From the NCBI GenBank assembly GCA_951812345.1, contig OX638295.1, positions 1,188,759 to 1,252,758 on the forward strand: DNA of 64,000 nucleotides. The letters are read 5' to 3'. This document shows, piece after piece, positions 1 through 64,000 of the stretch (positions are counted from its first letter, which is position 1; every line of letters begins with the position of its first letter). The notes under the pieces were generated by a model. That model searched no databases. It was given only the letters and a program-made list of their open reading frames with translations, and was not told the DNA's origin. Source of the DNA: Rhodothermales bacterium. Lineage in GTDB: Bacteria > Bacteroidota > Rhodothermia > Rhodothermales > VXPQ01. The translations under genes were made by a program, and so were the position numbers.

Positions 1-41
1 ACAGCCTGCCCGCCTGTGCGGGGTGTTCAGAGTATCCTTAA
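1..41. repeat. Right end of the TIR repeat family (partial)
   Basis: Bases 26-41 read TTCAGAGTATCCTTAA, the right terminal inverted repeat of the family of intergenic repeats found throughout the window. The matching left end would lie before base 1. The TAA inside this end is the stop codon of the molybdate permease gene on the minus strand. Confidence 0.65.
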
Positions 42-733
42 GTGCCCGGACGATCGGTCCGGCTCGGCAAACGACGACGCAGCAAGGCATGCACCGTGAG
101 GCTGGCGGCGGACAACAGGATTGCCACCAGGACCAGACGCAGTACCGCAAGCTCGCCGCCCATACGATGTATTTCGGTAAAGATAGCCAATGGAAGCGTA
201 CGCGTTTCGGAGGGAATGTTGCCTGCCAGTACAATGGTGGCGCCGAATTCACCCAGTGCGCGGGCAAAAGCGAGCACGATGCCCGCAGCAATAGCCCTGC
301 CTGCAAGAGGAGCCGTTACATAACGAAAGACCGCCGCGCGCGTGCCGCCGTATACGTACCCGGCTTCTTCCCAGGAAGGATCTACCTGCTCGAAGCCGAC
401 GCGCATGGTCTGCACCATCAGGGGAAAGGCGACAATGCCTGCCGCCACCGCGGCGCCGAACCATCCGAAGGCGATGCGAAGGCCAAAAGTTGCTTCCAGC
501 CAGCCTCCAAACACCGATTCCGGACTCAGCAGAATAAGCAGCACCCATCCCGTGACTACCGGCGGAAGCACAAGCGGTAACTGGACGAGATTCTCCACCA
601 CAAACGATAGAGGTAACCGATTCCGCGCAAGCAGATACGCCAGCGCCACTCCGACCGGCGCCGTAATCAGGACGGCCACTGCAGCAACGCGTAACGAGAG
701 TCCGACCGCTTCCCATTCGGCCAGCGTGAGCAT
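38..733 (-). CDS. modB: Molybdate ABC transporter permease ModB
   Basis: Integral membrane subunit of an ABC importer for molybdate, acting in the inner membrane with a periplasmic ModA and an ATPase ModC. About five hydrophobic segments are visible. The cytoplasmic EAA loop follows (EEAGYVYGGTRAAVF, then a conserved ALGEFGATI stretch), which contacts the ATPase. I chose the ATG at 733 because the protein then begins MLTLAEWEAVGLSLRVA, close to known ModB N-termini; a GTG at 760 would add nine residues. No modA or modC is visible, so they lie beyond the left edge or elsewhere. The stop codon TAA lies in a repeat end, so the C-terminus may have been changed by that insertion. Confidence 0.88.
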   Translation of the reverse strand: MLTLAEWEAVGLSLRVAAVAVLITAPVGVALAYLLARNRLPLSFVVENLVQLPLVLPPVVTGWVLLILLSPESVFGGWLEATFGLRIAFGWFGAAVAAGIVAFPLMVQTMRVGFEQVDPSWEEAGYVYGGTRAAVFRYVTAPLAGRAIAAGIVLAFARALGEFGATIVLAGNIPSETRTLPLAIFTEIHRMGGELAVLRLVLVAILLSAASLTVHALLRRRLPSRTDRPGT

Positions 734-764
734 GGCGCCTGTCAAAAGATGCGGGGTCACTTTA

Positions 765-828
765 GGATATCCTTAAAATACGCACGAACGCGAAGCGCTG
801 ATCGAAGCGGTTTTGATCAGAGTATCCT
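765..828. repeat. Short TIR repeat filling the modB/sufT gap
   Basis: Bases 778-828 are the reverse complement of the left end of the full repeat at 14754 (AGGATACTCTGATCAAAACC continuing into GCTTCGATCAGCGCTTC). The other end is degenerate (TA then GGATATCC at 763-772). The whole gap between the two genes is therefore repeat-derived. Confidence 0.7.
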
Positions 829-831
829 TTA

Positions 832-1158
832 TTACATGAACCCCAATTCGAGCCGCGCCTCCTCGGACATCATGTCCGGGGTGAAAGGCGGATCGAAGGT
901 CAAAAACACCGTCGATTCGTCCACTTCCGGGAGCATGCCGATGGCAGCCTCGACCTGTTGCGGGAGAATGTCGGCGACCGGGCAATTCGGCGCCGTCAGA
1001 GTCATCCTGACGAACACGGACCGTTCCTTCGCCCGGATTTCGTAGATGAGACCGAGATCGTAAATGTTCACCGGAATCTCCGGGTCGTAGATGCTCTTGA
1101 GCACCTCGATGACCTTCGCTTCAAGGTCTTCCTGCGTGGTGGATGGGGTTTCTTCCAT
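832..1158 (-). CDS. sufT: SufT-like DUF59 (MIP18 family) Fe-S assembly protein
   Basis: A 108-residue, single-domain DUF59/MIP18 protein. The family acts in maturation of iron-sulfur proteins. The hallmark DPEIPVNIYDLGLIY is at residues 25-39 and the conserved reactive cysteine is C59 in TAPNCPV. It is the last gene of the SUF group on the minus strand, starting 69 bp after sufE ends, which supports a role in Fe-S assembly rather than in phenylacetate degradation (the PaaD branch of the same family). Length is normal for a stand-alone SufT. The symbol is by family and context. Confidence 0.85.
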   Translation of the reverse strand: MEETPSTTQEDLEAKVIEVLKSIYDPEIPVNIYDLGLIYEIRAKERSVFVRMTLTAPNCPVADILPQQVEAAIGMLPEVDESTVFLTFDPPFTPDMMSEEARLELGFM

Positions 1159-1227
1159 GGGTAATTGCTGTTGTCTGCCGGTCTGGCGTTCGTGTTTTTA
1201 CCCGGTAGCATTGCGCCCGGTTGCGTT

Positions 1228-1659
1228 TTATGCGCTTCCCGTGTGCGCAAGCGCAAAGAGTTTGAGTTGCTTGACCATGGAGGCGAGGCCGTTTCTGCGC
1301 GTGGACGAAAGATGATCCTTCATCCCGATTTCGTCGAGAAACTCCAGGTCGGCCTGCACGATCTCCGCCGGGGGTTGGCCCGACAGTACGCGGATCAATA
1401 ACGCCACGAGGCCCTTCGTAATGAGCGCATCGCTGTCGCCTTCGTAAAAGATCAGGCCGTTTTTCATCTCCGGATGGACCCATACCTGGGCCTGACAGCC
1501 GTGAATCCGGTTGGCCTCTATCTTGTGCCGGTTATCGAGGGGCGCCAGCGCCTGTCCGATCTCGATGAGATATTCGTACTTCCCCATCCAGTCGTCGAAC
1601 AGCCCGAACTCTTCCACGATGTCGTGGGCGCGTTCCCGAATCGTTCCGTTTGCCACCAT
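1228..1659 (-). CDS. sufE: Cysteine desulfurase activator SufE
   Basis: SufE accepts the persulfide sulfur from SufS and passes it to the SufBCD scaffold in the cytoplasm. The protein is 143 residues, the usual length. The sulfur-accepting cysteine is C55 in RIHGCQAQVW, inside the conserved block that follows ANR. The ATG at 1659 gives a normal SufE N-terminus (MVANGTIRERAHDIVEEF); the frame is open much further upstream but that part overlaps sufS and has no SufE similarity. It follows sufS by 23 bp. Confidence 0.93.
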   Translation of the reverse strand: MVANGTIRERAHDIVEEFGLFDDWMGKYEYLIEIGQALAPLDNRHKIEANRIHGCQAQVWVHPEMKNGLIFYEGDSDALITKGLVALLIRVLSGQPPAEIVQADLEFLDEIGMKDHLSSTRRNGLASMVKQLKLFALAHTGSA

Positions 1660-1682
1660 GTTCGTCAGCCATGTTCCGGCGT

Positions 1683-2939
1683 TCAGCCGAGCATCTCCTT
1701 GATGCGCCGTACGCCGGCGACCAGCGCGTCCACTTCGTCGAACGTGTTGTACAGCGCAAAGGAAGCCCGCACGGTACCCGGTATGTCGAACCGCCTCATC
1801 AGCGGTTGCGTGCAATGATGCCCTGTGCGCACGGCGATGCCCAACCTGTCCAGAATGGTTCCTGCATCGTAGGGGTGTATGTCGCCGATCACGAAAGAAA
1901 GCACACTCGCCTTGTCCGTTGCGGTTCCGATCAGGCGGACGCCCTCGATCTCCGACAGCCGTTCGGTCGCGTACGCGAGCAGGTCCTGTTCGTATGCCGC
2001 TACGCGGTTTTGCCCCACGTCTTCCAGGAAGTCTATGGCCGAGGCGAATCCCAGTACATCGGCGATATTCGGCGTACCGGCCTCGAATTTGTGCGGCGGT
2101 TCGTTGTACGTCGTTTTCTCGAACGTGACCGTTTCGATCATATCGCCGCCGCCCTGCCAGGGGGGCATGGTTTCCAGATGTTCCGCTTTTCCGTAGAGGA
2201 TGCCGATACCGGTAGGCCCGAACATCTTGTGCGAGGAGAACGCATAAAAATCGCAGTCGAGTTCCTGCACATCTATTTTCAGGTGCGGCGCCGCCTGCGC
2301 TCCGTCGACGACTACGGGCACGCCCATATCGTGTGCATGCCGGATCATGCGCTTCAGCGGATTGATGGTTCCGAGGGCATTGGACACATGGGCAATGGCC
2401 AGGAGGCGGACTCGCTCTGCAAGCAGCCGCTCGAATTCCTCGTAGACGATTTCGCCGGCGTCCGATACGGGAATGGCCCGGACGCGGGCGCCTTGCGCCT
2501 CGCAGAGCATTTGCCACGGAACGATGTTGGAATGATGCTCCATGTGCGAGACCAGCACCACATCGCCTTTGCCGACATGCAGGGGGCCGAACGAGGACGC
2601 CACGAGATTGATGCTTTCCGTGGTTCCCCGGGTGTACAGCACCTCGGGCTCGGAGGGGGCGTTGATGAACGCTGTAACTTTTTTGCGAGCGGCCTCGTAT
2701 GCATCGGTAGCTTCCCGGCTCAGGACATGCACCCCGCGATGCACGTTACTGTGTTCCGAGGAATAATACCGGACCAGCCGGTCGATGACGGCCTGGGGCT
2801 TCTGCGAACTGGCGGCGTTATCCAGATACACGAGGGGTTTGCCGTACACCTCGCGCTGGAGCGCCGGAAACAGGCTGCGCACCTCCGCCGGGTCGAATTT
2901 TCCCGGGACAGGGTCTTGTATTGCGCCGGTGGCATTCAT
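1683..2939 (-). CDS. sufS: Cysteine desulfurase SufS
   Basis: PLP enzyme that removes sulfur from L-cysteine for Fe-S cluster assembly. Numbered from the ATG at 2939 (418 aa), the Schiff-base lysine is about K238 (SSHKMFGPTG) and the persulfide cysteine is about C376 (RTGHHCTQPLM). The RTGHHC loop is the short loop of group II (SufS-type) enzymes, which need SufE as activator; sufE is the next gene. A TTG at 2978 would add 13 residues with no family match, so the ATG is preferred. Confidence 0.95.
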   Translation of the reverse strand: MNATGAIQDPVPGKFDPAEVRSLFPALQREVYGKPLVYLDNAASSQKPQAVIDRLVRYYSSEHSNVHRGVHVLSREATDAYEAARKKVTAFINAPSEPEVLYTRGTTESINLVASSFGPLHVGKGDVVLVSHMEHHSNIVPWQMLCEAQGARVRAIPVSDAGEIVYEEFERLLAERVRLLAIAHVSNALGTINPLKRMIRHAHDMGVPVVVDGAQAAPHLKIDVQELDCDFYAFSSHKMFGPTGIGILYGKAEHLETMPPWQGGGDMIETVTFEKTTYNEPPHKFEAGTPNIADVLGFASAIDFLEDVGQNRVAAYEQDLLAYATERLSEIEGVRLIGTATDKASVLSFVIGDIHPYDAGTILDRLGIAVRTGHHCTQPLMRRFDIPGTVRASFALYNTFDEVDALVAGVRRIKEMLG

Positions 2940-3035
2940 GGGCGCCGCTTTTGTGCTATGGACAAGGCCGCCTGACAAAACAGCAACGAATACGCGGTGT
3001 TCGCCAAACCGGTATGCGTCCGGATTTTCCCCGCA

Positions 3036-4394
3036 TTATTCGCCAAAGAGGCGGGTAACGCGTTCGTCGAGCATTCTGCGAAGCGGTTCGATGGAGATAC
3101 GGTTGAGGATGTCTCCCGCAAACGCATGAAGCAGCATGCCCTGGGCCTGTTGTTTGGTCATCCCCCGGGACCGCAGGTAAAACAAGGCTTCGGGATCAAG
3201 TTGGCCCGTGGTGGCGCCGTGGCTGCATTTTACGTCATCCGCGTAGATCTCCAGTTCCGGCTTGGCGTTCATCGTGGCCTCGTTTGTGAGTACGATGGTT
3301 TTGTTTTCCTGAAAGGCATTGATGCGCTGTGCGTCCTGCCGCACAAATACCTTGCCATTGAATACGCCCGAAGCGCGGCCGTTCAGGACGCCCTTGTACA
3401 ATTCGTTGCTGACGCAGTCCGGCTGCGCATGATCCACAAGGGTACGGTTGTCCACTTGCGTGGCGCCGCCGGGAAGGAACAGGCCGTACAGGTGCGTTTC
3501 GCAATGCGGGGCATTGGGGAGCACGTTCAGATTGTTCCGGACGACGGCGCCGGTAAGCGTTACGGTCGTTGCCGTGAAGGTACTCGCCGTTTCCTGGTAG
3601 ACATGCGTGGTCGAAACGACCGCGTTGTCGTTGCCCGGGTCCTGCACGAGATACATTTCCACCATAGCCCGCTCGCCGACGAATGTCTCGGTAACGGCAT
3701 TCGTGAACGTTGCGTCGCCGGTGAGGGCGCAGGAAGTATCGATAACCTTCGCTTGCGTGTTTTCCTCGAATACCAGGAGGTGGCGGGGCTGCAGGAACAG
3801 GCGTTCGTTCGTCTTCTGCAGATTGATTACATGGATCGGTTTTTCGATGATCTTTCCTTTGGGGACATATACGAAAAGCCCGTCGCTCGCGAACGCGGTG
3901 TTGAGCGCGGTAAAGCTTTCCTCTTCCCAGGATGCATAGTGCCCGAAATGATTGCGCAGGATATCCGGATGCGTGGATGCAGCCGTCCCCAGTCCGCTGA
4001 TCGCAACACCCTCCGGGAGGTTGCCGATAAGGGAATGTTCGCTCGCAAAACGTCCGTTGACGAGTACGACGATGTGCGCATCGAGGCCGGCGAGTGCGCA
4101 TTGCGCCGTTTCAGCGGCCCCGGGGTCGGGTATCGAGCCTCCGGTAGATACGGCAAAGCCGCGAGCGAGCGCCTCCGGAATGTGCGTATACTTCCAGGCT
4201 TCGTTCTTCCGGGACGGGATGCCCAATTCCCGGAAGCGCTCAATAGCCTGTCGGCGAAATCCCTGCATGGCGTTAAGGGGCGCCAGACCGTTTACAGGCA
4301 TCGGTGCATTTGCCGGCGGCGGATTGCCGGCATACGCCTCGAAAGCATCCACAAACAATGCTTCGAGAGATGTGGTTTTATCGGAATTCGACAT
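3036..4394 (-). CDS. sufD: Fe-S cluster assembly protein SufD
   Basis: Beta-helical scaffold subunit that pairs with SufB in the SufBCD complex where clusters are built. The 452-residue protein has the SufD N-terminal helical region with RKNEAWKYTHIP near residue 63 and the C-terminal stretch DDVKCSHGATTGQLDPEALF, which holds the conserved His and the dimer interface. It sits between sufC and sufS on the same strand, with a 39-bp gap after sufC. Confidence 0.94.
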   Translation of the reverse strand: MSNSDKTTSLEALFVDAFEAYAGNPPPANAPMPVNGLAPLNAMQGFRRQAIERFRELGIPSRKNEAWKYTHIPEALARGFAVSTGGSIPDPGAAETAQCALAGLDAHIVVLVNGRFASEHSLIGNLPEGVAISGLGTAASTHPDILRNHFGHYASWEEESFTALNTAFASDGLFVYVPKGKIIEKPIHVINLQKTNERLFLQPRHLLVFEENTQAKVIDTSCALTGDATFTNAVTETFVGERAMVEMYLVQDPGNDNAVVSTTHVYQETASTFTATTVTLTGAVVRNNLNVLPNAPHCETHLYGLFLPGGATQVDNRTLVDHAQPDCVSNELYKGVLNGRASGVFNGKVFVRQDAQRINAFQENKTIVLTNEATMNAKPELEIYADDVKCSHGATTGQLDPEALFYLRSRGMTKQQAQGMLLHAFAGDILNRISIEPLRRMLDERVTRLFGE

Positions 4395-4433
4395 ATGAGC
4401 AACCTTCAGAATGTGTATGATCGGTTGCCGGAT

Positions 4434-5195
4434 CTATACCGCTACGGTTTCTTCCCGAATCCAGTCGTACCCTTTTTTCTCCAGATCGAGGGCAAGCTCT
4501 TTGCCTCCGGACCGGACGATTCGGCCATCCACCATCACATGAACCGTGTCGGGAATAATGTAGTCGAGGAGCCGCTGGTAGTGGGTAATGACGACAAAGG
4601 ATCGGTCGTTGCGCCGGAGCGCATTGACGCCGTCCGCAACGGTCCGTAATGCATCGATATCCAGTCCCGAATCCGTTTCATCCATGATAGCCAGACGCGG
4701 TTCGAGCATAGCGAGTTGGAAAATCTCGTTTCGTTTTTTCTCTCCGCCCGAAAAACCGTCGTTTACCGCACGGCTCATGAGTTGCGGATCCAGATCTACG
4801 AGGGCGGCGCATGCTTTCATTCGCTTCAGGAAGGCACCTGCCGAAAGCGGTTCTTCTCCACGGTATTCCCGCTGCTGGTTGAGCGCCTGCCGCAGGAAGT
4901 TATTCATGCTCACCCCTGGTAGTTCGACCGGATATTGAAAAGCCAGGAAAACACCCTCGAGGGCGCGTTCGTCAGGCTCCATTTCCAGCAGGTCTTGCCC
5001 CTGGTACAAGACGTTTCCGTCTGTCACCTCGAATTCTTCTCGTCCGGCGAGCACCGATGCGAGCGTACTTTTCCCTGACCCGTTCGGTCCCATGATTGCA
5101 TGCACCTCGCCCGCGGAGACCGTCAAATCGACTCCCTTGAGGATATTCTGCTCCTCGATCCGGGCATGCAGGTTATTGATTTGAAGCATTGCCAT
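4434..5195 (-). CDS. sufC: Fe-S assembly ATPase SufC
   Basis: Cytoplasmic ABC-type ATPase that drives conformational change of SufB-SufD during cluster assembly. Walker A is GPNGSGKST at residues 36-44; the ABC signature region is FSGGEKKR, followed by Walker B in LAIMDETDSGLD, the SufC-specific form of this motif. 253 residues is normal. It lies 83 bp after sufB and 39 bp before sufD, in the standard B-C-D order. Confidence 0.95.
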   Translation of the reverse strand: MAMLQINNLHARIEEQNILKGVDLTVSAGEVHAIMGPNGSGKSTLASVLAGREEFEVTDGNVLYQGQDLLEMEPDERALEGVFLAFQYPVELPGVSMNNFLRQALNQQREYRGEEPLSAGAFLKRMKACAALVDLDPQLMSRAVNDGFSGGEKKRNEIFQLAMLEPRLAIMDETDSGLDIDALRTVADGVNALRRNDRSFVVITHYQRLLDYIIPDTVHVMVDGRIVRSGGKELALDLEKKGYDWIREETVAV

Positions 5196-5278
5196 GTTTT
5201 AACGATTTTCGCGTTTCGCGTATCTATGTATGACAGGGCGCCGGGCGCCATACGGGAAGGACCACTGTGCCGGATCGC

Positions 5279-6745
5279 TTATCCTACCGATCCTTCCAGC
5301 TCGATATCCAGCAGTTTTTGCGCCTCTACGGCAAACTCCATGGGAAGTTTTGCAAGAATTTCCTTGCAAAATCCATTGACGATGAGTTTGATTGCGGCTT
5401 CTTCGCCGATGCCGCGCTGGAAGCAGTAGAACATCTGGTCTTCGCCTATTTTCGAGGTGGTGGCTTCATGTTCCACCTGCGCCGAGGGGTTTTTGATTTC
5501 TATGTAGGGGAAGGTATGCGCTCCGCACCGATCTCCAAGCAGCATGGAGTCGCATTGGGAGAAATTGCGCGCATTTTCGGCGCCCTTGTTGATTTTTACC
5601 AGCCCCCGGTAGGAGTTGTTACTACGCCCCCCGGATATCCCTTTCGAGATAATGGTGCTTTTCGTGTTTTTTCCCAGATGCACCATCTTGGTGCCCGTAT
5701 CGGCCTGTTGTCGTCCTTTCGTAAAAGCCACCGAGTAAAATTCTCCCACGGACCGGTCTCCTTTCAGGATCACGCTGGGATATTTCCATGTGATCGCCGA
5801 CCCGGTTTCAAGCTGCGTCCAGGAGATTTTGGCATGATCTCCCTTGCAGATGCCCCGCTTGGTGACAAAGTTGAATACCCCCCCGCGCCCCTCATTGTCG
5901 CCGGGATACCAGTTCTGAATGGTCGAATATTTTACTTCCGCATGTGCCTCGGCGACGATTTCCACGACCGCGGCATGCAACTGATTTTCATCGCGCATCG
6001 GGGCCGTGCAGCCTTCGAGATAGCTTACGTAGCTGCCTTCTTCGGCGATGATGAGCGTACGCTCGAATTGTCCCGTACCGGCCTGATTGATCCGGAAATA
6101 CGTCGAAAGCTCCATGGGGCAGCGGACGCCTTTCGGGATGTAGCAGAAGGAACCGTCGGAGAACACCGCAGCGTTCAGCGCGGCATAGAAGTTATCCGTG
6201 TACGGCACCACGGAGCCCATGTATTTCTGCACCAGTTCGGGATGCTCCTGCACGGCTTCCCCAAACGAGCAGAAGATAATGCCCTGTTCAGCCAGTTCCT
6301 CTTTGAAGGTGGTGTGGACGGATACGCTGTCGAGGACGGCGTCCACGGCTACGCCCGCCAGTTTTTCCTGTTCGGCTAGTGGGATGCCCAGCCGCTTGAA
6401 CGTTTCCAGCAGATCCTCATCGACCTCGTCGAGGCTTTCGTACCGCGGCTTCTTGCTCGGCGACGAGTAATACGTGATATTCCGGAAATCTGGCTCCGTA
6501 TACTTCAGATGCGGCCAGCGCGGGTATTTTTCCTCCGGGTTGGCGGCCAGCTTCTCCCAATGCCGCCATGCCCGCAAGCGCCATGCAAGCAGCCACTCCG
6601 GCTCGTCTTTCTTGGCGGAAATCAGACGGACGACATCTTCGTCAAGGCCTTTCGGTATCGTATCGGCCTCGACATTCGTTTCCCAGCCGTATTTATACTC
6701 GCCGGCAGCGACCTCGTGCAGAAACTCTGTTTCCGTGGTGGGCAT
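5279..6745 (-). CDS. sufB: Fe-S cluster assembly protein SufB
   Basis: Main scaffold subunit of the SufBCD complex, 488 residues. The C-terminal region contains the conserved cysteine in [11 protein letters not shown] and the glutamate/histidine region [14 protein letters not shown] that are used for sulfur transfer and cluster formation. It is the first gene of the minus-strand sufBCDSE-T group. Its promoter must lie in the 199-bp divergent gap shared with the A-type carrier gene, and a short repeat copy sits in that gap. Confidence 0.95.
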
Positions 6746-6870
6746 GGATCAGCAGAGAAAAATCGTTGGGCGCGAACCGCGCAAGAACAGGAAAACATAA
6801 CGTACGTTTGCAACCTGACAAGGGTTCGTTTCGTTCCTGTCTTCACCGAGTGTTAACGCGAGTGTTGAAC

Positions 6871-6907
6871 GGATGCTCTGAACTTCGCGGAATTGATCAG
6901 AGCATCC
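6871..6907. repeat. Minimal TIR repeat forming a hairpin
   Basis: GGATGCTCTGA and TCAGAGCATCC enclose AACTTCGCGG and a few more bases, so only the two ends of the repeat family remain. The ends can pair perfectly over 11 bp. It sits in the divergent promoter region between sufB and the A-type carrier gene. Flanks are AC and TG, so no TA duplication is visible here. Confidence 0.7.
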
Positions 6908-6944
6908 TGACGTGACTGGCTGCTTATCGTAATTCGTTGTTCTC

Positions 6945-7280
6945 ATGGAAACTGTACGCATTACCGAGCGCGCCCTGGCGCAGCTTCGCACCGTCGCCGA
7001 AGGAGAGGGGCTGGATTTGTCCGCAACCATGCTACGGGTTGCCGTAGTTCCAGGGGGATGCTCGGGCCTTACCTACGATCTGGGCTGGGATACGGTCCGG
7101 CAGCAGGGCGACCGGGTAATCCAGGTAGACGGGTTATCCGTCGTCCTTGATCGGCGCAGCGCCGCTTGCCTGGACGGCACCGAGCTTGATTTTACGGACG
7201 GCCTCGAAGGCAACGGGTTTTATTTTGCCAACCCGCAAGCGGCCCGGACCTGCGCCTGCGGAGAGAGTTTTGGGCTGTAG
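6945..7280 (+). CDS. A-type Fe-S carrier (IscA/SufA/ErpA family)
   Basis: Small HesB-like protein that carries Fe-S clusters from the SUF scaffold to client enzymes. The three ligand cysteines are present: C39 in PGGCSGL, and C103 and C105 in TCACGESF. 111 residues is typical. It is transcribed divergently from sufB. The stop TAG at 7278-7280 consists of a TA plus the first base of a repeat end (TAGGATACTCTGATTA), so the C-terminus (SFGL) may be affected by the insertion. Family membership does not settle SufA versus ErpA, so no symbol is given. Confidence 0.92.
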   Translation: METVRITERALAQLRTVAEGEGLDLSATMLRVAVVPGGCSGLTYDLGWDTVRQQGDRVIQVDGLSVVLDRRSAACLDGTELDFTDGLEGNGFYFANPQAARTCACGESFGL

Positions 7281-7293
7281 GATACTCTGATTA
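7280..7293. repeat. Left end of TIR repeat (half copy)
   Basis: GGATACTCTGATTA follows the TA that begins the stop codon of the A-type carrier gene. It matches the left end of the full repeat copies; no partner end is visible before the DUF192 gene at 7328. Confidence 0.6.
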
Positions 7294-7327
7294 GGGAGAG
7301 GAGCGAGGATTTCGGCGGATGCTTTCG

Positions 7328-7837
7328 CTACAGGCCGGCGTCCGCATCGTGTCGAATCCAGCGCACCCGCTCACCTTCCACGAGGCCGTATTGATCCGCA
7401 AATCCCGCCGGCACCTCGATGACATACTGTGCCGGAACGTCCGAGCGAATGAGTTTGGATGTGAAGGGGCGGTTGTATTTGTCGATATCGACTACCGTGG
7501 AATCGCTTCCCGTGAACAGCAAGTCCAGTGCGAGTGGCGTGTTCGACATGTGGAAGATCTGCATTGTTTCCCGCTCGAAAAGAAAGAGCATGCCGCTTTT
7601 TTCGGGCAGGGAAGGCCGTTGCATAAGCCCCCGTATGCGCGCGGAGTCCGATTCGGCGATTTCTATGTCTATGGTGACAATTTCCTCTCCACCTCGCAAA
7701 AACGTCAGATCGCCGTCATCCCGAAACGGGATGGCGGGGAAGTTTTCTTCTGCGTATTCCGTGGCGCGGGAAGACGGCTCGTTGCTGCATGCCGCGATCG
7801 TTATGGTCAGCAGGAAAAAGTAGATATATCGCGTCAT
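7328..7837 (-). CDS. DUF192 lipoprotein
   Basis: A 169-residue secreted protein. The N-terminus (MTRYIYFFLLTITIAAC) is a lipoprotein signal with the lipobox ending at C17, so it should be anchored in a membrane. The rest is a DUF192 domain with the typical blocks RGLMQRPSLP, GMLFLFE and the C-terminal VIEVPAGFADQYGLVEGERV. DUF192 proteins have a small beta-barrel fold of unknown function. It converges on the A-type carrier gene. Confidence 0.85.
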   Translation of the reverse strand: MTRYIYFFLLTITIAACSNEPSSRATEYAEENFPAIPFRDDGDLTFLRGGEEIVTIDIEIAESDSARIRGLMQRPSLPEKSGMLFLFERETMQIFHMSNTPLALDLLFTGSDSTVVDIDKYNRPFTSKLIRSDVPAQYVIEVPAGFADQYGLVEGERVRWIRHDADAGL

Positions 7838-7862
7838 GGGCGCAATCTGCGGAATGTCATTT

Positions 7863-8165
7863 CTATTTTGCGCGGGAAACGTACACGCGGAATTTTTTCG
7901 CGTCCGAATCGCGCAGCCGCCGGGATTGGATCTTCAGGCGCTTACCTCCCTTGACGTTGCGCGCTACGTAGCCTCGCAGGTTCGTTACGTCCGTTACGGA
8001 TAGCGCCTCTATGCGCAGCACATCGTCTCCGGATAGCGCTTCCATATGCTTTACGAGCGGATCGAATTTGGAAATGCGCCCCGGGCCTGAATCGGTTTTG
8101 GAACGGAGCTTGCTCAGAAGCGCGTCGGCTTCATCCTTGTACATGGTTGTTGTGTAGAACGTCAT
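7863..8165 (-). CDS. Small protein of unknown function, paralogue of 8556-8846
   Basis: A basic 100-residue protein that I do not recognise. No signal peptide or membrane segment. It aligns over most of its length with the 96-residue protein encoded divergently at 8556-8846: GPGRISKFDPL against GRGRSSKYDSI, then LSGDDVLRIE against LTGDTVLKVR, then NLRGYVARNV against PLRTYLRKKF. The matched pattern suggests an RNA- or DNA-binding-like small basic domain, but this is only inference. The ATG at 8165 is used; an ATG at 8144 (MYKDEADALL) is also possible. It starts 25 bp upstream of the DUF192 start side on the same strand. Confidence 0.7.
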   Translation of the reverse strand: MTFYTTTMYKDEADALLSKLRSKTDSGPGRISKFDPLVKHMEALSGDDVLRIEALSVTDVTNLRGYVARNVKGGKRLKIQSRRLRDSDAKKFRVYVSRAK

Positions 8166-8555
8166 GGGAGTTGGCTGGTGTAATCATTTAAGGAGAGTGC
8201 GAATGCAAAAAAAGAGGCGGCTAATGAGCATAGACAGCCTTGATAGAGCAATTCCGCTGGCCTTAGTCGCGCATTCGAATTCGAAAATGCGTGAAACCAC
8301 CGCTTCTTTTCCGATAATATAGGCATGTAAGGTACGCGGCGCAAGGACGGAAAGGATTCTGAAAATTATTTCTCGTAGTCAACAATTTCTTGTCTTGTGT
8401 ATTTGTATTACGTTGTGTATACTCATGAACCACGGAGAGATTTTACTGATAAGATACGTCTTGCGGGGGAGGGTAAGCTCGTAAAATCGCTCCGTTTTTT
8501 GTGTCCTTAATGTTCACAATTTGTCGCCAATTCCCATCAAACTGTACACCGCACA
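8166..8555. other. 390-bp divergent intergenic region between two paralogous small genes
   Basis: No open frame with coding character, tRNA or riboswitch motif was found. It is noticeably richer in A and T than its surroundings. Bases 8270-8291 form an inverted repeat (CGCATT ... AATGCG around the palindrome TTCGAATTCGAA). Both small genes are read outward from this region, so it must hold two promoters. Confidence 0.5.
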
Positions 8556-8846
8556 ATGGCAAAGAAAAAAGCCGGTCAATTTTTCGTCGAAGTTCTGTCT
8601 TCCGAAAAAGCCCGGGCAGAAATGTCCAGCGCCGCGGGAAGGGGTCGTTCTTCCAAGTATGATTCCATCGGACGAGCCGCAGAGCGCCTGACTGGTGATA
8701 CGGTACTCAAGGTCAGGCTGGACAAGAAAGAGGTGCAGCCATTGCGCACATATCTCCGGAAAAAATTTGACAACAAGTATGTGCTTAAGACCGCATCGAC
8801 CGGTAAAGAGGGCGTCTTTACAGGATTTATCTTTCTTGCGGCCTGA
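8556..8846 (+). CDS. Small protein of unknown function, paralogue of 7863-8165
   Basis: A 96-residue basic protein beginning MAKKKAGQFF, with no signal peptide. It shares the pattern G-x-GR-x-SK[FY]D and [LS]-[ST]-GD-x-VL with the divergent neighbour at 7863-8165, so the pair arose by duplication. I do not recognise the family. The ATG at 8556 is the only sensible start. The gene is followed after 51 bp by the DUF4389 membrane protein gene on the same strand. Confidence 0.72.
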   Translation: MAKKKAGQFFVEVLSSEKARAEMSSAAGRGRSSKYDSIGRAAERLTGDTVLKVRLDKKEVQPLRTYLRKKFDNKYVLKTASTGKEGVFTGFIFLAA

Positions 8847-8897
8847 TAGTGCGGGATTGGTTTTTGCGGATACTTTCTGTGCCGATCGCTCGATATC

Positions 8898-9539
8898 ATG
8901 ACGCTTCCCGATGAGGTACGCATGAATGACGATTATCCTGTGCAGTTCAGCGTGGAGTACGGGGACGGCTCCAGAAATCGGCTGACGGCCCTCTTCAGGT
9001 GGATTTTGGTGCTTCCCGTATTGGTCGTGTATGCGTTGTTGACCGATCCTTCCTATTCCGAGTCGTGGGTGACTGGTACGGTCCCATACTCGTCGTTGTT
9101 GATGCTCGTACTCGTCCTGGTAATTTTGTTCAGAGTGAAGTATCCTCGCTGGATATTCGACTTCCTGCTGGCTTTTGAACGTTTTGGGGCAAGGGTTTTT
9201 GCCTATGCCTTGCTACTTGTAGACGAGTATCCGTCAATCGACGAGGAACAGAATGTCCGTCTTGATATCGCTTATCCCGATGCCGACGCTGAACTGAATC
9301 GCTTCCTCCCGCTGGTCAAGTGGTTTCTGGCGATTCCCCATTATATTATCCTTATACCTCTGGGATTGTGTGCAGCTGTGGTTACCCTGATTGCCTGGAT
9401 TGCGATCATTATCACCGGAAGATACCCCGAGGGTCTTTTTCGCTTTGTGGTGGGCGTCTCGCGGTGGTCTTGTCGCGTAGTGGCTTACGCCTTCCTGCTC
9501 ACTACAGACCGGTATCCCCCCTTTCGTCTGGACCCGTAG
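8898..9539 (+). CDS. DUF4389 membrane protein
   Basis: A 213-residue inner-membrane protein. It has hydrophobic segments at about residues 33-50, 62-80 and 140-172. The DUF4389 pattern occurs twice: YPVQFSVEYGDG near residue 13 followed by the first membrane segment, then LPLVKWFLAIPHYI and TGRYPEGLFRFVVGVSRW at the end, finishing RYPPFRLDP. Function of the family is unknown. The start at 8898 (MTLPDEVRMNDD) could also be the ATG at 8922 (MNDDYPVQF), which matches the family start better. Confidence 0.8.
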   Translation: MTLPDEVRMNDDYPVQFSVEYGDGSRNRLTALFRWILVLPVLVVYALLTDPSYSESWVTGTVPYSSLLMLVLVLVILFRVKYPRWIFDFLLAFERFGARVFAYALLLVDEYPSIDEEQNVRLDIAYPDADAELNRFLPLVKWFLAIPHYIILIPLGLCAAVVTLIAWIAIIITGRYPEGLFRFVVGVSRWSCRVVAYAFLLTTDRYPPFRLDP

Positions 9540-9636
9540 TGGACCAGGCAGGGTATTCACTTGAAAAAGAGCACAACAGAGTCTCTATCGTGAGCGCTCT
9601 ATCGCCCCCGGCATTGCGTATTTCTTCATCCGTTTG

Positions 9637-10647
9637 CTACACGGAGTTGACCATGGAGCCTTTTTGTTTCAATGCCTCGATAAAGGCGGGAAGAACCTCG
9701 TACAGATCACCCGCGATCCCATAGGTCGCATGGCGAAAAACGGGTGCGTCGGCATCCTTGTTTATGGCGATTACGGTCCGGCTACCGGACATCCCCGCTA
9801 CATGTTGCAGGGCGCCTGAGATTCCTATCGCAATGTAGACGTCCGGGGAAACGGTTTTTCCGGTTTGTCCGATCAGGGATGAGGGCGGGAAAAGCCCGGT
9901 CTCGATGGCGCCTCGCGACGCTCCGATCGCCGCCCCTAGAAGTGCCGCAAGTTCTTCGATCAGCCGTTTGCCTTTTTTGTTGCGCACCCCGCGTCCCGCA
10001 GCCACCACCACAGATGCTTCCGACAAATCAATTCCCCCGGAAGCTGCCGTGACCACCTTACGTAATGTCTTTCCGGAAACCTTTGCATCGAATGCGAACG
10101 GGACATTCCGGACGCGCAGAGGGGACGGCGCCGGGTTCTCGGAGGCGGCGTACGAACCGGCCCTCAGCGATACCAGCACGGGGGCGCCTTTCGCCCGAAC
10201 ATGAGCTATGAATCCGGCGGTGAACACAGGGCGTTGCGCTTCCACCACACCATCCAGTACGTTGAAACTCGATACGTCGGGGAGGGCCGGGGCAGAAATC
10301 CGTACAGCCAGCGCCCCCAGGATTTCCTTCACGGTTTCCCCGGAAGGAAGCACTACCACATCAGGGACAGCCTGTTCGATAATACCGGCGAGCGCCGCTG
10401 TCAGGGGGGCGCCCTGTGGCGTCCTGGGAGGAGATGCAAACACCGTATCGGTTACGGCAAATACCTCCTCTGCTCCGTAACGAGCCAATTCCTCGAAATA
10501 CGCAGGAGGATTGTCGGACACGATGGCGGCAGCTATTGTACTTCCACGACGTTCCCTGGCGATCTCCCGGCAGCGCGAGAGCACTTCCAGCGACAGGCGC
10601 GTAATGCAGCCAGCGCGGGTTTCGGCAAAGATGAGCAAACGCGCCAT
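9637..10647 (-). CDS. etfA: Electron transfer flavoprotein alpha subunit
   Basis: FAD-binding subunit of the ETF heterodimer, which takes electrons from acyl-CoA dehydrogenases and other flavoenzymes and passes them to the quinone pool. The C-terminal FAD domain has the signature GQTGKTVSPDVYIAIGISGA and then INKDADAPVFRHATYGIAGD. 336 residues is a little longer than the usual 310-325. It starts one base after etfB ends on the same strand, so the two are one operon. Confidence 0.95.
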   Translation of the reverse strand: MARLLIFAETRAGCITRLSLEVLSRCREIARERRGSTIAAAIVSDNPPAYFEELARYGAEEVFAVTDTVFASPPRTPQGAPLTAALAGIIEQAVPDVVVLPSGETVKEILGALAVRISAPALPDVSSFNVLDGVVEAQRPVFTAGFIAHVRAKGAPVLVSLRAGSYAASENPAPSPLRVRNVPFAFDAKVSGKTLRKVVTAASGGIDLSEASVVVAAGRGVRNKKGKRLIEELAALLGAAIGASRGAIETGLFPPSSLIGQTGKTVSPDVYIAIGISGALQHVAGMSGSRTVIAINKDADAPVFRHATYGIAGDLYEVLPAFIEALKQKGSMVNSV

Positions 10648-10648
10648 G

Positions 10649-11446
10649 CTATGCTGCGGGCGGGCCGCTTTTTACGAAAGGTACAAGCACCTCGACCGCC
10701 TCATCCCACGCTTCTTCCAGCATACGCACCCGCGGGCGACCGGGCATAGCTTCATAGCGCTGTACATGCACTCCAGGCAATCCGACAGGCAGCGATACGA
10801 TCTTTACGTCGATCGGCTTCTTCCGCGCTCCCATGATCCCCTTTATATTCGGAATGCGCGGGTCGCACATATTGTTGGAGCAGGACACTACGCACGGCGT
10901 CTCTATACGCGTGATTTCCTGATGGACGTCCCCTTGTCTGGTCACAAGGAGACGGTTTCCGCTCCGTCCGCCCCCGTCCCTTTCCAGCGCAATGGCATTC
11001 CCGATGAAGGGAAGCCCCAGTAATTCGGCGAGCATGGCGGGCGTCAATCCTGCATCGGTGTCCTGCGCCTGCTTGCCGCACGCGATTACGTCGAATATTT
11101 CTCTGCGGAAATGATCCGAAAGAATCTGTGCACAGGCCTCTGCGCCAGGAAGGGTGTCCGGTACAGCCCCGGGGGGCGTCGCACCGTTCTTGACCTGGAT
11201 ATGTACTGCGGATGCGGCCCCCATCGCAAGCACCTTGCGCAGCGTTTCCTGCGCCTCGGGCGGGCCTGCCAGCACGGCGTGTACTTCGCCTCCGTATCTT
11301 TCGGTAAAGGCGATGGCGCCTTCCGCCGCCGAGGCGTCATACGCATTCAATACCATGCTTCCGGCGCTCGTATCGATGCAGCCTTCCTGCAAACGCAGTG
11401 AAGACGCCACATCGGGTACCTGTTTGACGCAAACGATAAACTTCAT
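10649..11446 (-). CDS. etfB: Electron transfer flavoprotein beta subunit
   Basis: AMP-binding partner of EtfA. It opens MKFIVCVKQVPD, the classic start of the subunit, has NAYDASAAEGAI in the N-terminal part, and the AMP-site region GKQAQDTDAGLTPAMLAELLG near residue 124. At 265 residues it is slightly longer than average. It forms a two-gene operon with etfA. Confidence 0.95.
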   Translation of the reverse strand: MKFIVCVKQVPDVASSLRLQEGCIDTSAGSMVLNAYDASAAEGAIAFTERYGGEVHAVLAGPPEAQETLRKVLAMGAASAVHIQVKNGATPPGAVPDTLPGAEACAQILSDHFRREIFDVIACGKQAQDTDAGLTPAMLAELLGLPFIGNAIALERDGGGRSGNRLLVTRQGDVHQEITRIETPCVVSCSNNMCDPRIPNIKGIMGARKKPIDVKIVSLPVGLPGVHVQRYEAMPGRPRVRMLEEAWDEAVEVLVPFVKSGPPAA

Positions 11447-11540
11447 ATCCGCTATCTTCTGACCATAAAACCATGAACGACACGAATGGCCCCGTGTTCG
11501 TACAATGCCCGTTTATGCAGCCCCTGACATAGCCTGATCC

Positions 11541-12074
11541 ATGAAGATAGTTCGTTCCTTGCTTGTTCTTGCCATTTGTGCGGTTTTCGTGCAGATCGCC
11601 GTATCGCGTGCCTTTGCCCAGGATGCGCCCCAGGATGCAGCCCCGGCAAAGTCCCCTCGTTACGGAATGAGTCTTAATGCCTTGTACAGCACCCCGCAGG
11701 GTGTGGGCCTGGGTATCCGTGGTCGTGCGTCCATGCCGATCAACGCGGATGTCTCCACCGCACTGGACCTCGGGTTCACGGGGTTTGTACTTGAGGGATG
11801 GCGCGGCGCCGATTATCTTTTTGAGCCGCAGATATCTCTCATTGTCACTCCGCCGCCAAGCCGCTTGCGCGCAGGGTATATTTTTCTTGGCATGGGCGGA
11901 TATCTGCCTCTCGCCGGCAACAAGGATACCAGTGGTCCTACCATTCATGTCGGGTTCGGGCGTGCGCATGGATTTGGAGAATCTGCTGTATTCTACGAAA
12001 TCAACCCGGCGCTTATCATCGGCAGCGAGCGGCTGGGCTTTGTGTTGCCCGTCCGGATAGGCATCATCTTTTGA
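11541..12074 (+). CDS. Small outer-membrane beta-barrel protein
   Basis: A 177-residue exported protein. Residues 1-27 form a signal peptide ending SRAFAQ. After it come alternating hydrophobic/polar strands rich in Gly and aromatic residues (YGMSLNALYS, VGLGIRGRASM, PQISLIVTPP and others) and a final strand PVRIGIIF ending in Phe, as in outer-membrane barrels. No named family recognised. The stop TGA at 12072-12074 is directly followed by the GTG of hemW, so the two are probably translated together. Confidence 0.7.
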   Translation: MKIVRSLLVLAICAVFVQIAVSRAFAQDAPQDAAPAKSPRYGMSLNALYSTPQGVGLGIRGRASMPINADVSTALDLGFTGFVLEGWRGADYLFEPQISLIVTPPPSRLRAGYIFLGMGGYLPLAGNKDTSGPTIHVGFGRAHGFGESAVFYEINPALIIGSERLGFVLPVRIGIIF

Positions 12075-13337
12075 GTGGCGTCCTTATATCTTCATATCCC
12101 TTTCTGTACGCAACGCTGCATCTACTGCGATTTCTATTTTACGACGACGAGATCGTCCCGGACGCCTTTTCTGAAGGCCATGCATACCGAGTTGGCGCAT
12201 TATGCGGCGGAATATGCCTCGCGCGAACCCATCGAGACCATCTATTTCGGGGGCGGTACCCCGTCGCTTCTTCCTGCCCGGGACCTAAGTGATTTACTGG
12301 ATACAATCCACCGTTCTTTCCGAACCAGCGATGTTTGCGAAACGACGCTGGAGATGAACCCGGACGATGCGGCGCCTGATTATCTGCGCGCGCTTCGTTC
12401 CCTCGGGTTCGACCGGCTGAGCATAGGCGTCCAATCCTTTTACGAGACCGATCTGACATTTCTGAACCGGAGTCATACGCCGGAACAGGCCGTGCAGGCG
12501 ATAGAACGGGCGCAGGAAGCAGGTTTCGACAACCTGTCCGTCGATCTCATTTTCGGTATCCCCGATCAGCCGGAGGAATACTGGTGCGCCAATGTACAGA
12601 AACTGGCCCGGCTGGGGGTGCCGCATCTTTCCACGTACGGGCTTACTATCGAGGAGCGCACGCCGCTCTACAAGATGGTGGCCCGGGGACATGTGGCGCC
12701 TGCCCCGGAGGAAGAATTCGCGGGGCGGTATCGGTTCACGATGGATTTTCTGCGGGAGCGCAGCTACGAGCACTACGAAATATCGAGTTTTGCTCTGCCG
12801 GGTATGCGATCCCGTCACAACGAGATCTACTGGCGGCACGCCAATTACCTCGGATTCGGGCCGTCCGCTCATTCGTTCTGGTGGGAGGGGCGAAGCGAAG
12901 AAAGTGGAGGGTCCGGGTCTGCGGAACAGACCGGGCCGGATGGGGAGACGGCGAGTAATGGAGCAGTCCGAGCGGGTATGCAGAACGGATCGACCCAAAA
13001 AACCGGTACGGGCGCCCGCCGCTGGTACAATGAGGCCAGTCTGCGCAAGTACGAAGCGCTGGTGCAGCAACGCGTACCTCCTGTAGGGGGCGAAGACGCC
13101 CTGTCGCTGGAGATGCTGGCGAACGAGTATATCTTTCTGCGGCTGCGCACCTCGGACGGGCTGGACGTACACCGGCTGAAACGGATGTACGGCATGGATA
13201 TTTTGTCCGAAAAACCCGACCTGCTGACCGCGCTTGAGAACGAAGGCTATATCGCATGGTCCGGGAACGGCCGCCTCTGTCTCACGGATGCCGGGAAACT
13301 GGTGTGCGATTCGGTGGTGGAGGGGTTGGTGGGGTGA
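12075..13337 (+). CDS. hemW: Radical SAM heme chaperone HemW (HemN-like)
   Basis: HemW-type radical SAM protein; the family is involved in heme insertion and is often mis-annotated as oxygen-independent coproporphyrinogen oxidase. The [4Fe-4S] motif is C11-x3-C15-x2-C18 (CTQRCIYC), preceded by LYLHIPF. The GGGTPS motif and the C-terminal HemN domain follow. It lacks the longer N-terminus and extra cysteine of true HemN. Start is a GTG placed immediately after the previous stop. Oddity: residues about 272-316 are a Gly/Ser/Thr/Glu-rich low-complexity insertion between SFWWEGR and ARRWYNEASL. Confidence 0.9.
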   Translation: MASLYLHIPFCTQRCIYCDFYFTTTRSSRTPFLKAMHTELAHYAAEYASREPIETIYFGGGTPSLLPARDLSDLLDTIHRSFRTSDVCETTLEMNPDDAAPDYLRALRSLGFDRLSIGVQSFYETDLTFLNRSHTPEQAVQAIERAQEAGFDNLSVDLIFGIPDQPEEYWCANVQKLARLGVPHLSTYGLTIEERTPLYKMVARGHVAPAPEEEFAGRYRFTMDFLRERSYEHYEISSFALPGMRSRHNEIYWRHANYLGFGPSAHSFWWEGRSEESGGSGSAEQTGPDGETASNGAVRAGMQNGSTQKTGTGARRWYNEASLRKYEALVQQRVPPVGGEDALSLEMLANEYIFLRLRTSDGLDVHRLKRMYGMDILSEKPDLLTALENEGYIAWSGNGRLCLTDAGKLVCDSVVEGLVG

Positions 13338-13388
13338 GGGGGATTCATATCTTGCAGGTCCGGTTTTTAGAAGGTATTCATTAGAGCT

Positions 13389-13649
13389 ATGGGCAAGAAT
13401 ACAGATTACGCCATTGACGAATATAGAATCGTTGATGGCCGAAACGCCGAGATCAAAGCGCATGTTCGCGCGCGCTTTGATGGAATTCTCAGAACCGTCG
13501 ATTTTTGGAATCCGGAACCGTCGGATCCGGCAGGAAAGCTTCGCGCCGATCTTGAGGATTTGCGAAAAGTACAGAGGAAATTTCCCGATGCGAACCTGCA
13601 ACCACAAATAGAGCGCCTGGAGAAACGAATCAGCGATTTGGAAGGATAA
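13389..13649 (+). CDS. Hypothetical 86-residue protein
   Basis: A small soluble charged protein that I do not recognise. The first half has YAIDEYRIVDG and FDGILRTVDFW; the last 35 residues (LRADLEDLRKVQRKF to LEKRISDLEG) look like a coiled coil. It follows hemW by 51 bp on the same strand and converges on the truncated helicase gene. It could be a remnant of an accessory module together with the helicase. Confidence 0.5.
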   Translation: MGKNTDYAIDEYRIVDGRNAEIKAHVRARFDGILRTVDFWNPEPSDPAGKLRADLEDLRKVQRKFPDANLQPQIERLEKRISDLEG

Positions 13650-13681
13650 AGTCACCCCTTTCATGTTTCCAAGAGCGTAAG

Positions 13682-14710
13682 TCAAGTCCAGAGCCACTCC
13701 AGGTCAGAGAAGGCGAGCGCTTTATCGAAGTTCTCGATGTTGTCATGGACGTTGAGAATGAGGCAGCGGTCGCTGCCGTTGTTTCTCGGCCCGCGTAAGC
13801 CCCTTCCTATCATCTGAAAATAAAGATTCGGACTGTACACCGGTCTGGCCACAATGATGGCGCGGGTCTTGGGTGCATCGAAACCTTCACGGAATACGTC
13901 GTAGTTCACGAGCGCTTTGATATCGCCGTTTCGAAACTTTTCAACCACTCGACGGCGGGTCATCGCTTCTGTTGTTCCACTCACGGCGCGTGACATGATC
14001 CCCTCACGATTGAGGAGTGCCGCCACGGTTTGGGCGTGCTCGACCGATGTTGCGAAGACCAAGGTAGGCCAATCCGGTTTAACATGTGTTTCATAGGCCC
14101 GAATGATTCGTTTTGTGCGTTCGGAATCGGATGCTATGCGATCCTCTGCACTTCTGGGGAGCCAAGCCAGCAGGTTTTGGATTTCATCCGATCCGCGCAT
14201 GAATTTTTCAATTTCTCGCCGATCTTCAGGATTCAATCGAAACGTTCCGCCCGTAATGATTTCTTGGTTTGCCCGAGCGAGTACCCCCATGTCCTGCAAC
14301 TCCCCGATCACCTTTTCCGGGTCATTGCTAGCGAAAGCTCCCGAATCAAGTCGCTTGCTACCGTAGCGGCGGACGAGTCTTTTTGTCTCGTCCTCGTCAT
14401 GTCCGCGATAAGGCGTCGCAGTAAGGCCAATAAGGAATGGCTCGTCGTTCCTTTGCCAGCGCGTCAAACCGATTTCTTGCATGACCGAAGTAGCGGTCGG
14501 AGCGATAGAACGGTGCGCCTCGTCGAAGACGACCAACTTGAAATCCGCCAGGAATTCGTATTCGTTGCGTTCGTTGGAAAACTTTGCGTTGAGTGTCTGA
14601 AGCGTTGCAACGACGACATGCGGGTGGCTGGTGGGTTGCGGCGGAGGCGCCCGCCCCACATTCTGGAGATGCGAAGTCGTGGTGGTTGTGGCGATCCTGG
14701 TTTTGCCGGG
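13682..14710 (-). pseudogene. 5'-truncated superfamily 2 helicase (DEAD/DEAH, SSL2 type)
   Basis: The remaining frame holds motif II as DEAH (VVFDEAHRS), motif III-like LTATPYRGHD, and the helicase C domain with TLVFATSVEHA, NYDVFREGFDAPK and the arginine-finger motif QMIGRGLRG. Upstream of the GTG at 14659 the same frame reads PGKTRIATTTTS, the tail of a Walker A motif, and is then blocked by stop codons at 14711-14719. So everything before GKT is missing and the protein cannot bind ATP normally. The full repeat at 14754 starts about 43 bp upstream of the break. A GTG-started 325-residue product could still be made. Confidence 0.8.
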
Positions 14711-14753
14711 TCAAGTCTAGTTGTGTAAACCCACCACGTTGTTCAGCGCTTTA

Positions 14754-15012
14754 AGGATACTCTGACCAAAACCGCTTCGCTCAGCGCTTCACGTTCGTGC
14801 GTAAACGACATCATGGTTCCCTCGTTGCAATTTGCGAAAAACACTGAGGTTTCGGGCATCGCGGATGTGAAGCGCCCTTCGGGAGGCTGCGAGAAGCGGG
14901 CTGGCCGCGTCATTCCTCATTATGCGGGGCCGCCACATACATTGCTTCGTCATTCCTTGCCAGCGCACCCTTTTCAGCCTCTGAATCTTTGCGGATTTAA
15001 TCAGAGTATCCT
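14754..15012. mobile_element. Full-length TIR repeat, MITE-like (copy A)
   Basis: 259 bp, starting AGGATACTCTGACCAAAACC and ending with the inverted form TTAATCAGAGTATCCT. It is flanked on both sides by TA (14752-14753 and 15013-15014). Inside is the conserved core shared with copies at 41168 and 49918, including GAAGCGCCCTTCGGGAGGC and CATTCCTTGCCAGCGCACC. It encodes no protein. It lies between the broken helicase gene and the nucleobase permease gene and probably contributes to the permease promoter region. Confidence 0.85.
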
Positions 15013-15076
15013 TAATTGCCGGACGAAAGGCAATACAGTATTTTCGTACTACTTCCTGCGAAACCAGTATTACGAT

Positions 15077-16819
15077 ATGACCACAGACAAGACAAATCCC
15101 CGTTCAGGCGTTCGCTATCAGGCCGATGAAGCCCCCCCGCCCACGCTTTCTTTCGGCCTTGGCTTTCAGCTTGCTGTGCTTTGCATATCCGGCATCGTGT
15201 TTACGCCGATGATCGTGATCCGGGCCGCCGGGGGAACCGAAATCTTCTTGTCCTGGGCCGTTTTCGCCGCAGTTATGATCAGCGGGGTCACGACGATACT
15301 GCAAGCGGTCCGATTCGGCCGGATCGGCGCGGGCTATGTGCTGTTGATGGGTACCTCCGGGGCTTTCATCGCGGTGTGCATCACCGCGCTTGTCGAGGGC
15401 GGCCCGGCCATGCTCGCCACGCTCGTTATCATTTCCTCGCTTTTCCAGTTCGCGCTTGCGGCGCGCCTCTCGCTGTTCCGGCGCATCCTGACCCCAGCCG
15501 TCACAGGGACCGTGATCATGCTCATAGCAGTGACGGTCATGCCAATCATTTTCGACACGTTGAGCGATGTGCCGGAGGGATCTCCAGCCATGGCCGCCCC
15601 GATAACCGCGCTTGCAACCATACTGTGCATTAGCGGCATTGTCCTGAAAGCCAAGGGGACCTTGCGACTCTGGGCGCCGGTCATCGGGGTTATCGTGGGC
15701 TCCGTAGTCGGCGGGTTCTACGGTCTTTACGATATTGCCCGCATCGGAGAAGCTTCATGGATCGGTTTTCCGGAAAGCGGCTGGCCGGGCATGGACCTTT
15801 CGTTCGGACCGGTTTTCTGGACCCTGCTTCCGGCATTCGTGTTCGTGACCCTGATCGGCGCTATCGAAACGGTCGGCGACGCCGTCGCCATCCAGCGTGT
15901 TTCCTGGCGCCGTCCCCGGGCAGTGGACTTCCGGGCAGTGCAGGGCGCAGTGGCTGCGGACGGATTGGGTAATTTGCTATCCGGTCTCGTGGGGACTGTC
16001 CCGAACACGACCTATTCAACAAGCGTAGCGGTTACCGAACTTACAGGGGTTGGAGCGCGCAGGGTCGGCGTTGCCGTCGGGATCATATTCCTCGTGCTGG
16101 CTTTTCTTCCCAAAGCGCTTGCCGGGGTTCTGGCGATACCAAACCCGGTTGCTGCGGCTTATATCGCCGTCCTTCTGGCGATGCTCTTCGTGGTCGGCAT
16201 GAGAATTGTCGTTCAGGACGGAATCGATTATCGCAAGTCGCTTGTGGTCGGCGTTGCATTCTGGGCCGGAGTCGGCTTTCAGAACGGCGTGATATTTCCG
16301 GAATACTTCGCAGAATTTGCAGGCGGCATTCTGCAGAACGGCATGACGGCAGGAGGGCTTGTGGCCATCCTGATGACCCTGTTCATGGAACTGACGGAAC
16401 GTCGGCCCAGCCGGATGGAGGCGGCATTCGACATATCCGCCTTGCCGGAAATACGGAAGTTTCTCGTACGGTTCACGTCCCGCAGCGGCTGGGACAGGGC
16501 CATGGGAGAGCGCCTGGAAGCCGCTGCGGAAGAAACGTTGCTTACGCTGTTCGACAGGGACGAGGGTAAGGAAAAAGATGGACAGCGGCGCCTGCTTCTG
16601 GCTGCGCGCAAGGAGAGCGACGAGGCGATTCTGGAGTTCGTCGCATCTGCCGGGGAGGAAAATCTTCAGGATCAGATGGCGCTGCTTGGCGAGCAAACCA
16701 CAGGAGCGCCGGTCGAGAGGGAAATCTCGTTGCGATTGCTGCGGCATGTCGCGTCCTCGGTCCGTCATCAGATATATCATGACACCGATATCGTGACGGT
16801 CCATGTGAAAACTCCGTGA
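15077..16819 (+). CDS. NCS2 xanthine/uracil-type permease with extra C-terminal domain
   Basis: Nucleobase:cation symporter of the NCS2 family, about residues 1-440 with 12 or more hydrophobic segments. The family signature region is GLVGTVPNTTYSTSVAVTELTG. Residues about 445-580 form a soluble extension (from ALPEIRKFLVRF through AMGERLEAAAEETLLTLFD to IVTVHVKTP) that resembles a HATPase/anti-sigma-like fold in its spacing of ER-x-EAAAEE and a late L-x-RHVASSVRH; this part is inferred. The ATG at 15077 (MTTDKTNP) is preferred over an in-frame ATG at 14813, which lies inside the repeat. Confidence 0.85.
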   Translation: MTTDKTNPRSGVRYQADEAPPPTLSFGLGFQLAVLCISGIVFTPMIVIRAAGGTEIFLSWAVFAAVMISGVTTILQAVRFGRIGAGYVLLMGTSGAFIAVCITALVEGGPAMLATLVIISSLFQFALAARLSLFRRILTPAVTGTVIMLIAVTVMPIIFDTLSDVPEGSPAMAAPITALATILCISGIVLKAKGTLRLWAPVIGVIVGSVVGGFYGLYDIARIGEASWIGFPESGWPGMDLSFGPVFWTLLPAFVFVTLIGAIETVGDAVAIQRVSWRRPRAVDFRAVQGAVAADGLGNLLSGLVGTVPNTTYSTSVAVTELTGVGARRVGVAVGIIFLVLAFLPKALAGVLAIPNPVAAAYIAVLLAMLFVVGMRIVVQDGIDYRKSLVVGVAFWAGVGFQNGVIFPEYFAEFAGGILQNGMTAGGLVAILMTLFMELTERRPSRMEAAFDISALPEIRKFLVRFTSRSGWDRAMGERLEAAAEETLLTLFDRDEGKEKDGQRRLLLAARKESDEAILEFVASAGEENLQDQMALLGEQTTGAPVEREISLRLLRHVASSVRHQIYHDTDIVTVHVKTP

Positions 16820-16867
16820 TCCCCCGCGGCGACACGTAGCTGAAGCATTCGAAGAGCATAGCCTGTC

Positions 16868-19762
16868 ATGGAAGCCCTGACAGAATCCTGGGTCGTTCAA
16901 TTCCTGGGGCGGCTGCATCCGCTGGTGGTGCATTTTCCCATCGGCCTGCTCGTCGCTGCATTTTTCATGGAATGGATGACGCTCGGCGGCAAGCGGTCCG
17001 GCTTGCGCGAGGGGATTCGGTGGATGATCGGGATTGGCGCAGGAACCGCCGTATTGGCAAGTCTCCTGGGATGGTTTCTCCTGAGCACCGGCGCCTACGG
17101 CAGCGATACGGCTGTCTGGCACCAATGGTTTGGCGTCGGGACCGCCGTACTGGCGCTGGCGGTTGCCTGGTTGCTGCGCCGGGCGCACCGGGCGGAGCAC
17201 GTCCATAGCCCCGGACAGCCCTTCCGACTTGCCGTTTGGACGCATTACCGCATTGCTCTTTCGGTATGTCTGATTGGTATAGGCGTTACGGGGCATCTCG
17301 GGGCGCGCTTAACCCACGGTGCAGATTATCTGAGCGGGGCTTTCCCCTGGAACCAGCCGGAAAGCATGGCCGGTGAATTGCTCGCCGAGTTCCGCACTGT
17401 CGATACGGGGGCGTACACCCCGCAACAACTAGACCGCATCAACCTTGAGGTCCGGGCGTTGTTTACGCACCGGTGCTACAAGTGCCATAGCACAGAAAAG
17501 CAGGAGGGAGGGTTGATACTCGATAACGAAGCCGGCGTGCGGACCGGCGGCGAGTCAGGGCCGATCTTTGCAGCGGGGAACGCTTCCGGAAGCGAGATCA
17601 TCCGGCGGCTGTTGCTCCCTCGAGACGACGAGGACGCCATGCCTCAAAAAGCCGAGGCATTGAGCCGGGATGAAATTGATCTCATCGGATTATGGATTGA
17701 TCTGGGAGCGCCCTGGGCCGAAGGCGACGTGCGCATTTTTCCGGAAGCGGAGTTGGCGCTCGAAAAACCGCCCCTGCCCCCGGGAAACGACCTGGATCAT
17801 TCTATCGACCGGTTCGTGGACGCCTATTTCGAAGAAGAAGGGATCCGCTGGCCCAAGCCTGTGGACGACCGTACGTTTGTCCGGCGGGCGTATCTCGACG
17901 CAATAGGTCTCCTCCCGACCCCCGAACAAGTCGATGCGTTTATCCGCGACAAGGACCGTGACAAGCGCGAAAAACTGGTTCATACCCTGCTTGATCAACG
18001 GCATCCCTATGCCCAACACTGGCTCAGTTTCTGGAACGACCTGTTGCGCAATGATTATTCCGGTACGGGATACATCACGGGCGGGCGTAAGCAAATTACC
18101 GACTGGCTTTACCATGCGCTCCTGGCCAACCAGTCTTATGACGACATAGTACGCGCCTTGCTCAGCCCCACGGAAGCCTCCGAAGGATTCATCCGGGGGA
18201 TACAGTGGAGAGGCGTGGCCAACAACAGCCAGCGTATCGAAATGCAGGCGGCGCAAAACATCTCGCAGTCGCTCCTTGGAGTCAATCTCAAATGCGCCTC
18301 GTGCCATGACAGCTTCGTGAGCAACCTCACACTGGACGAGGCCTATGGCTTCGCCACGGTGTTTGCCGATACGGTACTGGAGGTGTTCCGGTGCGACCAG
18401 CCTACCGGGCGCATGTCGAGCCCGGCGTTTCTCTATTCCGAACTGGGCGTTGTGGAGGCAGAGACAGTCGAGAAACGCCTTGTTCAACTGGCCGATATCG
18501 TGGTGCAACCGGCCAATGGCCGCCTGTACCGAACTATCTCCAATCGGCTTTGGGACCGGCTGCTGGGACGGGGAATCGTCATGCCGGTGGACGAAATGGA
18601 TCGGGCGCCATGGAGTCAGGAACTGCTCGACTGGCTTGCCGCCGATCTGATCGACCACGGAACGGATCTGCAATATCTCATTGCGGAGATCATGACTTCC
18701 CGGACGTACCAGTTGCCATCCATCCCGTCCGCTGAAGCGCAGGACCTCGTGGCGCATGCCTACCGTTTCCGCGGGCCGGTGCGGCGGCGACTCTCCGCCG
18801 AGCAACTGACCGATGCGCTCAGCCAGACGCTCGGACCGTTCTATAGAGCGGTAGCCTACGATCCGCTGGGCGAGGATATCGAGGCGCAGTGGATATGGCA
18901 TCATGAACAGGAGGTGGATCGGGATGTATTGCCGAAGCCCGGCAAACGGTATTTTCGCTATGCGTTCGATCTGGAGCAGGGCCGTCGCAACGTGCTGGAT
19001 GCCCAGGCGCTTGTCTCTGTAGATGAAGCATTTTCGTTGTATCTGAATGGAGAACGCGTAGCAGAGGGGAGGGACTGGCGCACCGTGCATCGGATCGATC
19101 TCGCCGGGGTCTTGCGGGACGGAACCAATCTACTCGCTGTGGAGGGAGAGAATGGAGGCAGTCTGCCCAACCCGGCAGGCGTACTGTTCGATCTTCGCCT
19201 GGCCTTTGCCGATAGCGCCCGGCAGGCGATTTTCTCGAATACCGAATGGAAAACCACCGATGAATTATCCGGAGACGCTTGGACGAATGTAAACTATGAC
19301 GACAGCGCCTGGCAGCCTGCCCGCGCATACGGTCGGTTTGACCGGAGTTACTGGGGCCGGCTGGTGGATTTTCGGCACAATCCGGATCGGGAGCACCTGC
19401 CCTTTGCCCGCGCCTCGCTGGTAACGCTCGATCCCTTTCTTAAAGTGCTGGGGCGGCCTACCCGTGAAAACGTTGTCACCCGCCGTGACGATCAGGCGAC
19501 ATTGTTGCAGGCGCTCGAACTTACCAACGGCGCTTTTTTCAACGAGGCTATCTCTGCCGGGGCAGCAAGGTGGCTGGGCGATTACGGGGATGATCCGCGG
19601 ATGCTTGTGGAACGACTGTATCACAGCGCGCTCGGGCGCCCCCCAAGCCGCCGCGAAATGCGCGCGGCTACAGAATTGCTGGGCGAACATCCCACCGAAG
19701 AAGAGGTACAGGATGTATTGTGGGCCGTGTTCATGTTACCGGATTTCCAGTTGATTTACTGA
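16868..19762 (+). CDS. Membrane cytochrome c with DUF1549 and DUF1553 domains
   Basis: A 964-residue protein of the type common in Planctomycetes. Residues 1-150 are a membrane part starting HPLVVHFPIGLL (DUF2231-like) with about four membrane segments. A PSCyt1 domain follows with heme motif CYKCH at residues 203-207 and a later AMPQKAEALS. DUF1549 covers about 315-520 with a second heme-type motif CASCH near residue 477. DUF1553 occupies the C-terminal part, interrupted by a jelly-roll-like stretch near 690-810. The family is exported and is thought to act in polymer or sulfated-compound degradation, but its reaction is not established. The DUF1501 partner gene starts 6 bp downstream. Confidence 0.85.
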   Translation: MEALTESWVVQFLGRLHPLVVHFPIGLLVAAFFMEWMTLGGKRSGLREGIRWMIGIGAGTAVLASLLGWFLLSTGAYGSDTAVWHQWFGVGTAVLALAVAWLLRRAHRAEHVHSPGQPFRLAVWTHYRIALSVCLIGIGVTGHLGARLTHGADYLSGAFPWNQPESMAGELLAEFRTVDTGAYTPQQLDRINLEVRALFTHRCYKCHSTEKQEGGLILDNEAGVRTGGESGPIFAAGNASGSEIIRRLLLPRDDEDAMPQKAEALSRDEIDLIGLWIDLGAPWAEGDVRIFPEAELALEKPPLPPGNDLDHSIDRFVDAYFEEEGIRWPKPVDDRTFVRRAYLDAIGLLPTPEQVDAFIRDKDRDKREKLVHTLLDQRHPYAQHWLSFWNDLLRNDYSGTGYITGGRKQITDWLYHALLANQSYDDIVRALLSPTEASEGFIRGIQWRGVANNSQRIEMQAAQNISQSLLGVNLKCASCHDSFVSNLTLDEAYGFATVFADTVLEVFRCDQPTGRMSSPAFLYSELGVVEAETVEKRLVQLADIVVQPANGRLYRTISNRLWDRLLGRGIVMPVDEMDRAPWSQELLDWLAADLIDHGTDLQYLIAEIMTSRTYQLPSIPSAEAQDLVAHAYRFRGPVRRRLSAEQLTDALSQTLGPFYRAVAYDPLGEDIEAQWIWHHEQEVDRDVLPKPGKRYFRYAFDLEQGRRNVLDAQALVSVDEAFSLYLNGERVAEGRDWRTVHRIDLAGVLRDGTNLLAVEGENGGSLPNPAGVLFDLRLAFADSARQAIFSNTEWKTTDELSGDAWTNVNYDDSAWQPARAYGRFDRSYWGRLVDFRHNPDREHLPFARASLVTLDPFLKVLGRPTRENVVTRRDDQATLLQALELTNGAFFNEAISAGAARWLGDYGDDPRMLVERLYHSALGRPPSRREMRAATELLGEHPTEEEVQDVLWAVFMLPDFQLIY

Positions 19763-19768
19763 TTTTCG

Positions 19769-21199
19769 ATGACTACGCGCAGGGATTTTATCAAACAGAT
19801 GCAGGCCGCGAGTCTTGCGGCCATGGCCGCTTCCGTGCCGACGGCCTCGTTTCTGAGCGGGTGTCGTTTCGAGCAAGGGACCGGACCACGAAATACGGCG
19901 ACTGCCGATAGCGTCATCCTGCTCTGGATGGCCGGGGGCATGGCCCATACCGAAACGTTCGATCCGAAGCGTTTCGAGTCGTTCGAGCCGGGCATGGAGA
20001 GCAAGCGTATCCTGAGTACCTTCCCGTCCCTGCCGACAGCCCTCGACGGAGTTTCTTTTTCCGAGGGATTACAGGCTATCGGCGAGGTAATGGATCGCGG
20101 AACCCTTTTGCGTTCCTACCGGGCGGCGGATCTGGGTTTTATTCTGCATTCCCGACACCAGTATCACTGGCATACCTGCTACGAGCCCCCGCAGTCCGTG
20201 CAGCTTCCCCATATCGGGGCATGGATCGCCAAAGAACTGGGACCGATAAATCCGGCCATCCCGCCGTTTATCGACATCGGACAGCGATTCACCGTGGGGG
20301 AGGCCGAAGAACTGAAGGCTTTCCACACGGCAGGATTTCTCGGCAGCGAGTACGGTCCCTTTCTGATTCCCGACCCCTCCAGTGGGTTGGAGAGCGTTCG
20401 TCCTCCCGCTGGCATGACCGCCGGACGGTTCGAGCGGCGCCATGCCCTGTACCGCGATCTCATTGCAGCAAGCCCGCTGGGCGAGCACGGCAGCGACTAC
20501 CAGAAAGAATCCCTGTTGCGCTCGATGGAACAGGCATACCGCCTCCTGCGCTCGCCGGAAGCGCAGGCATTTAATCTCCGCGAAGAGCCCGGGGAACGTT
20601 ATGCGGCCTATGACGCCGGACGGTTCGGACTCGGCTGTTTACTGGCGAAGCGGCTGGTGCAACAGGGCGCGCGATTTGTCAGCGTAACGACCGAATACGA
20701 ACCGTTTCTGGGTTGGGATACGCACGAAAACGGCCATACCCGGCTGGTCAACATGAAACGGATGATCGATCGGCCCGTGGCGCAGCTCGTCCGGGACCTG
20801 GACGAAAGCGGTCATCTCGACCGGACGCTCATCGTGCTGGCCAGCGAATTCAGCCGGGACATGATGCAGGAAGGGCGCCCGGAAGTCAAGGTGAAAGATC
20901 AGGTGGACGTGCCCAACACGGTGGAAGAGATGAAGCACTATGGCATGCACCGTCACTTTACCGACGGATGTTCGGTGCTTTTCTTCGGGGGCGGCGTCAA
21001 ACGAGGGTTCGTGTACGGCCAAACCGCCGACGAGCGTCCTTGCGTAACCGTCGGCGATCCGGTCTACATTGACCAGATACACCAGACGATCTACCATGCG
21101 CTGGGCATCCCCCCGGAGACGAACTACGAAGTAGAGGGACGCCCCATCTACACGACACCGGAGGGTCTGGGAGAACCGGTGCCGGAGCTGCTGGCGTAG
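19769..21199 (+). CDS. DUF1501 (sulfatase-like) Tat-exported protein
   Basis: A 476-residue protein of the DUF1501 family, related to alkaline phosphatase/sulfatase folds. The N-terminus MTTRRDFIKQ carries a twin-arginine signal, followed by a hydrophobic stretch and a possible lipobox-like FLSGC at residues 28-32. Family blocks visible are VILLWMAGGMAHTETFDPK, the histidine-rich WHTCYEPP region, EPFLGWDTHENG and VLASEFSRD. It forms a pair with the DUF1549/DUF1553 cytochrome 6 bp upstream, an arrangement seen widely in Planctomycetes and some Bacteroidota. Substrate unknown. Confidence 0.87.
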   Translation: MTTRRDFIKQMQAASLAAMAASVPTASFLSGCRFEQGTGPRNTATADSVILLWMAGGMAHTETFDPKRFESFEPGMESKRILSTFPSLPTALDGVSFSEGLQAIGEVMDRGTLLRSYRAADLGFILHSRHQYHWHTCYEPPQSVQLPHIGAWIAKELGPINPAIPPFIDIGQRFTVGEAEELKAFHTAGFLGSEYGPFLIPDPSSGLESVRPPAGMTAGRFERRHALYRDLIAASPLGEHGSDYQKESLLRSMEQAYRLLRSPEAQAFNLREEPGERYAAYDAGRFGLGCLLAKRLVQQGARFVSVTTEYEPFLGWDTHENGHTRLVNMKRMIDRPVAQLVRDLDESGHLDRTLIVLASEFSRDMMQEGRPEVKVKDQVDVPNTVEEMKHYGMHRHFTDGCSVLFFGGGVKRGFVYGQTADERPCVTVGDPVYIDQIHQTIYHALGIPPETNYEVEGRPIYTTPEGLGEPVPELLA

Positions 21200-21204
21200 G
21201 TGAA

Positions 21205-21240
21205 AGCAACCCGGCTTGATATACCTGCCGGGCTACTTCT
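21205..21240. terminator. Probable bidirectional terminator
   Basis: CCCGGC at 21210-21215 pairs with GCCGGG at 21227-21232, and the stem extends with two mismatches into AAGCA/CTACTT. It is followed by CTTCTTCT on the plus strand. It lies between two convergent genes (DUF1501 and the ammonium transporter). Confidence 0.55.
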
Positions 21241-21252
21241 TCTATCCAACGC

Positions 21253-22644
21253 TCACTCGTCGTCCATATCGGGGATAACGACGAATTCCGGATAGGCCTC
21301 GATGCCCAGTTCCGCCACATCCTGGCCCAGCGCCTCGACGTTCAGGGAGATACGGACCCCGATCGTTTTGTCTATGGCCAACCATGTCAGCCAGGAGGCT
21401 CCGAACGCGAAGACGGCAACGGCCAGAATGCCGACAAGCTGCACTCCCAGGTTGCCGCCAGCTACGATGCAGACTGCAAGCGTTCCCCAGATGCCGGCAA
21501 ACAGGTGGGCAGGCACTGCGCCAACCACATCGTCGATTTTGAGGCGCTCCATGACCTTTAGCCCGATAACGCACAGGCAGCTGCCTACCGCGCCGATGAC
21601 CACGGCCCATTGATGTGCAACGATATCGGGACCGGCCGTGATCGCCACCAGGCCCGCGATGGCTCCGTTCAGGCTGGCCAGCAGGTCGACCCGCCCGAAA
21701 AGGGGGCGCGACAGAAAAATGGCGGCTATGAAGCCCGCGCCCCCTGCAAGGTTGGTGTTCGCAAGGATATTGCTGATCGCTACGGCGTCGACCACGCCGC
21801 TCAGAGCCAGTTGCGAGCCCCCGTTAAAACCGAACCAGCCGAACCACAGGATGAAGACGCCCAGCGTCACGGCGGGCACATTCGATGGCGGAGTGATCTT
21901 GACATCGCCGTTCTTTCGGAACTTACCCCTTCGTGCGCCAACGATGAGCACGCCGGCGAGCGCCGCCCAGCCCCCGGTCGAGTGTACGATCGTCGATCCG
22001 GCGAAATCCTGGAAGCCCATTTCTGCAAGCCATCCGCCGCCCCATGTCCAGGCCCCGATGATCGGGTAGATGACGGTCGTCAGTACGGCGATAAAGATAA
22101 AGAAGGACCACAATTTTACGCGCTCGGCCAGCGCGCCGGATACGATGGAGGCCGTCGTCCCCACAAACACCATCTGAAAGAACCAGTTCGACATCACCGA
22201 ACTGCCGTTCCCGATCACCTCGGAGGCCGCTTCACTTTGTCCGCCCAGAAGGGCGATTTCATGTTCGGACGTACCGTAAAACAACTTTAAGGAACCGAAC
22301 CAGCCCCCCGGTTCAACCCCCACATACATGATATTGTAACCGATCAGATAGAACGTCAGCCCGGCGATTGAATAGAGGCCAATATTCTTCAGGCAAATCA
22401 CCGAGGCGTTTTTGGTTCGTACGGAACCGGCCTCCAGCATGGTGAAACCTGCGCACATCCACATGACCAGCGCGCCCCAGACAAGGAAGGAAAAACTGTT
22501 CAGCACAAACTGGGCTTCCTCGCCGAGGGTACTTTGCGCCTGTGCGGTGTAAACGGCGAAGAAGAAAATGGCTCCGAGACCGCCCAGACCGATGGCAAGT
22601 CGTCGCATCATTTTACGAGAAATACCGAATTTATCGAGTTGCAT
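21253..22644 (-). CDS. amt: Ammonium transporter (Amt family)
   Basis: Inner-membrane ammonium channel, 463 residues from the ATG at 22644. A signal-like hydrophobic N-terminus ends AVYTAQAQ, as in many bacterial Amt proteins. The conserved blocks FTMLEAGSVR, the region FAGSTIVHSTGG with the first pore histidine, FILWFGWFGFNGGS and GAVPAHLFAGIWGT with the second pore histidine region are present. The start is chosen because AGAGGGGG lies 7-14 bases upstream; an ATG at 22695 would add 17 unrelated residues. No PII gene (glnK) is seen next to it. Confidence 0.93.
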   Translation of the reverse strand: MQLDKFGISRKMMRRLAIGLGGLGAIFFFAVYTAQAQSTLGEEAQFVLNSFSFLVWGALVMWMCAGFTMLEAGSVRTKNASVICLKNIGLYSIAGLTFYLIGYNIMYVGVEPGGWFGSLKLFYGTSEHEIALLGGQSEAASEVIGNGSSVMSNWFFQMVFVGTTASIVSGALAERVKLWSFFIFIAVLTTVIYPIIGAWTWGGGWLAEMGFQDFAGSTIVHSTGGWAALAGVLIVGARRGKFRKNGDVKITPPSNVPAVTLGVFILWFGWFGFNGGSQLALSGVVDAVAISNILANTNLAGGAGFIAAIFLSRPLFGRVDLLASLNGAIAGLVAITAGPDIVAHQWAVVIGAVGSCLCVIGLKVMERLKIDDVVGAVPAHLFAGIWGTLAVCIVAGGNLGVQLVGILAVAVFAFGASWLTWLAIDKTIGVRISLNVEALGQDVAELGIEAYPEFVVIPDMDDE

Positions 22645-22712
22645 TTCAGATTCCCCCTCTTTGGATTGAAACTGATTCGGCGCTGCTATAGCCAATCCTC
22701 AAAGATATTTTA

Positions 22713-23380
22713 TGGATACTCTGATTTAATCCCCGGTTTGTATTTTACGGTATATCCCATTACCAATCGAGGAAATCCGATGCTCCGGTTTTCATTCGAG
22801 GACGTAGCCTACCAAAGCCGTACGAAAAAGACGCGTAACCAGCGATTTCTCGAGCAGATGGCCTCGGTGCTTCCATGGGAGGCTTTTCTTTCGGAGTTGG
22901 AGTCTTTCTATCCGAAGGGAGCAAGGGGCCGTCCTCCGGTTGGTTTTGAGACGATGCTTCGTATTTACTTCATGCAGCAGTGGTTCGGTCATTCGGATCC
23001 GGGCGAGGCAGGAAACTGACATGCGCGGACGCTTCGTTCAATCGCAAGAGCAACCGCACTCGTGCGCGCGTGGAGCATCCCTTCGGGGTGGTCAAGCATC
23101 TTTGGGGTTACCGCAAGACGCGCTACCGGGGGTTGCGCAAGAACGCGGCGCAGGTCTATACGCTGTTTGCGCTGGCGAATTTCTACATGGCGCGCAAGAA
23201 ATTGACGGCTGTCGCGGGATAGATATGCCCGGGCGCCCCGTTTGGGGGCGTTCGGGGCGCGAAAACACGACAATATCGACGATTTAACGTTGGATTCGAC
23301 CCAAAATCGATCCCTTTACGCATCGAAATCTTCAACACCTTCAATCTGACCCCCAAACACCGGATTGATCAGAGTATCCT
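22713..23380 (+). mobile_element. Internally deleted IS5-type insertion sequence
   Basis: 668-bp element with ends TGGATACTCTGAT at the left and ATCAGAGTATCCT at the right. Both ends are flanked by TA (22711-22712 and 23381-23382). It contains the two outer parts of an IS5-family transposase, but the central catalytic part is missing; intact members are roughly twice this size. The ends match the MITE-like repeats elsewhere in the window. It sits between the ammonium transporter promoter and a nusA fragment. Confidence 0.85.
22780..23222 (+). pseudogene. IS5-family transposase with its DDE core deleted
   Basis: The first part (ATG at 22780) encodes about 80 residues: the N-terminal IS5 domain ending in GFETMLRIYFMQQWFGHSDP, after which the frame runs into unrelated residues and stops at 23019. 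The C-terminal part is in another frame (about 23005-23222) and reads RTRARVEHPFGVVKHLWGY, then TRYRGLRKNAAQ and LANFYMARKKL, the usual IS5 transposase ending. The middle, with the DDE catalytic residues, is gone. The junction is near 22998-23015. Not functional. Confidence 0.85.
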
Positions 23381-23382
23381 TA

Positions 23383-23683
23383 ATACGATACTCCAGCGAT
23401 CCTCATCGCTTGCTCGAGCAGGTTTTTTCGCCAGCGAAACCCATTGTCGCAAGAATTCCCGGGGGAGAAGAACCGCCGCGGGTAGAAGTCGTGGCCAAGG
23501 CCGACGAGATTGGTCAGGTGATCGGGCGAAACGGCATCAATATCCGGCTGGCTTCGCGCCTGTCGGGGCGCCAGATTGACGTGCGCGTGTCATGAGATTG
23601 CAGGGAACGAGGACGAAGCGGCCTGCGACGAATTGCTGAGCACTTTTCCTTCCGCATGCCCCCCTAAAGATTGGTTTTGTTAA
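23383..23683 (+). pseudogene. Fragment of nusA (second KH domain and tail)
   Basis: The frame directly after the insertion element reads IRYSSDPHRLLEQVFSPAKP, then EVVAKADEIGQVIGRNGIN and IRLASRLSGRQIDVRV. This matches the second KH domain of transcription factor NusA (the GRNGxNIRLAS motif). A stop at 23593-23595 interrupts it; the neighbouring frame continues HEIAGNEDEAACDELLSTF to a stop at 23681, like the acidic tail of Bacteroidota NusA. So it is a frameshifted 3' fragment cut at its 5' side by the insertion element. The full nusA is presumably elsewhere. Confidence 0.75.
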
Positions 23684-23698
23684 TATGTATGATGTATT
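23682..23698 (+). promoter_or_regulatory. Weak candidate operator upstream of PL17 gene
   Basis: AATATGTATGATGTATT shares the core TGTATGA with the two better palindromes at 38461 and 49082 (10 of 17 positions equal to the first). It lies 59 bp before the ATG of the PL17 gene. It does not keep both half-sites, so it is only a weak candidate. Confidence 0.25.
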
Positions 23699-23756
23699 AT
23701 ATCACTGCCTTTTCCCAATCAGGTTTTTTGCCGAGTAAGACCATTTTTCCCCCACC

Positions 23757-25964
23757 ATGCATCGATTTTTTCTCGTTGGCCTGTCTCTGTTGTTTGTCGT
23801 CGAGCATGGCGCAGCGCAACATGCAGGTATTTTCATTACTCAGGAAGAAGCCGCCGAAATACGGGATGCCCTGGGGAAGTACGAGTTGCTTGACAATGCC
23901 GTCGCCCTGGCCAGGGGGACGCTGGAAGAGGCTTTTTCGCAGCCCATAGAGGCGCCGCTACCGGGCGAAGCGGGTGGCTATGAGCACGAGCGGCACAAGC
24001 AGAACTACCGGGAGATGCGATACGCCGGGCTGCTCTACAGCATTACCGGGGAAGAGAGGTACGCAGCGTTCGTGCGGGATATGCTGGAGGAATACGCCGT
24101 TTTGTACCCCACCCTCGGTCCGCACCCGCTTGCGCGGAATCAAAAACCCGGCAAGATATTTCACCAGACGCTCAATGAAGAGGTCTGGCTGGTCCACACC
24201 AGCATCGCGTACGATTGCATCTACGAATGGCTTTCCGAGGAGGAACGCGCGCGCTTCGAGACGCACATCTTTCGTCCGATGGCGGAATGGTTCTCCGTAC
24301 GCAATAAAGAGGAATTCAACCGGATTCATAACCACGGTACCTGGGCCGTCGCCGCCGTCGGAATGATCGCGTACGTGATGCGCGACCGGACGCTCGTCGA
24401 GAAGGCGTTGCACGGCACGGAACTGGACGGGGAGGGGGGTTTTCTCGCGCAACTCGACCTGCTGTTTTCGCCCGACGGCTATTACATGGAAGGGCCATAC
24501 TATATCCGCTATGCGCTCATGCCCTTCTTTTACTTTGCCGAGGCGGTACACCGCATGCAGCCCGAAGTGGGCATCTACGACTACCGTGACCGGATTCTTC
24601 GTAAAGCCCACTATTCGGCTGTGCAGACCGCTTTTCCCAACGGCATTTTCCCCCCCATAAACGATGCTTCCCGCACGATGGATGTGGCGGCCCCGGAAGT
24701 GATTCTGGCGAATGCATTGACGTACAGCCAGTACGGTGCGGATGAAAGCTTACTCGGCATTGCCCGGATTCAGGATCGGGTGATCCTGAATGGTTCGGGG
24801 CTGGAGGTTGCCCGTGACTACGCCGCACTGGATGCGCCGCCCGATATGAACTGGCCATCGATCGAATTCACGGATGGTCACGACGGCGAGCAGGGGGGAC
24901 TTGGCATCCTGCGTATGGGCGGGGGCCAGGATGAATCCATGTTGCTGATGAAGTATGGCGTACATGGCGGCGGGCACGGTCACTTTGATAAATTGCACTT
25001 CATTTTCTTCGATCAGGGGCGTGAGGTTATAAACGATTATGGCTTTGGCCGATGGATCAATGTCGAGCCCAAATTCGGTGGACGCTACCTGCCGGAGAAC
25101 GACTCCTACGCGATGCAGACGATCGCGCATAACACGGTGGTGGTAGACGGTTTGACGCAGAATCTCGGGGACGGGGATGCTGCCGAGGAGACTTCCGGTC
25201 AGCGCCATTTCTTCGATAGCGAGGGAGCGCAGGTGAAAGTAATGAGCGCGCGCGCCGACACGCATTATGAGGGGGTCGGGATGCAGCGGACGATGCTGCT
25301 GGTCAAGCAGGACAAGCTACCGTACCCGGTCGTCATCGATCTTTTCCGATTGGAAAGTGACGAGATGCACCAGTACGATTATCCGTTTCACTACTCCGGT
25401 CAACCGGTCATGTCCAGCCTCGACTTCCAGACGCACACCGGGGCCCTCCAGCCTCTGGGCGAGGATTCGGGATATCAGCACATTTGGGAGACGGCTCGCG
25501 CCGCAACCGACGAGACCATCCGCTTTACCTGGCTGGACGGTCATCGGTATTACTCCATCATCTCGGCCGGGATGCCTGACACGGAGGTGCTTTCAGGGCG
25601 TACAGGCGCCAACGACCCGAACTTTAATCTGCGGGCCGAACCTGTACTGATCGTGCGGCAGCGTGGCCAGGATCATCTGTTCGCCTCCGTCATCGAGCCG
25701 CACGGATATTTCAATGAGGCTCGGGAACGGTCTGTCCAGGCTCGTTCCCTGATCGAACAAGTGCGCGTGGCGGGACATGACGACAGGGCGAGCGTCATCG
25801 AGATTGAAGGCGCGAATGGTCTTTTCTGGCGCGTGATGGTGAACAATGGACCGCCATCCGAGACCACAGAGCACAATGTTTCTTTCGGCGGGAAGACGTA
25901 CGCGTGGATGGGTAACTTCAAGGTCGAGTTCATCGATGAATCTGCCGAGCCATCGGATGAATAA
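23757..25964 (+). CDS. Oligoalginate lyase, polysaccharide lyase family 17
   Basis: Exo-acting lyase that releases unsaturated monouronate from alginate oligomers. Signal peptide residues 1-20 (ending EHGAAQ). An alpha/alpha-barrel domain follows; N192 and H193 in IHNHGTW and a tyrosine in GPYYIRYAL (Y248/Y249) match the catalytic Asn, His and Tyr of PL17 enzymes. The C-terminal heparinase II/III-like sheet domain has GVHGGGHGHFDKLHF. 735 residues is the usual length. No T9SS sorting domain, so it is likely periplasmic. It heads the plus-strand arm with the reductase, KdgF and TRAP genes. Confidence 0.88.
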   Translation: MHRFFLVGLSLLFVVEHGAAQHAGIFITQEEAAEIRDALGKYELLDNAVALARGTLEEAFSQPIEAPLPGEAGGYEHERHKQNYREMRYAGLLYSITGEERYAAFVRDMLEEYAVLYPTLGPHPLARNQKPGKIFHQTLNEEVWLVHTSIAYDCIYEWLSEEERARFETHIFRPMAEWFSVRNKEEFNRIHNHGTWAVAAVGMIAYVMRDRTLVEKALHGTELDGEGGFLAQLDLLFSPDGYYMEGPYYIRYALMPFFYFAEAVHRMQPEVGIYDYRDRILRKAHYSAVQTAFPNGIFPPINDASRTMDVAAPEVILANALTYSQYGADESLLGIARIQDRVILNGSGLEVARDYAALDAPPDMNWPSIEFTDGHDGEQGGLGILRMGGGQDESMLLMKYGVHGGGHGHFDKLHFIFFDQGREVINDYGFGRWINVEPKFGGRYLPENDSYAMQTIAHNTVVVDGLTQNLGDGDAAEETSGQRHFFDSEGAQVKVMSARADTHYEGVGMQRTMLLVKQDKLPYPVVIDLFRLESDEMHQYDYPFHYSGQPVMSSLDFQTHTGALQPLGEDSGYQHIWETARAATDETIRFTWLDGHRYYSIISAGMPDTEVLSGRTGANDPNFNLRAEPVLIVRQRGQDHLFASVIEPHGYFNEARERSVQARSLIEQVRVAGHDDRASVIEIEGANGLFWRVMVNNGPPSETTEHNVSFGGKTYAWMGNFKVEFIDESAEPSDE

Positions 25965-26081
25965 CGCATTGAAACCCCTCTGCTTCGTCCAGCCGTTTTA
26001 GTTGCAAACCACATCAGGAGGTAAGTATGCCCACAAAGGATAGATGCTATGATATCTCAGGGATAAGGAGGGGGGTGTTTC

Positions 26082-26840
26082 ATGTACGGTGACCTGAAGG
26101 ACAAAGTAGCCCTTGTAACCGGCGGCGGACGCGATATCGGAAGGGCTATTGCATGCAAACTTGCCGAAAGCGGAGCTTCTGTTGCTGTCAATTACCGGTC
26201 CAGCAAAAAGGAAGCGGAGGCTACCGTTGCGACGATCGTGGAACGAGGAGGGCAGGCGGTAGCCATCCAGGCCGATGTTTCCCGGAGCGACGATGTTGAG
26301 CGCCTTGTTGCAGAGACCGCCAGCGCGTTGGGCAACCCCATTCACATTCTCGTGAACAATGCAGGTGGATTGATTGCCCGGAAGAAAGTACTCGAGATGG
26401 ATGAAGCGTTCTGGGACGAGGTGATGGCTGTAAATCTGAAAAGTGTTTTTCTGGTGACGAAGGCGACGTTGCCCTATATGGCCGATGGAGGGGCTATTGT
26501 CAACCTGTCGTCACTGGCCGCCCGGGATGGCGGCGGTGGCGGGTCGATAGCCTATGCTACGTCGAAAGGCGGCGTACTGACCATGACGCGGGGGCTGGCC
26601 AAGGAATTGAGTCCCCGCAGCATCAGGGTCAATAGTGTTTCGCCGGGTCTGATCAATACCACGTTTCACGATACGTTTACGCCCGATGCGGTTCGTGAAA
26701 CGGTGGCCGCGAAGACGGCAGTGGGACGTGAAGGCGAGGCGGCGGATGTGGCCAGCGCGGTCGTCTTTCTGGCCTCCGAGGCGTCTGCATATATCAACGG
26801 CGAATCGGTGGAGATCAATGGCGGGTTGTATTTCATCTGA
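26082..26840 (+). CDS. SDR oxidoreductase, probable DEH reductase
   Basis: Classical short-chain dehydrogenase/reductase, 252 residues. Cofactor motif TGGGRDIG near residue 14, NNAG near residue 90, catalytic Ser (NLSSLAARDG) and YxxxK as YATSK. The residues after the second strand (NYRSSKKEAE) favour NADPH. Placed between the oligoalginate lyase and KdgF, it most likely reduces 4-deoxy-L-erythro-5-hexoseulose uronate (DEH) to 2-keto-3-deoxygluconate; the substrate is inferred from context. A strong ribosome site (AAGGAGGGG) lies about 12 bases before the ATG. Confidence 0.85.
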   Translation: MYGDLKDKVALVTGGGRDIGRAIACKLAESGASVAVNYRSSKKEAEATVATIVERGGQAVAIQADVSRSDDVERLVAETASALGNPIHILVNNAGGLIARKKVLEMDEAFWDEVMAVNLKSVFLVTKATLPYMADGGAIVNLSSLAARDGGGGGSIAYATSKGGVLTMTRGLAKELSPRSIRVNSVSPGLINTTFHDTFTPDAVRETVAAKTAVGREGEAADVASAVVFLASEASAYINGESVEINGGLYFI

Positions 26841-26906
26841 CCGGGCTTCTTTGGATTACGTTTGGGGAGTTTTATCCGCCTTGACGCCCACAAAAAACCT
26901 TTTTGC

Positions 26907-27266
26907 ATGATGGATTCGGATACCCCGGCAACCCGTCTTTTCATCAAAAGCGACGATATTGCATGGAAATCCCCGGATAAAGGGATTACCCGGCAGATTC
27001 TGGGGTATGATGACAGCCTTATGCTTGTACGGGTGCGTTTCGAGCAGGGCGCCGCGGGGGTCATGCACAACCATCCGCATCGCCAGGTTACCTATGTGGA
27101 ATCCGGCTCCTTCGAGGTCAGCATCGACGGAAAAAAAGAAACGCTCAAAACGGGCGACTCCTTTTTTGTTCCACCCGAAGTTGCGCACGGGGCCCTTGCC
27201 CTCGAAGAGGGATGCCTGATCGATGTGTTCGCGCCTGCCCGCGAGAGTTTTCTTGAGGGGAAATAG
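26907..27266 (+). CDS. kdgF: Cupin protein KdgF
   Basis: Single-domain cupin, about 119 residues from the ATG at 26907. KdgF catalyses the linearisation of the unsaturated uronate released by alginate and pectin lyases. The metal ligands are visible in GVMHNHPHRQVTYV (His-x-His plus the following acid SGSFEV) and VPPEVAHGALA. The end DVFAPARESFL is typical of the family. A TTG at 26862 would extend it, but the ATG pair at 26907/26910 fits family length. Position between a DEH-reductase type SDR and the TRAP genes supports the role. Confidence 0.88.
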   Translation: MMDSDTPATRLFIKSDDIAWKSPDKGITRQILGYDDSLMLVRVRFEQGAAGVMHNHPHRQVTYVESGSFEVSIDGKKETLKTGDSFFVPPEVAHGALALEEGCLIDVFAPARESFLEGK

Positions 27267-27346
27267 CTGCTTATAGCCCCAGGCCCTCTCTGATTCAACG
27301 TGTGTTACCCTTTGTACGAACGACACAAGGAGCGTTACTTCGCTAC

Positions 27347-28405
27347 ATGGCCCGCTGGCTGAAGATCACATATTTCCCAAACGTGGACTTCCTGAAAATG
27401 CTCGGGGTGGCGGGATTCTTTCTGCTGTCCGGGGCCGGTTGCCAGGAGCAGCAGAGCGTCATTGAGTTACGTTTGGCGCATATCCTCGATGCGACGCATC
27501 CGGTGCATCAAGGGATGGCTTACATGGGAGACCGCCTGCAAGAACTTTCCGGGGGGACTATGCAGGTGAAGATATATCCGAGCGGCCAGCTTGGTAACGA
27601 GCGCGAGTCGGTGGAACTGCTGCAACTCGGCACGCTCGATATGGCCAAAGTGGCCTCGAGCGTGATTGAGAATTTCGTGCCGGCGATGGGGGTCTACAGT
27701 TTGCCGTATCTGTTTCGGGATCACGCGCATTTTTGGGAAACCCTCGAAGGCGATACCGGACGGGATATCCTGTTGCAAGGCGAACCCTACAGAATTCGCG
27801 GGTTATGTTATTACGACGCCGGTTTTCGAAGTTTTTACATCCATGATCGACCTGTTGAAGCCCCCGAGGATCTGAGTGGACTGAAGATTCGCGTGATGCG
27901 CAGCAATCTCTCGATCCAGACCATCAATATGCTCGGAGCGAATGCCACGCCGATGGCCTATGGGGAACTTTACACGGCGCTTCAGCAGGGCGTGGTAGAC
28001 GGCGCGGAGAACAATCCCCCCAACTTTTATGGCTCCAGGCATTACGAGCAAGCACGCTATTATACTCTTGACGAGCATGCTGCGCCACCGGATGTCCTGC
28101 TCATCGGTACGCACACCTGGAACAAACTCACGGATCGGCAGCAGGCCTGGGTGGAGCAGGCCGTAGCGGAGTCTGTGGCGTATCAGCGGGAACTATGGCA
28201 GGTAGCTACCGAGGCGGCATTGCGTGCTGTCGAGGAAGCCGGAGTGACCGTGATTCGTCCGGATAAAACCCCTTTCCAGGAAGCGGTGCTTCCGCTGTAC
28301 GAAGCGATCCGCGGAACGGAACTGGGCATATGGGCCGACCGGATCCATGCTCTGTCTCCTCCTGCCGTAGACAATTCCGTGGATGAAACGCACGTAATTC
28401 CTTAA
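27347..28405 (+). CDS. TRAP transporter substrate-binding protein (DctP family)
   Basis: Periplasmic solute receptor of a TRAP importer. The N-terminus ends in a lipobox-like LLSGAGC, so it is probably a lipoprotein. Family blocks: ELRLAHILDATHPVHQG, PSGQLGNERESVELLQLG, GLKIRVMRSNLSIQ with the conserved carboxylate-binding Arg, and LYTALQQGVVDGAENNPPNF. In this locus the ligand is likely a uronate or short alginate fragment. ATG at 27347 chosen, with AAGGAG 14 bases upstream; GTG at 27302 is an alternative. The small permease gene follows 6 bp downstream. Confidence 0.9.
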   Translation: MARWLKITYFPNVDFLKMLGVAGFFLLSGAGCQEQQSVIELRLAHILDATHPVHQGMAYMGDRLQELSGGTMQVKIYPSGQLGNERESVELLQLGTLDMAKVASSVIENFVPAMGVYSLPYLFRDHAHFWETLEGDTGRDILLQGEPYRIRGLCYYDAGFRSFYIHDRPVEAPEDLSGLKIRVMRSNLSIQTINMLGANATPMAYGELYTALQQGVVDGAENNPPNFYGSRHYEQARYYTLDEHAAPPDVLLIGTHTWNKLTDRQQAWVEQAVAESVAYQRELWQVATEAALRAVEEAGVTVIRPDKTPFQEAVLPLYEAIRGTELGIWADRIHALSPPAVDNSVDETHVIP

Positions 28406-28411
28406 GGGCGT

Positions 28412-28933
28412 ATGCAAAAATTGACCCGTATCATCGACAAAAGCCTGTCCTGGTTTCTCGTCGTCCTGATGATCGTCATGGTTGCGACCGTCTCATGGCA
28501 GGTGGCCACGCGGTACATACTCAACAATCCCAGTTCATACACCGAAGAACTGGCCAGCTACCTGCTTATCTGGATTAGTCTGCTGGGAGCGGCTTATGCG
28601 CTTCGGTTACGGGCCCACCTCGGTATTGACATCCTGGTGCGGCGCTTTAAAGGAAAGCAGCAGCGTTCCATCGAGGTGTTCGCCTACGGAACGATTATTG
28701 TTTTCTCGTTGGTTGCACTGATATTCGGCGGCGGATGGCTCGTCTACGTTACGCTCGATCTCAACCAGCTCTCGGCTGCCTTTCAGGTCCCCATCGGATA
28801 CGTGTATACGGTTATCCCCTTGAGCGGCCTGATCACGATCTACTACGCCGCCGTCGCCATTCACGATCTCCGGCAGGCGAAAGATGTAGCGCAGAAGGAC
28901 GACGAAGAGAATTATACCCGGGCCATTGCCTGA
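28412..28933 (+). CDS. TRAP transporter small permease (DctQ family)
   Basis: Four-helix inner-membrane subunit, 173 residues. Hydrophobic segments at about 13-33, 48-66, 88-110 and 130-150. Family features are WQVATRYILNNPSSYTEELASYLLIW and the LRLRAHLGID stretch. It lies between the receptor and the large permease gene, the normal P-Q-M order, and works only with them. Confidence 0.92.
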   Translation: MQKLTRIIDKSLSWFLVVLMIVMVATVSWQVATRYILNNPSSYTEELASYLLIWISLLGAAYALRLRAHLGIDILVRRFKGKQQRSIEVFAYGTIIVFSLVALIFGGGWLVYVTLDLNQLSAAFQVPIGYVYTVIPLSGLITIYYAAVAIHDLRQAKDVAQKDDEENYTRAIA

Positions 28934-28996
28934 TCGCGGCGAGGATTTCGATATGACCTTCTCCATTCCGACCATGTGCATATACATCCTGAAGGC

Positions 28997-30289
28997 ATGA
29001 GTTTGGCTATCGTCATATTGGTCGTTTGTTTTCTTGTGTTGCTTCTCATGGATGTGCCTGTGGCCTATTCCATCGGGATGGCGACATTGCTGACTATGCT
29101 GGTGACCGTCGATTTTACGCCTGCGGCAAGTACAACGGCCCAGCGGATCGCCACGGGGCTCGACAGTTTTACATTGCTGGCGATCCCTTTCTTCATTCTG
29201 GCCGGCAACCTGATGGGCCGTGGAGGGATTGCTCGGCGTCTTATCGCTTTTGCGCGGGCTATGGTTGGCGCGCTTCCAGGCGGGCTTGCGTTCGTAAACA
29301 TTATTGCCTGTATGCTCTTCGGCGCTATTTCGGGTTCGGCCATAGCTGCCGCGGCGGCTATCGGCTCGGTCATGCATCCGAAGATGGTCGAGAACGGGTA
29401 TGCACCCAATTTCAGCACCGCCGTAAACGTTTCGTCGGCCACGACGGGTCTGATTATTCCGCCGAGTAATGTGCTGATCGTCTATTCGCTGGCCAGTGGC
29501 GGCGTTTCCGTAGCGGCTTTGTTCGTCGCCGGATACCTGCCCGGTCTGCTGCTTGGCGGGATGCTCATGGCGGTGGCGGCCATCGTAGCCCATCGGAAAG
29601 GATTTGGCAAGGACGAACGTGTTCCTGTCCCGGAAGTGCTCAAGCGTTTTGTCGACGCCTTGCCCAGCCTGACCCTCATCGTTGTCGTCATTGGCGGGAT
29701 TGTAGCAGGCATTTTCACGGCAACGGAGGCCGCCGCTATCGCAGTCCTGTATGCGCTGCTGCTTGTCTTGCTCTACCGTGAAGTGAATCCCCGCGAGTTG
29801 CCGGGCATCCTGCTCAACTCCGTAGTGACGACAGCCGTCGTGATGCTTCTTATAGGTACTTCGCTGGCGCTTTCCTGGGTGCTCTCGTTCGAGAATATTC
29901 CGCAAGACGCCGCCAACGCCCTTATCTCATTAAGCGACAACAAGATCGTCATCCTGCTTATCATCAATGTGTTACTCCTTGTGGTAGGCACGTTCATGGA
30001 TATGACTCCGGCGATCCTGATTTTCACCCCCATTTTTCTGCCGATCGTCGTTACCCTGGGAATCGATCCCTTGCATTTTGGCATTCTGATGGTCTTTAAC
30101 CTGTGCATCGGGCTTTGCACCCCACCGGTCGGCACCGTGCTCTTTGCCGGGGCCGGCATTTCCAGGGTTCCGGTGACGGACGTGGTCCGGCCCCTGCTAC
30201 CGCTTTATGCAGCCATGTTGCTTGGCCTGCTTTTAGTCACCTTTATTCCGGAAATTACCCTGGTCGTACCGAGATTATTCGGGCTTTAA
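28997..30289 (+). CDS. TRAP transporter large permease (DctM family)
   Basis: Main transport subunit, about 430 residues with 12 or more membrane helices, driven by a sodium gradient in characterised TRAP systems. Recognisable blocks: LLLMDVPVAYSIGMAT, AIPFFILAGNLMGRGGIA, FGAISGSAIAAAAAIG, IPPSNVLIVYS and FNLCIGLCTPPVGTVLF. The ATG at 28997 (MSLAIVILV) is preferred to a GTG at 28976. This is the last transport gene before the regulator. Confidence 0.93.
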   Translation: MSLAIVILVVCFLVLLLMDVPVAYSIGMATLLTMLVTVDFTPAASTTAQRIATGLDSFTLLAIPFFILAGNLMGRGGIARRLIAFARAMVGALPGGLAFVNIIACMLFGAISGSAIAAAAAIGSVMHPKMVENGYAPNFSTAVNVSSATTGLIIPPSNVLIVYSLASGGVSVAALFVAGYLPGLLLGGMLMAVAAIVAHRKGFGKDERVPVPEVLKRFVDALPSLTLIVVVIGGIVAGIFTATEAAAIAVLYALLLVLLYREVNPRELPGILLNSVVTTAVVMLLIGTSLALSWVLSFENIPQDAANALISLSDNKIVILLIINVLLLVVGTFMDMTPAILIFTPIFLPIVVTLGIDPLHFGILMVFNLCIGLCTPPVGTVLFAGAGISRVPVTDVVRPLLPLYAAMLLGLLLVTFIPEITLVVPRLFGL

Positions 30290-30475
30290 GAACCATTACG
30301 GGGAACGGGGAGAAGACGTATAAGGACAGGGGCAGGTTTATTGGACAAGTTTTCCGAGTCGAGCCTTCGATGGCCCACGACTATTTTTGTCGAAAAAGCC
30401 ATAGAATCGCGCCCTGATGGAACAAGAGGGCACGTGAGGTGTCTAAAATAGTCTACTATAAGAGTGCTCAATACG
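30290..30475. promoter_or_regulatory. Leader of the FadR-type regulator with a small palindrome
   Basis: TAGTCTACTA at 30449-30458 is a perfect palindrome (TAGT, CT, ACTA) 17 bases before the regulator's ATG. GntR-family proteins often bind such half-sites, but the spacer is two bases here rather than the three usual for the FadR subgroup. The rest of the 186-bp gap has no coding signal. Confidence 0.35.
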
Positions 30476-31240
30476 ATGGCTAAACAATTCGAACCCGTTG
30501 GGAAAACACAGCTGCTCAGTCATGCTGTGGGGAGGGCCATTGAGGATTCCATCCGGTGTGGACAATTGGTTCCGGGCATGAGGATGCCCCCGGAAATCCA
30601 ATTGTGCGAACAGTTCGGCGTCAGCAGAACCGTTCTTCGCGAAGCATTGCGCATGCTAAGCGGGAGGGGATTGCTTCGGATCGAGAAAGGCCGCGGGATT
30701 TTTGTGAGTGAACTGACGACCGAAACCGTTACGATTCCTATGGAATTGTATCTCCACCAGAAATTCGGTTCGCTTCATTGGTTGGACGTAATCCGTGCGC
30801 GTCAGATCATCGAACCCGCTATTGCTGCCGAAGCCGCTCTGCATCGTACGAGTGAAGACATCGATCGGCTTGATCAGGATTTCCGGGAGTTAAAGGACTG
30901 CGAGAGCGGGAGTGGGAATCTTACCGCGCTGGACATGGCTTTTCACCTGCACATCGCCGAGGCGTCCGGCAACCCCGTGGTACCTCTTCTTGTTCAGCCC
31001 ATTCATGCCCTGATGCCCCGGATTAAGTCGTCCGTTCACCAGGTGGTTATAGACGCCAGAGAATCGGCAATAGAATGGCATAGCAAGATTTTGCAAGCCA
31101 TTGCAGCGGGTATGGCCGATGAAGCCCGCCTATGCATGGCGCGGCATCTGGACGTGTCCGAAGATCATGTACGGCAGGTCATGGAAGTCGAGGCTATCGA
31201 GAACGGGCAACCGGAAGAGCTTGTAGCCAGTGCCTCGTAA
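30476..31240 (+). CDS. GntR-family regulator, FadR subfamily
   Basis: Transcription factor of 254 residues from the ATG at 30476. The winged helix-turn-helix is at about residues 10-75 (LVPGMRMPPEIQLCEQFGVSRTVLREALRML, then GLLRIEKGRGIFV). The C-terminal FCD ligand domain follows, with the metal-binding His pattern MAFHLHIAEASGN and later HSKILQAIAAGMADEARLCMARHL. FCD regulators often sense sugar acids. As the only regulator in the alginate island, it probably controls both arms and responds to an alginate breakdown product such as KDG or DEH; this is inference. Confidence 0.9.
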   Translation: MAKQFEPVGKTQLLSHAVGRAIEDSIRCGQLVPGMRMPPEIQLCEQFGVSRTVLREALRMLSGRGLLRIEKGRGIFVSELTTETVTIPMELYLHQKFGSLHWLDVIRARQIIEPAIAAEAALHRTSEDIDRLDQDFRELKDCESGSGNLTALDMAFHLHIAEASGNPVVPLLVQPIHALMPRIKSSVHQVVIDARESAIEWHSKILQAIAAGMADEARLCMARHLDVSEDHVRQVMEVEAIENGQPEELVASAS

Positions 31241-31294
31241 CCGGCTTGGTCGTGTCCTTCATCCGAAGGCCGCATATCCACGCGAGCAGCAAAT

Positions 31295-34174
31295 TCATTG
31301 CTGTGATGTGGTGATTTCACCGAGCCGTCGGCGCAGTTGATATCGGTAGAGGGAGGGTACCGTAATACCGGGCCGGTTGACGCCCTCGATGTACGTATCG
31401 GATCCGTACTCGAAGCGAACCGGCACATTGGCCTTCAGTCCGACGATCCGGACCGCCCGGCCTTCTTCCACGGCGCCGAGATAAGCGGGAAGACGGATCG
31501 CGCCGGGCTGCTCAAAGGAAATGCGGATATTCCAGAACGTATTACCTGCGCCGTACGTTGCTTCCGGGGACGGTTCCCCGCTGTACCTGAATAACGTACT
31601 GTGGTTGCGGTCCTCGACGAGCGTAAGGTCATCGAAAAGATTCTGATGATTGAAACCGCGATCCTGGTCGAGGCTCGGTCGCAAAATCCGGCCCTGGGTG
31701 AATACGCAGGCACGGCTGCCGGCGCCGAAACTGACGGAATGGATTGACGAATTTTGGGCGTCGAAGTCTTTAATCAGTACATGATGCGCATCGCCCATAT
31801 GTATGTTGTAGTGACTTGTCCGGCCCGTGAATGTCAGATTCCGGAGGGTCAGGTTGGAGGAGGAAGTACTGAGGATGCCGGCGTCCGCGTTACGGATGTG
31901 TACGTTTCGTATCCAGCCGTGGCGAAGACCGGTGAGATAGAACGCATTGTAGCCGTCTTCCAGATGGTGACCGGCATACGGTACATCGGCAAATTCGATC
32001 CTCAGGCGCTCGATGCCGACTTCCTTCAGAAAGGCTGTCGTCGTCAGCTTCGCTTCCCATTCCGGGCCAAGGTCATAGAGTAGAGGCTCTTTGATCGAGA
32101 CCGTGTTGTCCACGATGCCCGTGATGGTTACGTCCTGCGTGGTCAGTGGACTGCCCGGGGGTTTTTCCGGGTGGTCGTTGGGTTTTTGCTCCGCTGCTTC
32201 GCCGGTACAGGGCGGGGAGCAGACATCGTTCCGGGTAAACCATGCCACGCGCACTACCTGGCCGATTTGCAGCTCCGTTACGTCAGCAACTTCCATCCGG
32301 TGCGCACCACGCGCCCCGTCCATGATCGGCGTCAGCATTTCCGGTTGGGACGGGGTCGGCAAGCGTGTCCAGAACACCCCGCCCATCCGGGAAAACGGGG
32401 AAGGGGGCAGTCCGTTTACCCGTTTATCCTTTTCGATGAGCGACTGCCGCATTTCCTGCAGCACGGGGGGCATGTTCATTGCTCCCAGCGCTTTTTCAAT
32501 AACGATCACGGTCCCGTTCTCTCCGCTGCCTGCGCCTTGTACTACAAAGTCGCTCCGCTCGATGAACAGGATGTCCGAAATGTGATATCGACCCGACGGT
32601 ATGTGGAGAACCACCGGGTCTTCCATCGATTGCACCGCCGAAAGGGCGCGTTTGAATGCGTTGGTGTCGTCGTTCATATCGTCGCCGGTGGCGCCGAAAT
32701 CGGTTACGTCGATCGTCGGAGGAAGCTCGGGAGGCGAGCGCTCTCCCCAATGGTAGCCTGCATAGGAAAAATCCGGGGGATGATTTTCGTCTTCCGACAA
32801 TACGCGCGGGGTCCACGGCAGCGAGAACCATGCAGGCCCCACATCGTCCGGCGTCAGCGGTTGGCTTTCGGGTGTGGCGCCCTTGCCTGCCGCCGGACCC
32901 GCGGGATCGGGTCGCCAGAGGCCGTCTTCCCCAGGAAGGAGTTGCGGATTTTCCCATTGGATTCCTTCCGGCAGAGGTACGCCGAGGTCGGAACCATACA
33001 TCACATTGCCGCGCCATGCGATGTCCTGAGGCGGCGCCATGGCGAACACCACTGGCGCCGGGCTATCGGTGTACACGACATTGTCGACGAACGAGACCCC
33101 TTGCGGCGGCAGGGACTTTTCGCTGTCCATTCCCAGTCCGTACAACATCGTAACGCGGGTATCGACAAACGTGTTGTTGGCGATGTGTGCGTTTTTGACC
33201 TGGAAATACCGATTCAGGGGCGAATCGGGTATGCCGTTCATGATGGGGAGCGCGGCCCGCGAGGAATCTCCCTGCAAGTTTGCAAAATAATTATGCCGGA
33301 CAAGGTGATCTTCCCCGATCACGCGTACCCCACCCGTGCCGGGGCGTCCGTTCCCGAGGAAAAAATTGTATTCCACCACGGCCCGGTTGCCATGACGCAG
33401 CGTGAGCGCCCCCTGGGATTCGAGGAAAGTGTTGTAGCGGTAGACGTTTTCTCCGGATTTGTTGGAAATGATTTCGTGTTCTCCGTCGGTTCGCTCGAAC
33501 AGGTTGTATTCGACGACCGTACGCGAATCCTGCATCGAACGGTGGCTCGTGCCTATGCGGATGGTTTCTCCGCCGTTCTTTCCGAGAGGGGGGCGGGGAC
33601 CGAAATGATTATGATCTACACGGTGGTAGTTCGGTTGGTGGTCCGGCGGGTCCTCAAGCCACACGACCAGTGTGGTTCCGTCGTGTGTTTTTCCGGCGAA
33701 ATAATTATGGTCCACACGGTTGTGTGCGCCATAGATCGAGACCCACTTGTAGCCGGTCAGCCAGTTGGGCGGATTGTATTCGGTGATGGCGCAGTTGGTG
33801 AGGCGGCTGTGATGCGCTACCCGGTTCTGGTTTATACGGAAGGAAATCACATGTCCCCCTTCGAGAGCGCCCCGGTGGAACCACAATCCCTCCACTTTCA
33901 GGTAGCTACCTCCGATGCGGAGCCTGGATGTTCCTGTCAGGATCACCTGTCCCGGAGTTTCCGCCCTGACGGTAATGGTGTCTCCCTCCATGCCGTCCGC
34001 ATCGAAGTCGAGGTGGGCATCCCGCCAGACGCCATTGGCCAGAAGGATGGTATCGCCTGGTTGTGCCGTCTCCACGGCGCTGTGGAATGCATCCACCGAC
34101 CGAACAAGGGTATCGTCTCCCATGGCGGGCAGCGCAGCGAACCAGCAAAGCGCTATGAGGAACGATACCCTCAT
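31295..34174 (-). CDS. PL6 alginate lyase fused to a second beta-helix (pectate-lyase-3-like) domain
   Basis: 959 residues. Signal peptide 1-19. Residues about 20-450 are a PL6 parallel beta-helix with the catalytic pair K239 (ISNKSGENVYRYNTF) and R260 (LTLRHGN), placed like Lys250/Arg271 of chondroitinase B. From about residue 484 a second domain starts with PPTIDVTDFGATGDDMNDDT, the opening of pectate-lyase superfamily type 3 beta-helices. No T9SS sorting domain at the C-terminus (ends LGEITTSQQ). It overlaps the preceding PL6 gene by 4 bp, so it is in the same operon. Substrate taken as alginate from context. Confidence 0.83.
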   Translation of the reverse strand: MRVSFLIALCWFAALPAMGDDTLVRSVDAFHSAVETAQPGDTILLANGVWRDAHLDFDADGMEGDTITVRAETPGQVILTGTSRLRIGGSYLKVEGLWFHRGALEGGHVISFRINQNRVAHHSRLTNCAITEYNPPNWLTGYKWVSIYGAHNRVDHNYFAGKTHDGTTLVVWLEDPPDHQPNYHRVDHNHFGPRPPLGKNGGETIRIGTSHRSMQDSRTVVEYNLFERTDGEHEIISNKSGENVYRYNTFLESQGALTLRHGNRAVVEYNFFLGNGRPGTGGVRVIGEDHLVRHNYFANLQGDSSRAALPIMNGIPDSPLNRYFQVKNAHIANNTFVDTRVTMLYGLGMDSEKSLPPQGVSFVDNVVYTDSPAPVVFAMAPPQDIAWRGNVMYGSDLGVPLPEGIQWENPQLLPGEDGLWRPDPAGPAAGKGATPESQPLTPDDVGPAWFSLPWTPRVLSEDENHPPDFSYAGYHWGERSPPELPPTIDVTDFGATGDDMNDDTNAFKRALSAVQSMEDPVVLHIPSGRYHISDILFIERSDFVVQGAGSGENGTVIVIEKALGAMNMPPVLQEMRQSLIEKDKRVNGLPPSPFSRMGGVFWTRLPTPSQPEMLTPIMDGARGAHRMEVADVTELQIGQVVRVAWFTRNDVCSPPCTGEAAEQKPNDHPEKPPGSPLTTQDVTITGIVDNTVSIKEPLLYDLGPEWEAKLTTTAFLKEVGIERLRIEFADVPYAGHHLEDGYNAFYLTGLRHGWIRNVHIRNADAGILSTSSSNLTLRNLTFTGRTSHYNIHMGDAHHVLIKDFDAQNSSIHSVSFGAGSRACVFTQGRILRPSLDQDRGFNHQNLFDDLTLVEDRNHSTLFRYSGEPSPEATYGAGNTFWNIRISFEQPGAIRLPAYLGAVEEGRAVRIVGLKANVPVRFEYGSDTYIEGVNRPGITVPSLYRYQLRRRLGEITTSQQ

Positions 34175-35925
34175 TGCCGGATGAGCATGTGTGTCTGCTG
34201 CTGATCGTTTACGTTCAATCTGACCATGTACAGTCCGGCCGGAAGGCCCGAGGCTTCAAAAATCACGCGGTGCTCGCCCTGCGTTCGGAGCGCATCGAGC
34301 AAGCTGGTCACTTCCCGTCCCAGTATGTCGTATACGACAAGTCGTACATGACCGGATTCCGCGAGCGTAAAGGACACATGGGTGCGGGCGTTAAACGGGT
34401 TCGGTGCGTTCGTGATGGTTACGCTGGTGGAAGGTAGTTCCTTCGGAGGGGATTCTACCGGCAGGACGATACTGAGGAACGAGGGTCCTACGTCGGCTTC
34501 CGTCAACGGACGATTTGTTATGGGCGAGGCTGTCTGTTCATCGGCGCCGATATCGGGGGTGGCGTCCCGTGCCTGACCGTCCATGTCGGTGGTGGCGAAG
34601 GCGAGGGCTGCGGCGGCATTGAGGGCGGGGGAGGCGGCGGAAGGCCGCCACAATAACCCGCTTTGCGTCAACTGGGGGTCCACGGTGGAAATACCGTCGG
34701 GCTGATCAATGCCCAGTGTGCTCCCATGCATGATATTCGTGGCGTAGGAGATATTGACAGGGGTGTCTTCGTATTCGAAAATCGGCCCCATCGATGTCTC
34801 CACAAGGTTGCTGGCGATGGTCAGGTTCTCCGGGGGCAGAGACTGTTCGTTGCTTTTTCCTGCCCCGATGACGAACGTTTCCTCCGTATTGACGAATGTA
34901 TTGAAGGCGACGATTGCATCCTTGACCTGGAAATAGCGGTTGAGCGGCGAATTTTCCACCCCATTCACAACCGCCAGCGCGGCGCGGTAGCCCGTGCCGG
35001 TCAGATCCTGGAAGTAGTTGTTGTAGACTTCGTGCCGCTCTCCGATAATCCGAACGCCGCCCGTTTGGGATTTGCCTTCCCCCAAAAAGAAGTTACCGTA
35101 TACATGGGCCTCGTTGCCGTGGCGTAGCGTCAACGTGCCTGCCGAGCGACGGAAGGTGTTGTAGCGAAACGTGTTTTGTCCGCTTTTGTTGGAGATGATT
35201 TCGATCTCGCCATCGCACTCCTCGAAGAGGTTGCGTTCGACCGTTACAAAGGAATTTTGCATCGAGCGGCTGCTCGTTCCGATGCGGAGGGTTTCTCCCC
35301 CGTTTTTGCCCAGATCCGGGCGATGGCCGAAGTGGTTTTGATCCACCCGGTGATATGAGGGCGTATCGTTTGGAGGGTCGCGCAGCCAGACGACGACCGT
35401 GGCCCCGTCATGGGTTTTCCCGGCGAAATAACAATGGTCCACCCTGTTGTGCGTGCCGTAGATGGAGACCCATTTGTACTCCGTCAGTCTGTTTGGCGGG
35501 TTATAATCGGTGATGGCGCAATTGGTAAGCCGGCTATGGTTCGCGAGGCGTGAAGACGAACGCCTGAATTGGATAATGTGCCCGTCTGTGAGCGCTCCCC
35601 GGTCGAACCACAGTCCATCCACCTTCAGGTAGTCGCCGCCGATGCGCAAGGTGGACCGCCCGTTCAGGATGACCTTTCCCGGGGTTTCCGCCCGTAACGT
35701 GATGGTGTCGCCTGGGGCGCCCTCGGCGTAGAATGCGATTTGCGTATCCGTCCACACCCCGTTCGCCATCACAATGGCGTCGCCCGGATCCGAGTTCGAG
35801 ATGGCTTGAGCAAGTTCCGCCGGGGTGCGGACAAACCGCTCTTGCTGTGCGAACGCCGGGAGCGTCCACCACAGGACAAGAAGAACCGATGCGGTGGCCA
35901 GACAGGCCAACCGGAAGATGGACAA
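34171..35925 (-). CDS. PL6 alginate lyase with T9SS sorting domain
   Basis: 584 residues. Signal peptide 1-26 (ending LPAFAQ). PL6 beta-helix at about 28-440 with catalytic K247 (IISNKSGQNTFRYNTF) and R268 (LTLRHGN) and the Ca-binding-type region KNGGETLRIGTSS. Residues about 500-584 are a type A T9SS C-terminal sorting domain (ITNAPNPFNARTHVSF, LVVYDILGREV, PAGLYMVRL), so the enzyme should be on the cell surface. The start is a TTG at 35925; no ATG fits. The first ~430 residues are clearly paralogous to the neighbour at 31295-34174. Confidence 0.86.
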   Translation of the reverse strand: MSIFRLACLATASVLLVLWWTLPAFAQQERFVRTPAELAQAISNSDPGDAIVMANGVWTDTQIAFYAEGAPGDTITLRAETPGKVILNGRSTLRIGGDYLKVDGLWFDRGALTDGHIIQFRRSSSRLANHSRLTNCAITDYNPPNRLTEYKWVSIYGTHNRVDHCYFAGKTHDGATVVVWLRDPPNDTPSYHRVDQNHFGHRPDLGKNGGETLRIGTSSRSMQNSFVTVERNLFEECDGEIEIISNKSGQNTFRYNTFRRSAGTLTLRHGNEAHVYGNFFLGEGKSQTGGVRIIGERHEVYNNYFQDLTGTGYRAALAVVNGVENSPLNRYFQVKDAIVAFNTFVNTEETFVIGAGKSNEQSLPPENLTIASNLVETSMGPIFEYEDTPVNISYATNIMHGSTLGIDQPDGISTVDPQLTQSGLLWRPSAASPALNAAAALAFATTDMDGQARDATPDIGADEQTASPITNRPLTEADVGPSFLSIVLPVESPPKELPSTSVTITNAPNPFNARTHVSFTLAESGHVRLVVYDILGREVTSLLDALRTQGEHRVIFEASGLPAGLYMVRLNVNDQQQTHMLIRQ

Positions 35926-35943
35926 GCGTCTGAAGGGGGTTTG

Positions 35944-35994
35944 GGGCAGGAAACGAGGGGGAAGAGGATAAAACCATCCTCTCGTTTCCTGCCC
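35944..35994 (-). promoter_or_regulatory. Long hairpin between two lyase genes
   Basis: GGGCAGGAAACGAG at 35944-35957 pairs perfectly with CTCGTTTCCTGCCC at 35981-35994, and AGGAT/ATCCT pair further in, with a 7-base bulge. No T-run follows, so it is not a standard terminator. It lies just upstream of the TTG start of the PL6 gene. A role in mRNA stability or partial termination between the genes is plausible. Confidence 0.55.
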
Positions 35995-36000
35995 GTTGTC

Positions 36001-38355
36001 CTATTTCAGTAATGTGAGTGTGCGGTGTTGCACCTGATCGTCCACGCGAAGCCGGTACACATACAGACCTGCCGCGTAGCCTTCGAGCGAGAGGTCTACG
36101 ATATACTCGCCCGGCGCAGCGTGCGTGTTTGCAACGCTGGTGATTTGGCGTCCCAGTATATCGAAGACCTCGAGGGTAGCCATTCCCGGCTCATCGATTT
36201 GATAGGGTATGGCGGTCTGCCCATAGAAAGGATTGGGATAGTTCTGTCCCAAAGTCATCTGCGTGGGCAAAACGATCTCGTCCTCGCTCGAAACGGGTCC
36301 CATGGTCCAACGCGGGTCGCCCCAGCCCGCTTCCTGCAGAACTCTGTTGCCGAGGGTAAAGTCCAGGTTGTCCGGGTCTGCGAACATGGGATCCAGATTG
36401 AGGATATTGTGCTGCGTGGCCCCGCTGGACAGTTTGATGGGGGATACTTCGAACAGGTTCGAATGGGTAATGCTCGAGTTGCCTTCGATCAGGACCGAGC
36501 CTTCCGTATCCACGTTGCTATGGGCGAGGATGGTCTTGGTGATCGTCGCATTGAGGATGTTGCGAGGAAAGATCGCGCGTCCGTTGTTGATGCCGCAGTT
36601 GAAACAGGTCAGGCCATCCACTTTGAATTCCGGCTCCGGCGTGCTCTCGTCTTCGTCGCCGCCATCCACGTAAATGCCGTCGGCTTTCGTGTTCGAAATA
36701 GTCGAATTCGAGACCTCGAAATAATTGACGTTGTGAATTCCCAACGCCTTGTTGTCGCTGGACTCGTCCTTGATCCGGAGACCTTCCTTGCCGCTGTTGT
36801 CCAGCACCACGTTCCGGAAAATGACGGAATCGGCAAGCGTTAATGCGTATTGACGGAGGAAGTTGCCGTCGCTGCCTGCCACCACGTCATGCATGTAGCT
36901 GTCGTACACCTTCAGGTTCAGGCCGTCGGCCTGCAGGCCGCTCCCGTCGTCGTTGTCGTCGATACGCAGGAGGTATTTCGCATTGAAATCCGTCCCGGCC
37001 TGTCCGTCGATTTCTACGCCATGAAGCGTGAAATCGTCGTAGATGCGAAAGACGACACGCGTACTCTCGTCCGGCTCGTTGTTTTTGATGACCGGTTTAT
37101 CGGCCAGACCGTAAGCAGCCCGGACCGTAAGGGGGACTGTGATTTGGATATCGCTGTCGTTGAGGTATTCCCCTCCGCTGTCGGTGAGTTCGATGATGTC
37201 GCCTGCCGCAGCGGCTCCCACGGCGTCCATCAGCGTATTCTGGCCGGCCGCCACCTGGTGTACGGCGCCGCCACCGCCTCCGGAAGGCCACCAGCGCATG
37301 TCGCCCAGGTCCGAACCGTCTTCGCCCGCGCCGATGAGGGGCGAAGCGCTGGAGAGCGTGAAGTCTGCGTTGTCCGGATCGGCAAACATGGGATCGACCG
37401 CGTAGAGGGATTCAACCGTGGGCTGTTCTCCGCCTGTCCAGACGCCGTCGTCGCTGACATTGAGCGTGTCGGTGTAGGCGATGCGCGCACCCTCCACAAG
37501 CCAGGGCGCTCCCACCGTTTTGCCGGTTCCATTGACGATATCGTAGTTTCCGACCAGAATCGAATTGGTAATCTGGGCGTCTTCCACAAATTTGAGGTTG
37601 ATGAGGTAATGCCCGGCGTTGTAGATCGTTACATGGTCGATGAGTACTTCCGGCCCTTCCGTGTTCGGATCTTCGTCTCCGCCGTAGACGCTGATGGCGT
37701 CGTTCTTGATATCCCAGAAGGTGGAGTGCGATACCTCGAAGTAATTCACGTTGAAGAAGCCGAATCCAGGCCGGTCACTGTCCTCGTCGCGTACCCGGAC
37801 GGCTTCCTTCCCCATATTTTCGAACAGACTGTTACGTACAATGATAGAATCGGCCATCGTGCTACTGTAGGCGCGGAAGGCGTTGCCGTCGGCGCCGCTG
37901 ACGATATCGTGGAAATAACAGTCTATGATCTTCAGCACGTAGCCCTCTTTCACGTTTGCGGCGTCCCCGCTCCCTGAGCCGGTGCGGATACCGTATTTCG
38001 CTTCGTTGAGTCCGTCGAGCTCCAGCCCGATAAGGGTGAGGTCGCTGTACAGCCGGAAGATGTCCTTCGTGCCGTCGGGGCCGGTGTTCTGCAGCACGGG
38101 ACGATTCGTCAGGCCGTCCGCGGCCTTGACCGTCAGGGGAAAGTCCGGTTTGATTTCGTCGGGGTTTGTGTATAGCCCGCCGTCGGTCGTGAGCACGAGT
38201 ATGTCCCCGGGGTTCGCTTGGGCAACGGCCGCGAGAATAGTGCTGTCCCCCGCTGCAACCTCGATTTCGACCTGGGCCAGAGTGGGCGAAGAAGCCCATA
38301 GCGCAAGCGTGAAGATGGCTGCAAACGTCTGGAAATACGTAGCAAGTCGGTTCAT
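36001..38355 (-). CDS. Tandem-duplicated beta-helix protein with T9SS sorting domain
   Basis: 784 residues from the ATG at 38355 (MNRLATYFQT; signal peptide ends SSPTLAQ). Two homologous modules at about 29-345 and 362-690 are seen by matching blocks: PLTVKAADGLTNRPV with PLTVRAAYGLADKPV, FNVNYFEVSHSTF with HNVNYFEVSNSTI, and YGGDEDPNTEGPE with DGGDEDESTPEPE. Each ends with DPMFADPDN. The residues suggest parallel beta-helices similar to alginate-lyase-type proteins (PL6/PL31-like), but no PL6 NKSG/LRHG pair is present. A T9SS domain (LGQNYPNPF onwards) covers about 700-784. Probably a surface alginate-binding or alginate-cleaving protein. Confidence 0.75.
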   Translation of the reverse strand: MNRLATYFQTFAAIFTLALWASSPTLAQVEIEVAAGDSTILAAVAQANPGDILVLTTDGGLYTNPDEIKPDFPLTVKAADGLTNRPVLQNTGPDGTKDIFRLYSDLTLIGLELDGLNEAKYGIRTGSGSGDAANVKEGYVLKIIDCYFHDIVSGADGNAFRAYSSTMADSIIVRNSLFENMGKEAVRVRDEDSDRPGFGFFNVNYFEVSHSTFWDIKNDAISVYGGDEDPNTEGPEVLIDHVTIYNAGHYLINLKFVEDAQITNSILVGNYDIVNGTGKTVGAPWLVEGARIAYTDTLNVSDDGVWTGGEQPTVESLYAVDPMFADPDNADFTLSSASPLIGAGEDGSDLGDMRWWPSGGGGGAVHQVAAGQNTLMDAVGAAAAGDIIELTDSGGEYLNDSDIQITVPLTVRAAYGLADKPVIKNNEPDESTRVVFRIYDDFTLHGVEIDGQAGTDFNAKYLLRIDDNDDGSGLQADGLNLKVYDSYMHDVVAGSDGNFLRQYALTLADSVIFRNVVLDNSGKEGLRIKDESSDNKALGIHNVNYFEVSNSTISNTKADGIYVDGGDEDESTPEPEFKVDGLTCFNCGINNGRAIFPRNILNATITKTILAHSNVDTEGSVLIEGNSSITHSNLFEVSPIKLSSGATQHNILNLDPMFADPDNLDFTLGNRVLQEAGWGDPRWTMGPVSSEDEIVLPTQMTLGQNYPNPFYGQTAIPYQIDEPGMATLEVFDILGRQITSVANTHAAPGEYIVDLSLEGYAAGLYVYRLRVDDQVQHRTLTLLK

Positions 38356-38418
38356 GGCGTTTTGTGCTGAGTGGTTTGGATAACGACGGGGATGCGCTCG
38401 TACCGGCGCCTGATATGC

Positions 38419-38438
38419 ATATGCCCCTGCGGGCATAT
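38419..38438. promoter_or_regulatory. Perfect 8-bp hairpin in the leader of the beta-helix gene
   Basis: ATATGCCC and GGGCATAT enclose CTGC. It lies 64-83 bp before the ATG at 38355, between the operator-like palindrome and the gene. It may be an mRNA leader hairpin or a second protein-binding palindrome. Confidence 0.45.
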
Positions 38439-38460
38439 AGGACATATCATGATAATATGT

Positions 38461-38477
38461 ATGTTGTATGACAAGTT
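38461..38477. promoter_or_regulatory. FadR-type operator candidate, beta-helix/PL6 operon
   Basis: ATGTTGTATGACAAGTT contains TTGT-ATG-ACAA, an exact fit to the FadR-subfamily consensus TNGTNNNACNA. It matches the site at 49082-49098 (reverse strand) at 14 of 17 positions. It lies about 106 bp before the start of the beta-helix gene. Confidence 0.55.
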
Positions 38478-38551
38478 GAAAAAGCAAACTAAACCACAAG
38501 GATTTTATTTACAAGACGCTCGACGTTTTTATTACGCTTTTACTACACGTT

Positions 38552-41131
38552 TTACTGCACGCGCACGACTTTTCGTACGGTAATATGCTTTTCGGCATGG
38601 GTCAGTCGCACCAGGTATACGCCGGCCGGAACGTGCGCGCCATCGGAACCGCGGCCGTCCCAATGTACTTGCTGCTTGCCCGGGGCGCCGCTTCCTTCGG
38701 CAAGGGTCAGCACCTTCTGGCCCAGCAGATTGAACACGTCCATCCTGTATGTACCGGGTTTTTCCAGTTCTATGACGAACGAGGTGGCGTCGCGGAACGG
38801 GTTGGGATAGTTGTGCACCTCTAAACCGGGCGAAGCAGGCAGTTCGTTTTGCGATCCCAACACGTGTCTTCCGATCGTGAGCGAGATCCGGTCCTCGTTT
38901 CTGTCGAACGGGACAGTCGCACCGCGCACTCTGACCTCGGTTACATTGGCAGCTTCCGGCCAGGAGACCTCCAGCCGGAACGCTTGCGTCGTTTGGCTCG
39001 GTTCGATGATGAGCAAGCCCGGCGTCCCGATATCCAGCGCAAGCGTTGCAGGCTGCTCCGCCGTTAACGCTAATGCGCCGCTGCGAAACATGGTGGCGTC
39101 CCGGAATGCAAAGTGCGAAAGATTGTTGTCGGTCGCGCGGGACCACGCAAAGGCGGCGTCTGTCGTAAAGGCGGCGAGCGTCTGTTCTGCCGGTTCATGC
39201 TGGAGCAGGAAAACATCGGCCGTGTTGTTTTTTTCGAGGGAGGCTGCAACGTATGCGTCCGTGCTCAGATCGATGGCCGCAGGTTCGGGCCCGTCCTGGG
39301 GGCCTGGTAACAAGAGTTGGAGGAATGCAGCGTTTTGTCCCGTTTGCGTGACCTCGACGTACTGTTCGAACCGTTCGTCCTTGAACAGGCTGATATATCC
39401 GGTGGTATTGGTCACGGATGCGGTCGTTGGAAAGAAGAAGGCGTCCAGGCGGGCGTCTTCGCCGTATCGGTTGGCGAAGGGTTGCCATGAGGCATGATGC
39501 CCGCTGCGATCGAATCTGCCGCGTCCGTGCAGGTAGGAACGATACGTATGGGAGTTATCGCCTTTCAGCAGATCCGCCACTATGAAATAGTCCTCTCCAA
39601 CAAAACCGACCGAGCGAAAAAGATTGGCGTCGTTCGGACGGAGGTACCCGCTTTGTTTTTCTGCAAAGTCGAAAAAGGACGAATTGATATAGTGATGGGT
39701 GAGGGGAGTGACATTGTACACGTACGGCTGATAGAACAGACTGTCGGTAAGCGGCGGAAACCCGTCCGCGGTGACGATATTGTGCGCCTTTGCGGTGGTG
39801 TACCACGAACCGCGACGGTCGTCCGAGAAACCGTTCGGGCCGTAGCCGGCATCGGGAGCGAGGAGAGCGTCGTGGCCGCCAAGAAAGAAGGAGAGTTGGT
39901 CGGGGTGGTTATGGTTGTCGGCTTCGGCGACGCCGTGGAAGAGGAGATAGCGGTCGTTCGGGCCGCTTGTCCACTGGTTGCGGAAAACGATCTGTCCGGT
40001 TTGCAGAAACTGCGTAGGCGAGACAGAAGGAGGGGCCGGTTGGATACTGTCGTCAAAAAAGATGTATTCGTCGATTTCCCAGGTTACGTCTACGGTAGCC
40101 CCGGTGTAGTCCTCGTTGAAGATGTGGGTGTTTTCGTAATTCCACTGAGACAGGGCGGCGAAGTCGGCGTTGGGGTTAAGATCGGTTGGACTTCCATGGT
40201 ACGCCGCCGCCACCATGTGCGTAGGCGCAGGCTTGATATAGGAATCTTCCATATTAGGAATCCATCCCCGCCCGGTGCGTATTTTGATGGGCCACTCGAA
40301 CACCGGTTTGTAGTCCTCGAACAGGTTGACGCCGGAAACATTTTTGTAGTGCCACAGAAAGGGAATGAAATTCACGGCATTATACATCCAGTAGTGCCCT
40401 CCTTCCCGGTAGATGCCGTCGGCGCTGAACTGATAGCGGGTGACGGAGTTGGCGGCTTCGAGCGCGTACCGGAGCCAGTCTTCGGCGTGCGGGTGGTCGG
40501 TCAGGGCAAGCGCGGCGGTACCAATGGCCCAGGCGGGCTTGGAGCGATGGTTGTGCGGGCGCGGGGCCAGCCGGGCTCCTTCTGTCAGGTTGTCGCGCAG
40601 ATACTGAACCTCTTCGGCAATGCGGCGGCGGATTTCGGTGTTTTGCTCCGCGTTCAGCCGGTCGAACACCCAGTCGTAGGCGGCGGCGTAGTTCTGCAAC
40701 CAGGTTGCGCGGTAAATCTCGTCGTACGGTTTCTCTCCCGTCTGGGGAACGCCTTCGTAGGCCAACAGAAGCATCTCGATGGCCTTTTGAAGCGCCTGTT
40801 CGTCTTCTTCGATGAGCCACCAGAATGCAAGGGTTTTTGCGGCGCGCGGGCGGTCGTTCTCATCAAGGTCTCCGGCGTTTTTCGTAATGTACTTGAGCGC
40901 ATCGGCCCTGAAGCGCACCCACAGCGTATAGTATCGGGACGAGGTTTCCGTTTTTCGCGCGCGGAGGACGGGAATGTCGCTCGCAGTGAAATACAGCGAA
41001 GGATGTACTTCGCTTGCTGGAAGCACGGGGGTGGCGTCCACTGCGAAACCGTTGTACGTATCGTACTTCGGATGCTGCGCCCAAAGCAAGGCGGGGAAGA
41101 GGAAGGGCAAAAAGCATCCGAGGCGTTTCAT
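38552..41131 (-). CDS. Heparinase II/III-fold lyase (probable alginate lyase) with T9SS sorting domain
   Basis: 859 residues. Signal peptide 1-18 (ending LLWAQ). An alpha-toroid domain at about 45-370 includes RPHNHRSKPAWAIG (Asn/His pair as in PL15/PL17/PL39-type lyases) and the tyrosine-rich GGHYWMYNAVNF. A heparinase II/III-like sheet domain follows with HGVAEADNHNHPDQLSFFLGG. A T9SS sorting domain (HNYPNPFRDATSF, FNLLGQKVL, PAGVYLVRL) fills about 770-859. The exact PL family is not settled (PL39-like is my best guess); alginate is inferred from the locus. A full repeat copy ends 36 bp upstream of its start. Confidence 0.8.
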   Translation of the reverse strand: MKRLGCFLPFLFPALLWAQHPKYDTYNGFAVDATPVLPASEVHPSLYFTASDIPVLRARKTETSSRYYTLWVRFRADALKYITKNAGDLDENDRPRAAKTLAFWWLIEEDEQALQKAIEMLLLAYEGVPQTGEKPYDEIYRATWLQNYAAAYDWVFDRLNAEQNTEIRRRIAEEVQYLRDNLTEGARLAPRPHNHRSKPAWAIGTAALALTDHPHAEDWLRYALEAANSVTRYQFSADGIYREGGHYWMYNAVNFIPFLWHYKNVSGVNLFEDYKPVFEWPIKIRTGRGWIPNMEDSYIKPAPTHMVAAAYHGSPTDLNPNADFAALSQWNYENTHIFNEDYTGATVDVTWEIDEYIFFDDSIQPAPPSVSPTQFLQTGQIVFRNQWTSGPNDRYLLFHGVAEADNHNHPDQLSFFLGGHDALLAPDAGYGPNGFSDDRRGSWYTTAKAHNIVTADGFPPLTDSLFYQPYVYNVTPLTHHYINSSFFDFAEKQSGYLRPNDANLFRSVGFVGEDYFIVADLLKGDNSHTYRSYLHGRGRFDRSGHHASWQPFANRYGEDARLDAFFFPTTASVTNTTGYISLFKDERFEQYVEVTQTGQNAAFLQLLLPGPQDGPEPAAIDLSTDAYVAASLEKNNTADVFLLQHEPAEQTLAAFTTDAAFAWSRATDNNLSHFAFRDATMFRSGALALTAEQPATLALDIGTPGLLIIEPSQTTQAFRLEVSWPEAANVTEVRVRGATVPFDRNEDRISLTIGRHVLGSQNELPASPGLEVHNYPNPFRDATSFVIELEKPGTYRMDVFNLLGQKVLTLAEGSGAPGKQQVHWDGRGSDGAHVPAGVYLVRLTHAEKHITVRKVVRVQ

Positions 41132-41152
41132 GCAGGCGATGCGTCCGACGTA

Positions 41153-41165
41153 AGGATACTCTGAT
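41153..41165. repeat. Partial left end of TIR repeat, adjacent to a full copy
   Basis: AGGATACTCTGAT preceded by TA (41151-41152) and followed by TA, then the full copy at 41168. It looks like a second element end into which the full copy inserted at its inner TA. Confidence 0.6.
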
Positions 41166-41167
41166 TA

Positions 41168-41424
41168 AGGATGCTCTGGTTAAGTCCGCAAAGATTCAGA
41201 GGCTGAAAGGGGGGCGCTGGCAAGGAATGACGAAGCAATGTGGTAGGCCCCACATAATGAGGAATGACACAGCCAGCGCGTCTCTTTCAGCCTCCCGAAG
41301 GGCGCTTCATGGCCGAGACAACCCGAATCCGCCGTGTTTTTTGCTGATTCCGACGATGCAAGCATATCGTCCTTTACGCGTGAAAGTGAAGCGCTGATCG
41401 AAGTGGACTTGATCAGAGCATCCT
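41168..41424. mobile_element. Full-length TIR repeat, MITE-like (copy B, inverted)
   Basis: 257 bp, flanked by TA on both sides (41166-41167 and 41425-41426). It reads AGGATGCTCTGGTTAAGTCC at one end and GGACTTGATCAGAGCATCCT at the other, and its interior is the reverse complement of copies A and C. It lies between the FadL-like gene (import operon) and the heparinase-fold lyase gene, both on the minus strand, so it separates two transcription units. Confidence 0.85.
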
Positions 41425-41465
41425 TACGTCCGCAATTTGCCGGCATCCCCCACATACAGGCTTTT

Positions 41466-42917
41466 TCAAAACCGGTACGTTGCGCCGAAGAACAGGCTGT
41501 TCTTGCGAATGCGATTGTAGTCCACGTTGGATTCCCAGCGATCCTGATACAACAGACGTTGCACGTCATACGTCAGGTCGAAGGTGACCGGGCCGATGGG
41601 CAACCCGAGGCCGGCGCTGAAAGCGTTTCCGCGCGCCGTTTGTCCCAGCAGGCCGAATCCTTCGATCAGGAAGGGCTGCGGATCCTGCCGGAATCCGGCC
41701 CGGATAAACCAGTGTTCCCGCAATTCCCACTCCAGGCCCAGCCGCACTCCCCGGATGGTTCCCCAATCGAGCCGGGCGTCCGAAAGACTTCCTGGATCCG
41801 TTAATGCTCCCTGACGAAATAGTCCATTTCCTGCAAGCGCCTGTACTTCAAGTTCTTCGTAATGGTGTATGAAATAATCCACCGTCAGCATGAGGTTTGC
41901 AGCTGGCCGGAACGCTGCTCCGGCAGTGAACCGGAACGGTAATGTGATTTCTTCCTCTTCCTCGACCGTGTGATTCGAGGAGCGCCCATCGAGGTCTACG
42001 TGGATTCCGTCATAACTAACGCTGCGTGTAAGCCGAATGGGCAGTTGGTACAGCACGCCGAGGCCCAGTACGTCCGTTTCCCAGTGTAAGCCCCCGGCCG
42101 CTGTCCAGCCGCTGTAATCCGAGGACCCGTTCCATCGGATGGAGCCGTCCAGCGTAGTGAACGAGTAATCGTGGGCATCCTCGCGGAGGAGGAATTGTCC
42201 CCGGCTGCTGTGGTGCTGGATATCGTCCGAACTACCTTTCCAGTAGGAAAAACGAAGCCCAAGATGAACACGCGGCAGGATTTGTAACGCCACAACAGGC
42301 GACAGAGCCCGGATCGCGCCTTCCCGTTGCCGTTCGAAAGACGACCAGACTACTTCTATCTCTTCGCCCGGATTAGGGCGGTCGACCGGAACCGGGCGAA
42401 ATTGGCCAATGTAGGGATCGAGTACGTTGTCGTTCCTGTCGTAATCGCTCAGATCGGCAACGAGGCGCCAGGCTATACCAACAGTAACCGTGCGGTTGCC
42501 TATAGAGAACGGGAAAACGCCCCCTGCAAAGGCAGGGTAGAATGTGTCCTGGGCGTGAGACCAGTCGGGCACGGAAAGGGCGTCGGAGCGATACGTTGCG
42601 GGATCGGAAAAGTAAAGCGATATGCCGGCATAGTACCGATTGGGATTCCAGTGTTGCGTTTCCGCCCAATTACGGGACTGCCATGCCCCGGCGACAGAAA
42701 GGGCAGGACGCGATATACTGGTCAACCCTGCCGGATTCAGCAACATGACTTCCGGGCTGCCGCCGCCGGAAGCCGCGAACGCCCCGCCCATGGCGCGCGC
42801 CCGTACCGCCACAGGGTCCTGTTGCTGTATGCCTTGTATCGTGAGCGGCTGCATGACCCCCTGAGCCTGGACGGCCGGGATAAGCAGGAGATTCAGCAAA
42901 AGGAGCCGGATACGCAT
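41466..42917 (-). CDS. FadL-like (OmpP1 family) outer-membrane barrel
   Basis: 483 residues, signal peptide 1-18 (AVQAQ). The N-terminal block RAMGGAFAASGGGSPEVMLLNPAGL matches the hatch region of FadL/OmpP1-family barrels. The rest alternates amphipathic strands and ends in YNRIRKNSLFFGATYRF with a terminal Phe for barrel insertion. It is the last gene of the four-gene minus-strand import operon, 9 bp after the PorV/PorQ-like gene. In FadL proteins the barrel passes hydrophobic compounds, so its job beside a polysaccharide receptor is unclear. Confidence 0.8.
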   Translation of the reverse strand: MRIRLLLLNLLLIPAVQAQGVMQPLTIQGIQQQDPVAVRARAMGGAFAASGGGSPEVMLLNPAGLTSISRPALSVAGAWQSRNWAETQHWNPNRYYAGISLYFSDPATYRSDALSVPDWSHAQDTFYPAFAGGVFPFSIGNRTVTVGIAWRLVADLSDYDRNDNVLDPYIGQFRPVPVDRPNPGEEIEVVWSSFERQREGAIRALSPVVALQILPRVHLGLRFSYWKGSSDDIQHHSSRGQFLLREDAHDYSFTTLDGSIRWNGSSDYSGWTAAGGLHWETDVLGLGVLYQLPIRLTRSVSYDGIHVDLDGRSSNHTVEEEEEITLPFRFTAGAAFRPAANLMLTVDYFIHHYEELEVQALAGNGLFRQGALTDPGSLSDARLDWGTIRGVRLGLEWELREHWFIRAGFRQDPQPFLIEGFGLLGQTARGNAFSAGLGLPIGPVTFDLTYDVQRLLYQDRWESNVDYNRIRKNSLFFGATYRF

Positions 42918-42926
42918 GACCCTGTA

Positions 42927-43928
42927 TTACTCGACGGAGAAAGAAAGGCCGAGGCGATGGACGCCTCCGAAAGCATCGCTCATGTCGCTGTAGGAATAAT
43001 CAAGGCCTAACTCAAAGGATCCGATGGATTGTTGCAGTCCTCCTCCAAAACTTAGCGAGGCCGTGTCGAAATTGTGCTGGTAGCCCCCGCGGAGCATGAA
43101 CCGCTCGATAAACACATATTCAAGACCGGTCGCCCATTGCTGATCGTAGTCATTGGGCTGGATGAGGTCGAAGGTGGTGGTAAGACGACCAATTCCGGAA
43201 CGGGCGAACAATCCGTTTGCGCCGATCATGTCCATGGCCGCGCCAATGCGGAACAGCAAAGGCGCAGGGTAATCCTCTTCTTCAAAAGAGACAGGCGATC
43301 CGAAGTTTATGACGGACGCCCCGACGCGCAGCGAGCGAAAGCCCGTTTCATAGTTCATTCCAAAGTCAAACAACAGCACCTGGCTTGAAGAGAGCCAGAG
43401 GTCTTCCCGCGCAAGTTTTGCGGTGAGGCCTGCCGAGAAGCGGTCGGTAAAGTTGCGGGCATACGTAAGACCGGATATCCAGCTTTTAGGGGAAAACGAC
43501 TGCCCGGTAAGGCCGGGGTTGTAGACCTGTGTTCCATTCTGATCCACGAAGCCGAGGTGATCCACCCGGGTTTCCTGGAAATCGCCCATGTCCGCGAAAT
43601 AGAAGTGGAAGCCCAGGTGTCCGAATCGGCCCAGAGAACCGCCGTAAGCCACTGCGTAGTGGGCTGCATCGAGGAACCAGTCCACCCGGTCAAGGGAGAG
43701 GGTGTGTCCGGTGGCGCGCGCCAGACCCGCCGGATTCCAGTAGATCGCGTCCGCCCCGGCGCCCAAAGCCACATAGGCTGTACCAAGACCCGCCGCATGG
43801 GCGTTAGGGGCCACTTTCAGAAACTGCATGGAGGACGTACCAACCTTTTGGGCCCAGCCCGTCGTCGCCGGCAGCAAGAGCAGGAGCACGATGCTGCATC
43901 GAAAGACTATTTTTGCGATGGCGCTCAT
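42927..43928 (-). CDS. PorV/PorQ-family outer-membrane protein
   Basis: 333 residues, signal peptide 1-26 (TTGWAQ). The block SSMQFLKVAPNAHAAGLGTAYVALGAGADAIYWNPAGLA is the hallmark of the PorV/PorQ family. Predicted beta-barrel; ends HRLGLSFSVE. PorV proteins carry T9SS cargo after translocation. It overlaps the upstream T9SS-cargo gene by 4 bp, so this copy may serve that dedicated surface protein rather than the general secretion system. Confidence 0.82.
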   Translation of the reverse strand: MSAIAKIVFRCSIVLLLLLPATTGWAQKVGTSSMQFLKVAPNAHAAGLGTAYVALGAGADAIYWNPAGLARATGHTLSLDRVDWFLDAAHYAVAYGGSLGRFGHLGFHFYFADMGDFQETRVDHLGFVDQNGTQVYNPGLTGQSFSPKSWISGLTYARNFTDRFSAGLTAKLAREDLWLSSSQVLLFDFGMNYETGFRSLRVGASVINFGSPVSFEEEDYPAPLLFRIGAAMDMIGANGLFARSGIGRLTTTFDLIQPNDYDQQWATGLEYVFIERFMLRGGYQHNFDTASLSFGGGLQQSIGSFELGLDYSYSDMSDAFGGVHRLGLSFSVE

Positions 43929-46210
43929 TTGATGACCACGAATTTGCCCCGGTATGTCTGTCCGTCCGATGCGTGTACGACGAAGAAATACACCCCGGAA
44001 GCGATCTCCTGATCGTTCCGAGTCACCTGAAACCAGGGGGTGGAATATTGCGCCGCATCATGTTCGATCGTTTGCACAAGCTGCCCGCTGTACGAATAGA
44101 TCTCGATGGTGGCTTGCTCTGGAAGTCCATAGAAGCCGATTTGCTGCCCTGGCGAGTTGTTTCCCGTTCCGCCGCCGGTAAAGCCGCTGTTCAGATAGAA
44201 TGGGTTCGGCACCGCATGGACCTCGGTGAGTTCTACGGCAGGTCCGAGTCCGGCCGTGGATTGCGTGAGGTTTGTTCTTCCGCTGACGTTGCCTGCCGCA
44301 TCCACCGATGTTACCGAGTACCATTGCGATTCCCCGACAATCGTTTCGTCGTCTATGACCTCGTACATATCTCCATCCACGAGATACTGCGCACTGCCTA
44401 CCGGCACTTCGGCCAGAAGCGTCCACGGCCCGATAGCGGCACTCGATTTATATACATGGTACGTCACCGGAGGACCCGTCAGGCGGGGATGCGTGAATTC
44501 CTCTTGCGCGCGTCCCCATCGAATCACCGAGTGCGCGAATTCGTTGTTGCTTATGACAGTGATGGGGGCGGGGGGCGGCGCGGGGATCTGGTACAGCCCG
44601 TCCGGAGCGTTGTCCTCGGGCCAGAGCGGAAGAACGGGAGGCTTGCCCGTATAGGCATTGTAGGCCATGTCCGCGACGTCCTTCACCGTTCGTACGTCGG
44701 AATTCACATAGTCGGGATAGCCGTAGTCGCCGAGGTAATTTTGCGTAAGAACCTGTCCCGAGGAAGGATCTTTCACTACGTCGTTCCATCGCGGGGCCAG
44801 ATGCCAGGGCAGTTGCTCGTCGATCACCTCGCCCAGCCCGCCGCCTTCGTCCCAATCGTTGGGATCTTCCGTGGCGCCGTACCCGACCACTTCCGCGTAA
44901 GAGAACTCGATTTTCTCTCCCTGTTCCAGGATGTAGGGACCGAAAACGATATGGTGACCGACCGCTTTATACGACTGGCGGAAATTGTATGCGCCCCGCC
45001 CGGTCCAGCGGAGCGAATCCGGGTCTTCCGTTCCGGGTGGAGGCGGAAAGACCGTTTCCCGATACGGGGTGTAGGTGCCGCTCCAACGGGTATACGGCAC
45101 CAGCTTGGGCATCATTTTGTCTTCTCGCGCATTTCCGCTCTCCACCTTGTTCATGAACGGTTGCTTGAGCGTACTGTCCGCGGTGATCATCCGATCGTTG
45201 GAAACACGGGGATCAAGGGCGAACGTTTCGCCCCGTTTGGCCAAGTGGTTTCTGTCGTAGAACAACATCTGGATACCGGGAACCTGAGGCGACATCAGTC
45301 CCCCTCCCTGGTCGCCCGAACTGGCGAATGTCGAGAAATACTTCGGTTCCGGCTTGCCGCCATCGGAAAAATCGGTGTCCAGACCATTGCCGTTGTTGAC
45401 GACATAGCGCAGCCAGCGATGGCGATCGAAATATCCGAACAGATCGTTTTTATACATGAAATCGTATTCCCACGTCCCGTACCATCGCTGGAAGCCTAAC
45501 ATCGAAGGGGCTACCCCGTAGTGAAAGCCGATAAGAACCTCATATAGCGTCTCGTCGGTATTCGCTACGCCGTCTCCGTCTGTGTCCCCCGTGTTTTCGA
45601 AAGTATATTCGAAAATGATCAGATCGTCGTAGTCCGGGTAGCTCCAGGCCCGCGTGGTGCGGGTCACGGTGATGCCGGTGTTTGTCGCCCATTGGGACAC
45701 GATGATCTCTTCCGCCTCATCCGGATCGTAGTTCGGGTTGAGCGTGCCGTCGTCGAGCAAGGGATAATTCTCGATCCGCTCGATGGAGATGGGAAAGGAA
45801 TAGACGCCTGCCACGGTGATCGGAATGTGTTGACCGGAAGACCCGCCAAACGAGTATAACCGCTCCGTAAGATCGAACGGATTGGCGTCTTTATAAGAGG
45901 CGGCGATGGAAATACCCCCTCCTATGATGTTATGCTGTCCGCTGTACTGAAGTCCGTCGATGTTGGTGGCGGAGTTGCCGGGCCACTCCATCAGCGGTTC
46001 CAACGTGATATCGTGGTCGCGGTAGTGCCACCTTCGCCCGATTTCGCCGGTGTTATAGACGGTCTCATGCAGCATTCCGCGCTTGTGCACACGCGACTCA
46101 CGGAGTTGTTGCCCCTCGACCGTGCCTGTACACAACAGGAACGGCAACGCAACAAGCGCGGTGGCGCGTACCGTCATGGCGGATATTTTTCTTCGTTCGA
46201 TCTTTTTCAC
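43925..46210 (-). CDS. Large surface protein with T9SS sorting domain (import operon)
   Basis: 761 residues, exported (hydrophobic region 14-33, ends TVEGQ). No enzyme motif recognised; the middle has repeated aromatic/Asp/Gly-rich segments with YPDYDDLIIFEYTFENTGDTDGDG, which may bind calcium. A fibronectin-type stretch (TYHVYKSSAAIGPWTLLAEV) precedes the T9SS domain at about 665-761 (VHAVPNPFYLNSGF ... ASGVYFFVVH). It overlaps the receptor gene and the PorV-like gene by 4 bp each. By position it replaces the SusD-type glycan-binding lipoprotein expected next to a TonB receptor. Function inferred only. Confidence 0.7.
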   Translation of the reverse strand: MKKIERRKISAMTVRATALVALPFLLCTGTVEGQQLRESRVHKRGMLHETVYNTGEIGRRWHYRDHDITLEPLMEWPGNSATNIDGLQYSGQHNIIGGGISIAASYKDANPFDLTERLYSFGGSSGQHIPITVAGVYSFPISIERIENYPLLDDGTLNPNYDPDEAEEIIVSQWATNTGITVTRTTRAWSYPDYDDLIIFEYTFENTGDTDGDGVANTDETLYEVLIGFHYGVAPSMLGFQRWYGTWEYDFMYKNDLFGYFDRHRWLRYVVNNGNGLDTDFSDGGKPEPKYFSTFASSGDQGGGLMSPQVPGIQMLFYDRNHLAKRGETFALDPRVSNDRMITADSTLKQPFMNKVESGNAREDKMMPKLVPYTRWSGTYTPYRETVFPPPPGTEDPDSLRWTGRGAYNFRQSYKAVGHHIVFGPYILEQGEKIEFSYAEVVGYGATEDPNDWDEGGGLGEVIDEQLPWHLAPRWNDVVKDPSSGQVLTQNYLGDYGYPDYVNSDVRTVKDVADMAYNAYTGKPPVLPLWPEDNAPDGLYQIPAPPPAPITVISNNEFAHSVIRWGRAQEEFTHPRLTGPPVTYHVYKSSAAIGPWTLLAEVPVGSAQYLVDGDMYEVIDDETIVGESQWYSVTSVDAAGNVSGRTNLTQSTAGLGPAVELTEVHAVPNPFYLNSGFTGGGTGNNSPGQQIGFYGLPEQATIEIYSYSGQLVQTIEHDAAQYSTPWFQVTRNDQEIASGVYFFVVHASDGQTYRGKFVVIK

Positions 46211-49038
46211 AGGTCCACGACCACCCCCAGGCGAATGGAACGGGGCGGGTTGCTGTAAATGCGGAAGGTCTGCAGGGCGGCAAGGTTGGGATTGTTGCTA
46301 TCCGGCAGTGCGTATTCAATGTCGTCCCCGTCCTCGTACCGCCGTAGCGTCTCGGAGTCAAGAAAGACCCGATTGTAGTTATACACCCTTACGTTGAAGA
46401 GATTAAACACCTCGGCGAAGACAGAAAGACGTGTTCCCTGTTGCGACACGCGGAGGGTCTTTGTGACCTTGAGATCGGTGTTGTGCTCTCCCGGGGTTCG
46501 TTCCGTATTCAGCTTGGCGTAATTATCGCCGAGGAGTTCGCTGGGCGTGTAGGGGCGCCCGCTCCGGCTGTTATGGAGTATGTTGATTCGGATTCCCCCG
46601 AGCGGATGTATTCTGCCGAAGCCTGGTCCCCATACATCGGGCGTGTTCAATCCGACGATGAGGATCAGGGCATGGCGGCGGTCGTAATTGAGTAAAATAT
46701 CCCGCGTGGAAGGCGCTTGCGTCTGGTCGTTATTCTCGTCGATAATCGGGCTGCGCCCCGTCGGCGAGGAGTTTTTGCCCGTGGCGACGGAGAAGTGATA
46801 GCGTACGGAACCCGACAGGAATCCTTGTCTTTTGTTCAATCGCAGGCTGAATCCCCGGACATCGGCGTAGTCCCGGTTTCCGGTGGTCTCGTACAGGTTA
46901 TCGTTGGCGTCAATGTAAACGACCCGCTGAATAAGGTTCTTGACGTCTTTATAGTACCCGCTCAGGTCCAGCGTAAAACCCTTGGCCAGCCCGAATACGA
47001 GTCCCACGTCGTAACTTTTTGTTTCCTCCGGTTCCAGGCGGGGATTGCCCAATCGCCGGGGCTCAGCGGTTCCCAGATTTTCATTGAACAGGGTGGTGCG
47101 CTGGCCGATCAAATGCTGCAGGCCGGGCCGCTTGAGGTAGTTGCCGTAGTTCAGGTGAAAGACCGCCCGTTCATTGATTGGAAACGAAAAGCCCAATCTC
47201 GGTTGTAGCCGCGCGACCAGGGGGGTCTCTGCCTTTGCCGCCGATTCCTCGTTGATCAAAGCGGGGTTGTCCGCATCGCGAAACGGGGAGAACGTATCCT
47301 GATAGTACTGTACGTTCTGATCGTAAACGTCCAGGCGCAGCCCAAGGTTGGCGATCATCCCCTGGAATTCCATCTTGTCCTGCACGTATACCGCGCCTTC
47401 ATAGGGTTTGGCGGCGTAAAATTCGCGCACCGCGCTGGAGCGGGAAGAATGGTTCAGGCGATTCTCTACGTTGATGTCGTAGAGGTTGCTTTGTATGCCT
47501 GCCTTGACCTGATGGTTGTTGGTGACCTGACTGGTGATGGATCCTGTCAGCGACCAGGTCCATGAGTTTTCATCGAAGAAGTCGTCGTCCATGACGCCGG
47601 TACGGAAACCGTCATCCCAGTACAGCCGCTCCCAGACCGCGCGGTCATAGATGTCGTCCCGGAAGCGATCCGGATCGATCACATCCACCCCTTCTTTCAG
47701 GCGGGTATGCATTCCATTGAGGTTCACCTCATAGAATGTGCGGTCACTGACGATCTGAGAGAAATTCATTCCCAGACCTGCCGAACGATCGAGGACCTTA
47801 TTCGCCCCTATCACCCGATCATAGACCCACCGATAGAATCCTCCTGAGGAATAACTGAGTTCCTGCTGGTAGGCATTGCCATACAGCCCGTTGATCTTGA
47901 GCTTGATTCCCGGGGTCGGTTTGTACACGTAGTTGCCCATGACCTGATACTGTCGGTTCGGCTCCGGGGCGGGCAGCATGGGCCAGACACGGTGGATTTG
48001 CGTTGCAATGAACATCCTGCTTTTGCTCGAAAGCGGGCCGCCGGTAGTGAAATCCACAAGAGCATCCCACTGGTTGTCATATTCGTACCCGATGTCGCGG
48101 TGCGTCTGCCGCCATAGATCGTAAGCCAGCTGTGCTCCCGCATCAGGGTCTACCCTGGATCCGAAACCACGTCCGACCGCACCCTGCCATCGGGGGCGAT
48201 CGTCGTTCTCCGGGTCCGGGGCTTTCCACCACTCCAGATTGTTCAGTAGGCGGATATAGGGATTCGTCGCCGGGTCGTATACGCTGCCGCCGAAATGCTT
48301 GTAGTTGGGGACGCGAGTGCGAAATTCGCTGCGGCTTCTCCATACGGATCCGCCCTCCTTGGTAGAGATGTTGATGACGCCGCTCATGGCGTTGCCGTAC
48401 TCGGCAGAAAACCCGCTTGTGATGACTTCGATCTCCTCGATCGCGCTCATCATGGGAGTGAAGGAGCGGGAAGAGTGAAGCGGGTTGACGATACCCATTC
48501 CGGCCAGCACATACAGTTCCTCGTTCGATCGTCCTCCTCGGAAGTGGCCGTCATTCACCTCGGCCTGTAGACCCAATACGTCCCCCAGATCTGTTACGCC
48601 TGCAATTTGCTCCACATCTTCGGGGCGGACAATCTCCAGCGTTGCCGTCTGATCCATTTCCACGTCGGGACGCTCGGCAATGATTATCACCTCATCTCCC
48701 TCGATGGTGGTTGGCTCAAGTGCGAAGTTCACGGTTGCCGTGCGGTTGATGTTGACGACGACCCCTGTTTGCGTTACTGCCTGAAAGCCAATGAAGGACG
48801 CAACGAGGTTATAGGTACCCGGCTCGATATTGAGGATAAAGTAACGTCCATCTCCGTCGGTGGAGGCGCCCCGAGTGGTTCCATCAATAACCACATTTAC
48901 GTTGGGCATCGGCGCGCCCGTATCCGCTTCCGTAACGACGCCTGTGATTTTTCCGGTCTGAGCGGCAGCCGGGAGGGCTACCGAAAGACCCAGAATACCG
49001 GCGAACAGAAATTGCCAGAGGCTATGGGGAGACGACAT
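46207..49038 (-). CDS. TonB-dependent receptor with carboxypeptidase-regulatory N-domain
   Basis: About 943 residues from the ATG at 49038 (signal peptide to PAAAQ). Residues about 27-110 are a CarboxypepD_reg-like domain (GKITGVVTEADTGAPMPNVNVVIDGT). The plug domain follows with VEQIAGVTDLGDVLGL and the FSAEYGNAMSGVINISTKEGG block. The rest is the 22-strand barrel, ending RSIRLGVVVDL. The preceding TTG at 49065 would only add 9 residues. A FadR-type palindrome lies 44 bp upstream. No SusD partner gene exists here. Likely imports an alginate oligomer; the ligand is inferred from the locus. Confidence 0.87.
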   Translation of the reverse strand: MSSPHSLWQFLFAGILGLSVALPAAAQTGKITGVVTEADTGAPMPNVNVVIDGTTRGASTDGDGRYFILNIEPGTYNLVASFIGFQAVTQTGVVVNINRTATVNFALEPTTIEGDEVIIIAERPDVEMDQTATLEIVRPEDVEQIAGVTDLGDVLGLQAEVNDGHFRGGRSNEELYVLAGMGIVNPLHSSRSFTPMMSAIEEIEVITSGFSAEYGNAMSGVINISTKEGGSVWRSRSEFRTRVPNYKHFGGSVYDPATNPYIRLLNNLEWWKAPDPENDDRPRWQGAVGRGFGSRVDPDAGAQLAYDLWRQTHRDIGYEYDNQWDALVDFTTGGPLSSKSRMFIATQIHRVWPMLPAPEPNRQYQVMGNYVYKPTPGIKLKINGLYGNAYQQELSYSSGGFYRWVYDRVIGANKVLDRSAGLGMNFSQIVSDRTFYEVNLNGMHTRLKEGVDVIDPDRFRDDIYDRAVWERLYWDDGFRTGVMDDDFFDENSWTWSLTGSITSQVTNNHQVKAGIQSNLYDINVENRLNHSSRSSAVREFYAAKPYEGAVYVQDKMEFQGMIANLGLRLDVYDQNVQYYQDTFSPFRDADNPALINEESAAKAETPLVARLQPRLGFSFPINERAVFHLNYGNYLKRPGLQHLIGQRTTLFNENLGTAEPRRLGNPRLEPEETKSYDVGLVFGLAKGFTLDLSGYYKDVKNLIQRVVYIDANDNLYETTGNRDYADVRGFSLRLNKRQGFLSGSVRYHFSVATGKNSSPTGRSPIIDENNDQTQAPSTRDILLNYDRRHALILIVGLNTPDVWGPGFGRIHPLGGIRINILHNSRSGRPYTPSELLGDNYAKLNTERTPGEHNTDLKVTKTLRVSQQGTRLSVFAEVFNLFNVRVYNYNRVFLDSETLRRYEDGDDIEYALPDSNNPNLAALQTFRIYSNPPRSIRLGVVVDL

Positions 49039-49081
49039 CGGGTTACGGCGGCGGTATGTGCTCAAGGCATCCCTGATTTAT

Positions 49082-49098
49082 AACATGTCATACAAGTT
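49082..49098. promoter_or_regulatory. FadR-type operator candidate upstream of the TonB receptor operon
   Basis: AACATGTCATACAAGTT is an inverted repeat (AACATGT and ACAAGTT around CAT). It resembles the FadR-type layout AAC-xx-GT-xxx-AC-xx-GTT and the site at 38461-38477. It lies 44 bp upstream of the receptor start, where it could block transcription. Confidence 0.55.
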
Positions 49099-49238
49099 AA
49101 CGGTTCATAAAGGTATTGGCAAGAGTATTTTTCCGTTCTCCGGAAAATATTTTCCCGGCTTTTCCCGGTCATCCGCTATGGGCAGCGCGCCTGTTTATGG
49201 CTCAGGCCATCAGGCTTTTACGCATTCGCAAGATACCT

Positions 49239-49847
49239 TTATCCCAGCGCCATCCACAACACCACGGTCATCACAAAAGGCACCCGGATATTATCGTTCA
49301 CGGGCAGCTTCGGGGCTTCGACGATAGCGCCTGCAAGGGCGGCCAGCGCAGCCGTTCCCATAGGGATATGTCCGAACGGCAACAGGACGACCCATGCCAT
49401 GACTACGAAGGCGATCGATCCTTCCAGCGTACGATGCGTTCCCGGCCATGGCGTGCGCCCGAACCGTATTCCCGTGATGGCGGCGGCGGCGTCTGCAACC
49501 ATGAAGGAAGCAAATCCCGGGACCACCACATCGACAGGGAAGAGGAGGGTAAGTAAGGTGGCGGAGACGACCACCCATGTGGCGCCGTTTATGATAACGT
49601 GTCCACCTATGGCCGGTACTTCGGCGGGGCGCATCATATATCCGAAGAAACGGGCAATGAAGCGTGCGAAGTTTCCCGACCTCGTACGCAGCACATCGGC
49701 GCCTATTGCGACAAGAGACAGGGGCAGCAGTACAAAAAGCGCAAGCGGCTTATCGAGGAGGTAAATACCCGCCGGAATGGCCAGCGCCAGCAGATGAAGG
49801 CCTTTGCGCAGCAGTTCGTTACGGGACAGGCGACGCAGCGGGGGCAT
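49239..49847 (-). CDS. Diacylglycerol/polyprenol kinase family membrane protein
   Basis: 202-residue inner-membrane protein with about six hydrophobic segments. The start RNELLRKGLHLLALAIPAGI and the central block FMVADAAAAITGIRFGRTPW followed by GTHRTLEGSIAF match the family of CTP-dependent dolichol/phytol kinases and phosphatidate cytidylyltransferase-like proteins (SEC59/VTE5 type). The ATG at 49847 gives a natural start. Substrate not predictable. It stands alone on the minus strand; a repeat copy begins 71 bp upstream of its start. Confidence 0.78.
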   Translation of the reverse strand: MPPLRRLSRNELLRKGLHLLALAIPAGIYLLDKPLALFVLLPLSLVAIGADVLRTRSGNFARFIARFFGYMMRPAEVPAIGGHVIINGATWVVVSATLLTLLFPVDVVVPGFASFMVADAAAAITGIRFGRTPWPGTHRTLEGSIAFVVMAWVVLLPFGHIPMGTAALAALAGAIVEAPKLPVNDNIRVPFVMTVVLWMALG

Positions 49848-49917
49848 TGAGTACTACGGACAGAAGTGGGTGTGTTTGCTACCCGGCACAGGCATGTCAG
49901 CGAACGGAGCCGGTTTA

Positions 49918-50174
49918 AGGATACTCTGATCAAATCCACTTTGACCAGCGCTTCACGCTCGTGCGTAGAAGATATTGTATATGCATCATTGAAATTAGCG
50001 GAAAACACCGCAGATTCGGGGCGTCGGCGGGCGTGAAGCGCCCTTCGGGAGGCAGAGAGGGGCACGCTGGCTGTGTCATTCCTCATTATGTGGGGCCTGC
50101 CACATTGCTTCGTCATTCCTTGCCAGCGCACCCCTTTCAGCCTCTGAACTTTGCGGATTTGATCAGAGTATCCT
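49918..50174. mobile_element. Full-length TIR repeat, MITE-like (copy C)
   Basis: 257 bp, starting AGGATACTCTGATCAAATCC and ending GGATTTGATCAGAGTATCCT, the most symmetric ends of the family. TA precedes it (49916-49917), but TG follows, so one side of the duplication has decayed. It fills most of the 427-bp gap between the membrane kinase gene and hemE, which are divergent, and so lies within the hemE promoter region. Confidence 0.85.
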
Positions 50175-50185
50175 TGAAAATGTTC

Positions 50186-50218
50186 GGATGAACTTCGCGG
50201 ACTTAATCAGAGTATTCT
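50186..50218. repeat. Right-end fragment of TIR repeat before hemE
   Basis: GATGAACTTCGCGGACTTAATCAGAGTATTCTG repeats the last 30 or so bases of the full element, 12 bp after copy C. It creates an in-frame ATG upstream of hemE that is unlikely to be the real start. Confidence 0.6.
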
Positions 50219-50274
50219 GTACCGGAACTACTTATGTGCGGAACATCCGGGACCCGGATTCTTTCTTTCGGACC

Positions 50275-51339
50275 ATGTCCGATTTTCCTCCTCTGCAAAA
50301 CGACCTTCTTCTGCGTGCCGCCCGTGGAGAAGACACGCCCCGCGCGCCCGTCTGGATGATGCGTCAGGCCGGACGTTATCTCCCCGAATACCGCGCATTG
50401 CGCGCCGGGAAGCCATTTTTCGAGGTCTGCCGCACTCCCGCCCTTGCCGCTGAGATCACATTGCAGCCGCTCGAACGGTTCGATCTGGATGCGGCAATCA
50501 TTTTCTCCGACATTCTCGTGGCGCCGCAGGCGATGGGCATGGAGGTTCGTATGGAGAAGGGGGAGGGGCCCGTGTTTCCCAATCCGCTGCGCCACCCGGA
50601 CGACCTGGACCGCCTGCTGACACCCGACGTATCGACCGAACTGGGCTACGTGTTCGATGCGTTGACCACAGTGCGGCGCGCCCTTGCCGGCCGCGTGCCG
50701 CTTATCGGTTTTTGCGGCGCTCCCTGGACGCTCATGGCCTACATGGTCGAGGGTGCAGGGAGCAAGCAATTTGCTGAGGCCCGTTCCTGGTTGCACAGGT
50801 ATCCCCTCGCGGCGCATGACCTCTTGCGCTCTCTTACCGATGTCCTCGCGGACTATCTGATCCGGCAGGTTGAAGCAGGGGCGCAGGTCGTGCAGGTGTT
50901 CGACTCGTGGGCAGGCCTTCTCGGTCCCAGGGAATTCGCCACGTTTTCGCTTCCCTATTTGCGCGATCTGGCGCATTGTTTCAAACAGGCGCATCCCGAT
51001 GTGCCGTGTATCGTGTTTGCCCGCGGCGCGCACCATGCCCTGAAGGAGCTGGCCGATACGGAGTACGATGTGATCGGGCTGGACTGGACGATGGACCCTG
51101 TGGCGGCCCGTAAAGAGACAGGAGGCAAGTCATTACAGGGCAATCTCGATCCTGCCGTCCTTTTTGCAAAGCCCAGTACGATTCGCGCCGAAGTACGCCG
51201 TATGCTGGAGGCATTCGGCTCCCGGCGTCATATCGCGAACCTGGGCCATGGCATGCATCCCAATCACGATCCGGCGCATGCCCGCATTTTCGTGGACGCG
51301 GTGCATGAATTTTCCGAAACGCTGCGCGCCCCGGAATGA
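50275..51339 (+). CDS. hemE: Uroporphyrinogen decarboxylase HemE
   Basis: Cytoplasmic heme-pathway enzyme converting uroporphyrinogen III to coproporphyrinogen III; 354 residues from the ATG at 50275 (MSDFPPLQNDLLLRAARGE). Active-site motif WMMRQAGRYLPEYR near residue 27, the FSDILVAPQAMGM region with the catalytic Asp, and the C-terminal GHGMHPNHDP. An upstream in-frame ATG at 50188 lies in a repeat fragment and is rejected. It is the first gene of the heme cluster and overlaps the next gene by 4 bp. Confidence 0.95.
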   Translation: MSDFPPLQNDLLLRAARGEDTPRAPVWMMRQAGRYLPEYRALRAGKPFFEVCRTPALAAEITLQPLERFDLDAAIIFSDILVAPQAMGMEVRMEKGEGPVFPNPLRHPDDLDRLLTPDVSTELGYVFDALTTVRRALAGRVPLIGFCGAPWTLMAYMVEGAGSKQFAEARSWLHRYPLAAHDLLRSLTDVLADYLIRQVEAGAQVVQVFDSWAGLLGPREFATFSLPYLRDLAHCFKQAHPDVPCIVFARGAHHALKELADTEYDVIGLDWTMDPVAARKETGGKSLQGNLDPAVLFAKPSTIRAEVRRMLEAFGSRRHIANLGHGMHPNHDPAHARIFVDAVHEFSETLRAPE

Positions 51340-52109
51340 ACGCATCCGATGCGAATATATCCGGCCCGGACCCGGTCGACCAAAACCGGCCCGATCTCCA
51401 CATCCTTTACATGGACAACCATCTGCTGGTTGTGAACAAGCCGCCGGGCATGCTTGTGCAACAGGACGAAACGAACGATCCGGATATGCTCCGTCTCGGA
51501 AAGCGGTATCTAAAGGAAACCTTTAAGAAGAAAGGTCAGGCGTTTCTCGGCCTTGTACATCGTCTCGATCGCCCTGCCTCGGGAGTCGTCGTGTTGGCCC
51601 GCACCTCGAAAGCGGCGGCTCGTCTTTCGGATCAGTTCCGGCAGCGGACCCCCGAAAAGGAGTACCTCGCGCTGGTACAAGGGGTTTGCAGGGGAAGCGG
51701 TACGCTCCGGCATACCCTTGCAGCCAGTGCGCGGAGCGGCGTGCGCATTGTACCCGCCGGAGATGCTACAGGAAAGGAAGCCCGGCTCCGGTGGCGTTCG
51801 CTCGGCGTGCAGAATGATCTGAGCCTCCTGTCGGTACGGCTGGAAACGGGGCGGAAACACCAGATTCGTGTACAATTTTCGGCGGAGGGGCATCCGATCC
51901 TGGGGGATTTTCGGTATGGCGCCGTGCGGGAACTGGACGGGCGCAATCTTGCGTTGCATGCGTTCAGGCTCACAGTGGCGCATCCGGTTACACACGAGCG
52001 CATGACGTTTTGCACACCGCCCCCCTCAGCTTGGGGAACCTTGTTTGCTCGGGAAATCGCGCAGGTACTTGCGTCATCCGATACCCCGGCGCATCCGGCA
52101 GCACCCTGA
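51336..52109 (+). CDS. RluA-family pseudouridine synthase
   Basis: 257-residue RNA-modifying enzyme of the RluA/RluC/RluD family. Catalytic motif HRLDRPASGVVVLARTSKAA, then KEYLALVQG, RKHQIRVQFSAEGHPILGD and the final LALHAFRL. There is no S4 domain at the N-terminus, as in the shorter RluA-type members. The target RNA position cannot be told from sequence. It is coupled to hemE (4-bp overlap) and overlaps the upstream reading of hemF only outside the real hemF start. Confidence 0.88.
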   Translation: MNASDANISGPDPVDQNRPDLHILYMDNHLLVVNKPPGMLVQQDETNDPDMLRLGKRYLKETFKKKGQAFLGLVHRLDRPASGVVVLARTSKAAARLSDQFRQRTPEKEYLALVQGVCRGSGTLRHTLAASARSGVRIVPAGDATGKEARLRWRSLGVQNDLSLLSVRLETGRKHQIRVQFSAEGHPILGDFRYGAVRELDGRNLALHAFRLTVAHPVTHERMTFCTPPPSAWGTLFAREIAQVLASSDTPAHPAAP

Positions 52110-52137
52110 CGGAAGGCCACGACCATCTTTTTCTTTC

Positions 52138-53100
52138 ATGTCGATGTCGTCCATCCATAACCGGGAAACCGTCGGCGGGCGTATGCAAGCCTTCGTACAA
52201 GAGCTTCAGCGTACGATCCGCAGCGCGATCGAGGAGATGGACGGGCAAGCCGTTTTCCAGGAAGATGCGTGGGTGCGGTCTGGCGGTGGCGGCGGTCTGT
52301 CGGCGGTGCTTGCAGAGGGCGCCGTGTTCGAAAAGGCAGGCGTCAACACATCCGTTGTGTATGGAGAACTCCCCGAACAGGTGCTTGCAGATCTGTTGGG
52401 GAATGTATCGGGGGCGGATACGCGCTCTTTTTTTGCTACGGGTATTTCTCTGGTTTTCCATCCGAGGAATCCTCATGTGCCGTCGGTCCACGCCAATTTC
52501 CGGTATTTCGCGCTGGGCGATGATCTTGCCCATCCGGTGAATCAATGGTTCGGCGGAGGCGCCGACCTGACGCCGTACTATCCTGTCCTAAAGGATATAC
52601 AGCATTTCCACCGGACCTGGAAAGATGTATGCGATGCGCACGATGCGGCTGATTACGAGGCGTTCAAAAAACGGTGCGATACGTATTTCTATTTGCCGCA
52701 CAGGGGAGAGGCGCGTGGCGTCGGCGGCATTTTCTTTGACGGCTTGCGGGAGGCGCCGGAGGGAACATTCGCTTTTGTGCAGGAAGCCGGCAAGGCCTTT
52801 CTTCATGCATACGCCCCTATTGTGGCGCGTCGCCGCCACGAACCCTATGGCGAACGTGAACAGGCATTTCAGGCGCTTCGGCGTGCACGGTATGTTGAAT
52901 TCAATCTGCTCTACGATCGCGGCACGAAATTCGGTATAGATACGGGCGGGCGGACGGAAAGTATTCTGATGAGTTTGCCGCCAGTGGCCCGGTGGGAGTA
53001 CGACTGGACCCCCGATCCCGGTACGCCCGAGGCTCGCCTTCAGTGGTTTTTGCAGCCTAGAGACTGGCTTTCCCTGCCGTCCGGAAGCGATGCGCCGTGA
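52138..53100 (+). CDS. hemF: Oxygen-dependent coproporphyrinogen III oxidase HemF
   Basis: Aerobic oxidative decarboxylase of the heme pathway, about 320 residues from the ATG at 52138. Family motifs: WVRSGGGGGLSAVLAEGAVFEKAGVN, NPHVPSVHANFRYF, WFGGGADLTPYY, ARGVGGIFFDGL and EFNLLYDRGTKFG. A longer frame from 52045 overlaps the rluA-like gene and has no family match. It is 28 bp after the pseudouridine synthase stop, so part of the hemE transcription unit. Confidence 0.95.
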   Translation: MSMSSIHNRETVGGRMQAFVQELQRTIRSAIEEMDGQAVFQEDAWVRSGGGGGLSAVLAEGAVFEKAGVNTSVVYGELPEQVLADLLGNVSGADTRSFFATGISLVFHPRNPHVPSVHANFRYFALGDDLAHPVNQWFGGGADLTPYYPVLKDIQHFHRTWKDVCDAHDAADYEAFKKRCDTYFYLPHRGEARGVGGIFFDGLREAPEGTFAFVQEAGKAFLHAYAPIVARRRHEPYGEREQAFQALRRARYVEFNLLYDRGTKFGIDTGGRTESILMSLPPVARWEYDWTPDPGTPEARLQWFLQPRDWLSLPSGSDAP

Positions 53101-53205
53101 AGTGCGTCTGTCGGAGTTAGTGGAAACTTCAACGTCCGGGCGAAACCGCAGGGGTATTTTATCCGATATAATTGGAGCCCCTATGTCCGTACCGTACTTT
53201 TTTCC

Positions 53206-54516
53206 ATGACGCCCCGAGAATTCCTGAAAGGATATTCCTACGACCGCCGTCTCGTGACGGGTGCGTTCTTTTCTTCCGATCCGATCAGAATCGAGCGGGG
53301 CGATACGGTGGGCGTCGTACTCTTTAATCTGGGTGGCCCGGAAAAAAGCGAGGATATTGCCCCATTTTTGTACAACCTTTTCATGGATCCTGCCATTATC
53401 GACATCCCTGTCGGCGGGCGGCTGCGGCACTGGCTGTGCCGGCTCATTTCCAGGCGGCGTTCGAAAATTGTAGGCAAGGATTACGATGCGATCGGAGGAG
53501 GATCCCCTATCAACCGTCTGACCCGCGAGCAGGCACGGGCACTCGAGGAACGCCTCATGAGGGATTACGGCCGGGCTGAAGGCGTCGTGTTCAGGACCTA
53601 CCCGGCCATGCGTTACTGGCATCCCCTAAGCGAGGAAGCCGCTGCGAAGATGCAACGCGAGGGGGTTACCAAAGTAGTGCTGCTGCCGCTGTACCCGCAG
53701 TACTCCAAGACGACTACGGGCGCCTCGCTTGTTTACTGGCATGCGCTTAAGCAAGCGGGGGAAATACCGGATTGGGGTACCACCTCGGTATTCGAATACG
53801 CAGCGCACCCGGGGTACATACAGGCTGTCTCCGAACGGATAGACGAGACGCTGCAGCGTTTTCACCGATCCGCACGTACGGGTACCCATTTGCTTTTTAG
53901 TGCGCATGGTACGCCGTTGCGGGAAATGAAGGAACGGCGGGACCCCTATTGCTGCCTGATCCATTCGACCGTGGATCGAGTCATGGCTCACCGCAAATAC
54001 GACTATCCCTACCATGTTTCCTTCCAGAGCAAGGTGGGTCCTATGGAATGGCTGACGCCCAGCACGATCAACAAAGTCGAGGAGCTCGGAACCGAAGGCG
54101 TCGCTTCGCTGGTCGTCGTGCCGATTGCTTTTGTGACCGACCATATAGAAACGGCCTTTGAACTGGATGTGGATCTGCGCGAACGGGCCGAAAATGCCGG
54201 TATCCATCAGTTCGAGGTGATGTCGGGTTTGAACTGCCATCCGCTTTTTGTAGAGGCGCTTGCGGAAGCCGTGGTTTCGCAACTCACCTTTCCGGAAGCT
54301 TCGAAGGAGCCACCTTCTACCGACGCTCCCGATTTGCTTTCAGGGGTTGGCGATGTTTCGCGGAAAGCCCATGCGTTATGTCCTCTACAGGCGCCTTCTC
54401 GACCGTCGGAACGGCGTACACGGTGCGGGAAATGTGAATTGATCACCGAAGCGCGGGGGTGGGCGGCGCCCGCGTCTGCTGCGCCGACGCCTTTGGCTTC
54501 GGAAACGCCTACGTAA
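53206..54516 (+). CDS. hemH: Ferrochelatase HemH with C-terminal extension
   Basis: Inserts iron into protoporphyrin IX. 436 residues; the core (about 30-365) has GVVLFNLGGPE, YDAIGGGSPINRLT, VVLLPLYPQYSKTTTG, the catalytic His in LLFSAHGTP, and PIAFVTDHIETAFELD. The last ~70 residues are a Pro/Ser/Ala-rich tail with cysteines in HALCPLQ and RCGKC. Some bacterial ferrochelatases carry a [2Fe-2S] cluster bound by C-terminal cysteines, but only three tail cysteines are seen here, so this is uncertain. It follows hemF by 105 bp with no other gene between. Confidence 0.93.
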   Translation: MTPREFLKGYSYDRRLVTGAFFSSDPIRIERGDTVGVVLFNLGGPEKSEDIAPFLYNLFMDPAIIDIPVGGRLRHWLCRLISRRRSKIVGKDYDAIGGGSPINRLTREQARALEERLMRDYGRAEGVVFRTYPAMRYWHPLSEEAAAKMQREGVTKVVLLPLYPQYSKTTTGASLVYWHALKQAGEIPDWGTTSVFEYAAHPGYIQAVSERIDETLQRFHRSARTGTHLLFSAHGTPLREMKERRDPYCCLIHSTVDRVMAHRKYDYPYHVSFQSKVGPMEWLTPSTINKVEELGTEGVASLVVVPIAFVTDHIETAFELDVDLRERAENAGIHQFEVMSGLNCHPLFVEALAEAVVSQLTFPEASKEPPSTDAPDLLSGVGDVSRKAHALCPLQAPSRPSERRTRCGKCELITEARGWAAPASAAPTPLASETPT

Positions 54517-54535
54517 GCAAGGTGTTTTCCTGTCC

Positions 54536-54561
54536 ATTGCGGACTTAATCAGCGTATCCTA
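54536..54561. repeat. Right-end fragment of TIR repeat between hemH and hemL
   Basis: ATTGCGGACTTAATCAGCGTATCCTA matches the right end of the full element with one change (GCG for GAG). It lies 12 bp before the ATG of hemL, so it supplies the ribosome-binding region of that gene. Confidence 0.6.
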
Positions 54562-54572
54562 AGCAGGTTCCG

Positions 54573-55862
54573 ATGTTCGAGACCAGTGCGGCCTTATACG
54601 AAAGGGCGCGGAGCGTTATTCCGGGCGGCGTAAATTCTCCGGTCCGGGCTTTTGGGGCCGTCGGTGGGACTCCTGTCTTTTTGCGAAGCGCCTCGGGGGC
54701 CTGGGTCGAAGATGAGGACGGACGCCGCTATATCGATTATGTGGGATCATGGGGCCCGATGCTTTTCGGTCATGCGGAGCCGACGATTGTGGAGGCCGTG
54801 GCGGAAGCAGCGAAATCATCCACGTCCTTCGGTGCTCCCACTCGCCTCGAGGCCGAGATGGGCGAGATCGTTTCGGAGATCGTGCCTTCGATAGAGATGG
54901 TCCGCATGGTGAATTCCGGCACCGAGGCGACCATGAGCGCGGTGCGCCTTGCACGCGGGTTTACCGGACGCGACAAAATCGTCAAGTTCGAGGGAAATTA
55001 TCATGGCCATGCCGATTTCTTTCTTGCGGCGGCAGGTAGCGGCGCTACCACGTTCGGGTACCCCGATTCGCCTGGGGTACCGTTTCCGGCGATCCGGGAT
55101 ACGCTGCTGGCGCGGTACAATGATCTCCAAAGCGTAGTCCGGCTTGTCGAAGCGCACGGGGATAACATTGCCTGTGTAATCGTGGAACCCGTAGCCGGGA
55201 ACATGGGCTGCGTCCCGCCCGGGCCGGGTTTTCTCGAAGGGCTTCGGGATATATGTACAGACCGGGGCATACTGCTTGTTTTCGATGAGGTGATGACCGG
55301 ATTCCGGGTGGCGCGGGGAGGCGCCCAGGAGCGCTATGGGGTGGTTCCCGATTTGACCACGCTTGGGAAAATACTGGGCGGCGGCATCCCTGCGGGCGCC
55401 TACGGCGGCCGGCGCGACATTATGGAGCATCTTGCCCCGTCCGGTCCCGTATACCAGGCGGGTACGCTTTCCGGCAACCCCCTTGCTATGGCGGCGGGCC
55501 GGGCGGCGTTGATGCGCATCCTGAATGATCGGACCCTCTATGACCGACTTGAAGCGTCGGGCCGTAAACTGGAAGAAGGAACTCGAAAAAACCTCCACGA
55601 TCTGGGCCTTGACTATTGCTGCACGCGGGTAGGTTCCATGGGGTCGCTTTTCTTTACAAATCGTCGCGTGACTGAGTATGCAGGGGCCCGGTCCTGCGAT
55701 ACAAAGCGCTATGCGCGTTATTTTCACGCGATGTTGAGACGGGGAATTTATCTTGCCCCTTCGCAGTTTGAAGCGTTTTTCGTATCGTCGGCGCACGGCA
55801 ACGACGAAATCGAGCAAACGCTTGCATTGCAGCGTGAAGCGCTTACAGAAATTCATGCATAA
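54573..55862 (+). CDS. hemL: Glutamate-1-semialdehyde 2,1-aminomutase HemL
   Basis: PLP enzyme that makes 5-aminolevulinate from glutamate-1-semialdehyde in the C5 heme route. 429 residues. N-terminal VIPGGVNSPVRAFGAVGG, the cofactor region NSGTEATMSAVRLARG, and the Schiff-base lysine near residue 266 in TLGKILGGGIPAGAYGG. It follows hemH by 56 bp, with a repeat end just before the start codon. With hemE, hemF and hemH it covers the first and the last steps of heme synthesis; hemA, hemB, hemC and hemD are not in this window. Confidence 0.95.
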   Translation: MFETSAALYERARSVIPGGVNSPVRAFGAVGGTPVFLRSASGAWVEDEDGRRYIDYVGSWGPMLFGHAEPTIVEAVAEAAKSSTSFGAPTRLEAEMGEIVSEIVPSIEMVRMVNSGTEATMSAVRLARGFTGRDKIVKFEGNYHGHADFFLAAAGSGATTFGYPDSPGVPFPAIRDTLLARYNDLQSVVRLVEAHGDNIACVIVEPVAGNMGCVPPGPGFLEGLRDICTDRGILLVFDEVMTGFRVARGGAQERYGVVPDLTTLGKILGGGIPAGAYGGRRDIMEHLAPSGPVYQAGTLSGNPLAMAAGRAALMRILNDRTLYDRLEASGRKLEEGTRKNLHDLGLDYCCTRVGSMGSLFFTNRRVTEYAGARSCDTKRYARYFHAMLRRGIYLAPSQFEAFFVSSAHGNDEIEQTLALQREALTEIHA

Positions 55863-55877
55863 TCATTCAGCGAGACT

Positions 55878-57800
55878 ATGCGACAGGAAATCGGTGCTTC
55901 CCGAAAAGCGCTTTCCCGTTCGGGTATAAATCCCGAACGTGTCCCCGTCGAAATTTTCGACAACTCTGTGTTGCTGGCCCGCAAGGCTGCCGTGCGTATT
56001 GCCGGATTGATCAGGGAGCACCAGGCTGCCGGTAAAAAGTTTGTGCTCGGCCTTCCCAGCGGCTCCACGCCCATCGACGTATATCAGGAATTGATCCGGA
56101 TGCACCGTGAGGAAGACCTGGATTTTTCCGGAGTGGTTACCTTCAGCCTCGATGAATACTATCCCATTGCGCCGGACAGTGTTCAGAGTTATTACCGGTT
56201 CATGCGGGAAAACTTTTTTGACCATGTGAATATTCCCGACGAGCACATCCATGCCCCGGATGGGGCGCTTCCCGAAGAGCATGTTGCCGCATTTTGCCAA
56301 CGGTACGAACAGGCTGTCGAAGAAGCGGGCGGCTTTGACCTGCTTCTTCTTGGCATTGGCCGCAGCGGGCACATCGGATTCAACGAGCCGGGTTCCGGCC
56401 CCGAGACAGTTACCCGTCTTATCGTTATTGACGAAATTACCCGAAAGGATGCCGCCTCCGATTTTTTCGGGGAGGAGAACGTTCCACGGCAAGGCATTAC
56501 CATAGGCGTCCGCTCGTTATTGGCCGCCCGGGAAATCATTCTACTCGCGACAGGCGAGCATAAGGGCCCCATTGTTCGGCGTGCCCTGGAGGAGGAGCCG
56601 AACCTGCAGGTTACCGCCAGTTATTTGCAGGAGCATCCGAACGCCGTCTTTTATCTGGACCGCGCCGCCGCCGGTGCGCTTGTCCGCGAAAAAACCCCCT
56701 GGCTGGCCGGCTCCGTCCATTGGGACCAGGCCATGGCGAAGCGGGCGGTTATATGGTTAAGCGAGAAACTGGAGAAAGCTATTCTTACGCTTGACGAATC
56801 GGACTTCTACCGGCATAATCTGCACGATCTGGTCTATGCGTACGGCAATATCGACAATCTGTGCCGTACGGTCTTCGAGGATCTCCGCAAACGCATCACC
56901 TATCCGGACGACCTCATATCGGGTCAGTCGGTGATCGTGTTCAGCCCCCATCCCGATGACGATGTAATTTCCATGGGGGGCATGCTTGACAAACTTGTGG
57001 CCAACGGCAACGATGTGCTTGTGGCGTACATGACCAATGGTTCCGTGGCTGTTTTTGACGCGGACGTGCGGCGTCATCTGCAGTTTCTCGAGTTCAGTCG
57101 GGATACGTTGGGCCTGGATGATGGGGTCTGCCCGGATTTCGAGAAACGATGCGACGAAATGCTCCGATTTCTGGAAGGCAAGGCCCCTGGCGAGATGGAT
57201 ACAGAGGAGGTGCGCGCCATCAAGGCGAATATTCGCTATGCCGAAGCCATTGAGGCAATCGAGGTGATGGGGCTCGGCAAAGAAAATGCGCGGTTCCTCG
57301 ATATGCCCTTTTACAAGACCGGCCGGGTGCGCAAGGATCCTATCGGGCCGGCGGACGAGCAGGTCGTACTGGACTTACTTGAGGAAATCCGTCCGGATCA
57401 TGTATTTGTGGCGGGAGACCTCTCGGATCCGCACGGGACACATCGCATGTGCTATGAAGCGATTGGCGAGGCATTCCGGGCATATACGGCCCGGCATGAG
57501 ACCGATGCCGGTTTTCGCAGGCCGCTCATCTGGTTATACCGTGGCGCTTGGCAGGAGTGGGATATCCACATGGCAGATGTTTTTCTACCTCTCTCCAAAG
57601 CCGATCTGGATCGCAAAGTCGAAGCCATTTACAAGCACGAGAGCCAGAAAGACCGTGCGATGTTTCCAGGCGCATACGATGAGCGTGAATTCTGGCAGCG
57701 TGCCCGGGACCGGAATACGAATACGGCCCGCGCATTGAATAAACTTGGCCTGCCTGAATTTTACGCCGCCGAGGCGTATGTGACCACGTCCAGCCTGTAG
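55878..57800 (+). CDS. nagB: Glucosamine-6-phosphate deaminase fused to a PIG-L deacetylase domain
   Basis: 640 residues. Residues about 25-270 form a NagB domain with LGLPSGSTPID, the catalytic FSLDEYYPI and GIGRSGHIGFNEPGSG, and AREIILLATGEHKG. Residues about 350-580 form a PIG-L/LmbE domain with the metal motif FSPHPDDDVISMGG and later DPHGTHR. Such fusions are common in Bacteroidota; the second domain could remove the acetyl group before deamination, though its activity is not proven from sequence. The stop TAG is formed by the flanking TA plus the first base of a repeat end. Confidence 0.9.
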   Translation: MRQEIGASRKALSRSGINPERVPVEIFDNSVLLARKAAVRIAGLIREHQAAGKKFVLGLPSGSTPIDVYQELIRMHREEDLDFSGVVTFSLDEYYPIAPDSVQSYYRFMRENFFDHVNIPDEHIHAPDGALPEEHVAAFCQRYEQAVEEAGGFDLLLLGIGRSGHIGFNEPGSGPETVTRLIVIDEITRKDAASDFFGEENVPRQGITIGVRSLLAAREIILLATGEHKGPIVRRALEEEPNLQVTASYLQEHPNAVFYLDRAAAGALVREKTPWLAGSVHWDQAMAKRAVIWLSEKLEKAILTLDESDFYRHNLHDLVYAYGNIDNLCRTVFEDLRKRITYPDDLISGQSVIVFSPHPDDDVISMGGMLDKLVANGNDVLVAYMTNGSVAVFDADVRRHLQFLEFSRDTLGLDDGVCPDFEKRCDEMLRFLEGKAPGEMDTEEVRAIKANIRYAEAIEAIEVMGLGKENARFLDMPFYKTGRVRKDPIGPADEQVVLDLLEEIRPDHVFVAGDLSDPHGTHRMCYEAIGEAFRAYTARHETDAGFRRPLIWLYRGAWQEWDIHMADVFLPLSKADLDRKVEAIYKHESQKDRAMFPGAYDEREFWQRARDRNTNTARALNKLGLPEFYAAEAYVTTSSL

Positions 57801-57863
57801 GACATTCTGATCGAAACCACCCCTCTCGGCCTCTGAACTTCGCGAACTTAATCAGAGAATCCT
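57800..57863. repeat. Short TIR repeat overlapping the nagB stop
   Basis: GGACATTCTGATCGAAACC at the left and GAACTTAATCAGAGAATCC at the right, flanked by TA on both sides (57798-57799 and 57864-57865). About 64 bp: both ends plus a few interior bases. It forms a hairpin between two convergent genes and may serve as terminator. Confidence 0.7.
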
Positions 57864-57889
57864 ATTAGAGGAGCGGCCTGCTGCGCGCG

Positions 57890-60800
57890 TCATTCGCCGT
57901 CGGCGGTCTCGACCGCGATGTCTTCGGGCGCTTCGTTGTCATCTTGTATGGCGCCTCCCTGTCCGAAGAGGCGGCTGAACAGGCGTCTCCAGGTAGAGAA
58001 CCCTGTTTTGTACGAAAGGCCTGCCCCGGTCGTATTGGTGTCGTTCACCGATTCCGTACTGAGCAGAATGCCGTCTTCCCGGCGGTAGAACACATCCATG
58101 GATACGTGCGGGCCCAGACGCACTTCCACAACCACTTCGCCGAGTCCGTTTTGCTGCTGTCCCGTTGCGTCGTTGTGATAGATGCCATGTCCCCGGATAA
58201 TGAGGCGCTCGTCGAGCAACTGCAGAGCCACGGCAACGGCGACACCGAGATCCTGGGCATTTTCTCCATGCACATTGACATTGAATTCTACGCCCGGCAA
58301 TGCATCGTTGATATACCGGTTGAGCTGGCCGGTGACCAGTTGAGAGAGGCTATGGAATATGAGGATGCCGCTGCTGCTGCCTTGCGTCAGAGGCTGTTGC
58401 TCGGCAAGCAGGAACGAGTTCGTAAGCAGCACGCTGGTGGCGTACTGGGCAGCTCGTTCGGGCTGATTGAGGAGAGCTTCCAGCCCTTCATAGCCGATAT
58501 AGCCACGTTTTTCCCGGTCCACGGAGAGTCTCAGATCGACGATGGGTGTTGCAACGCGCCCATTAACGCCCAACTCTATGACGAGGGGGATAAGTTGGCG
58601 CTGTTGTGTGCCGAGGCCAAGGCCTTCCAGGGAAGCTCGAGTCCGGTAAGAGGCCGCGATGACCATCCTGGCATTTAGCGGATCGCCGTCCCAGGATATC
58701 GTACCGCTGTCGATAAGAAATCTTCGGGAGAACACCTCGGTTGCCGTAAACAGATAGTCTCCGGAAGTGATTGTGAAGTCTCCGAATGTGAAGAATTCGC
58801 CTTCGCTTCGTCCAAGTTGAACCCGTCCGTTTCCCCGGGCATTGATGACGTCGCCAAGAAGCGGATCAATCACAAGATGCACGGTGGTGCCTTCCGGACT
58901 CAGAATATTGACGTCAATGTCGAGACCGTCCACGAATGGCCGTTCGCCGGCCGGGCGTTCCGTCAGGAGGTTGCGCCGCCGGGTAATCCGGGCGGAATCG
59001 GATGGCGTATGCCCGGTCGAGTCCGCGAATACGATGAATCCGGTATCTGTATTTTCGTCTGTTTCAGCGACCGGGATGTATATCTCGCTGCCCGCAGTGG
59101 TTCTCAATTCGCTCGATTCCAGGAGCGCATTGGAAATAGGCCCTCTAAGCATTACGTCGCCAGAAGCCCAGATGCGCCCGTAGAAGGGCAATTCTCTCGA
59201 ATTGCGCACATTCATCACATTGAGTCTGTCGAGTGCACCCTCGAGACTGAAAGAGAAAAAGCGATAGTCGTTGAATAAGATGGATCCTCCCACGACAGCC
59301 GTTCCGTTTCGGGTATCGGACAGGCGCAGGTTTGCAAGGTGAATGCCCTGTCTATCGACGACGAGAGGACCAGTTGCCTCGTATGCGAGCTGGAATTCGG
59401 GAATGTGAAATCGTACGCCGCGCAAAGCGAGGTCGGCATTGAAGGCAGGTTTTGAGAAATTTCCACCGATGTGTCCGCTTCCGTCGACATATCCCGTTAC
59501 ATCGGCAATGGCCTCGCTGAACAGGTGTTCAAAGAAGAACGCATCTGCTCGTTGGATACGCAGGTTCAGGTCCAGAGCCCCGGGATCCCGCGTTTCGGAA
59601 GCGTTCTGTGGCCCAGGGAGTCGGAAAGTGCCGTTCAGGGTTAGATCGTTACGATCCGGCAACGGGTCTGCATCGCCGGCTGTTGAAGGGATGAGGCGAG
59701 CTTGCAAGGCTACGTCCGGAGAACCGGGAATATAGCGGCTATCGAGCGCAAGATACCCCAACGGGCGATTTCTGAATGTCAGGGAGTCCACGAAAACGTG
59801 CCCGGTGAGTTCGGGTCGCCGCCCCCATCCCGTAAAAGCCAGTTTTCCTCCAAGTTGTCCATCGATTCTATTGCGTAGACTTATCAGGTTGCCCGCGTGC
59901 TGCATGCGAATGTCTTCTGCACGGATGAGTAGCGTGTCTTGCGGTGCAGGGGAGAGCGTACCGGTAATATGCAGATATCCCTGCGAGCCCGGAACGAGAT
60001 TGTCTTGCCGGGTAATTCGGATATCTGGGATATGAATGGCATCCTTGTAGAAATCGACAATCCGGCTATCGGTGGCTGTCCATATCTGATTTCTGGCGGC
60101 TATCTGAAGGTCTTCGATAAACAGTCGGTTTCGGTCGTTCAGAATATCCATGCGGGCGCGTAGCCGCAATGGCGTCACGGTCCCGGGTGTGTTTGCCTGT
60201 GCTGTGAAATCCAGCGCCCGATTTCGAAAACCGCTTTTCAGCGAGGCCCGTTCGAAATGTCTTCCCTTGACGCTCATATCCGAAATCGTTACCGACAGGG
60301 TGGACCTCAATGTGCGCGCAATAGCGTCTGCATCGTCGCTTTCGGCTGACATATCTCCTGAAACTTCATAGGCCCGTACCTCGCCGGTAGACAGCGAATC
60401 AGCCTCAACACGCATGTCGAGATCAAAGCGGTCGGGCGCCAGCCGGAGACGGCCTTCTGCCCGGAGGTCGGTATGCACGAGGGGCAGGCCAGGAAACAGG
60501 GCAGCAAGGATGTCCGAGCGCAATACCTGTAGCCTTATATCGAGTTGCCTTGCTTGCAGGCCGGTTACCATGCGGCTTCCGGCACGTCGACCTGGGCCCA
60601 CGGGTTCTATTTTTGCGGCCACCGTACGGTACGGTTTTGATGTTTCATGCGCTGCCGATCGGGCGATAGCTTCACCCCAATGGCGTGCGAGTTGGATCAC
60701 CGGTTCCAAGGCGATATCACCCGTGATGTTCAACGCTGCCATGTCTCCATACAGCATAACCTGCGGCCCTTCGGAGCTTCCCGTATTGTCCTGACGGATC

Positions 60801-62641
60801 GATAGCGAGGAGCGATGGGCGGGGATAATGCGCTGGCTCGTTCCCATGGACATGACAGACGGTCCGAACGCTACCTCCATATCTCCCTGGAAATTCGCCC
60901 ACGACATGCCGCTTCCTTCCACCTCGAATCGGGTGTTGAGCGATGAAGAAAGAGAATCGTTGCGGAGGATATTTCCTATGTTTAGCCCGGTCGTGGTACC
61001 CTCCATGCGGTACTGGAGAGGGGTTGCAGTCAGATCAGCCTGGAACGAAGTGTTCAGCGATCCGCTGCCCTCCGCCGCATGGAAATTTCCTCGGAAAGCA
61101 TGCCGTGTACCGGCTACAGCTACATGGAGTGTGTCAAATTGCCGGGAGGCGGTATGAGAGCGGGTCAGCGCCAGTTCTGCTTCCCCGATCAGTTCTGGAA
61201 GAGAGGGGCCTTCTCCATGTAACGCGATACGTCCCGTGAGCTCGCCCGCAAGGTTCGGTTTTCTGAATATCCTGCCGGCGTCTACACCAGTCATATCCAT
61301 GGCGCCATCCACAGAGAACGTTCCTTCGTTGAACGTAATTCGGGTGTCTCCCTTGATGTTACCGGCATTGCTTTCAACCGCAAATTCGTGTGTCCCTTGC
61401 CACCGGGGAGCGGTTTCTCCCTTGCGAAAATGGGCCACACCTTTCACATAGCCCGTGAAAGCGATGCGGCCAAGGTATTCGAACGATGGAATGGCAATGG
61501 TGCGCTGGATCGGATGTATATCCTGCCAGTGTATTCGCCCTTCCCGTATCGCCAGTTCGTAATCCAGCGAGTCCGGTAAGCCCAATAAGCTTCCTTCGAT
61601 CGCCAGGGTGGAGGCGTTTTTTTCGAGCGTGATATGGTCAATCACCAGTGCCTCGAAAGGGCCTCGCACGTTTGCAGAAGTCGTAACGGTTTCTATGGAG
61701 GGCAGGGCCGGGAATACCCTGCCCAGTTCTTCGGAGTGGATCGTGCTGCGGTCAAGGCGAATATCCAGGACAGGGGAAGAAACATGGCCGGAAAGCGTGT
61801 CGGAGGCGGATATTGAACCATTCAAATACAGGTCGCTCTCTGTCGTGCGCAGGTTGAAGTCGTTGAGCGCGATGTTGCTTTCCTGTGCCGTCAGTTGTCC
61901 ACGCAGCCGAGTGATCTCCATGTCCGGATCGATAAGCCGGGCCTGGAAATCGAGCGCCTCGATGATTTTTGTTTCCGGTGTTATGTCGATCTCCAGCCGG
62001 GCATCGATATTCTCCATCGAGGCATTGCCCCAATCGAACAAAGCCTCCGAAGAAGAGGGGAAGGCCGATTGTGTGCGGATGCTTCCCTCTACGATGTCTA
62101 CGAGACTGGACCGGAAGGACCAGGTGTTGGCGTTCGATCGGGAGGTATCGGTAACGGCCTGGAAAAGCTCGGTGATATTCCAGACGCCCGACTCATCTCT
62201 TTGCAGTGTGAGGCGCGGGCGAACGAGCGTAACATGCCCTGTAGAGATGGTGCGGCTTATCAGCGAACGCCATGTGGGATGCAGAATCACCGAATCGATG
62301 CGGGCGATCGTTTTCCCGTCGGGGGCCTGCACAACGACTTGCTGCGCAGTGAGCCGTCCGGGCACGCTGCCCGACAATCTGCCGATCTCCAGATGCCCTG
62401 CCAGCGATCGGTTTATCAGGTACTCTGTTCCACTGTGCAGTATTTTCCGACCTTGCTCGGTACGTGCCAGAGCGAAGAATGCCAACACTCCAAACAGCGC
62501 CGCGTACAAGGCGAACTGCAGGAGACGGCGGGAGATGCGTATGGCTCGGCGGGAGGACAAGGCATAAAAAGGTTTTATAAGATGAGTACGCAGGCGTTCC
62601 GAAATAGTGCCTGCGTACGCAACGCGTTGCACGCTTGTCAA
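57890..62641 (-). CDS. tamB: TamB-family translocation and assembly module protein
   Basis: 1583 residues. An N-terminal membrane anchor (about 40-62, LLQFALYAALFGVLAFFAL) is followed by a very long stretch of repeating beta strands. The conserved DUF490 C-terminal domain is at about 1200-1560, with GRVQLGRSEGEFFTFGDFTI and VATPIVDLRLSVDREKRG. TamB proteins span the periplasm and move phospholipids or outer-membrane proteins; the mechanism is taken from the family. Start is TTG (62641) or GTG (62632), with GGGGGAGG just upstream. It starts 12 bp after aroB on the same strand. No tamA/Omp85 gene is adjacent in the window. Confidence 0.88.
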   Translation of the reverse strand: MTSVQRVAYAGTISERLRTHLIKPFYALSSRRAIRISRRLLQFALYAALFGVLAFFALARTEQGRKILHSGTEYLINRSLAGHLEIGRLSGSVPGRLTAQQVVVQAPDGKTIARIDSVILHPTWRSLISRTISTGHVTLVRPRLTLQRDESGVWNITELFQAVTDTSRSNANTWSFRSSLVDIVEGSIRTQSAFPSSSEALFDWGNASMENIDARLEIDITPETKIIEALDFQARLIDPDMEITRLRGQLTAQESNIALNDFNLRTTESDLYLNGSISASDTLSGHVSSPVLDIRLDRSTIHSEELGRVFPALPSIETVTTSANVRGPFEALVIDHITLEKNASTLAIEGSLLGLPDSLDYELAIREGRIHWQDIHPIQRTIAIPSFEYLGRIAFTGYVKGVAHFRKGETAPRWQGTHEFAVESNAGNIKGDTRITFNEGTFSVDGAMDMTGVDAGRIFRKPNLAGELTGRIALHGEGPSLPELIGEAELALTRSHTASRQFDTLHVAVAGTRHAFRGNFHAAEGSGSLNTSFQADLTATPLQYRMEGTTTGLNIGNILRNDSLSSSLNTRFEVEGSGMSWANFQGDMEVAFGPSVMSMGTSQRIIPAHRSSLSIRQDNTGSSEGPQVMLYGDMAALNITGDIALEPVIQLARHWGEAIARSAAHETSKPYRTVAAKIEPVGPGRRAGSRMVTGLQARQLDIRLQVLRSDILAALFPGLPLVHTDLRAEGRLRLAPDRFDLDMRVEADSLSTGEVRAYEVSGDMSAESDDADAIARTLRSTLSVTISDMSVKGRHFERASLKSGFRNRALDFTAQANTPGTVTPLRLRARMDILNDRNRLFIEDLQIAARNQIWTATDSRIVDFYKDAIHIPDIRITRQDNLVPGSQGYLHITGTLSPAPQDTLLIRAEDIRMQHAGNLISLRNRIDGQLGGKLAFTGWGRRPELTGHVFVDSLTFRNRPLGYLALDSRYIPGSPDVALQARLIPSTAGDADPLPDRNDLTLNGTFRLPGPQNASETRDPGALDLNLRIQRADAFFFEHLFSEAIADVTGYVDGSGHIGGNFSKPAFNADLALRGVRFHIPEFQLAYEATGPLVVDRQGIHLANLRLSDTRNGTAVVGGSILFNDYRFFSFSLEGALDRLNVMNVRNSRELPFYGRIWASGDVMLRGPISNALLESSELRTTAGSEIYIPVAETDENTDTGFIVFADSTGHTPSDSARITRRRNLLTERPAGERPFVDGLDIDVNILSPEGTTVHLVIDPLLGDVINARGNGRVQLGRSEGEFFTFGDFTITSGDYLFTATEVFSRRFLIDSGTISWDGDPLNARMVIAASYRTRASLEGLGLGTQQRQLIPLVIELGVNGRVATPIVDLRLSVDREKRGYIGYEGLEALLNQPERAAQYATSVLLTNSFLLAEQQPLTQGSSSGILIFHSLSQLVTGQLNRYINDALPGVEFNVNVHGENAQDLGVAVAVALQLLDERLIIRGHGIYHNDATGQQQNGLGEVVVEVRLGPHVSMDVFYRREDGILLSTESVNDTNTTGAGLSYKTGFSTWRRLFSRLFGQGGAIQDDNEAPEDIAVETADGE

Positions 62642-62653
62642 AACCTCCCCCGA

Positions 62654-63724
62654 TCAGCCGATAGCCTCCTGAGCGAACGCCCAGGCCTTTTTTACCAGGC
62701 TGGAGGGTATGTCTGAAGCCACGTAGGCATGGCCGATTCGGTCAAGCAGCACAAGCCGGACGCTGCCCCTGCGCACCTTTTTGTCGAGATTCATGGCGTC
62801 CATAAGATCCGCTATCGAAAGAGAAGCAAGTCCGGGGGGCACTGGAATACGCCGGACGATGCGATCGGCTCGCTCGGCGTCGAACCCTGGCGCGGTATGT
62901 TCGGAAAGGTGCAAGGCGGCGCGCATGCCCGCCGCTACGGCTTCACCATGTGTGTATTCTCCGTATCCGGCTACTTTTTCGATGGCATGTGCGAACGTAT
63001 GGCCGAAATTCAGAATGGTTCGCAGCCCGGTTTCAAATTCGTCTTCGCGCACGATGCGCACTTTCACAGCTGCTGCGCGAGGAACGATGCGTTCTACGAC
63101 AGATTCATTTCGATCAAACAACGCATCCGCCTGCGTTTCCAACTCTGTGAAGAGCGCATCGTCGGCGATAAGGCCGTGTTTGATGACTTCCGCAAGGCCA
63201 CTGGTCCACTCGCGCGTTGGGAGGGATTTCAGTAAACCCGGATCCGTCAGGATACCGGTGGGGCGATAGAATGCACCGATCAGGTTCTTTCCGGTTGTAT
63301 GGTTGATTCCGGTTTTGCCACCGATAGAGCTGTCTACCTGCGCAACCAATGTGGTAGGAACCTGAAAGAGCGGAATGCCGCGAAGCAGTGTAGCCGCTGC
63401 AAAACCGGCGAGATCGCCTACGACACCCCCCCCGAAGGCCACGAGGGGCGTACCCCGTTCGATGCCCCATGCAAGCGCCCGGTTGTAGATTTCGGCGAGC
63501 CGGTCTTGCGACTTGGTTGCTTCGCCGGGCGGCAATACGATGAGGTGCGGCTCGAATTTTTTCAGTGCAAGGCTGTTACATACAGCGTCTCCGTAGAGCG
63601 CTGCCACGTGTTCGTCTGTCACCACGAGACACCGGTCGGCCTCGACGCCTCCGGAGCGTATTACCGCAGGCAACGTATCGAGCGGTGCGAAAGAGATGGG
63701 GATGGGAGTGGTCGTCGTATGCAT
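62654..63724 (-). CDS. aroB: 3-dehydroquinate synthase AroB
   Basis: Second step of the shikimate pathway. 356 residues. NAD-binding GGGVVGDLAGFAAATLLRG near residue 98, the zinc-binding region FGHTFAHAIEKVAGYGEYTHGEAVAAGM and the PTTLVAQVDSSIGGKTGIN block are present. The minus-strand gene is followed after 12 bp by tamB. A short repeat copy lies upstream of its start. Confidence 0.95.
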   Translation of the reverse strand: MHTTTTPIPISFAPLDTLPAVIRSGGVEADRCLVVTDEHVAALYGDAVCNSLALKKFEPHLIVLPPGEATKSQDRLAEIYNRALAWGIERGTPLVAFGGGVVGDLAGFAAATLLRGIPLFQVPTTLVAQVDSSIGGKTGINHTTGKNLIGAFYRPTGILTDPGLLKSLPTREWTSGLAEVIKHGLIADDALFTELETQADALFDRNESVVERIVPRAAAVKVRIVREDEFETGLRTILNFGHTFAHAIEKVAGYGEYTHGEAVAAGMRAALHLSEHTAPGFDAERADRIVRRIPVPPGLASLSIADLMDAMNLDKKVRRGSVRLVLLDRIGHAYVASDIPSSLVKKAWAFAQEAIG

Positions 63725-63762
63725 GGGACGGTGCGGACGAGTCCGTTGGGAGGCGCAATATA

Positions 63763-63856
63763 GGATACTCTGATCAAAACCGCTTCGCTCAGCGCTTCAC
63801 GGACGTGAAGCGCCCCTCGCAATCTCTGAGCCTTGCGGACTTAATTCAGAGTATCC
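63763..63856. mobile_element. Deleted TIR repeat (94-bp copy)
   Basis: Starts GGATACTCTGATCAAAACC and ends CTTAATTCAGAGTATCC, with TA before it and ATA after it. The first 40 bases follow copy A (GCTTCGCTCAGCGCTTCACG), then the middle is missing and the last 35 bases resume. It is an intermediate between the 257-bp and the minimal copies. It sits between the divergent aroB and the gene at 63942. Confidence 0.75.
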
Positions 63857-63941
63857 ATAAGGGATGGGAGGGGAACTGTGTGCAGCCGATGCGATAAGAC
63901 ATACAGGCGTTGCGTATTTTTATGGAACAGGGAGGTGTGGC

Positions 63942-64000
63942 ATGATCATCGCAAGACTTGTTGTAACGCTGGCCGTTTTTGTTCCGCTTGTTGCGGGCTG
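63942..64000 (+). CDS. Start of an exported protein (cut by the window end)
   Basis: ATG at 63942 begins MIIARLVVTLAVFVPLVAG, a typical signal-peptide core, and continues beyond the last base. A strong Shine-Dalgarno sequence (GGGAGGTG) lies 5-12 bases upstream, which is unusual in this window. Nothing more can be said of its function. Confidence 0.55.
   Translation, partial: MIIARLVVTLAVFVPLVAG

Follow-up and report, generated by a model that had tools for sequence, protein, structure and literature searches.

A conserved TonB-receptor operon with a T9SS cargo and a PorV-family barrel, a candidate glycan importer in Rhodothermales

Described importers and surface-protein shuttles

SusCD systems (RagAB and relatives) combine a TonB-dependent receptor with an extracellular partner, the SusD lipoprotein, in loci that also carry polysaccharide-degrading enzymes. 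In BtuBG, the vitamin B12 importer of Bacteroides, the surface lipoprotein BtuG forms a lid on a TonB receptor outside the SusC family (PMC10404256). As for T9SS cargos, published accounts have all those of type A use one shared PorV shuttle. Type B cargos use cognate PorP/SprF shuttles (PMC12618676), the gene for the outer-membrane shuttle directly following that of its cargo. Within the T9SS attachment complex, PorU is retained on PorV and PorZ on PorQ (PMC10202324).

The operon described here lies on the minus strand of the window, that is, the whole stretch of 64,000 nucleotides that was analysed. Its first gene encodes a TonB-dependent receptor (46207..49038, ATG start) with an N-terminal carboxypeptidase-regulatory-like domain and a plug (PF00593, 7e-25; CarboxypepD_reg, 2e-19). 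The receptor scores 63.7 bits with the SusC family TIGR04056, far under the cut-off of 368, which places it outside the SusC/RagA subfamily. Then come a 761-residue T9SS cargo with a GTG start (43925..46210), which we propose to be a glycan-binding surface partner of the receptor; a PorV/PorQ-family barrel (42927..43928), its proposed cognate shuttle and anchor; and a FadL-fold barrel (41466..42917), possibly an accessory or docking barrel. The receptor open reading frame has an additional in-frame TTG at 49065, and an Rfam search gave no match.

The initial annotation had reported four tightly coupled genes of these families and no SusD, and each of these points stands. Receptor and cargo genes overlap by 4 bp (46207-46210), as do cargo and PorV-family genes (43925-43928), and a 9-bp gap (42918-42926) separates the latter from the barrel gene; family profiles and a FadL-fold model agree with the gene identities. 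The locus lacks a SusD gene; the genome's single copy lies about 0.87 Mb away. Where SusCD has a SusD lipoprotein, this operon has a T9SS cargo with a supersandwich domain, and it adds two barrels. The likeness to BtuBG lies in a non-SusC receptor with a proposed cap formed by a non-SusD surface protein; however, the partner here has a T9SS sorting domain and lacks a conserved lipid-anchor cysteine, whereas BtuG is a lipoprotein.

Conservation of the operon and its parallel modules

Eighty loci with a related cargo were found in the database. All four genes occur in the same order in 67 of them, 12 are cut by a contig end, with every visible gene present, and one deviates. The order is thus kept in 67 of the 68 loci with complete DNA, which is beyond chance and bears out the prediction that relatives would keep the set together. 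The loci span five phylum-level groups (Rhodothermota, Ignavibacteriota, Calditrichota, Neomarinimicrobiota and KSB1), the receptor is the conserved first gene, and the median intergenic gaps are 18, 9 and 2.5 bp. We dismissed an artefact of close relatedness because cargo identities go down to about 36% and several phyla are represented. Receptor identity and cargo identity rank the clades differently, a discordance that raised the suspicion of a mosaic origin of the operon; with just three clades to compare, the unrooted trees show no conflict.

The unit also occurs beyond this locus: the genome contains 12 TonB-cargo-PorV modules and a single SusD. The FadL-fold gene is missing from the 11 other modules, so that of the two genes initially regarded as additions, only this one is an addition, the PorV-family gene belonging to the core of all 12. 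Text searches of open-licence full texts found no earlier description of the TonB-cargo-PorV unit, which is weak evidence of novelty.

Does this conservation imply that the products work together? The four genes might be merely co-regulated, with the receptor importing alginate fragments by itself and the cargo serving as an independent surface glycan-binding protein that tethers the cell to the polymer, PorV being its exporter. Contact between receptor and cargo is indeed something that we infer, and SusCD loci often encode surface glycan-binding proteins distinct from the lid (SusE/F). Type B adhesins likewise have linked shuttles (PMC12618676). However, the receptor has no other partner at the locus, and the strict order in five phylum-level groups, together with 12 modules in one genome, favours a stoichiometric complex over loose co-regulation, which we consider rather unlikely.

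Cargo, sorting domain and barrels

The AF2 model of the cargo (pLDDT 87.6) comprises three domains. A beta-supersandwich domain (residues 34-545; 44576..46111, minus strand) resembles the N-terminal accessory domain of GH94 and GH116 glycosidases and phosphorylases, with VIA-align Z scores of 15-20 over about 255-290 residues. It is followed by an FN3-like domain (residues ~551-655; 44246..44560, minus strand), for which Foldseek returned tandem FN3 domains (E 1e-6), and by the sorting domain (residues 661-761; 43928..44230, minus strand), which is type A-like, belongs to the module class and ends in GKFVVIK. In those enzymes an (alpha/alpha)6 catalytic barrel ensues; in the cargo model it is missing. 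The supersandwich domain of glycosidases is often structural. No enzyme is thus recognisable in the cargo model, which shows an accessory domain of a carbohydrate enzyme without its catalytic barrel, and the clear unrelated enzyme fold that would have spoken against the initial reading did not appear.

It is possible that the cargo is an unrecognised surface enzyme (a lyase, an epimerase or a mutarotase-like protein) and the module a pair of enzyme and transporter: the supersandwich is a galactose-mutarotase-like fold, some of whose members are enzymes, and the cargo family has invariant acidic and aromatic residues. Yet the top structural matches are domains of enzymes whose catalysis sits elsewhere, and the cargo matches no Pfam enzyme family. 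We regard an enzymatic cargo as improbable. A search of PDB sequences with the cargo profile brought up the PorZ sorting domain alone (E 0.03), and Pfam gave no match for ten paralogous cargos of the modules. The partner domain is not universal, since the long paralogous cargos (about 1050-1330 residues) have only the sorting domain in common with that of the operon.

The sorting domain scores 26.2 bits with the type A model TIGR04183 (cut-off 23) and stays below the cut-off of CHU_C, the Pfam family of type B kind. Sorting domains of module cargos form a separate class of type A. Cross-trained profiles recognised 29 of 30 and 76 of 77 of them, against 1 of 81 other sorting domains, and the profile of the other module set beat the ordinary profile by a median of about 39 bits; this cross-training led us to reject a training artefact. 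Enzymes encoded in the same loci, unlike the module cargos, bear sorting domains of the ordinary class.

The PorV-family barrel belongs to the PorV/PorQ subfamily (NF033709, 4e-54; PorV_fam, 184 bits for a cut-off of 90), and its profile matches the PorV structure 6h3i (1.8e-21). It is not the canonical PorV: it reaches 59.8 bits with that equivalog (cut-off 250), and the canonical PorV of the genome adjoins PorU elsewhere (285.5 bits). Canonical PorQ and PorV2 are excluded by their own cut-offs. With the PorP family it scores 24.9 bits (cut-off 90.6), which sets it apart from the type B pairing with PorP/SprF: the operon shares with that system a cargo gene directly followed by its shuttle gene, but it has a type A-like sorting domain, a PorV-family shuttle and, as its first gene, a TonB receptor. 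A dedicated shuttle for the cargo, as the initial annotation had proposed, is supported by the linkage of a PorV-family gene and by the distinctness of the module sorting domains. As the module PorVs do not form one clade in the tree (five label changes), we claim no single origin for them.

By sequence, the fourth gene is weakly FadL-like, falling below the cut-off of PF03349. Its AlphaFold model (pLDDT 86.8) nevertheless adopts the FadL fold, with Z scores of 32-34 to FadL and CymD and of 32 to BamG. BamG, a FadL-fold barrel of the Bacteroidota BAM complex that anchors surface proteins, has an extended N-terminal tail that threads its lateral opening (PMC12578637, PMC12611786). The operon barrel has a similar tail, which exceeds that of FadL channels by about 10 residues; its NPA motif lies at mature residue 42-43 (33 in FadL), so that the short N-terminus typical of FadL channels is not found. 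We rejected the barrel as a BAM subunit: its score with the BamG equivalog is 40.5 bits (range 31-41; cut-off 250), whereas a separate BamG-like gene in the genome reaches 224 bits, slightly under that cut-off. Given its fold, the barrel could be what actually conducts the oligosaccharides, or could pass some other molecule as FadL-type channels do, the TonB receptor then serving a different nutrient. Its absence from the 11 other modules, where the receptor is always present, and its BamG-like tail make this very improbable.

Substrate, proposed mechanism and implications

Further along the minus strand lie a T9SS-type alginate lyase with a heparinase II/III-like fold (38552..41131; PDB alginate lyase 6jp4/6jph, E 2e-165; sorting domain TIGR04183, 3e-9), a DUF5123 beta-helix protein (36001..38499) and a PL6 alginate lyase (34171..35925) closer to AlyGC (5gkd, E 3e-100) than to chondroitinase B (6.5e-31), all three with an ordinary type A sorting domain, followed by another PL6 alginate lyase with a second beta-helix region (31295..34174; AlyGC, E 1.7e-109). 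The locus thus has the polysaccharide-degrading enzymes of SusCD-type loci. Alginate- or pectin-type enzymes occur in 50 of the 54 loci that are 14 kb or longer; all 122 of these enzymes are on the operon strand, and no locus contains both types. Pectin-associated operons form a sister clade of the alginate-associated ones; the cargo tree shows a single substrate switch (SH-aLRT 100), and none of 500 shuffles gave so low a number. One of the pectin-type operons belongs to a cultured relative, Roseithermus sacchariphilus. The branch at the switch takes up 4.0% of tree length for the cargo against 1.7-2.5% for the other three genes, with only four pectin loci. These adjoining enzymes strongly support a role of the operon in glycan uptake, in line with the initial proposal.

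We propose, with a probability of roughly 0.6, that the operon encodes a TonB-dependent importer of glycans and that its partner, which is not a lipoprotein, is brought to the surface by a cognate PorV that probably also retains it. T9SS-secreted lyases would cut the polymer outside the cell, and the imported substrate would be uronic-acid oligosaccharides, from alginate here and from pectin in the sister clade. The cargo would reach the surface through SprA, which the genome encodes along with PorU, canonical PorV and PorQ, and its carrier would be the PorV-family barrel encoded in the operon itself, a barrel that may recognise the particular type A class to which the cargo's sorting domain belongs. 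The cargo probably remains on this barrel through the sorting domain, as PorU does on PorV and PorZ on PorQ, where the sorting domain is likewise type A-like; those pairs, however, are parts of the secretion machine, whereas the modules are many parallel copies tied to nutrient receptors. The supersandwich domain would bind the oligosaccharide and hand it over to the receptor, or cap the receptor in a lid-like motion, and TonB would power its import by the receptor. As for the FadL-fold barrel, its role would probably be to brace receptor, PorV barrel and surface protein in one complex rather than to transport hydrophobic molecules.

A broader reading, to which we give even odds, is that TonB nutrient importers with a lid come in a second class, represented by such modules across the FCB group: a T9SS cargo serves as the surface partner, and its own PorV-family barrel acts first as exporter, then as membrane anchor. 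The known lidded importers of Bacteroidota, SusCD and BtuBG, rely on surface lipoproteins; the module indicates a different design. With 12 copies in one genome and conservation over several phyla, it also indicates many dedicated PorV shuttles. If this is true, the one-PorV rule for type A sorting domains is valid for only part of the FCB group, and many annotations as 'PorV/PorQ family protein' become testable parts. Recognition of polysaccharide utilisation loci in these phyla would change as well, SusD being no usable marker there, and why PorV-family genes multiply would become a directly testable question.

Conservation of the four-gene operon

The initial annotation described four tightly coupled genes in the window (positions 1188759-1252758 of a single-contig genome of 2.82 Mb). 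All four open reading frames were located there on the minus strand, with exactly the two 4-bp overlaps and one 9-bp gap claimed. In transcription order they encode a TonB-dependent receptor (46207-49038, or alternatively from a TTG at 49065) with PF00593 and CarboxypepD_reg family matches, a 761-residue T9SS cargo (43925-46210) scoring slightly over the TIGR04183 cut-off, a PorV/PorQ-family protein (42927-43928; NF033709, 4e-54) and a barrel (41466-42917). A dispersed, MITE-like intergenic repeat of 245-255 bp occurs at 41169-41423 and again near 14752-15000 and 49916-50160; it ends in imperfect 19-bp terminal inverted repeats (GGATGCTCTGATCAAGTCC / GGATGCTCTGGTTAAGTCC), has no Rfam match, and scoring of 194 candidates in the genome gave about 40 copies with 80-100% identity.

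Is this arrangement kept in relatives, as the initial annotation asked? Scanning the cargo alignment against 84,980 species, each represented by one genome, gave 80 loci with a related cargo, from Rhodothermota, Ignavibacteriota, Calditrichota, Neomarinimicrobiota, KSB1 and unplaced 'Bacteroidetes' bins. Each was searched with profiles of all four families; since the cargo served as the anchor, the receptor, PorV and barrel were free to vary. The genes do stay together: 67 loci hold all four in identical order and strand, 12 are interrupted by contig ends and retain every operon gene visible there, and one (L091, Neomarinimicrobiota) has a partial receptor and neither PorV nor barrel. Median intergenic gaps are 18, 9 and 2.5 bp, and relatives of several families within the window's own order also retain the gene order. 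In one Ignavibacteriota clade (loci L086, L088, L090, L093, L096, L100, L101, L103 and L107), a conserved 291-residue protein lacking a Pfam match comes next after the operon, and then usually a small barrel of 260 residues.

We consider it probable (roughly 60%) that the operon encodes an importer working in the manner of SusCD and BtuBG: the TonB receptor would import uronic oligosaccharides, a non-lipoprotein surface partner would be delivered by T9SS and then held by the PorV barrel, and the fourth barrel would brace the assembly. Membership of SusCD itself was ruled out, as the receptor fails the SusC cut-off and the SusD tests fail too. Genes so consistently adjacent might instead be co-regulated without forming a complex, which seems to us rather unlikely.

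Predicted folds of the cargo and the fourth barrel

In the AlphaFold2 model of the cargo (pLDDT 87.6; 68 window-and-locus sequences as input), residues 34-545 align with the N-terminal beta-supersandwich domain found in GH94 phosphorylases, GH116 glucosidases and dextran dextrinase, with Z 15-20 and an rmsd of 3.3-4.3 over about 255-290 residues. The model has no catalytic (alpha/alpha)6 barrel, the supersandwich being followed by FN3 and sorting domains; that the cargo is itself an unrecognised enzyme we judge improbable. Structural neighbours of its C-terminal part include PorU and PorZ, reported to retain their own sorting domains (PMC10202324). The signal peptides of cargo orthologs have A-x-A-Q style ends and no conserved cysteine, and a SusD-like lipoprotein was ruled out on this sequence feature.

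The fourth gene had been called a FadL-like barrel. Its sequence bears weak likeness to FadL or BamG, and its predicted model (pLDDT 86.8) has the FadL fold, with Z 32-34 against FadL/CymD and 32 against BamG. Model residue 29 aligns with FadL residue 1, about ten residues past the predicted mature start. The NPA motif falls at mature residue 42-43, versus 33 in FadL. BamG differs from FadL channels in having an N-terminal extension of this kind, which passes through the lateral opening (PMC12578637, PMC12611786). The fold would suit a channel, a role we judge very improbable beside that of a brace. A BAM subunit was also rejected: a separate gene in the genome matches BamG at 224 bits, itself still under the 250-bit cut-off.

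Enzyme context and substrate

Polysaccharide enzymes of two mutually exclusive kinds accompany the operon in 50 of the 54 loci of at least 14 kb. Alginate-type loci carry PL6, heparinase/oligoalginate-lyase-fold and DUF5123 beta-helix proteins, frequently alongside GntR-FCD, short-chain dehydrogenases and MFS or TRAP transporters; pectin-type loci carry GH28, GH88/105, PL9-like and LacI proteins. Over the whole set of loci, PL6 or heparinase-fold enzymes occur in 37, DUF5123 alone in 11, and 12 are of pectin type, none combining the two types, and the enzymes lie on the operon strand in 122 of 122 cases. In the window, two PL6 enzymes (34171-35925, 3e-100; 31295-34174, 1.7e-109) match AlyGC, a PL6 alginate lyase, far ahead of chondroitinase B, and a third enzyme (38552-41131) matches the solved alginate lyase 6jp4/6jph (2e-165), so that, judged from these matches, this is an alginate locus. 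The substrate label switches once along the cargo tree (SH-aLRT 100; equally low in 0 of 500 shuffles). The pectin-clade stem takes up 4.0% of the cargo tree, 2.2% of the receptor, 1.7% of the PorV and 2.5% of the barrel tree; with four pectin loci to go by, this hints that adaptation at the switch was greatest in the cargo.

TonB-cargo-PorV modules and their sorting domains

The window genome holds SprA, one SusD (0-7 matches in other genomes of the order) and 17 PorV-family matches, 12 of which come third, after a TonB receptor and a T9SS cargo, in a co-directional set arranged as in the window; the others include PorQ and the canonical PorV adjoining PorU. Two further complete genomes of the order contain about ten and twelve copies of this module. 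Among the modules of its genome, only the window's has the barrel gene. Module cargos of about 660-830 residues have part of the N-domain in common; for most of those of 1050-1330 residues, the common part is the sorting domain alone. Glycans may be a theme common to modules, because another one (L019, genome 2138000-2154000) is followed by genes for a CBM20 protein and a GH53 enzyme, each bearing a sorting domain of the ordinary class, the type A kind found outside modules. The region of a further module (L012, genome 2052000-2070000) includes a gene for an FG-GAP/UnbV_ASPIC protein.

According to published review and research papers, PorV serves every type A domain, whereas type B cargos are provided with cognate PorP/SprF shuttles (PMC12618676, PMC10202324). 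We cross-trained sorting-domain profiles on four-gene-operon and three-gene cargos, testing each set on the other. The profile from four-gene-operon cargos only placed 29 of 30 three-gene cargos in the module class, not in the ordinary one; the reverse placed 76 of 77, and 1 of 81 held-out other sorting domains went to the module class. In the PorV tree, module PorVs are not a single clade. Two loci in two other genomes (L133, L151) differ in arrangement, having PorV-family genes with a module-class sorting domain elsewhere in the locus. The lyases of the loci that contain the operon bear ordinary-class domains. Taken with the cross-training, this shows two kinds of type A sorting domain existing side by side, one of them regularly adjoining a PorV-family gene.
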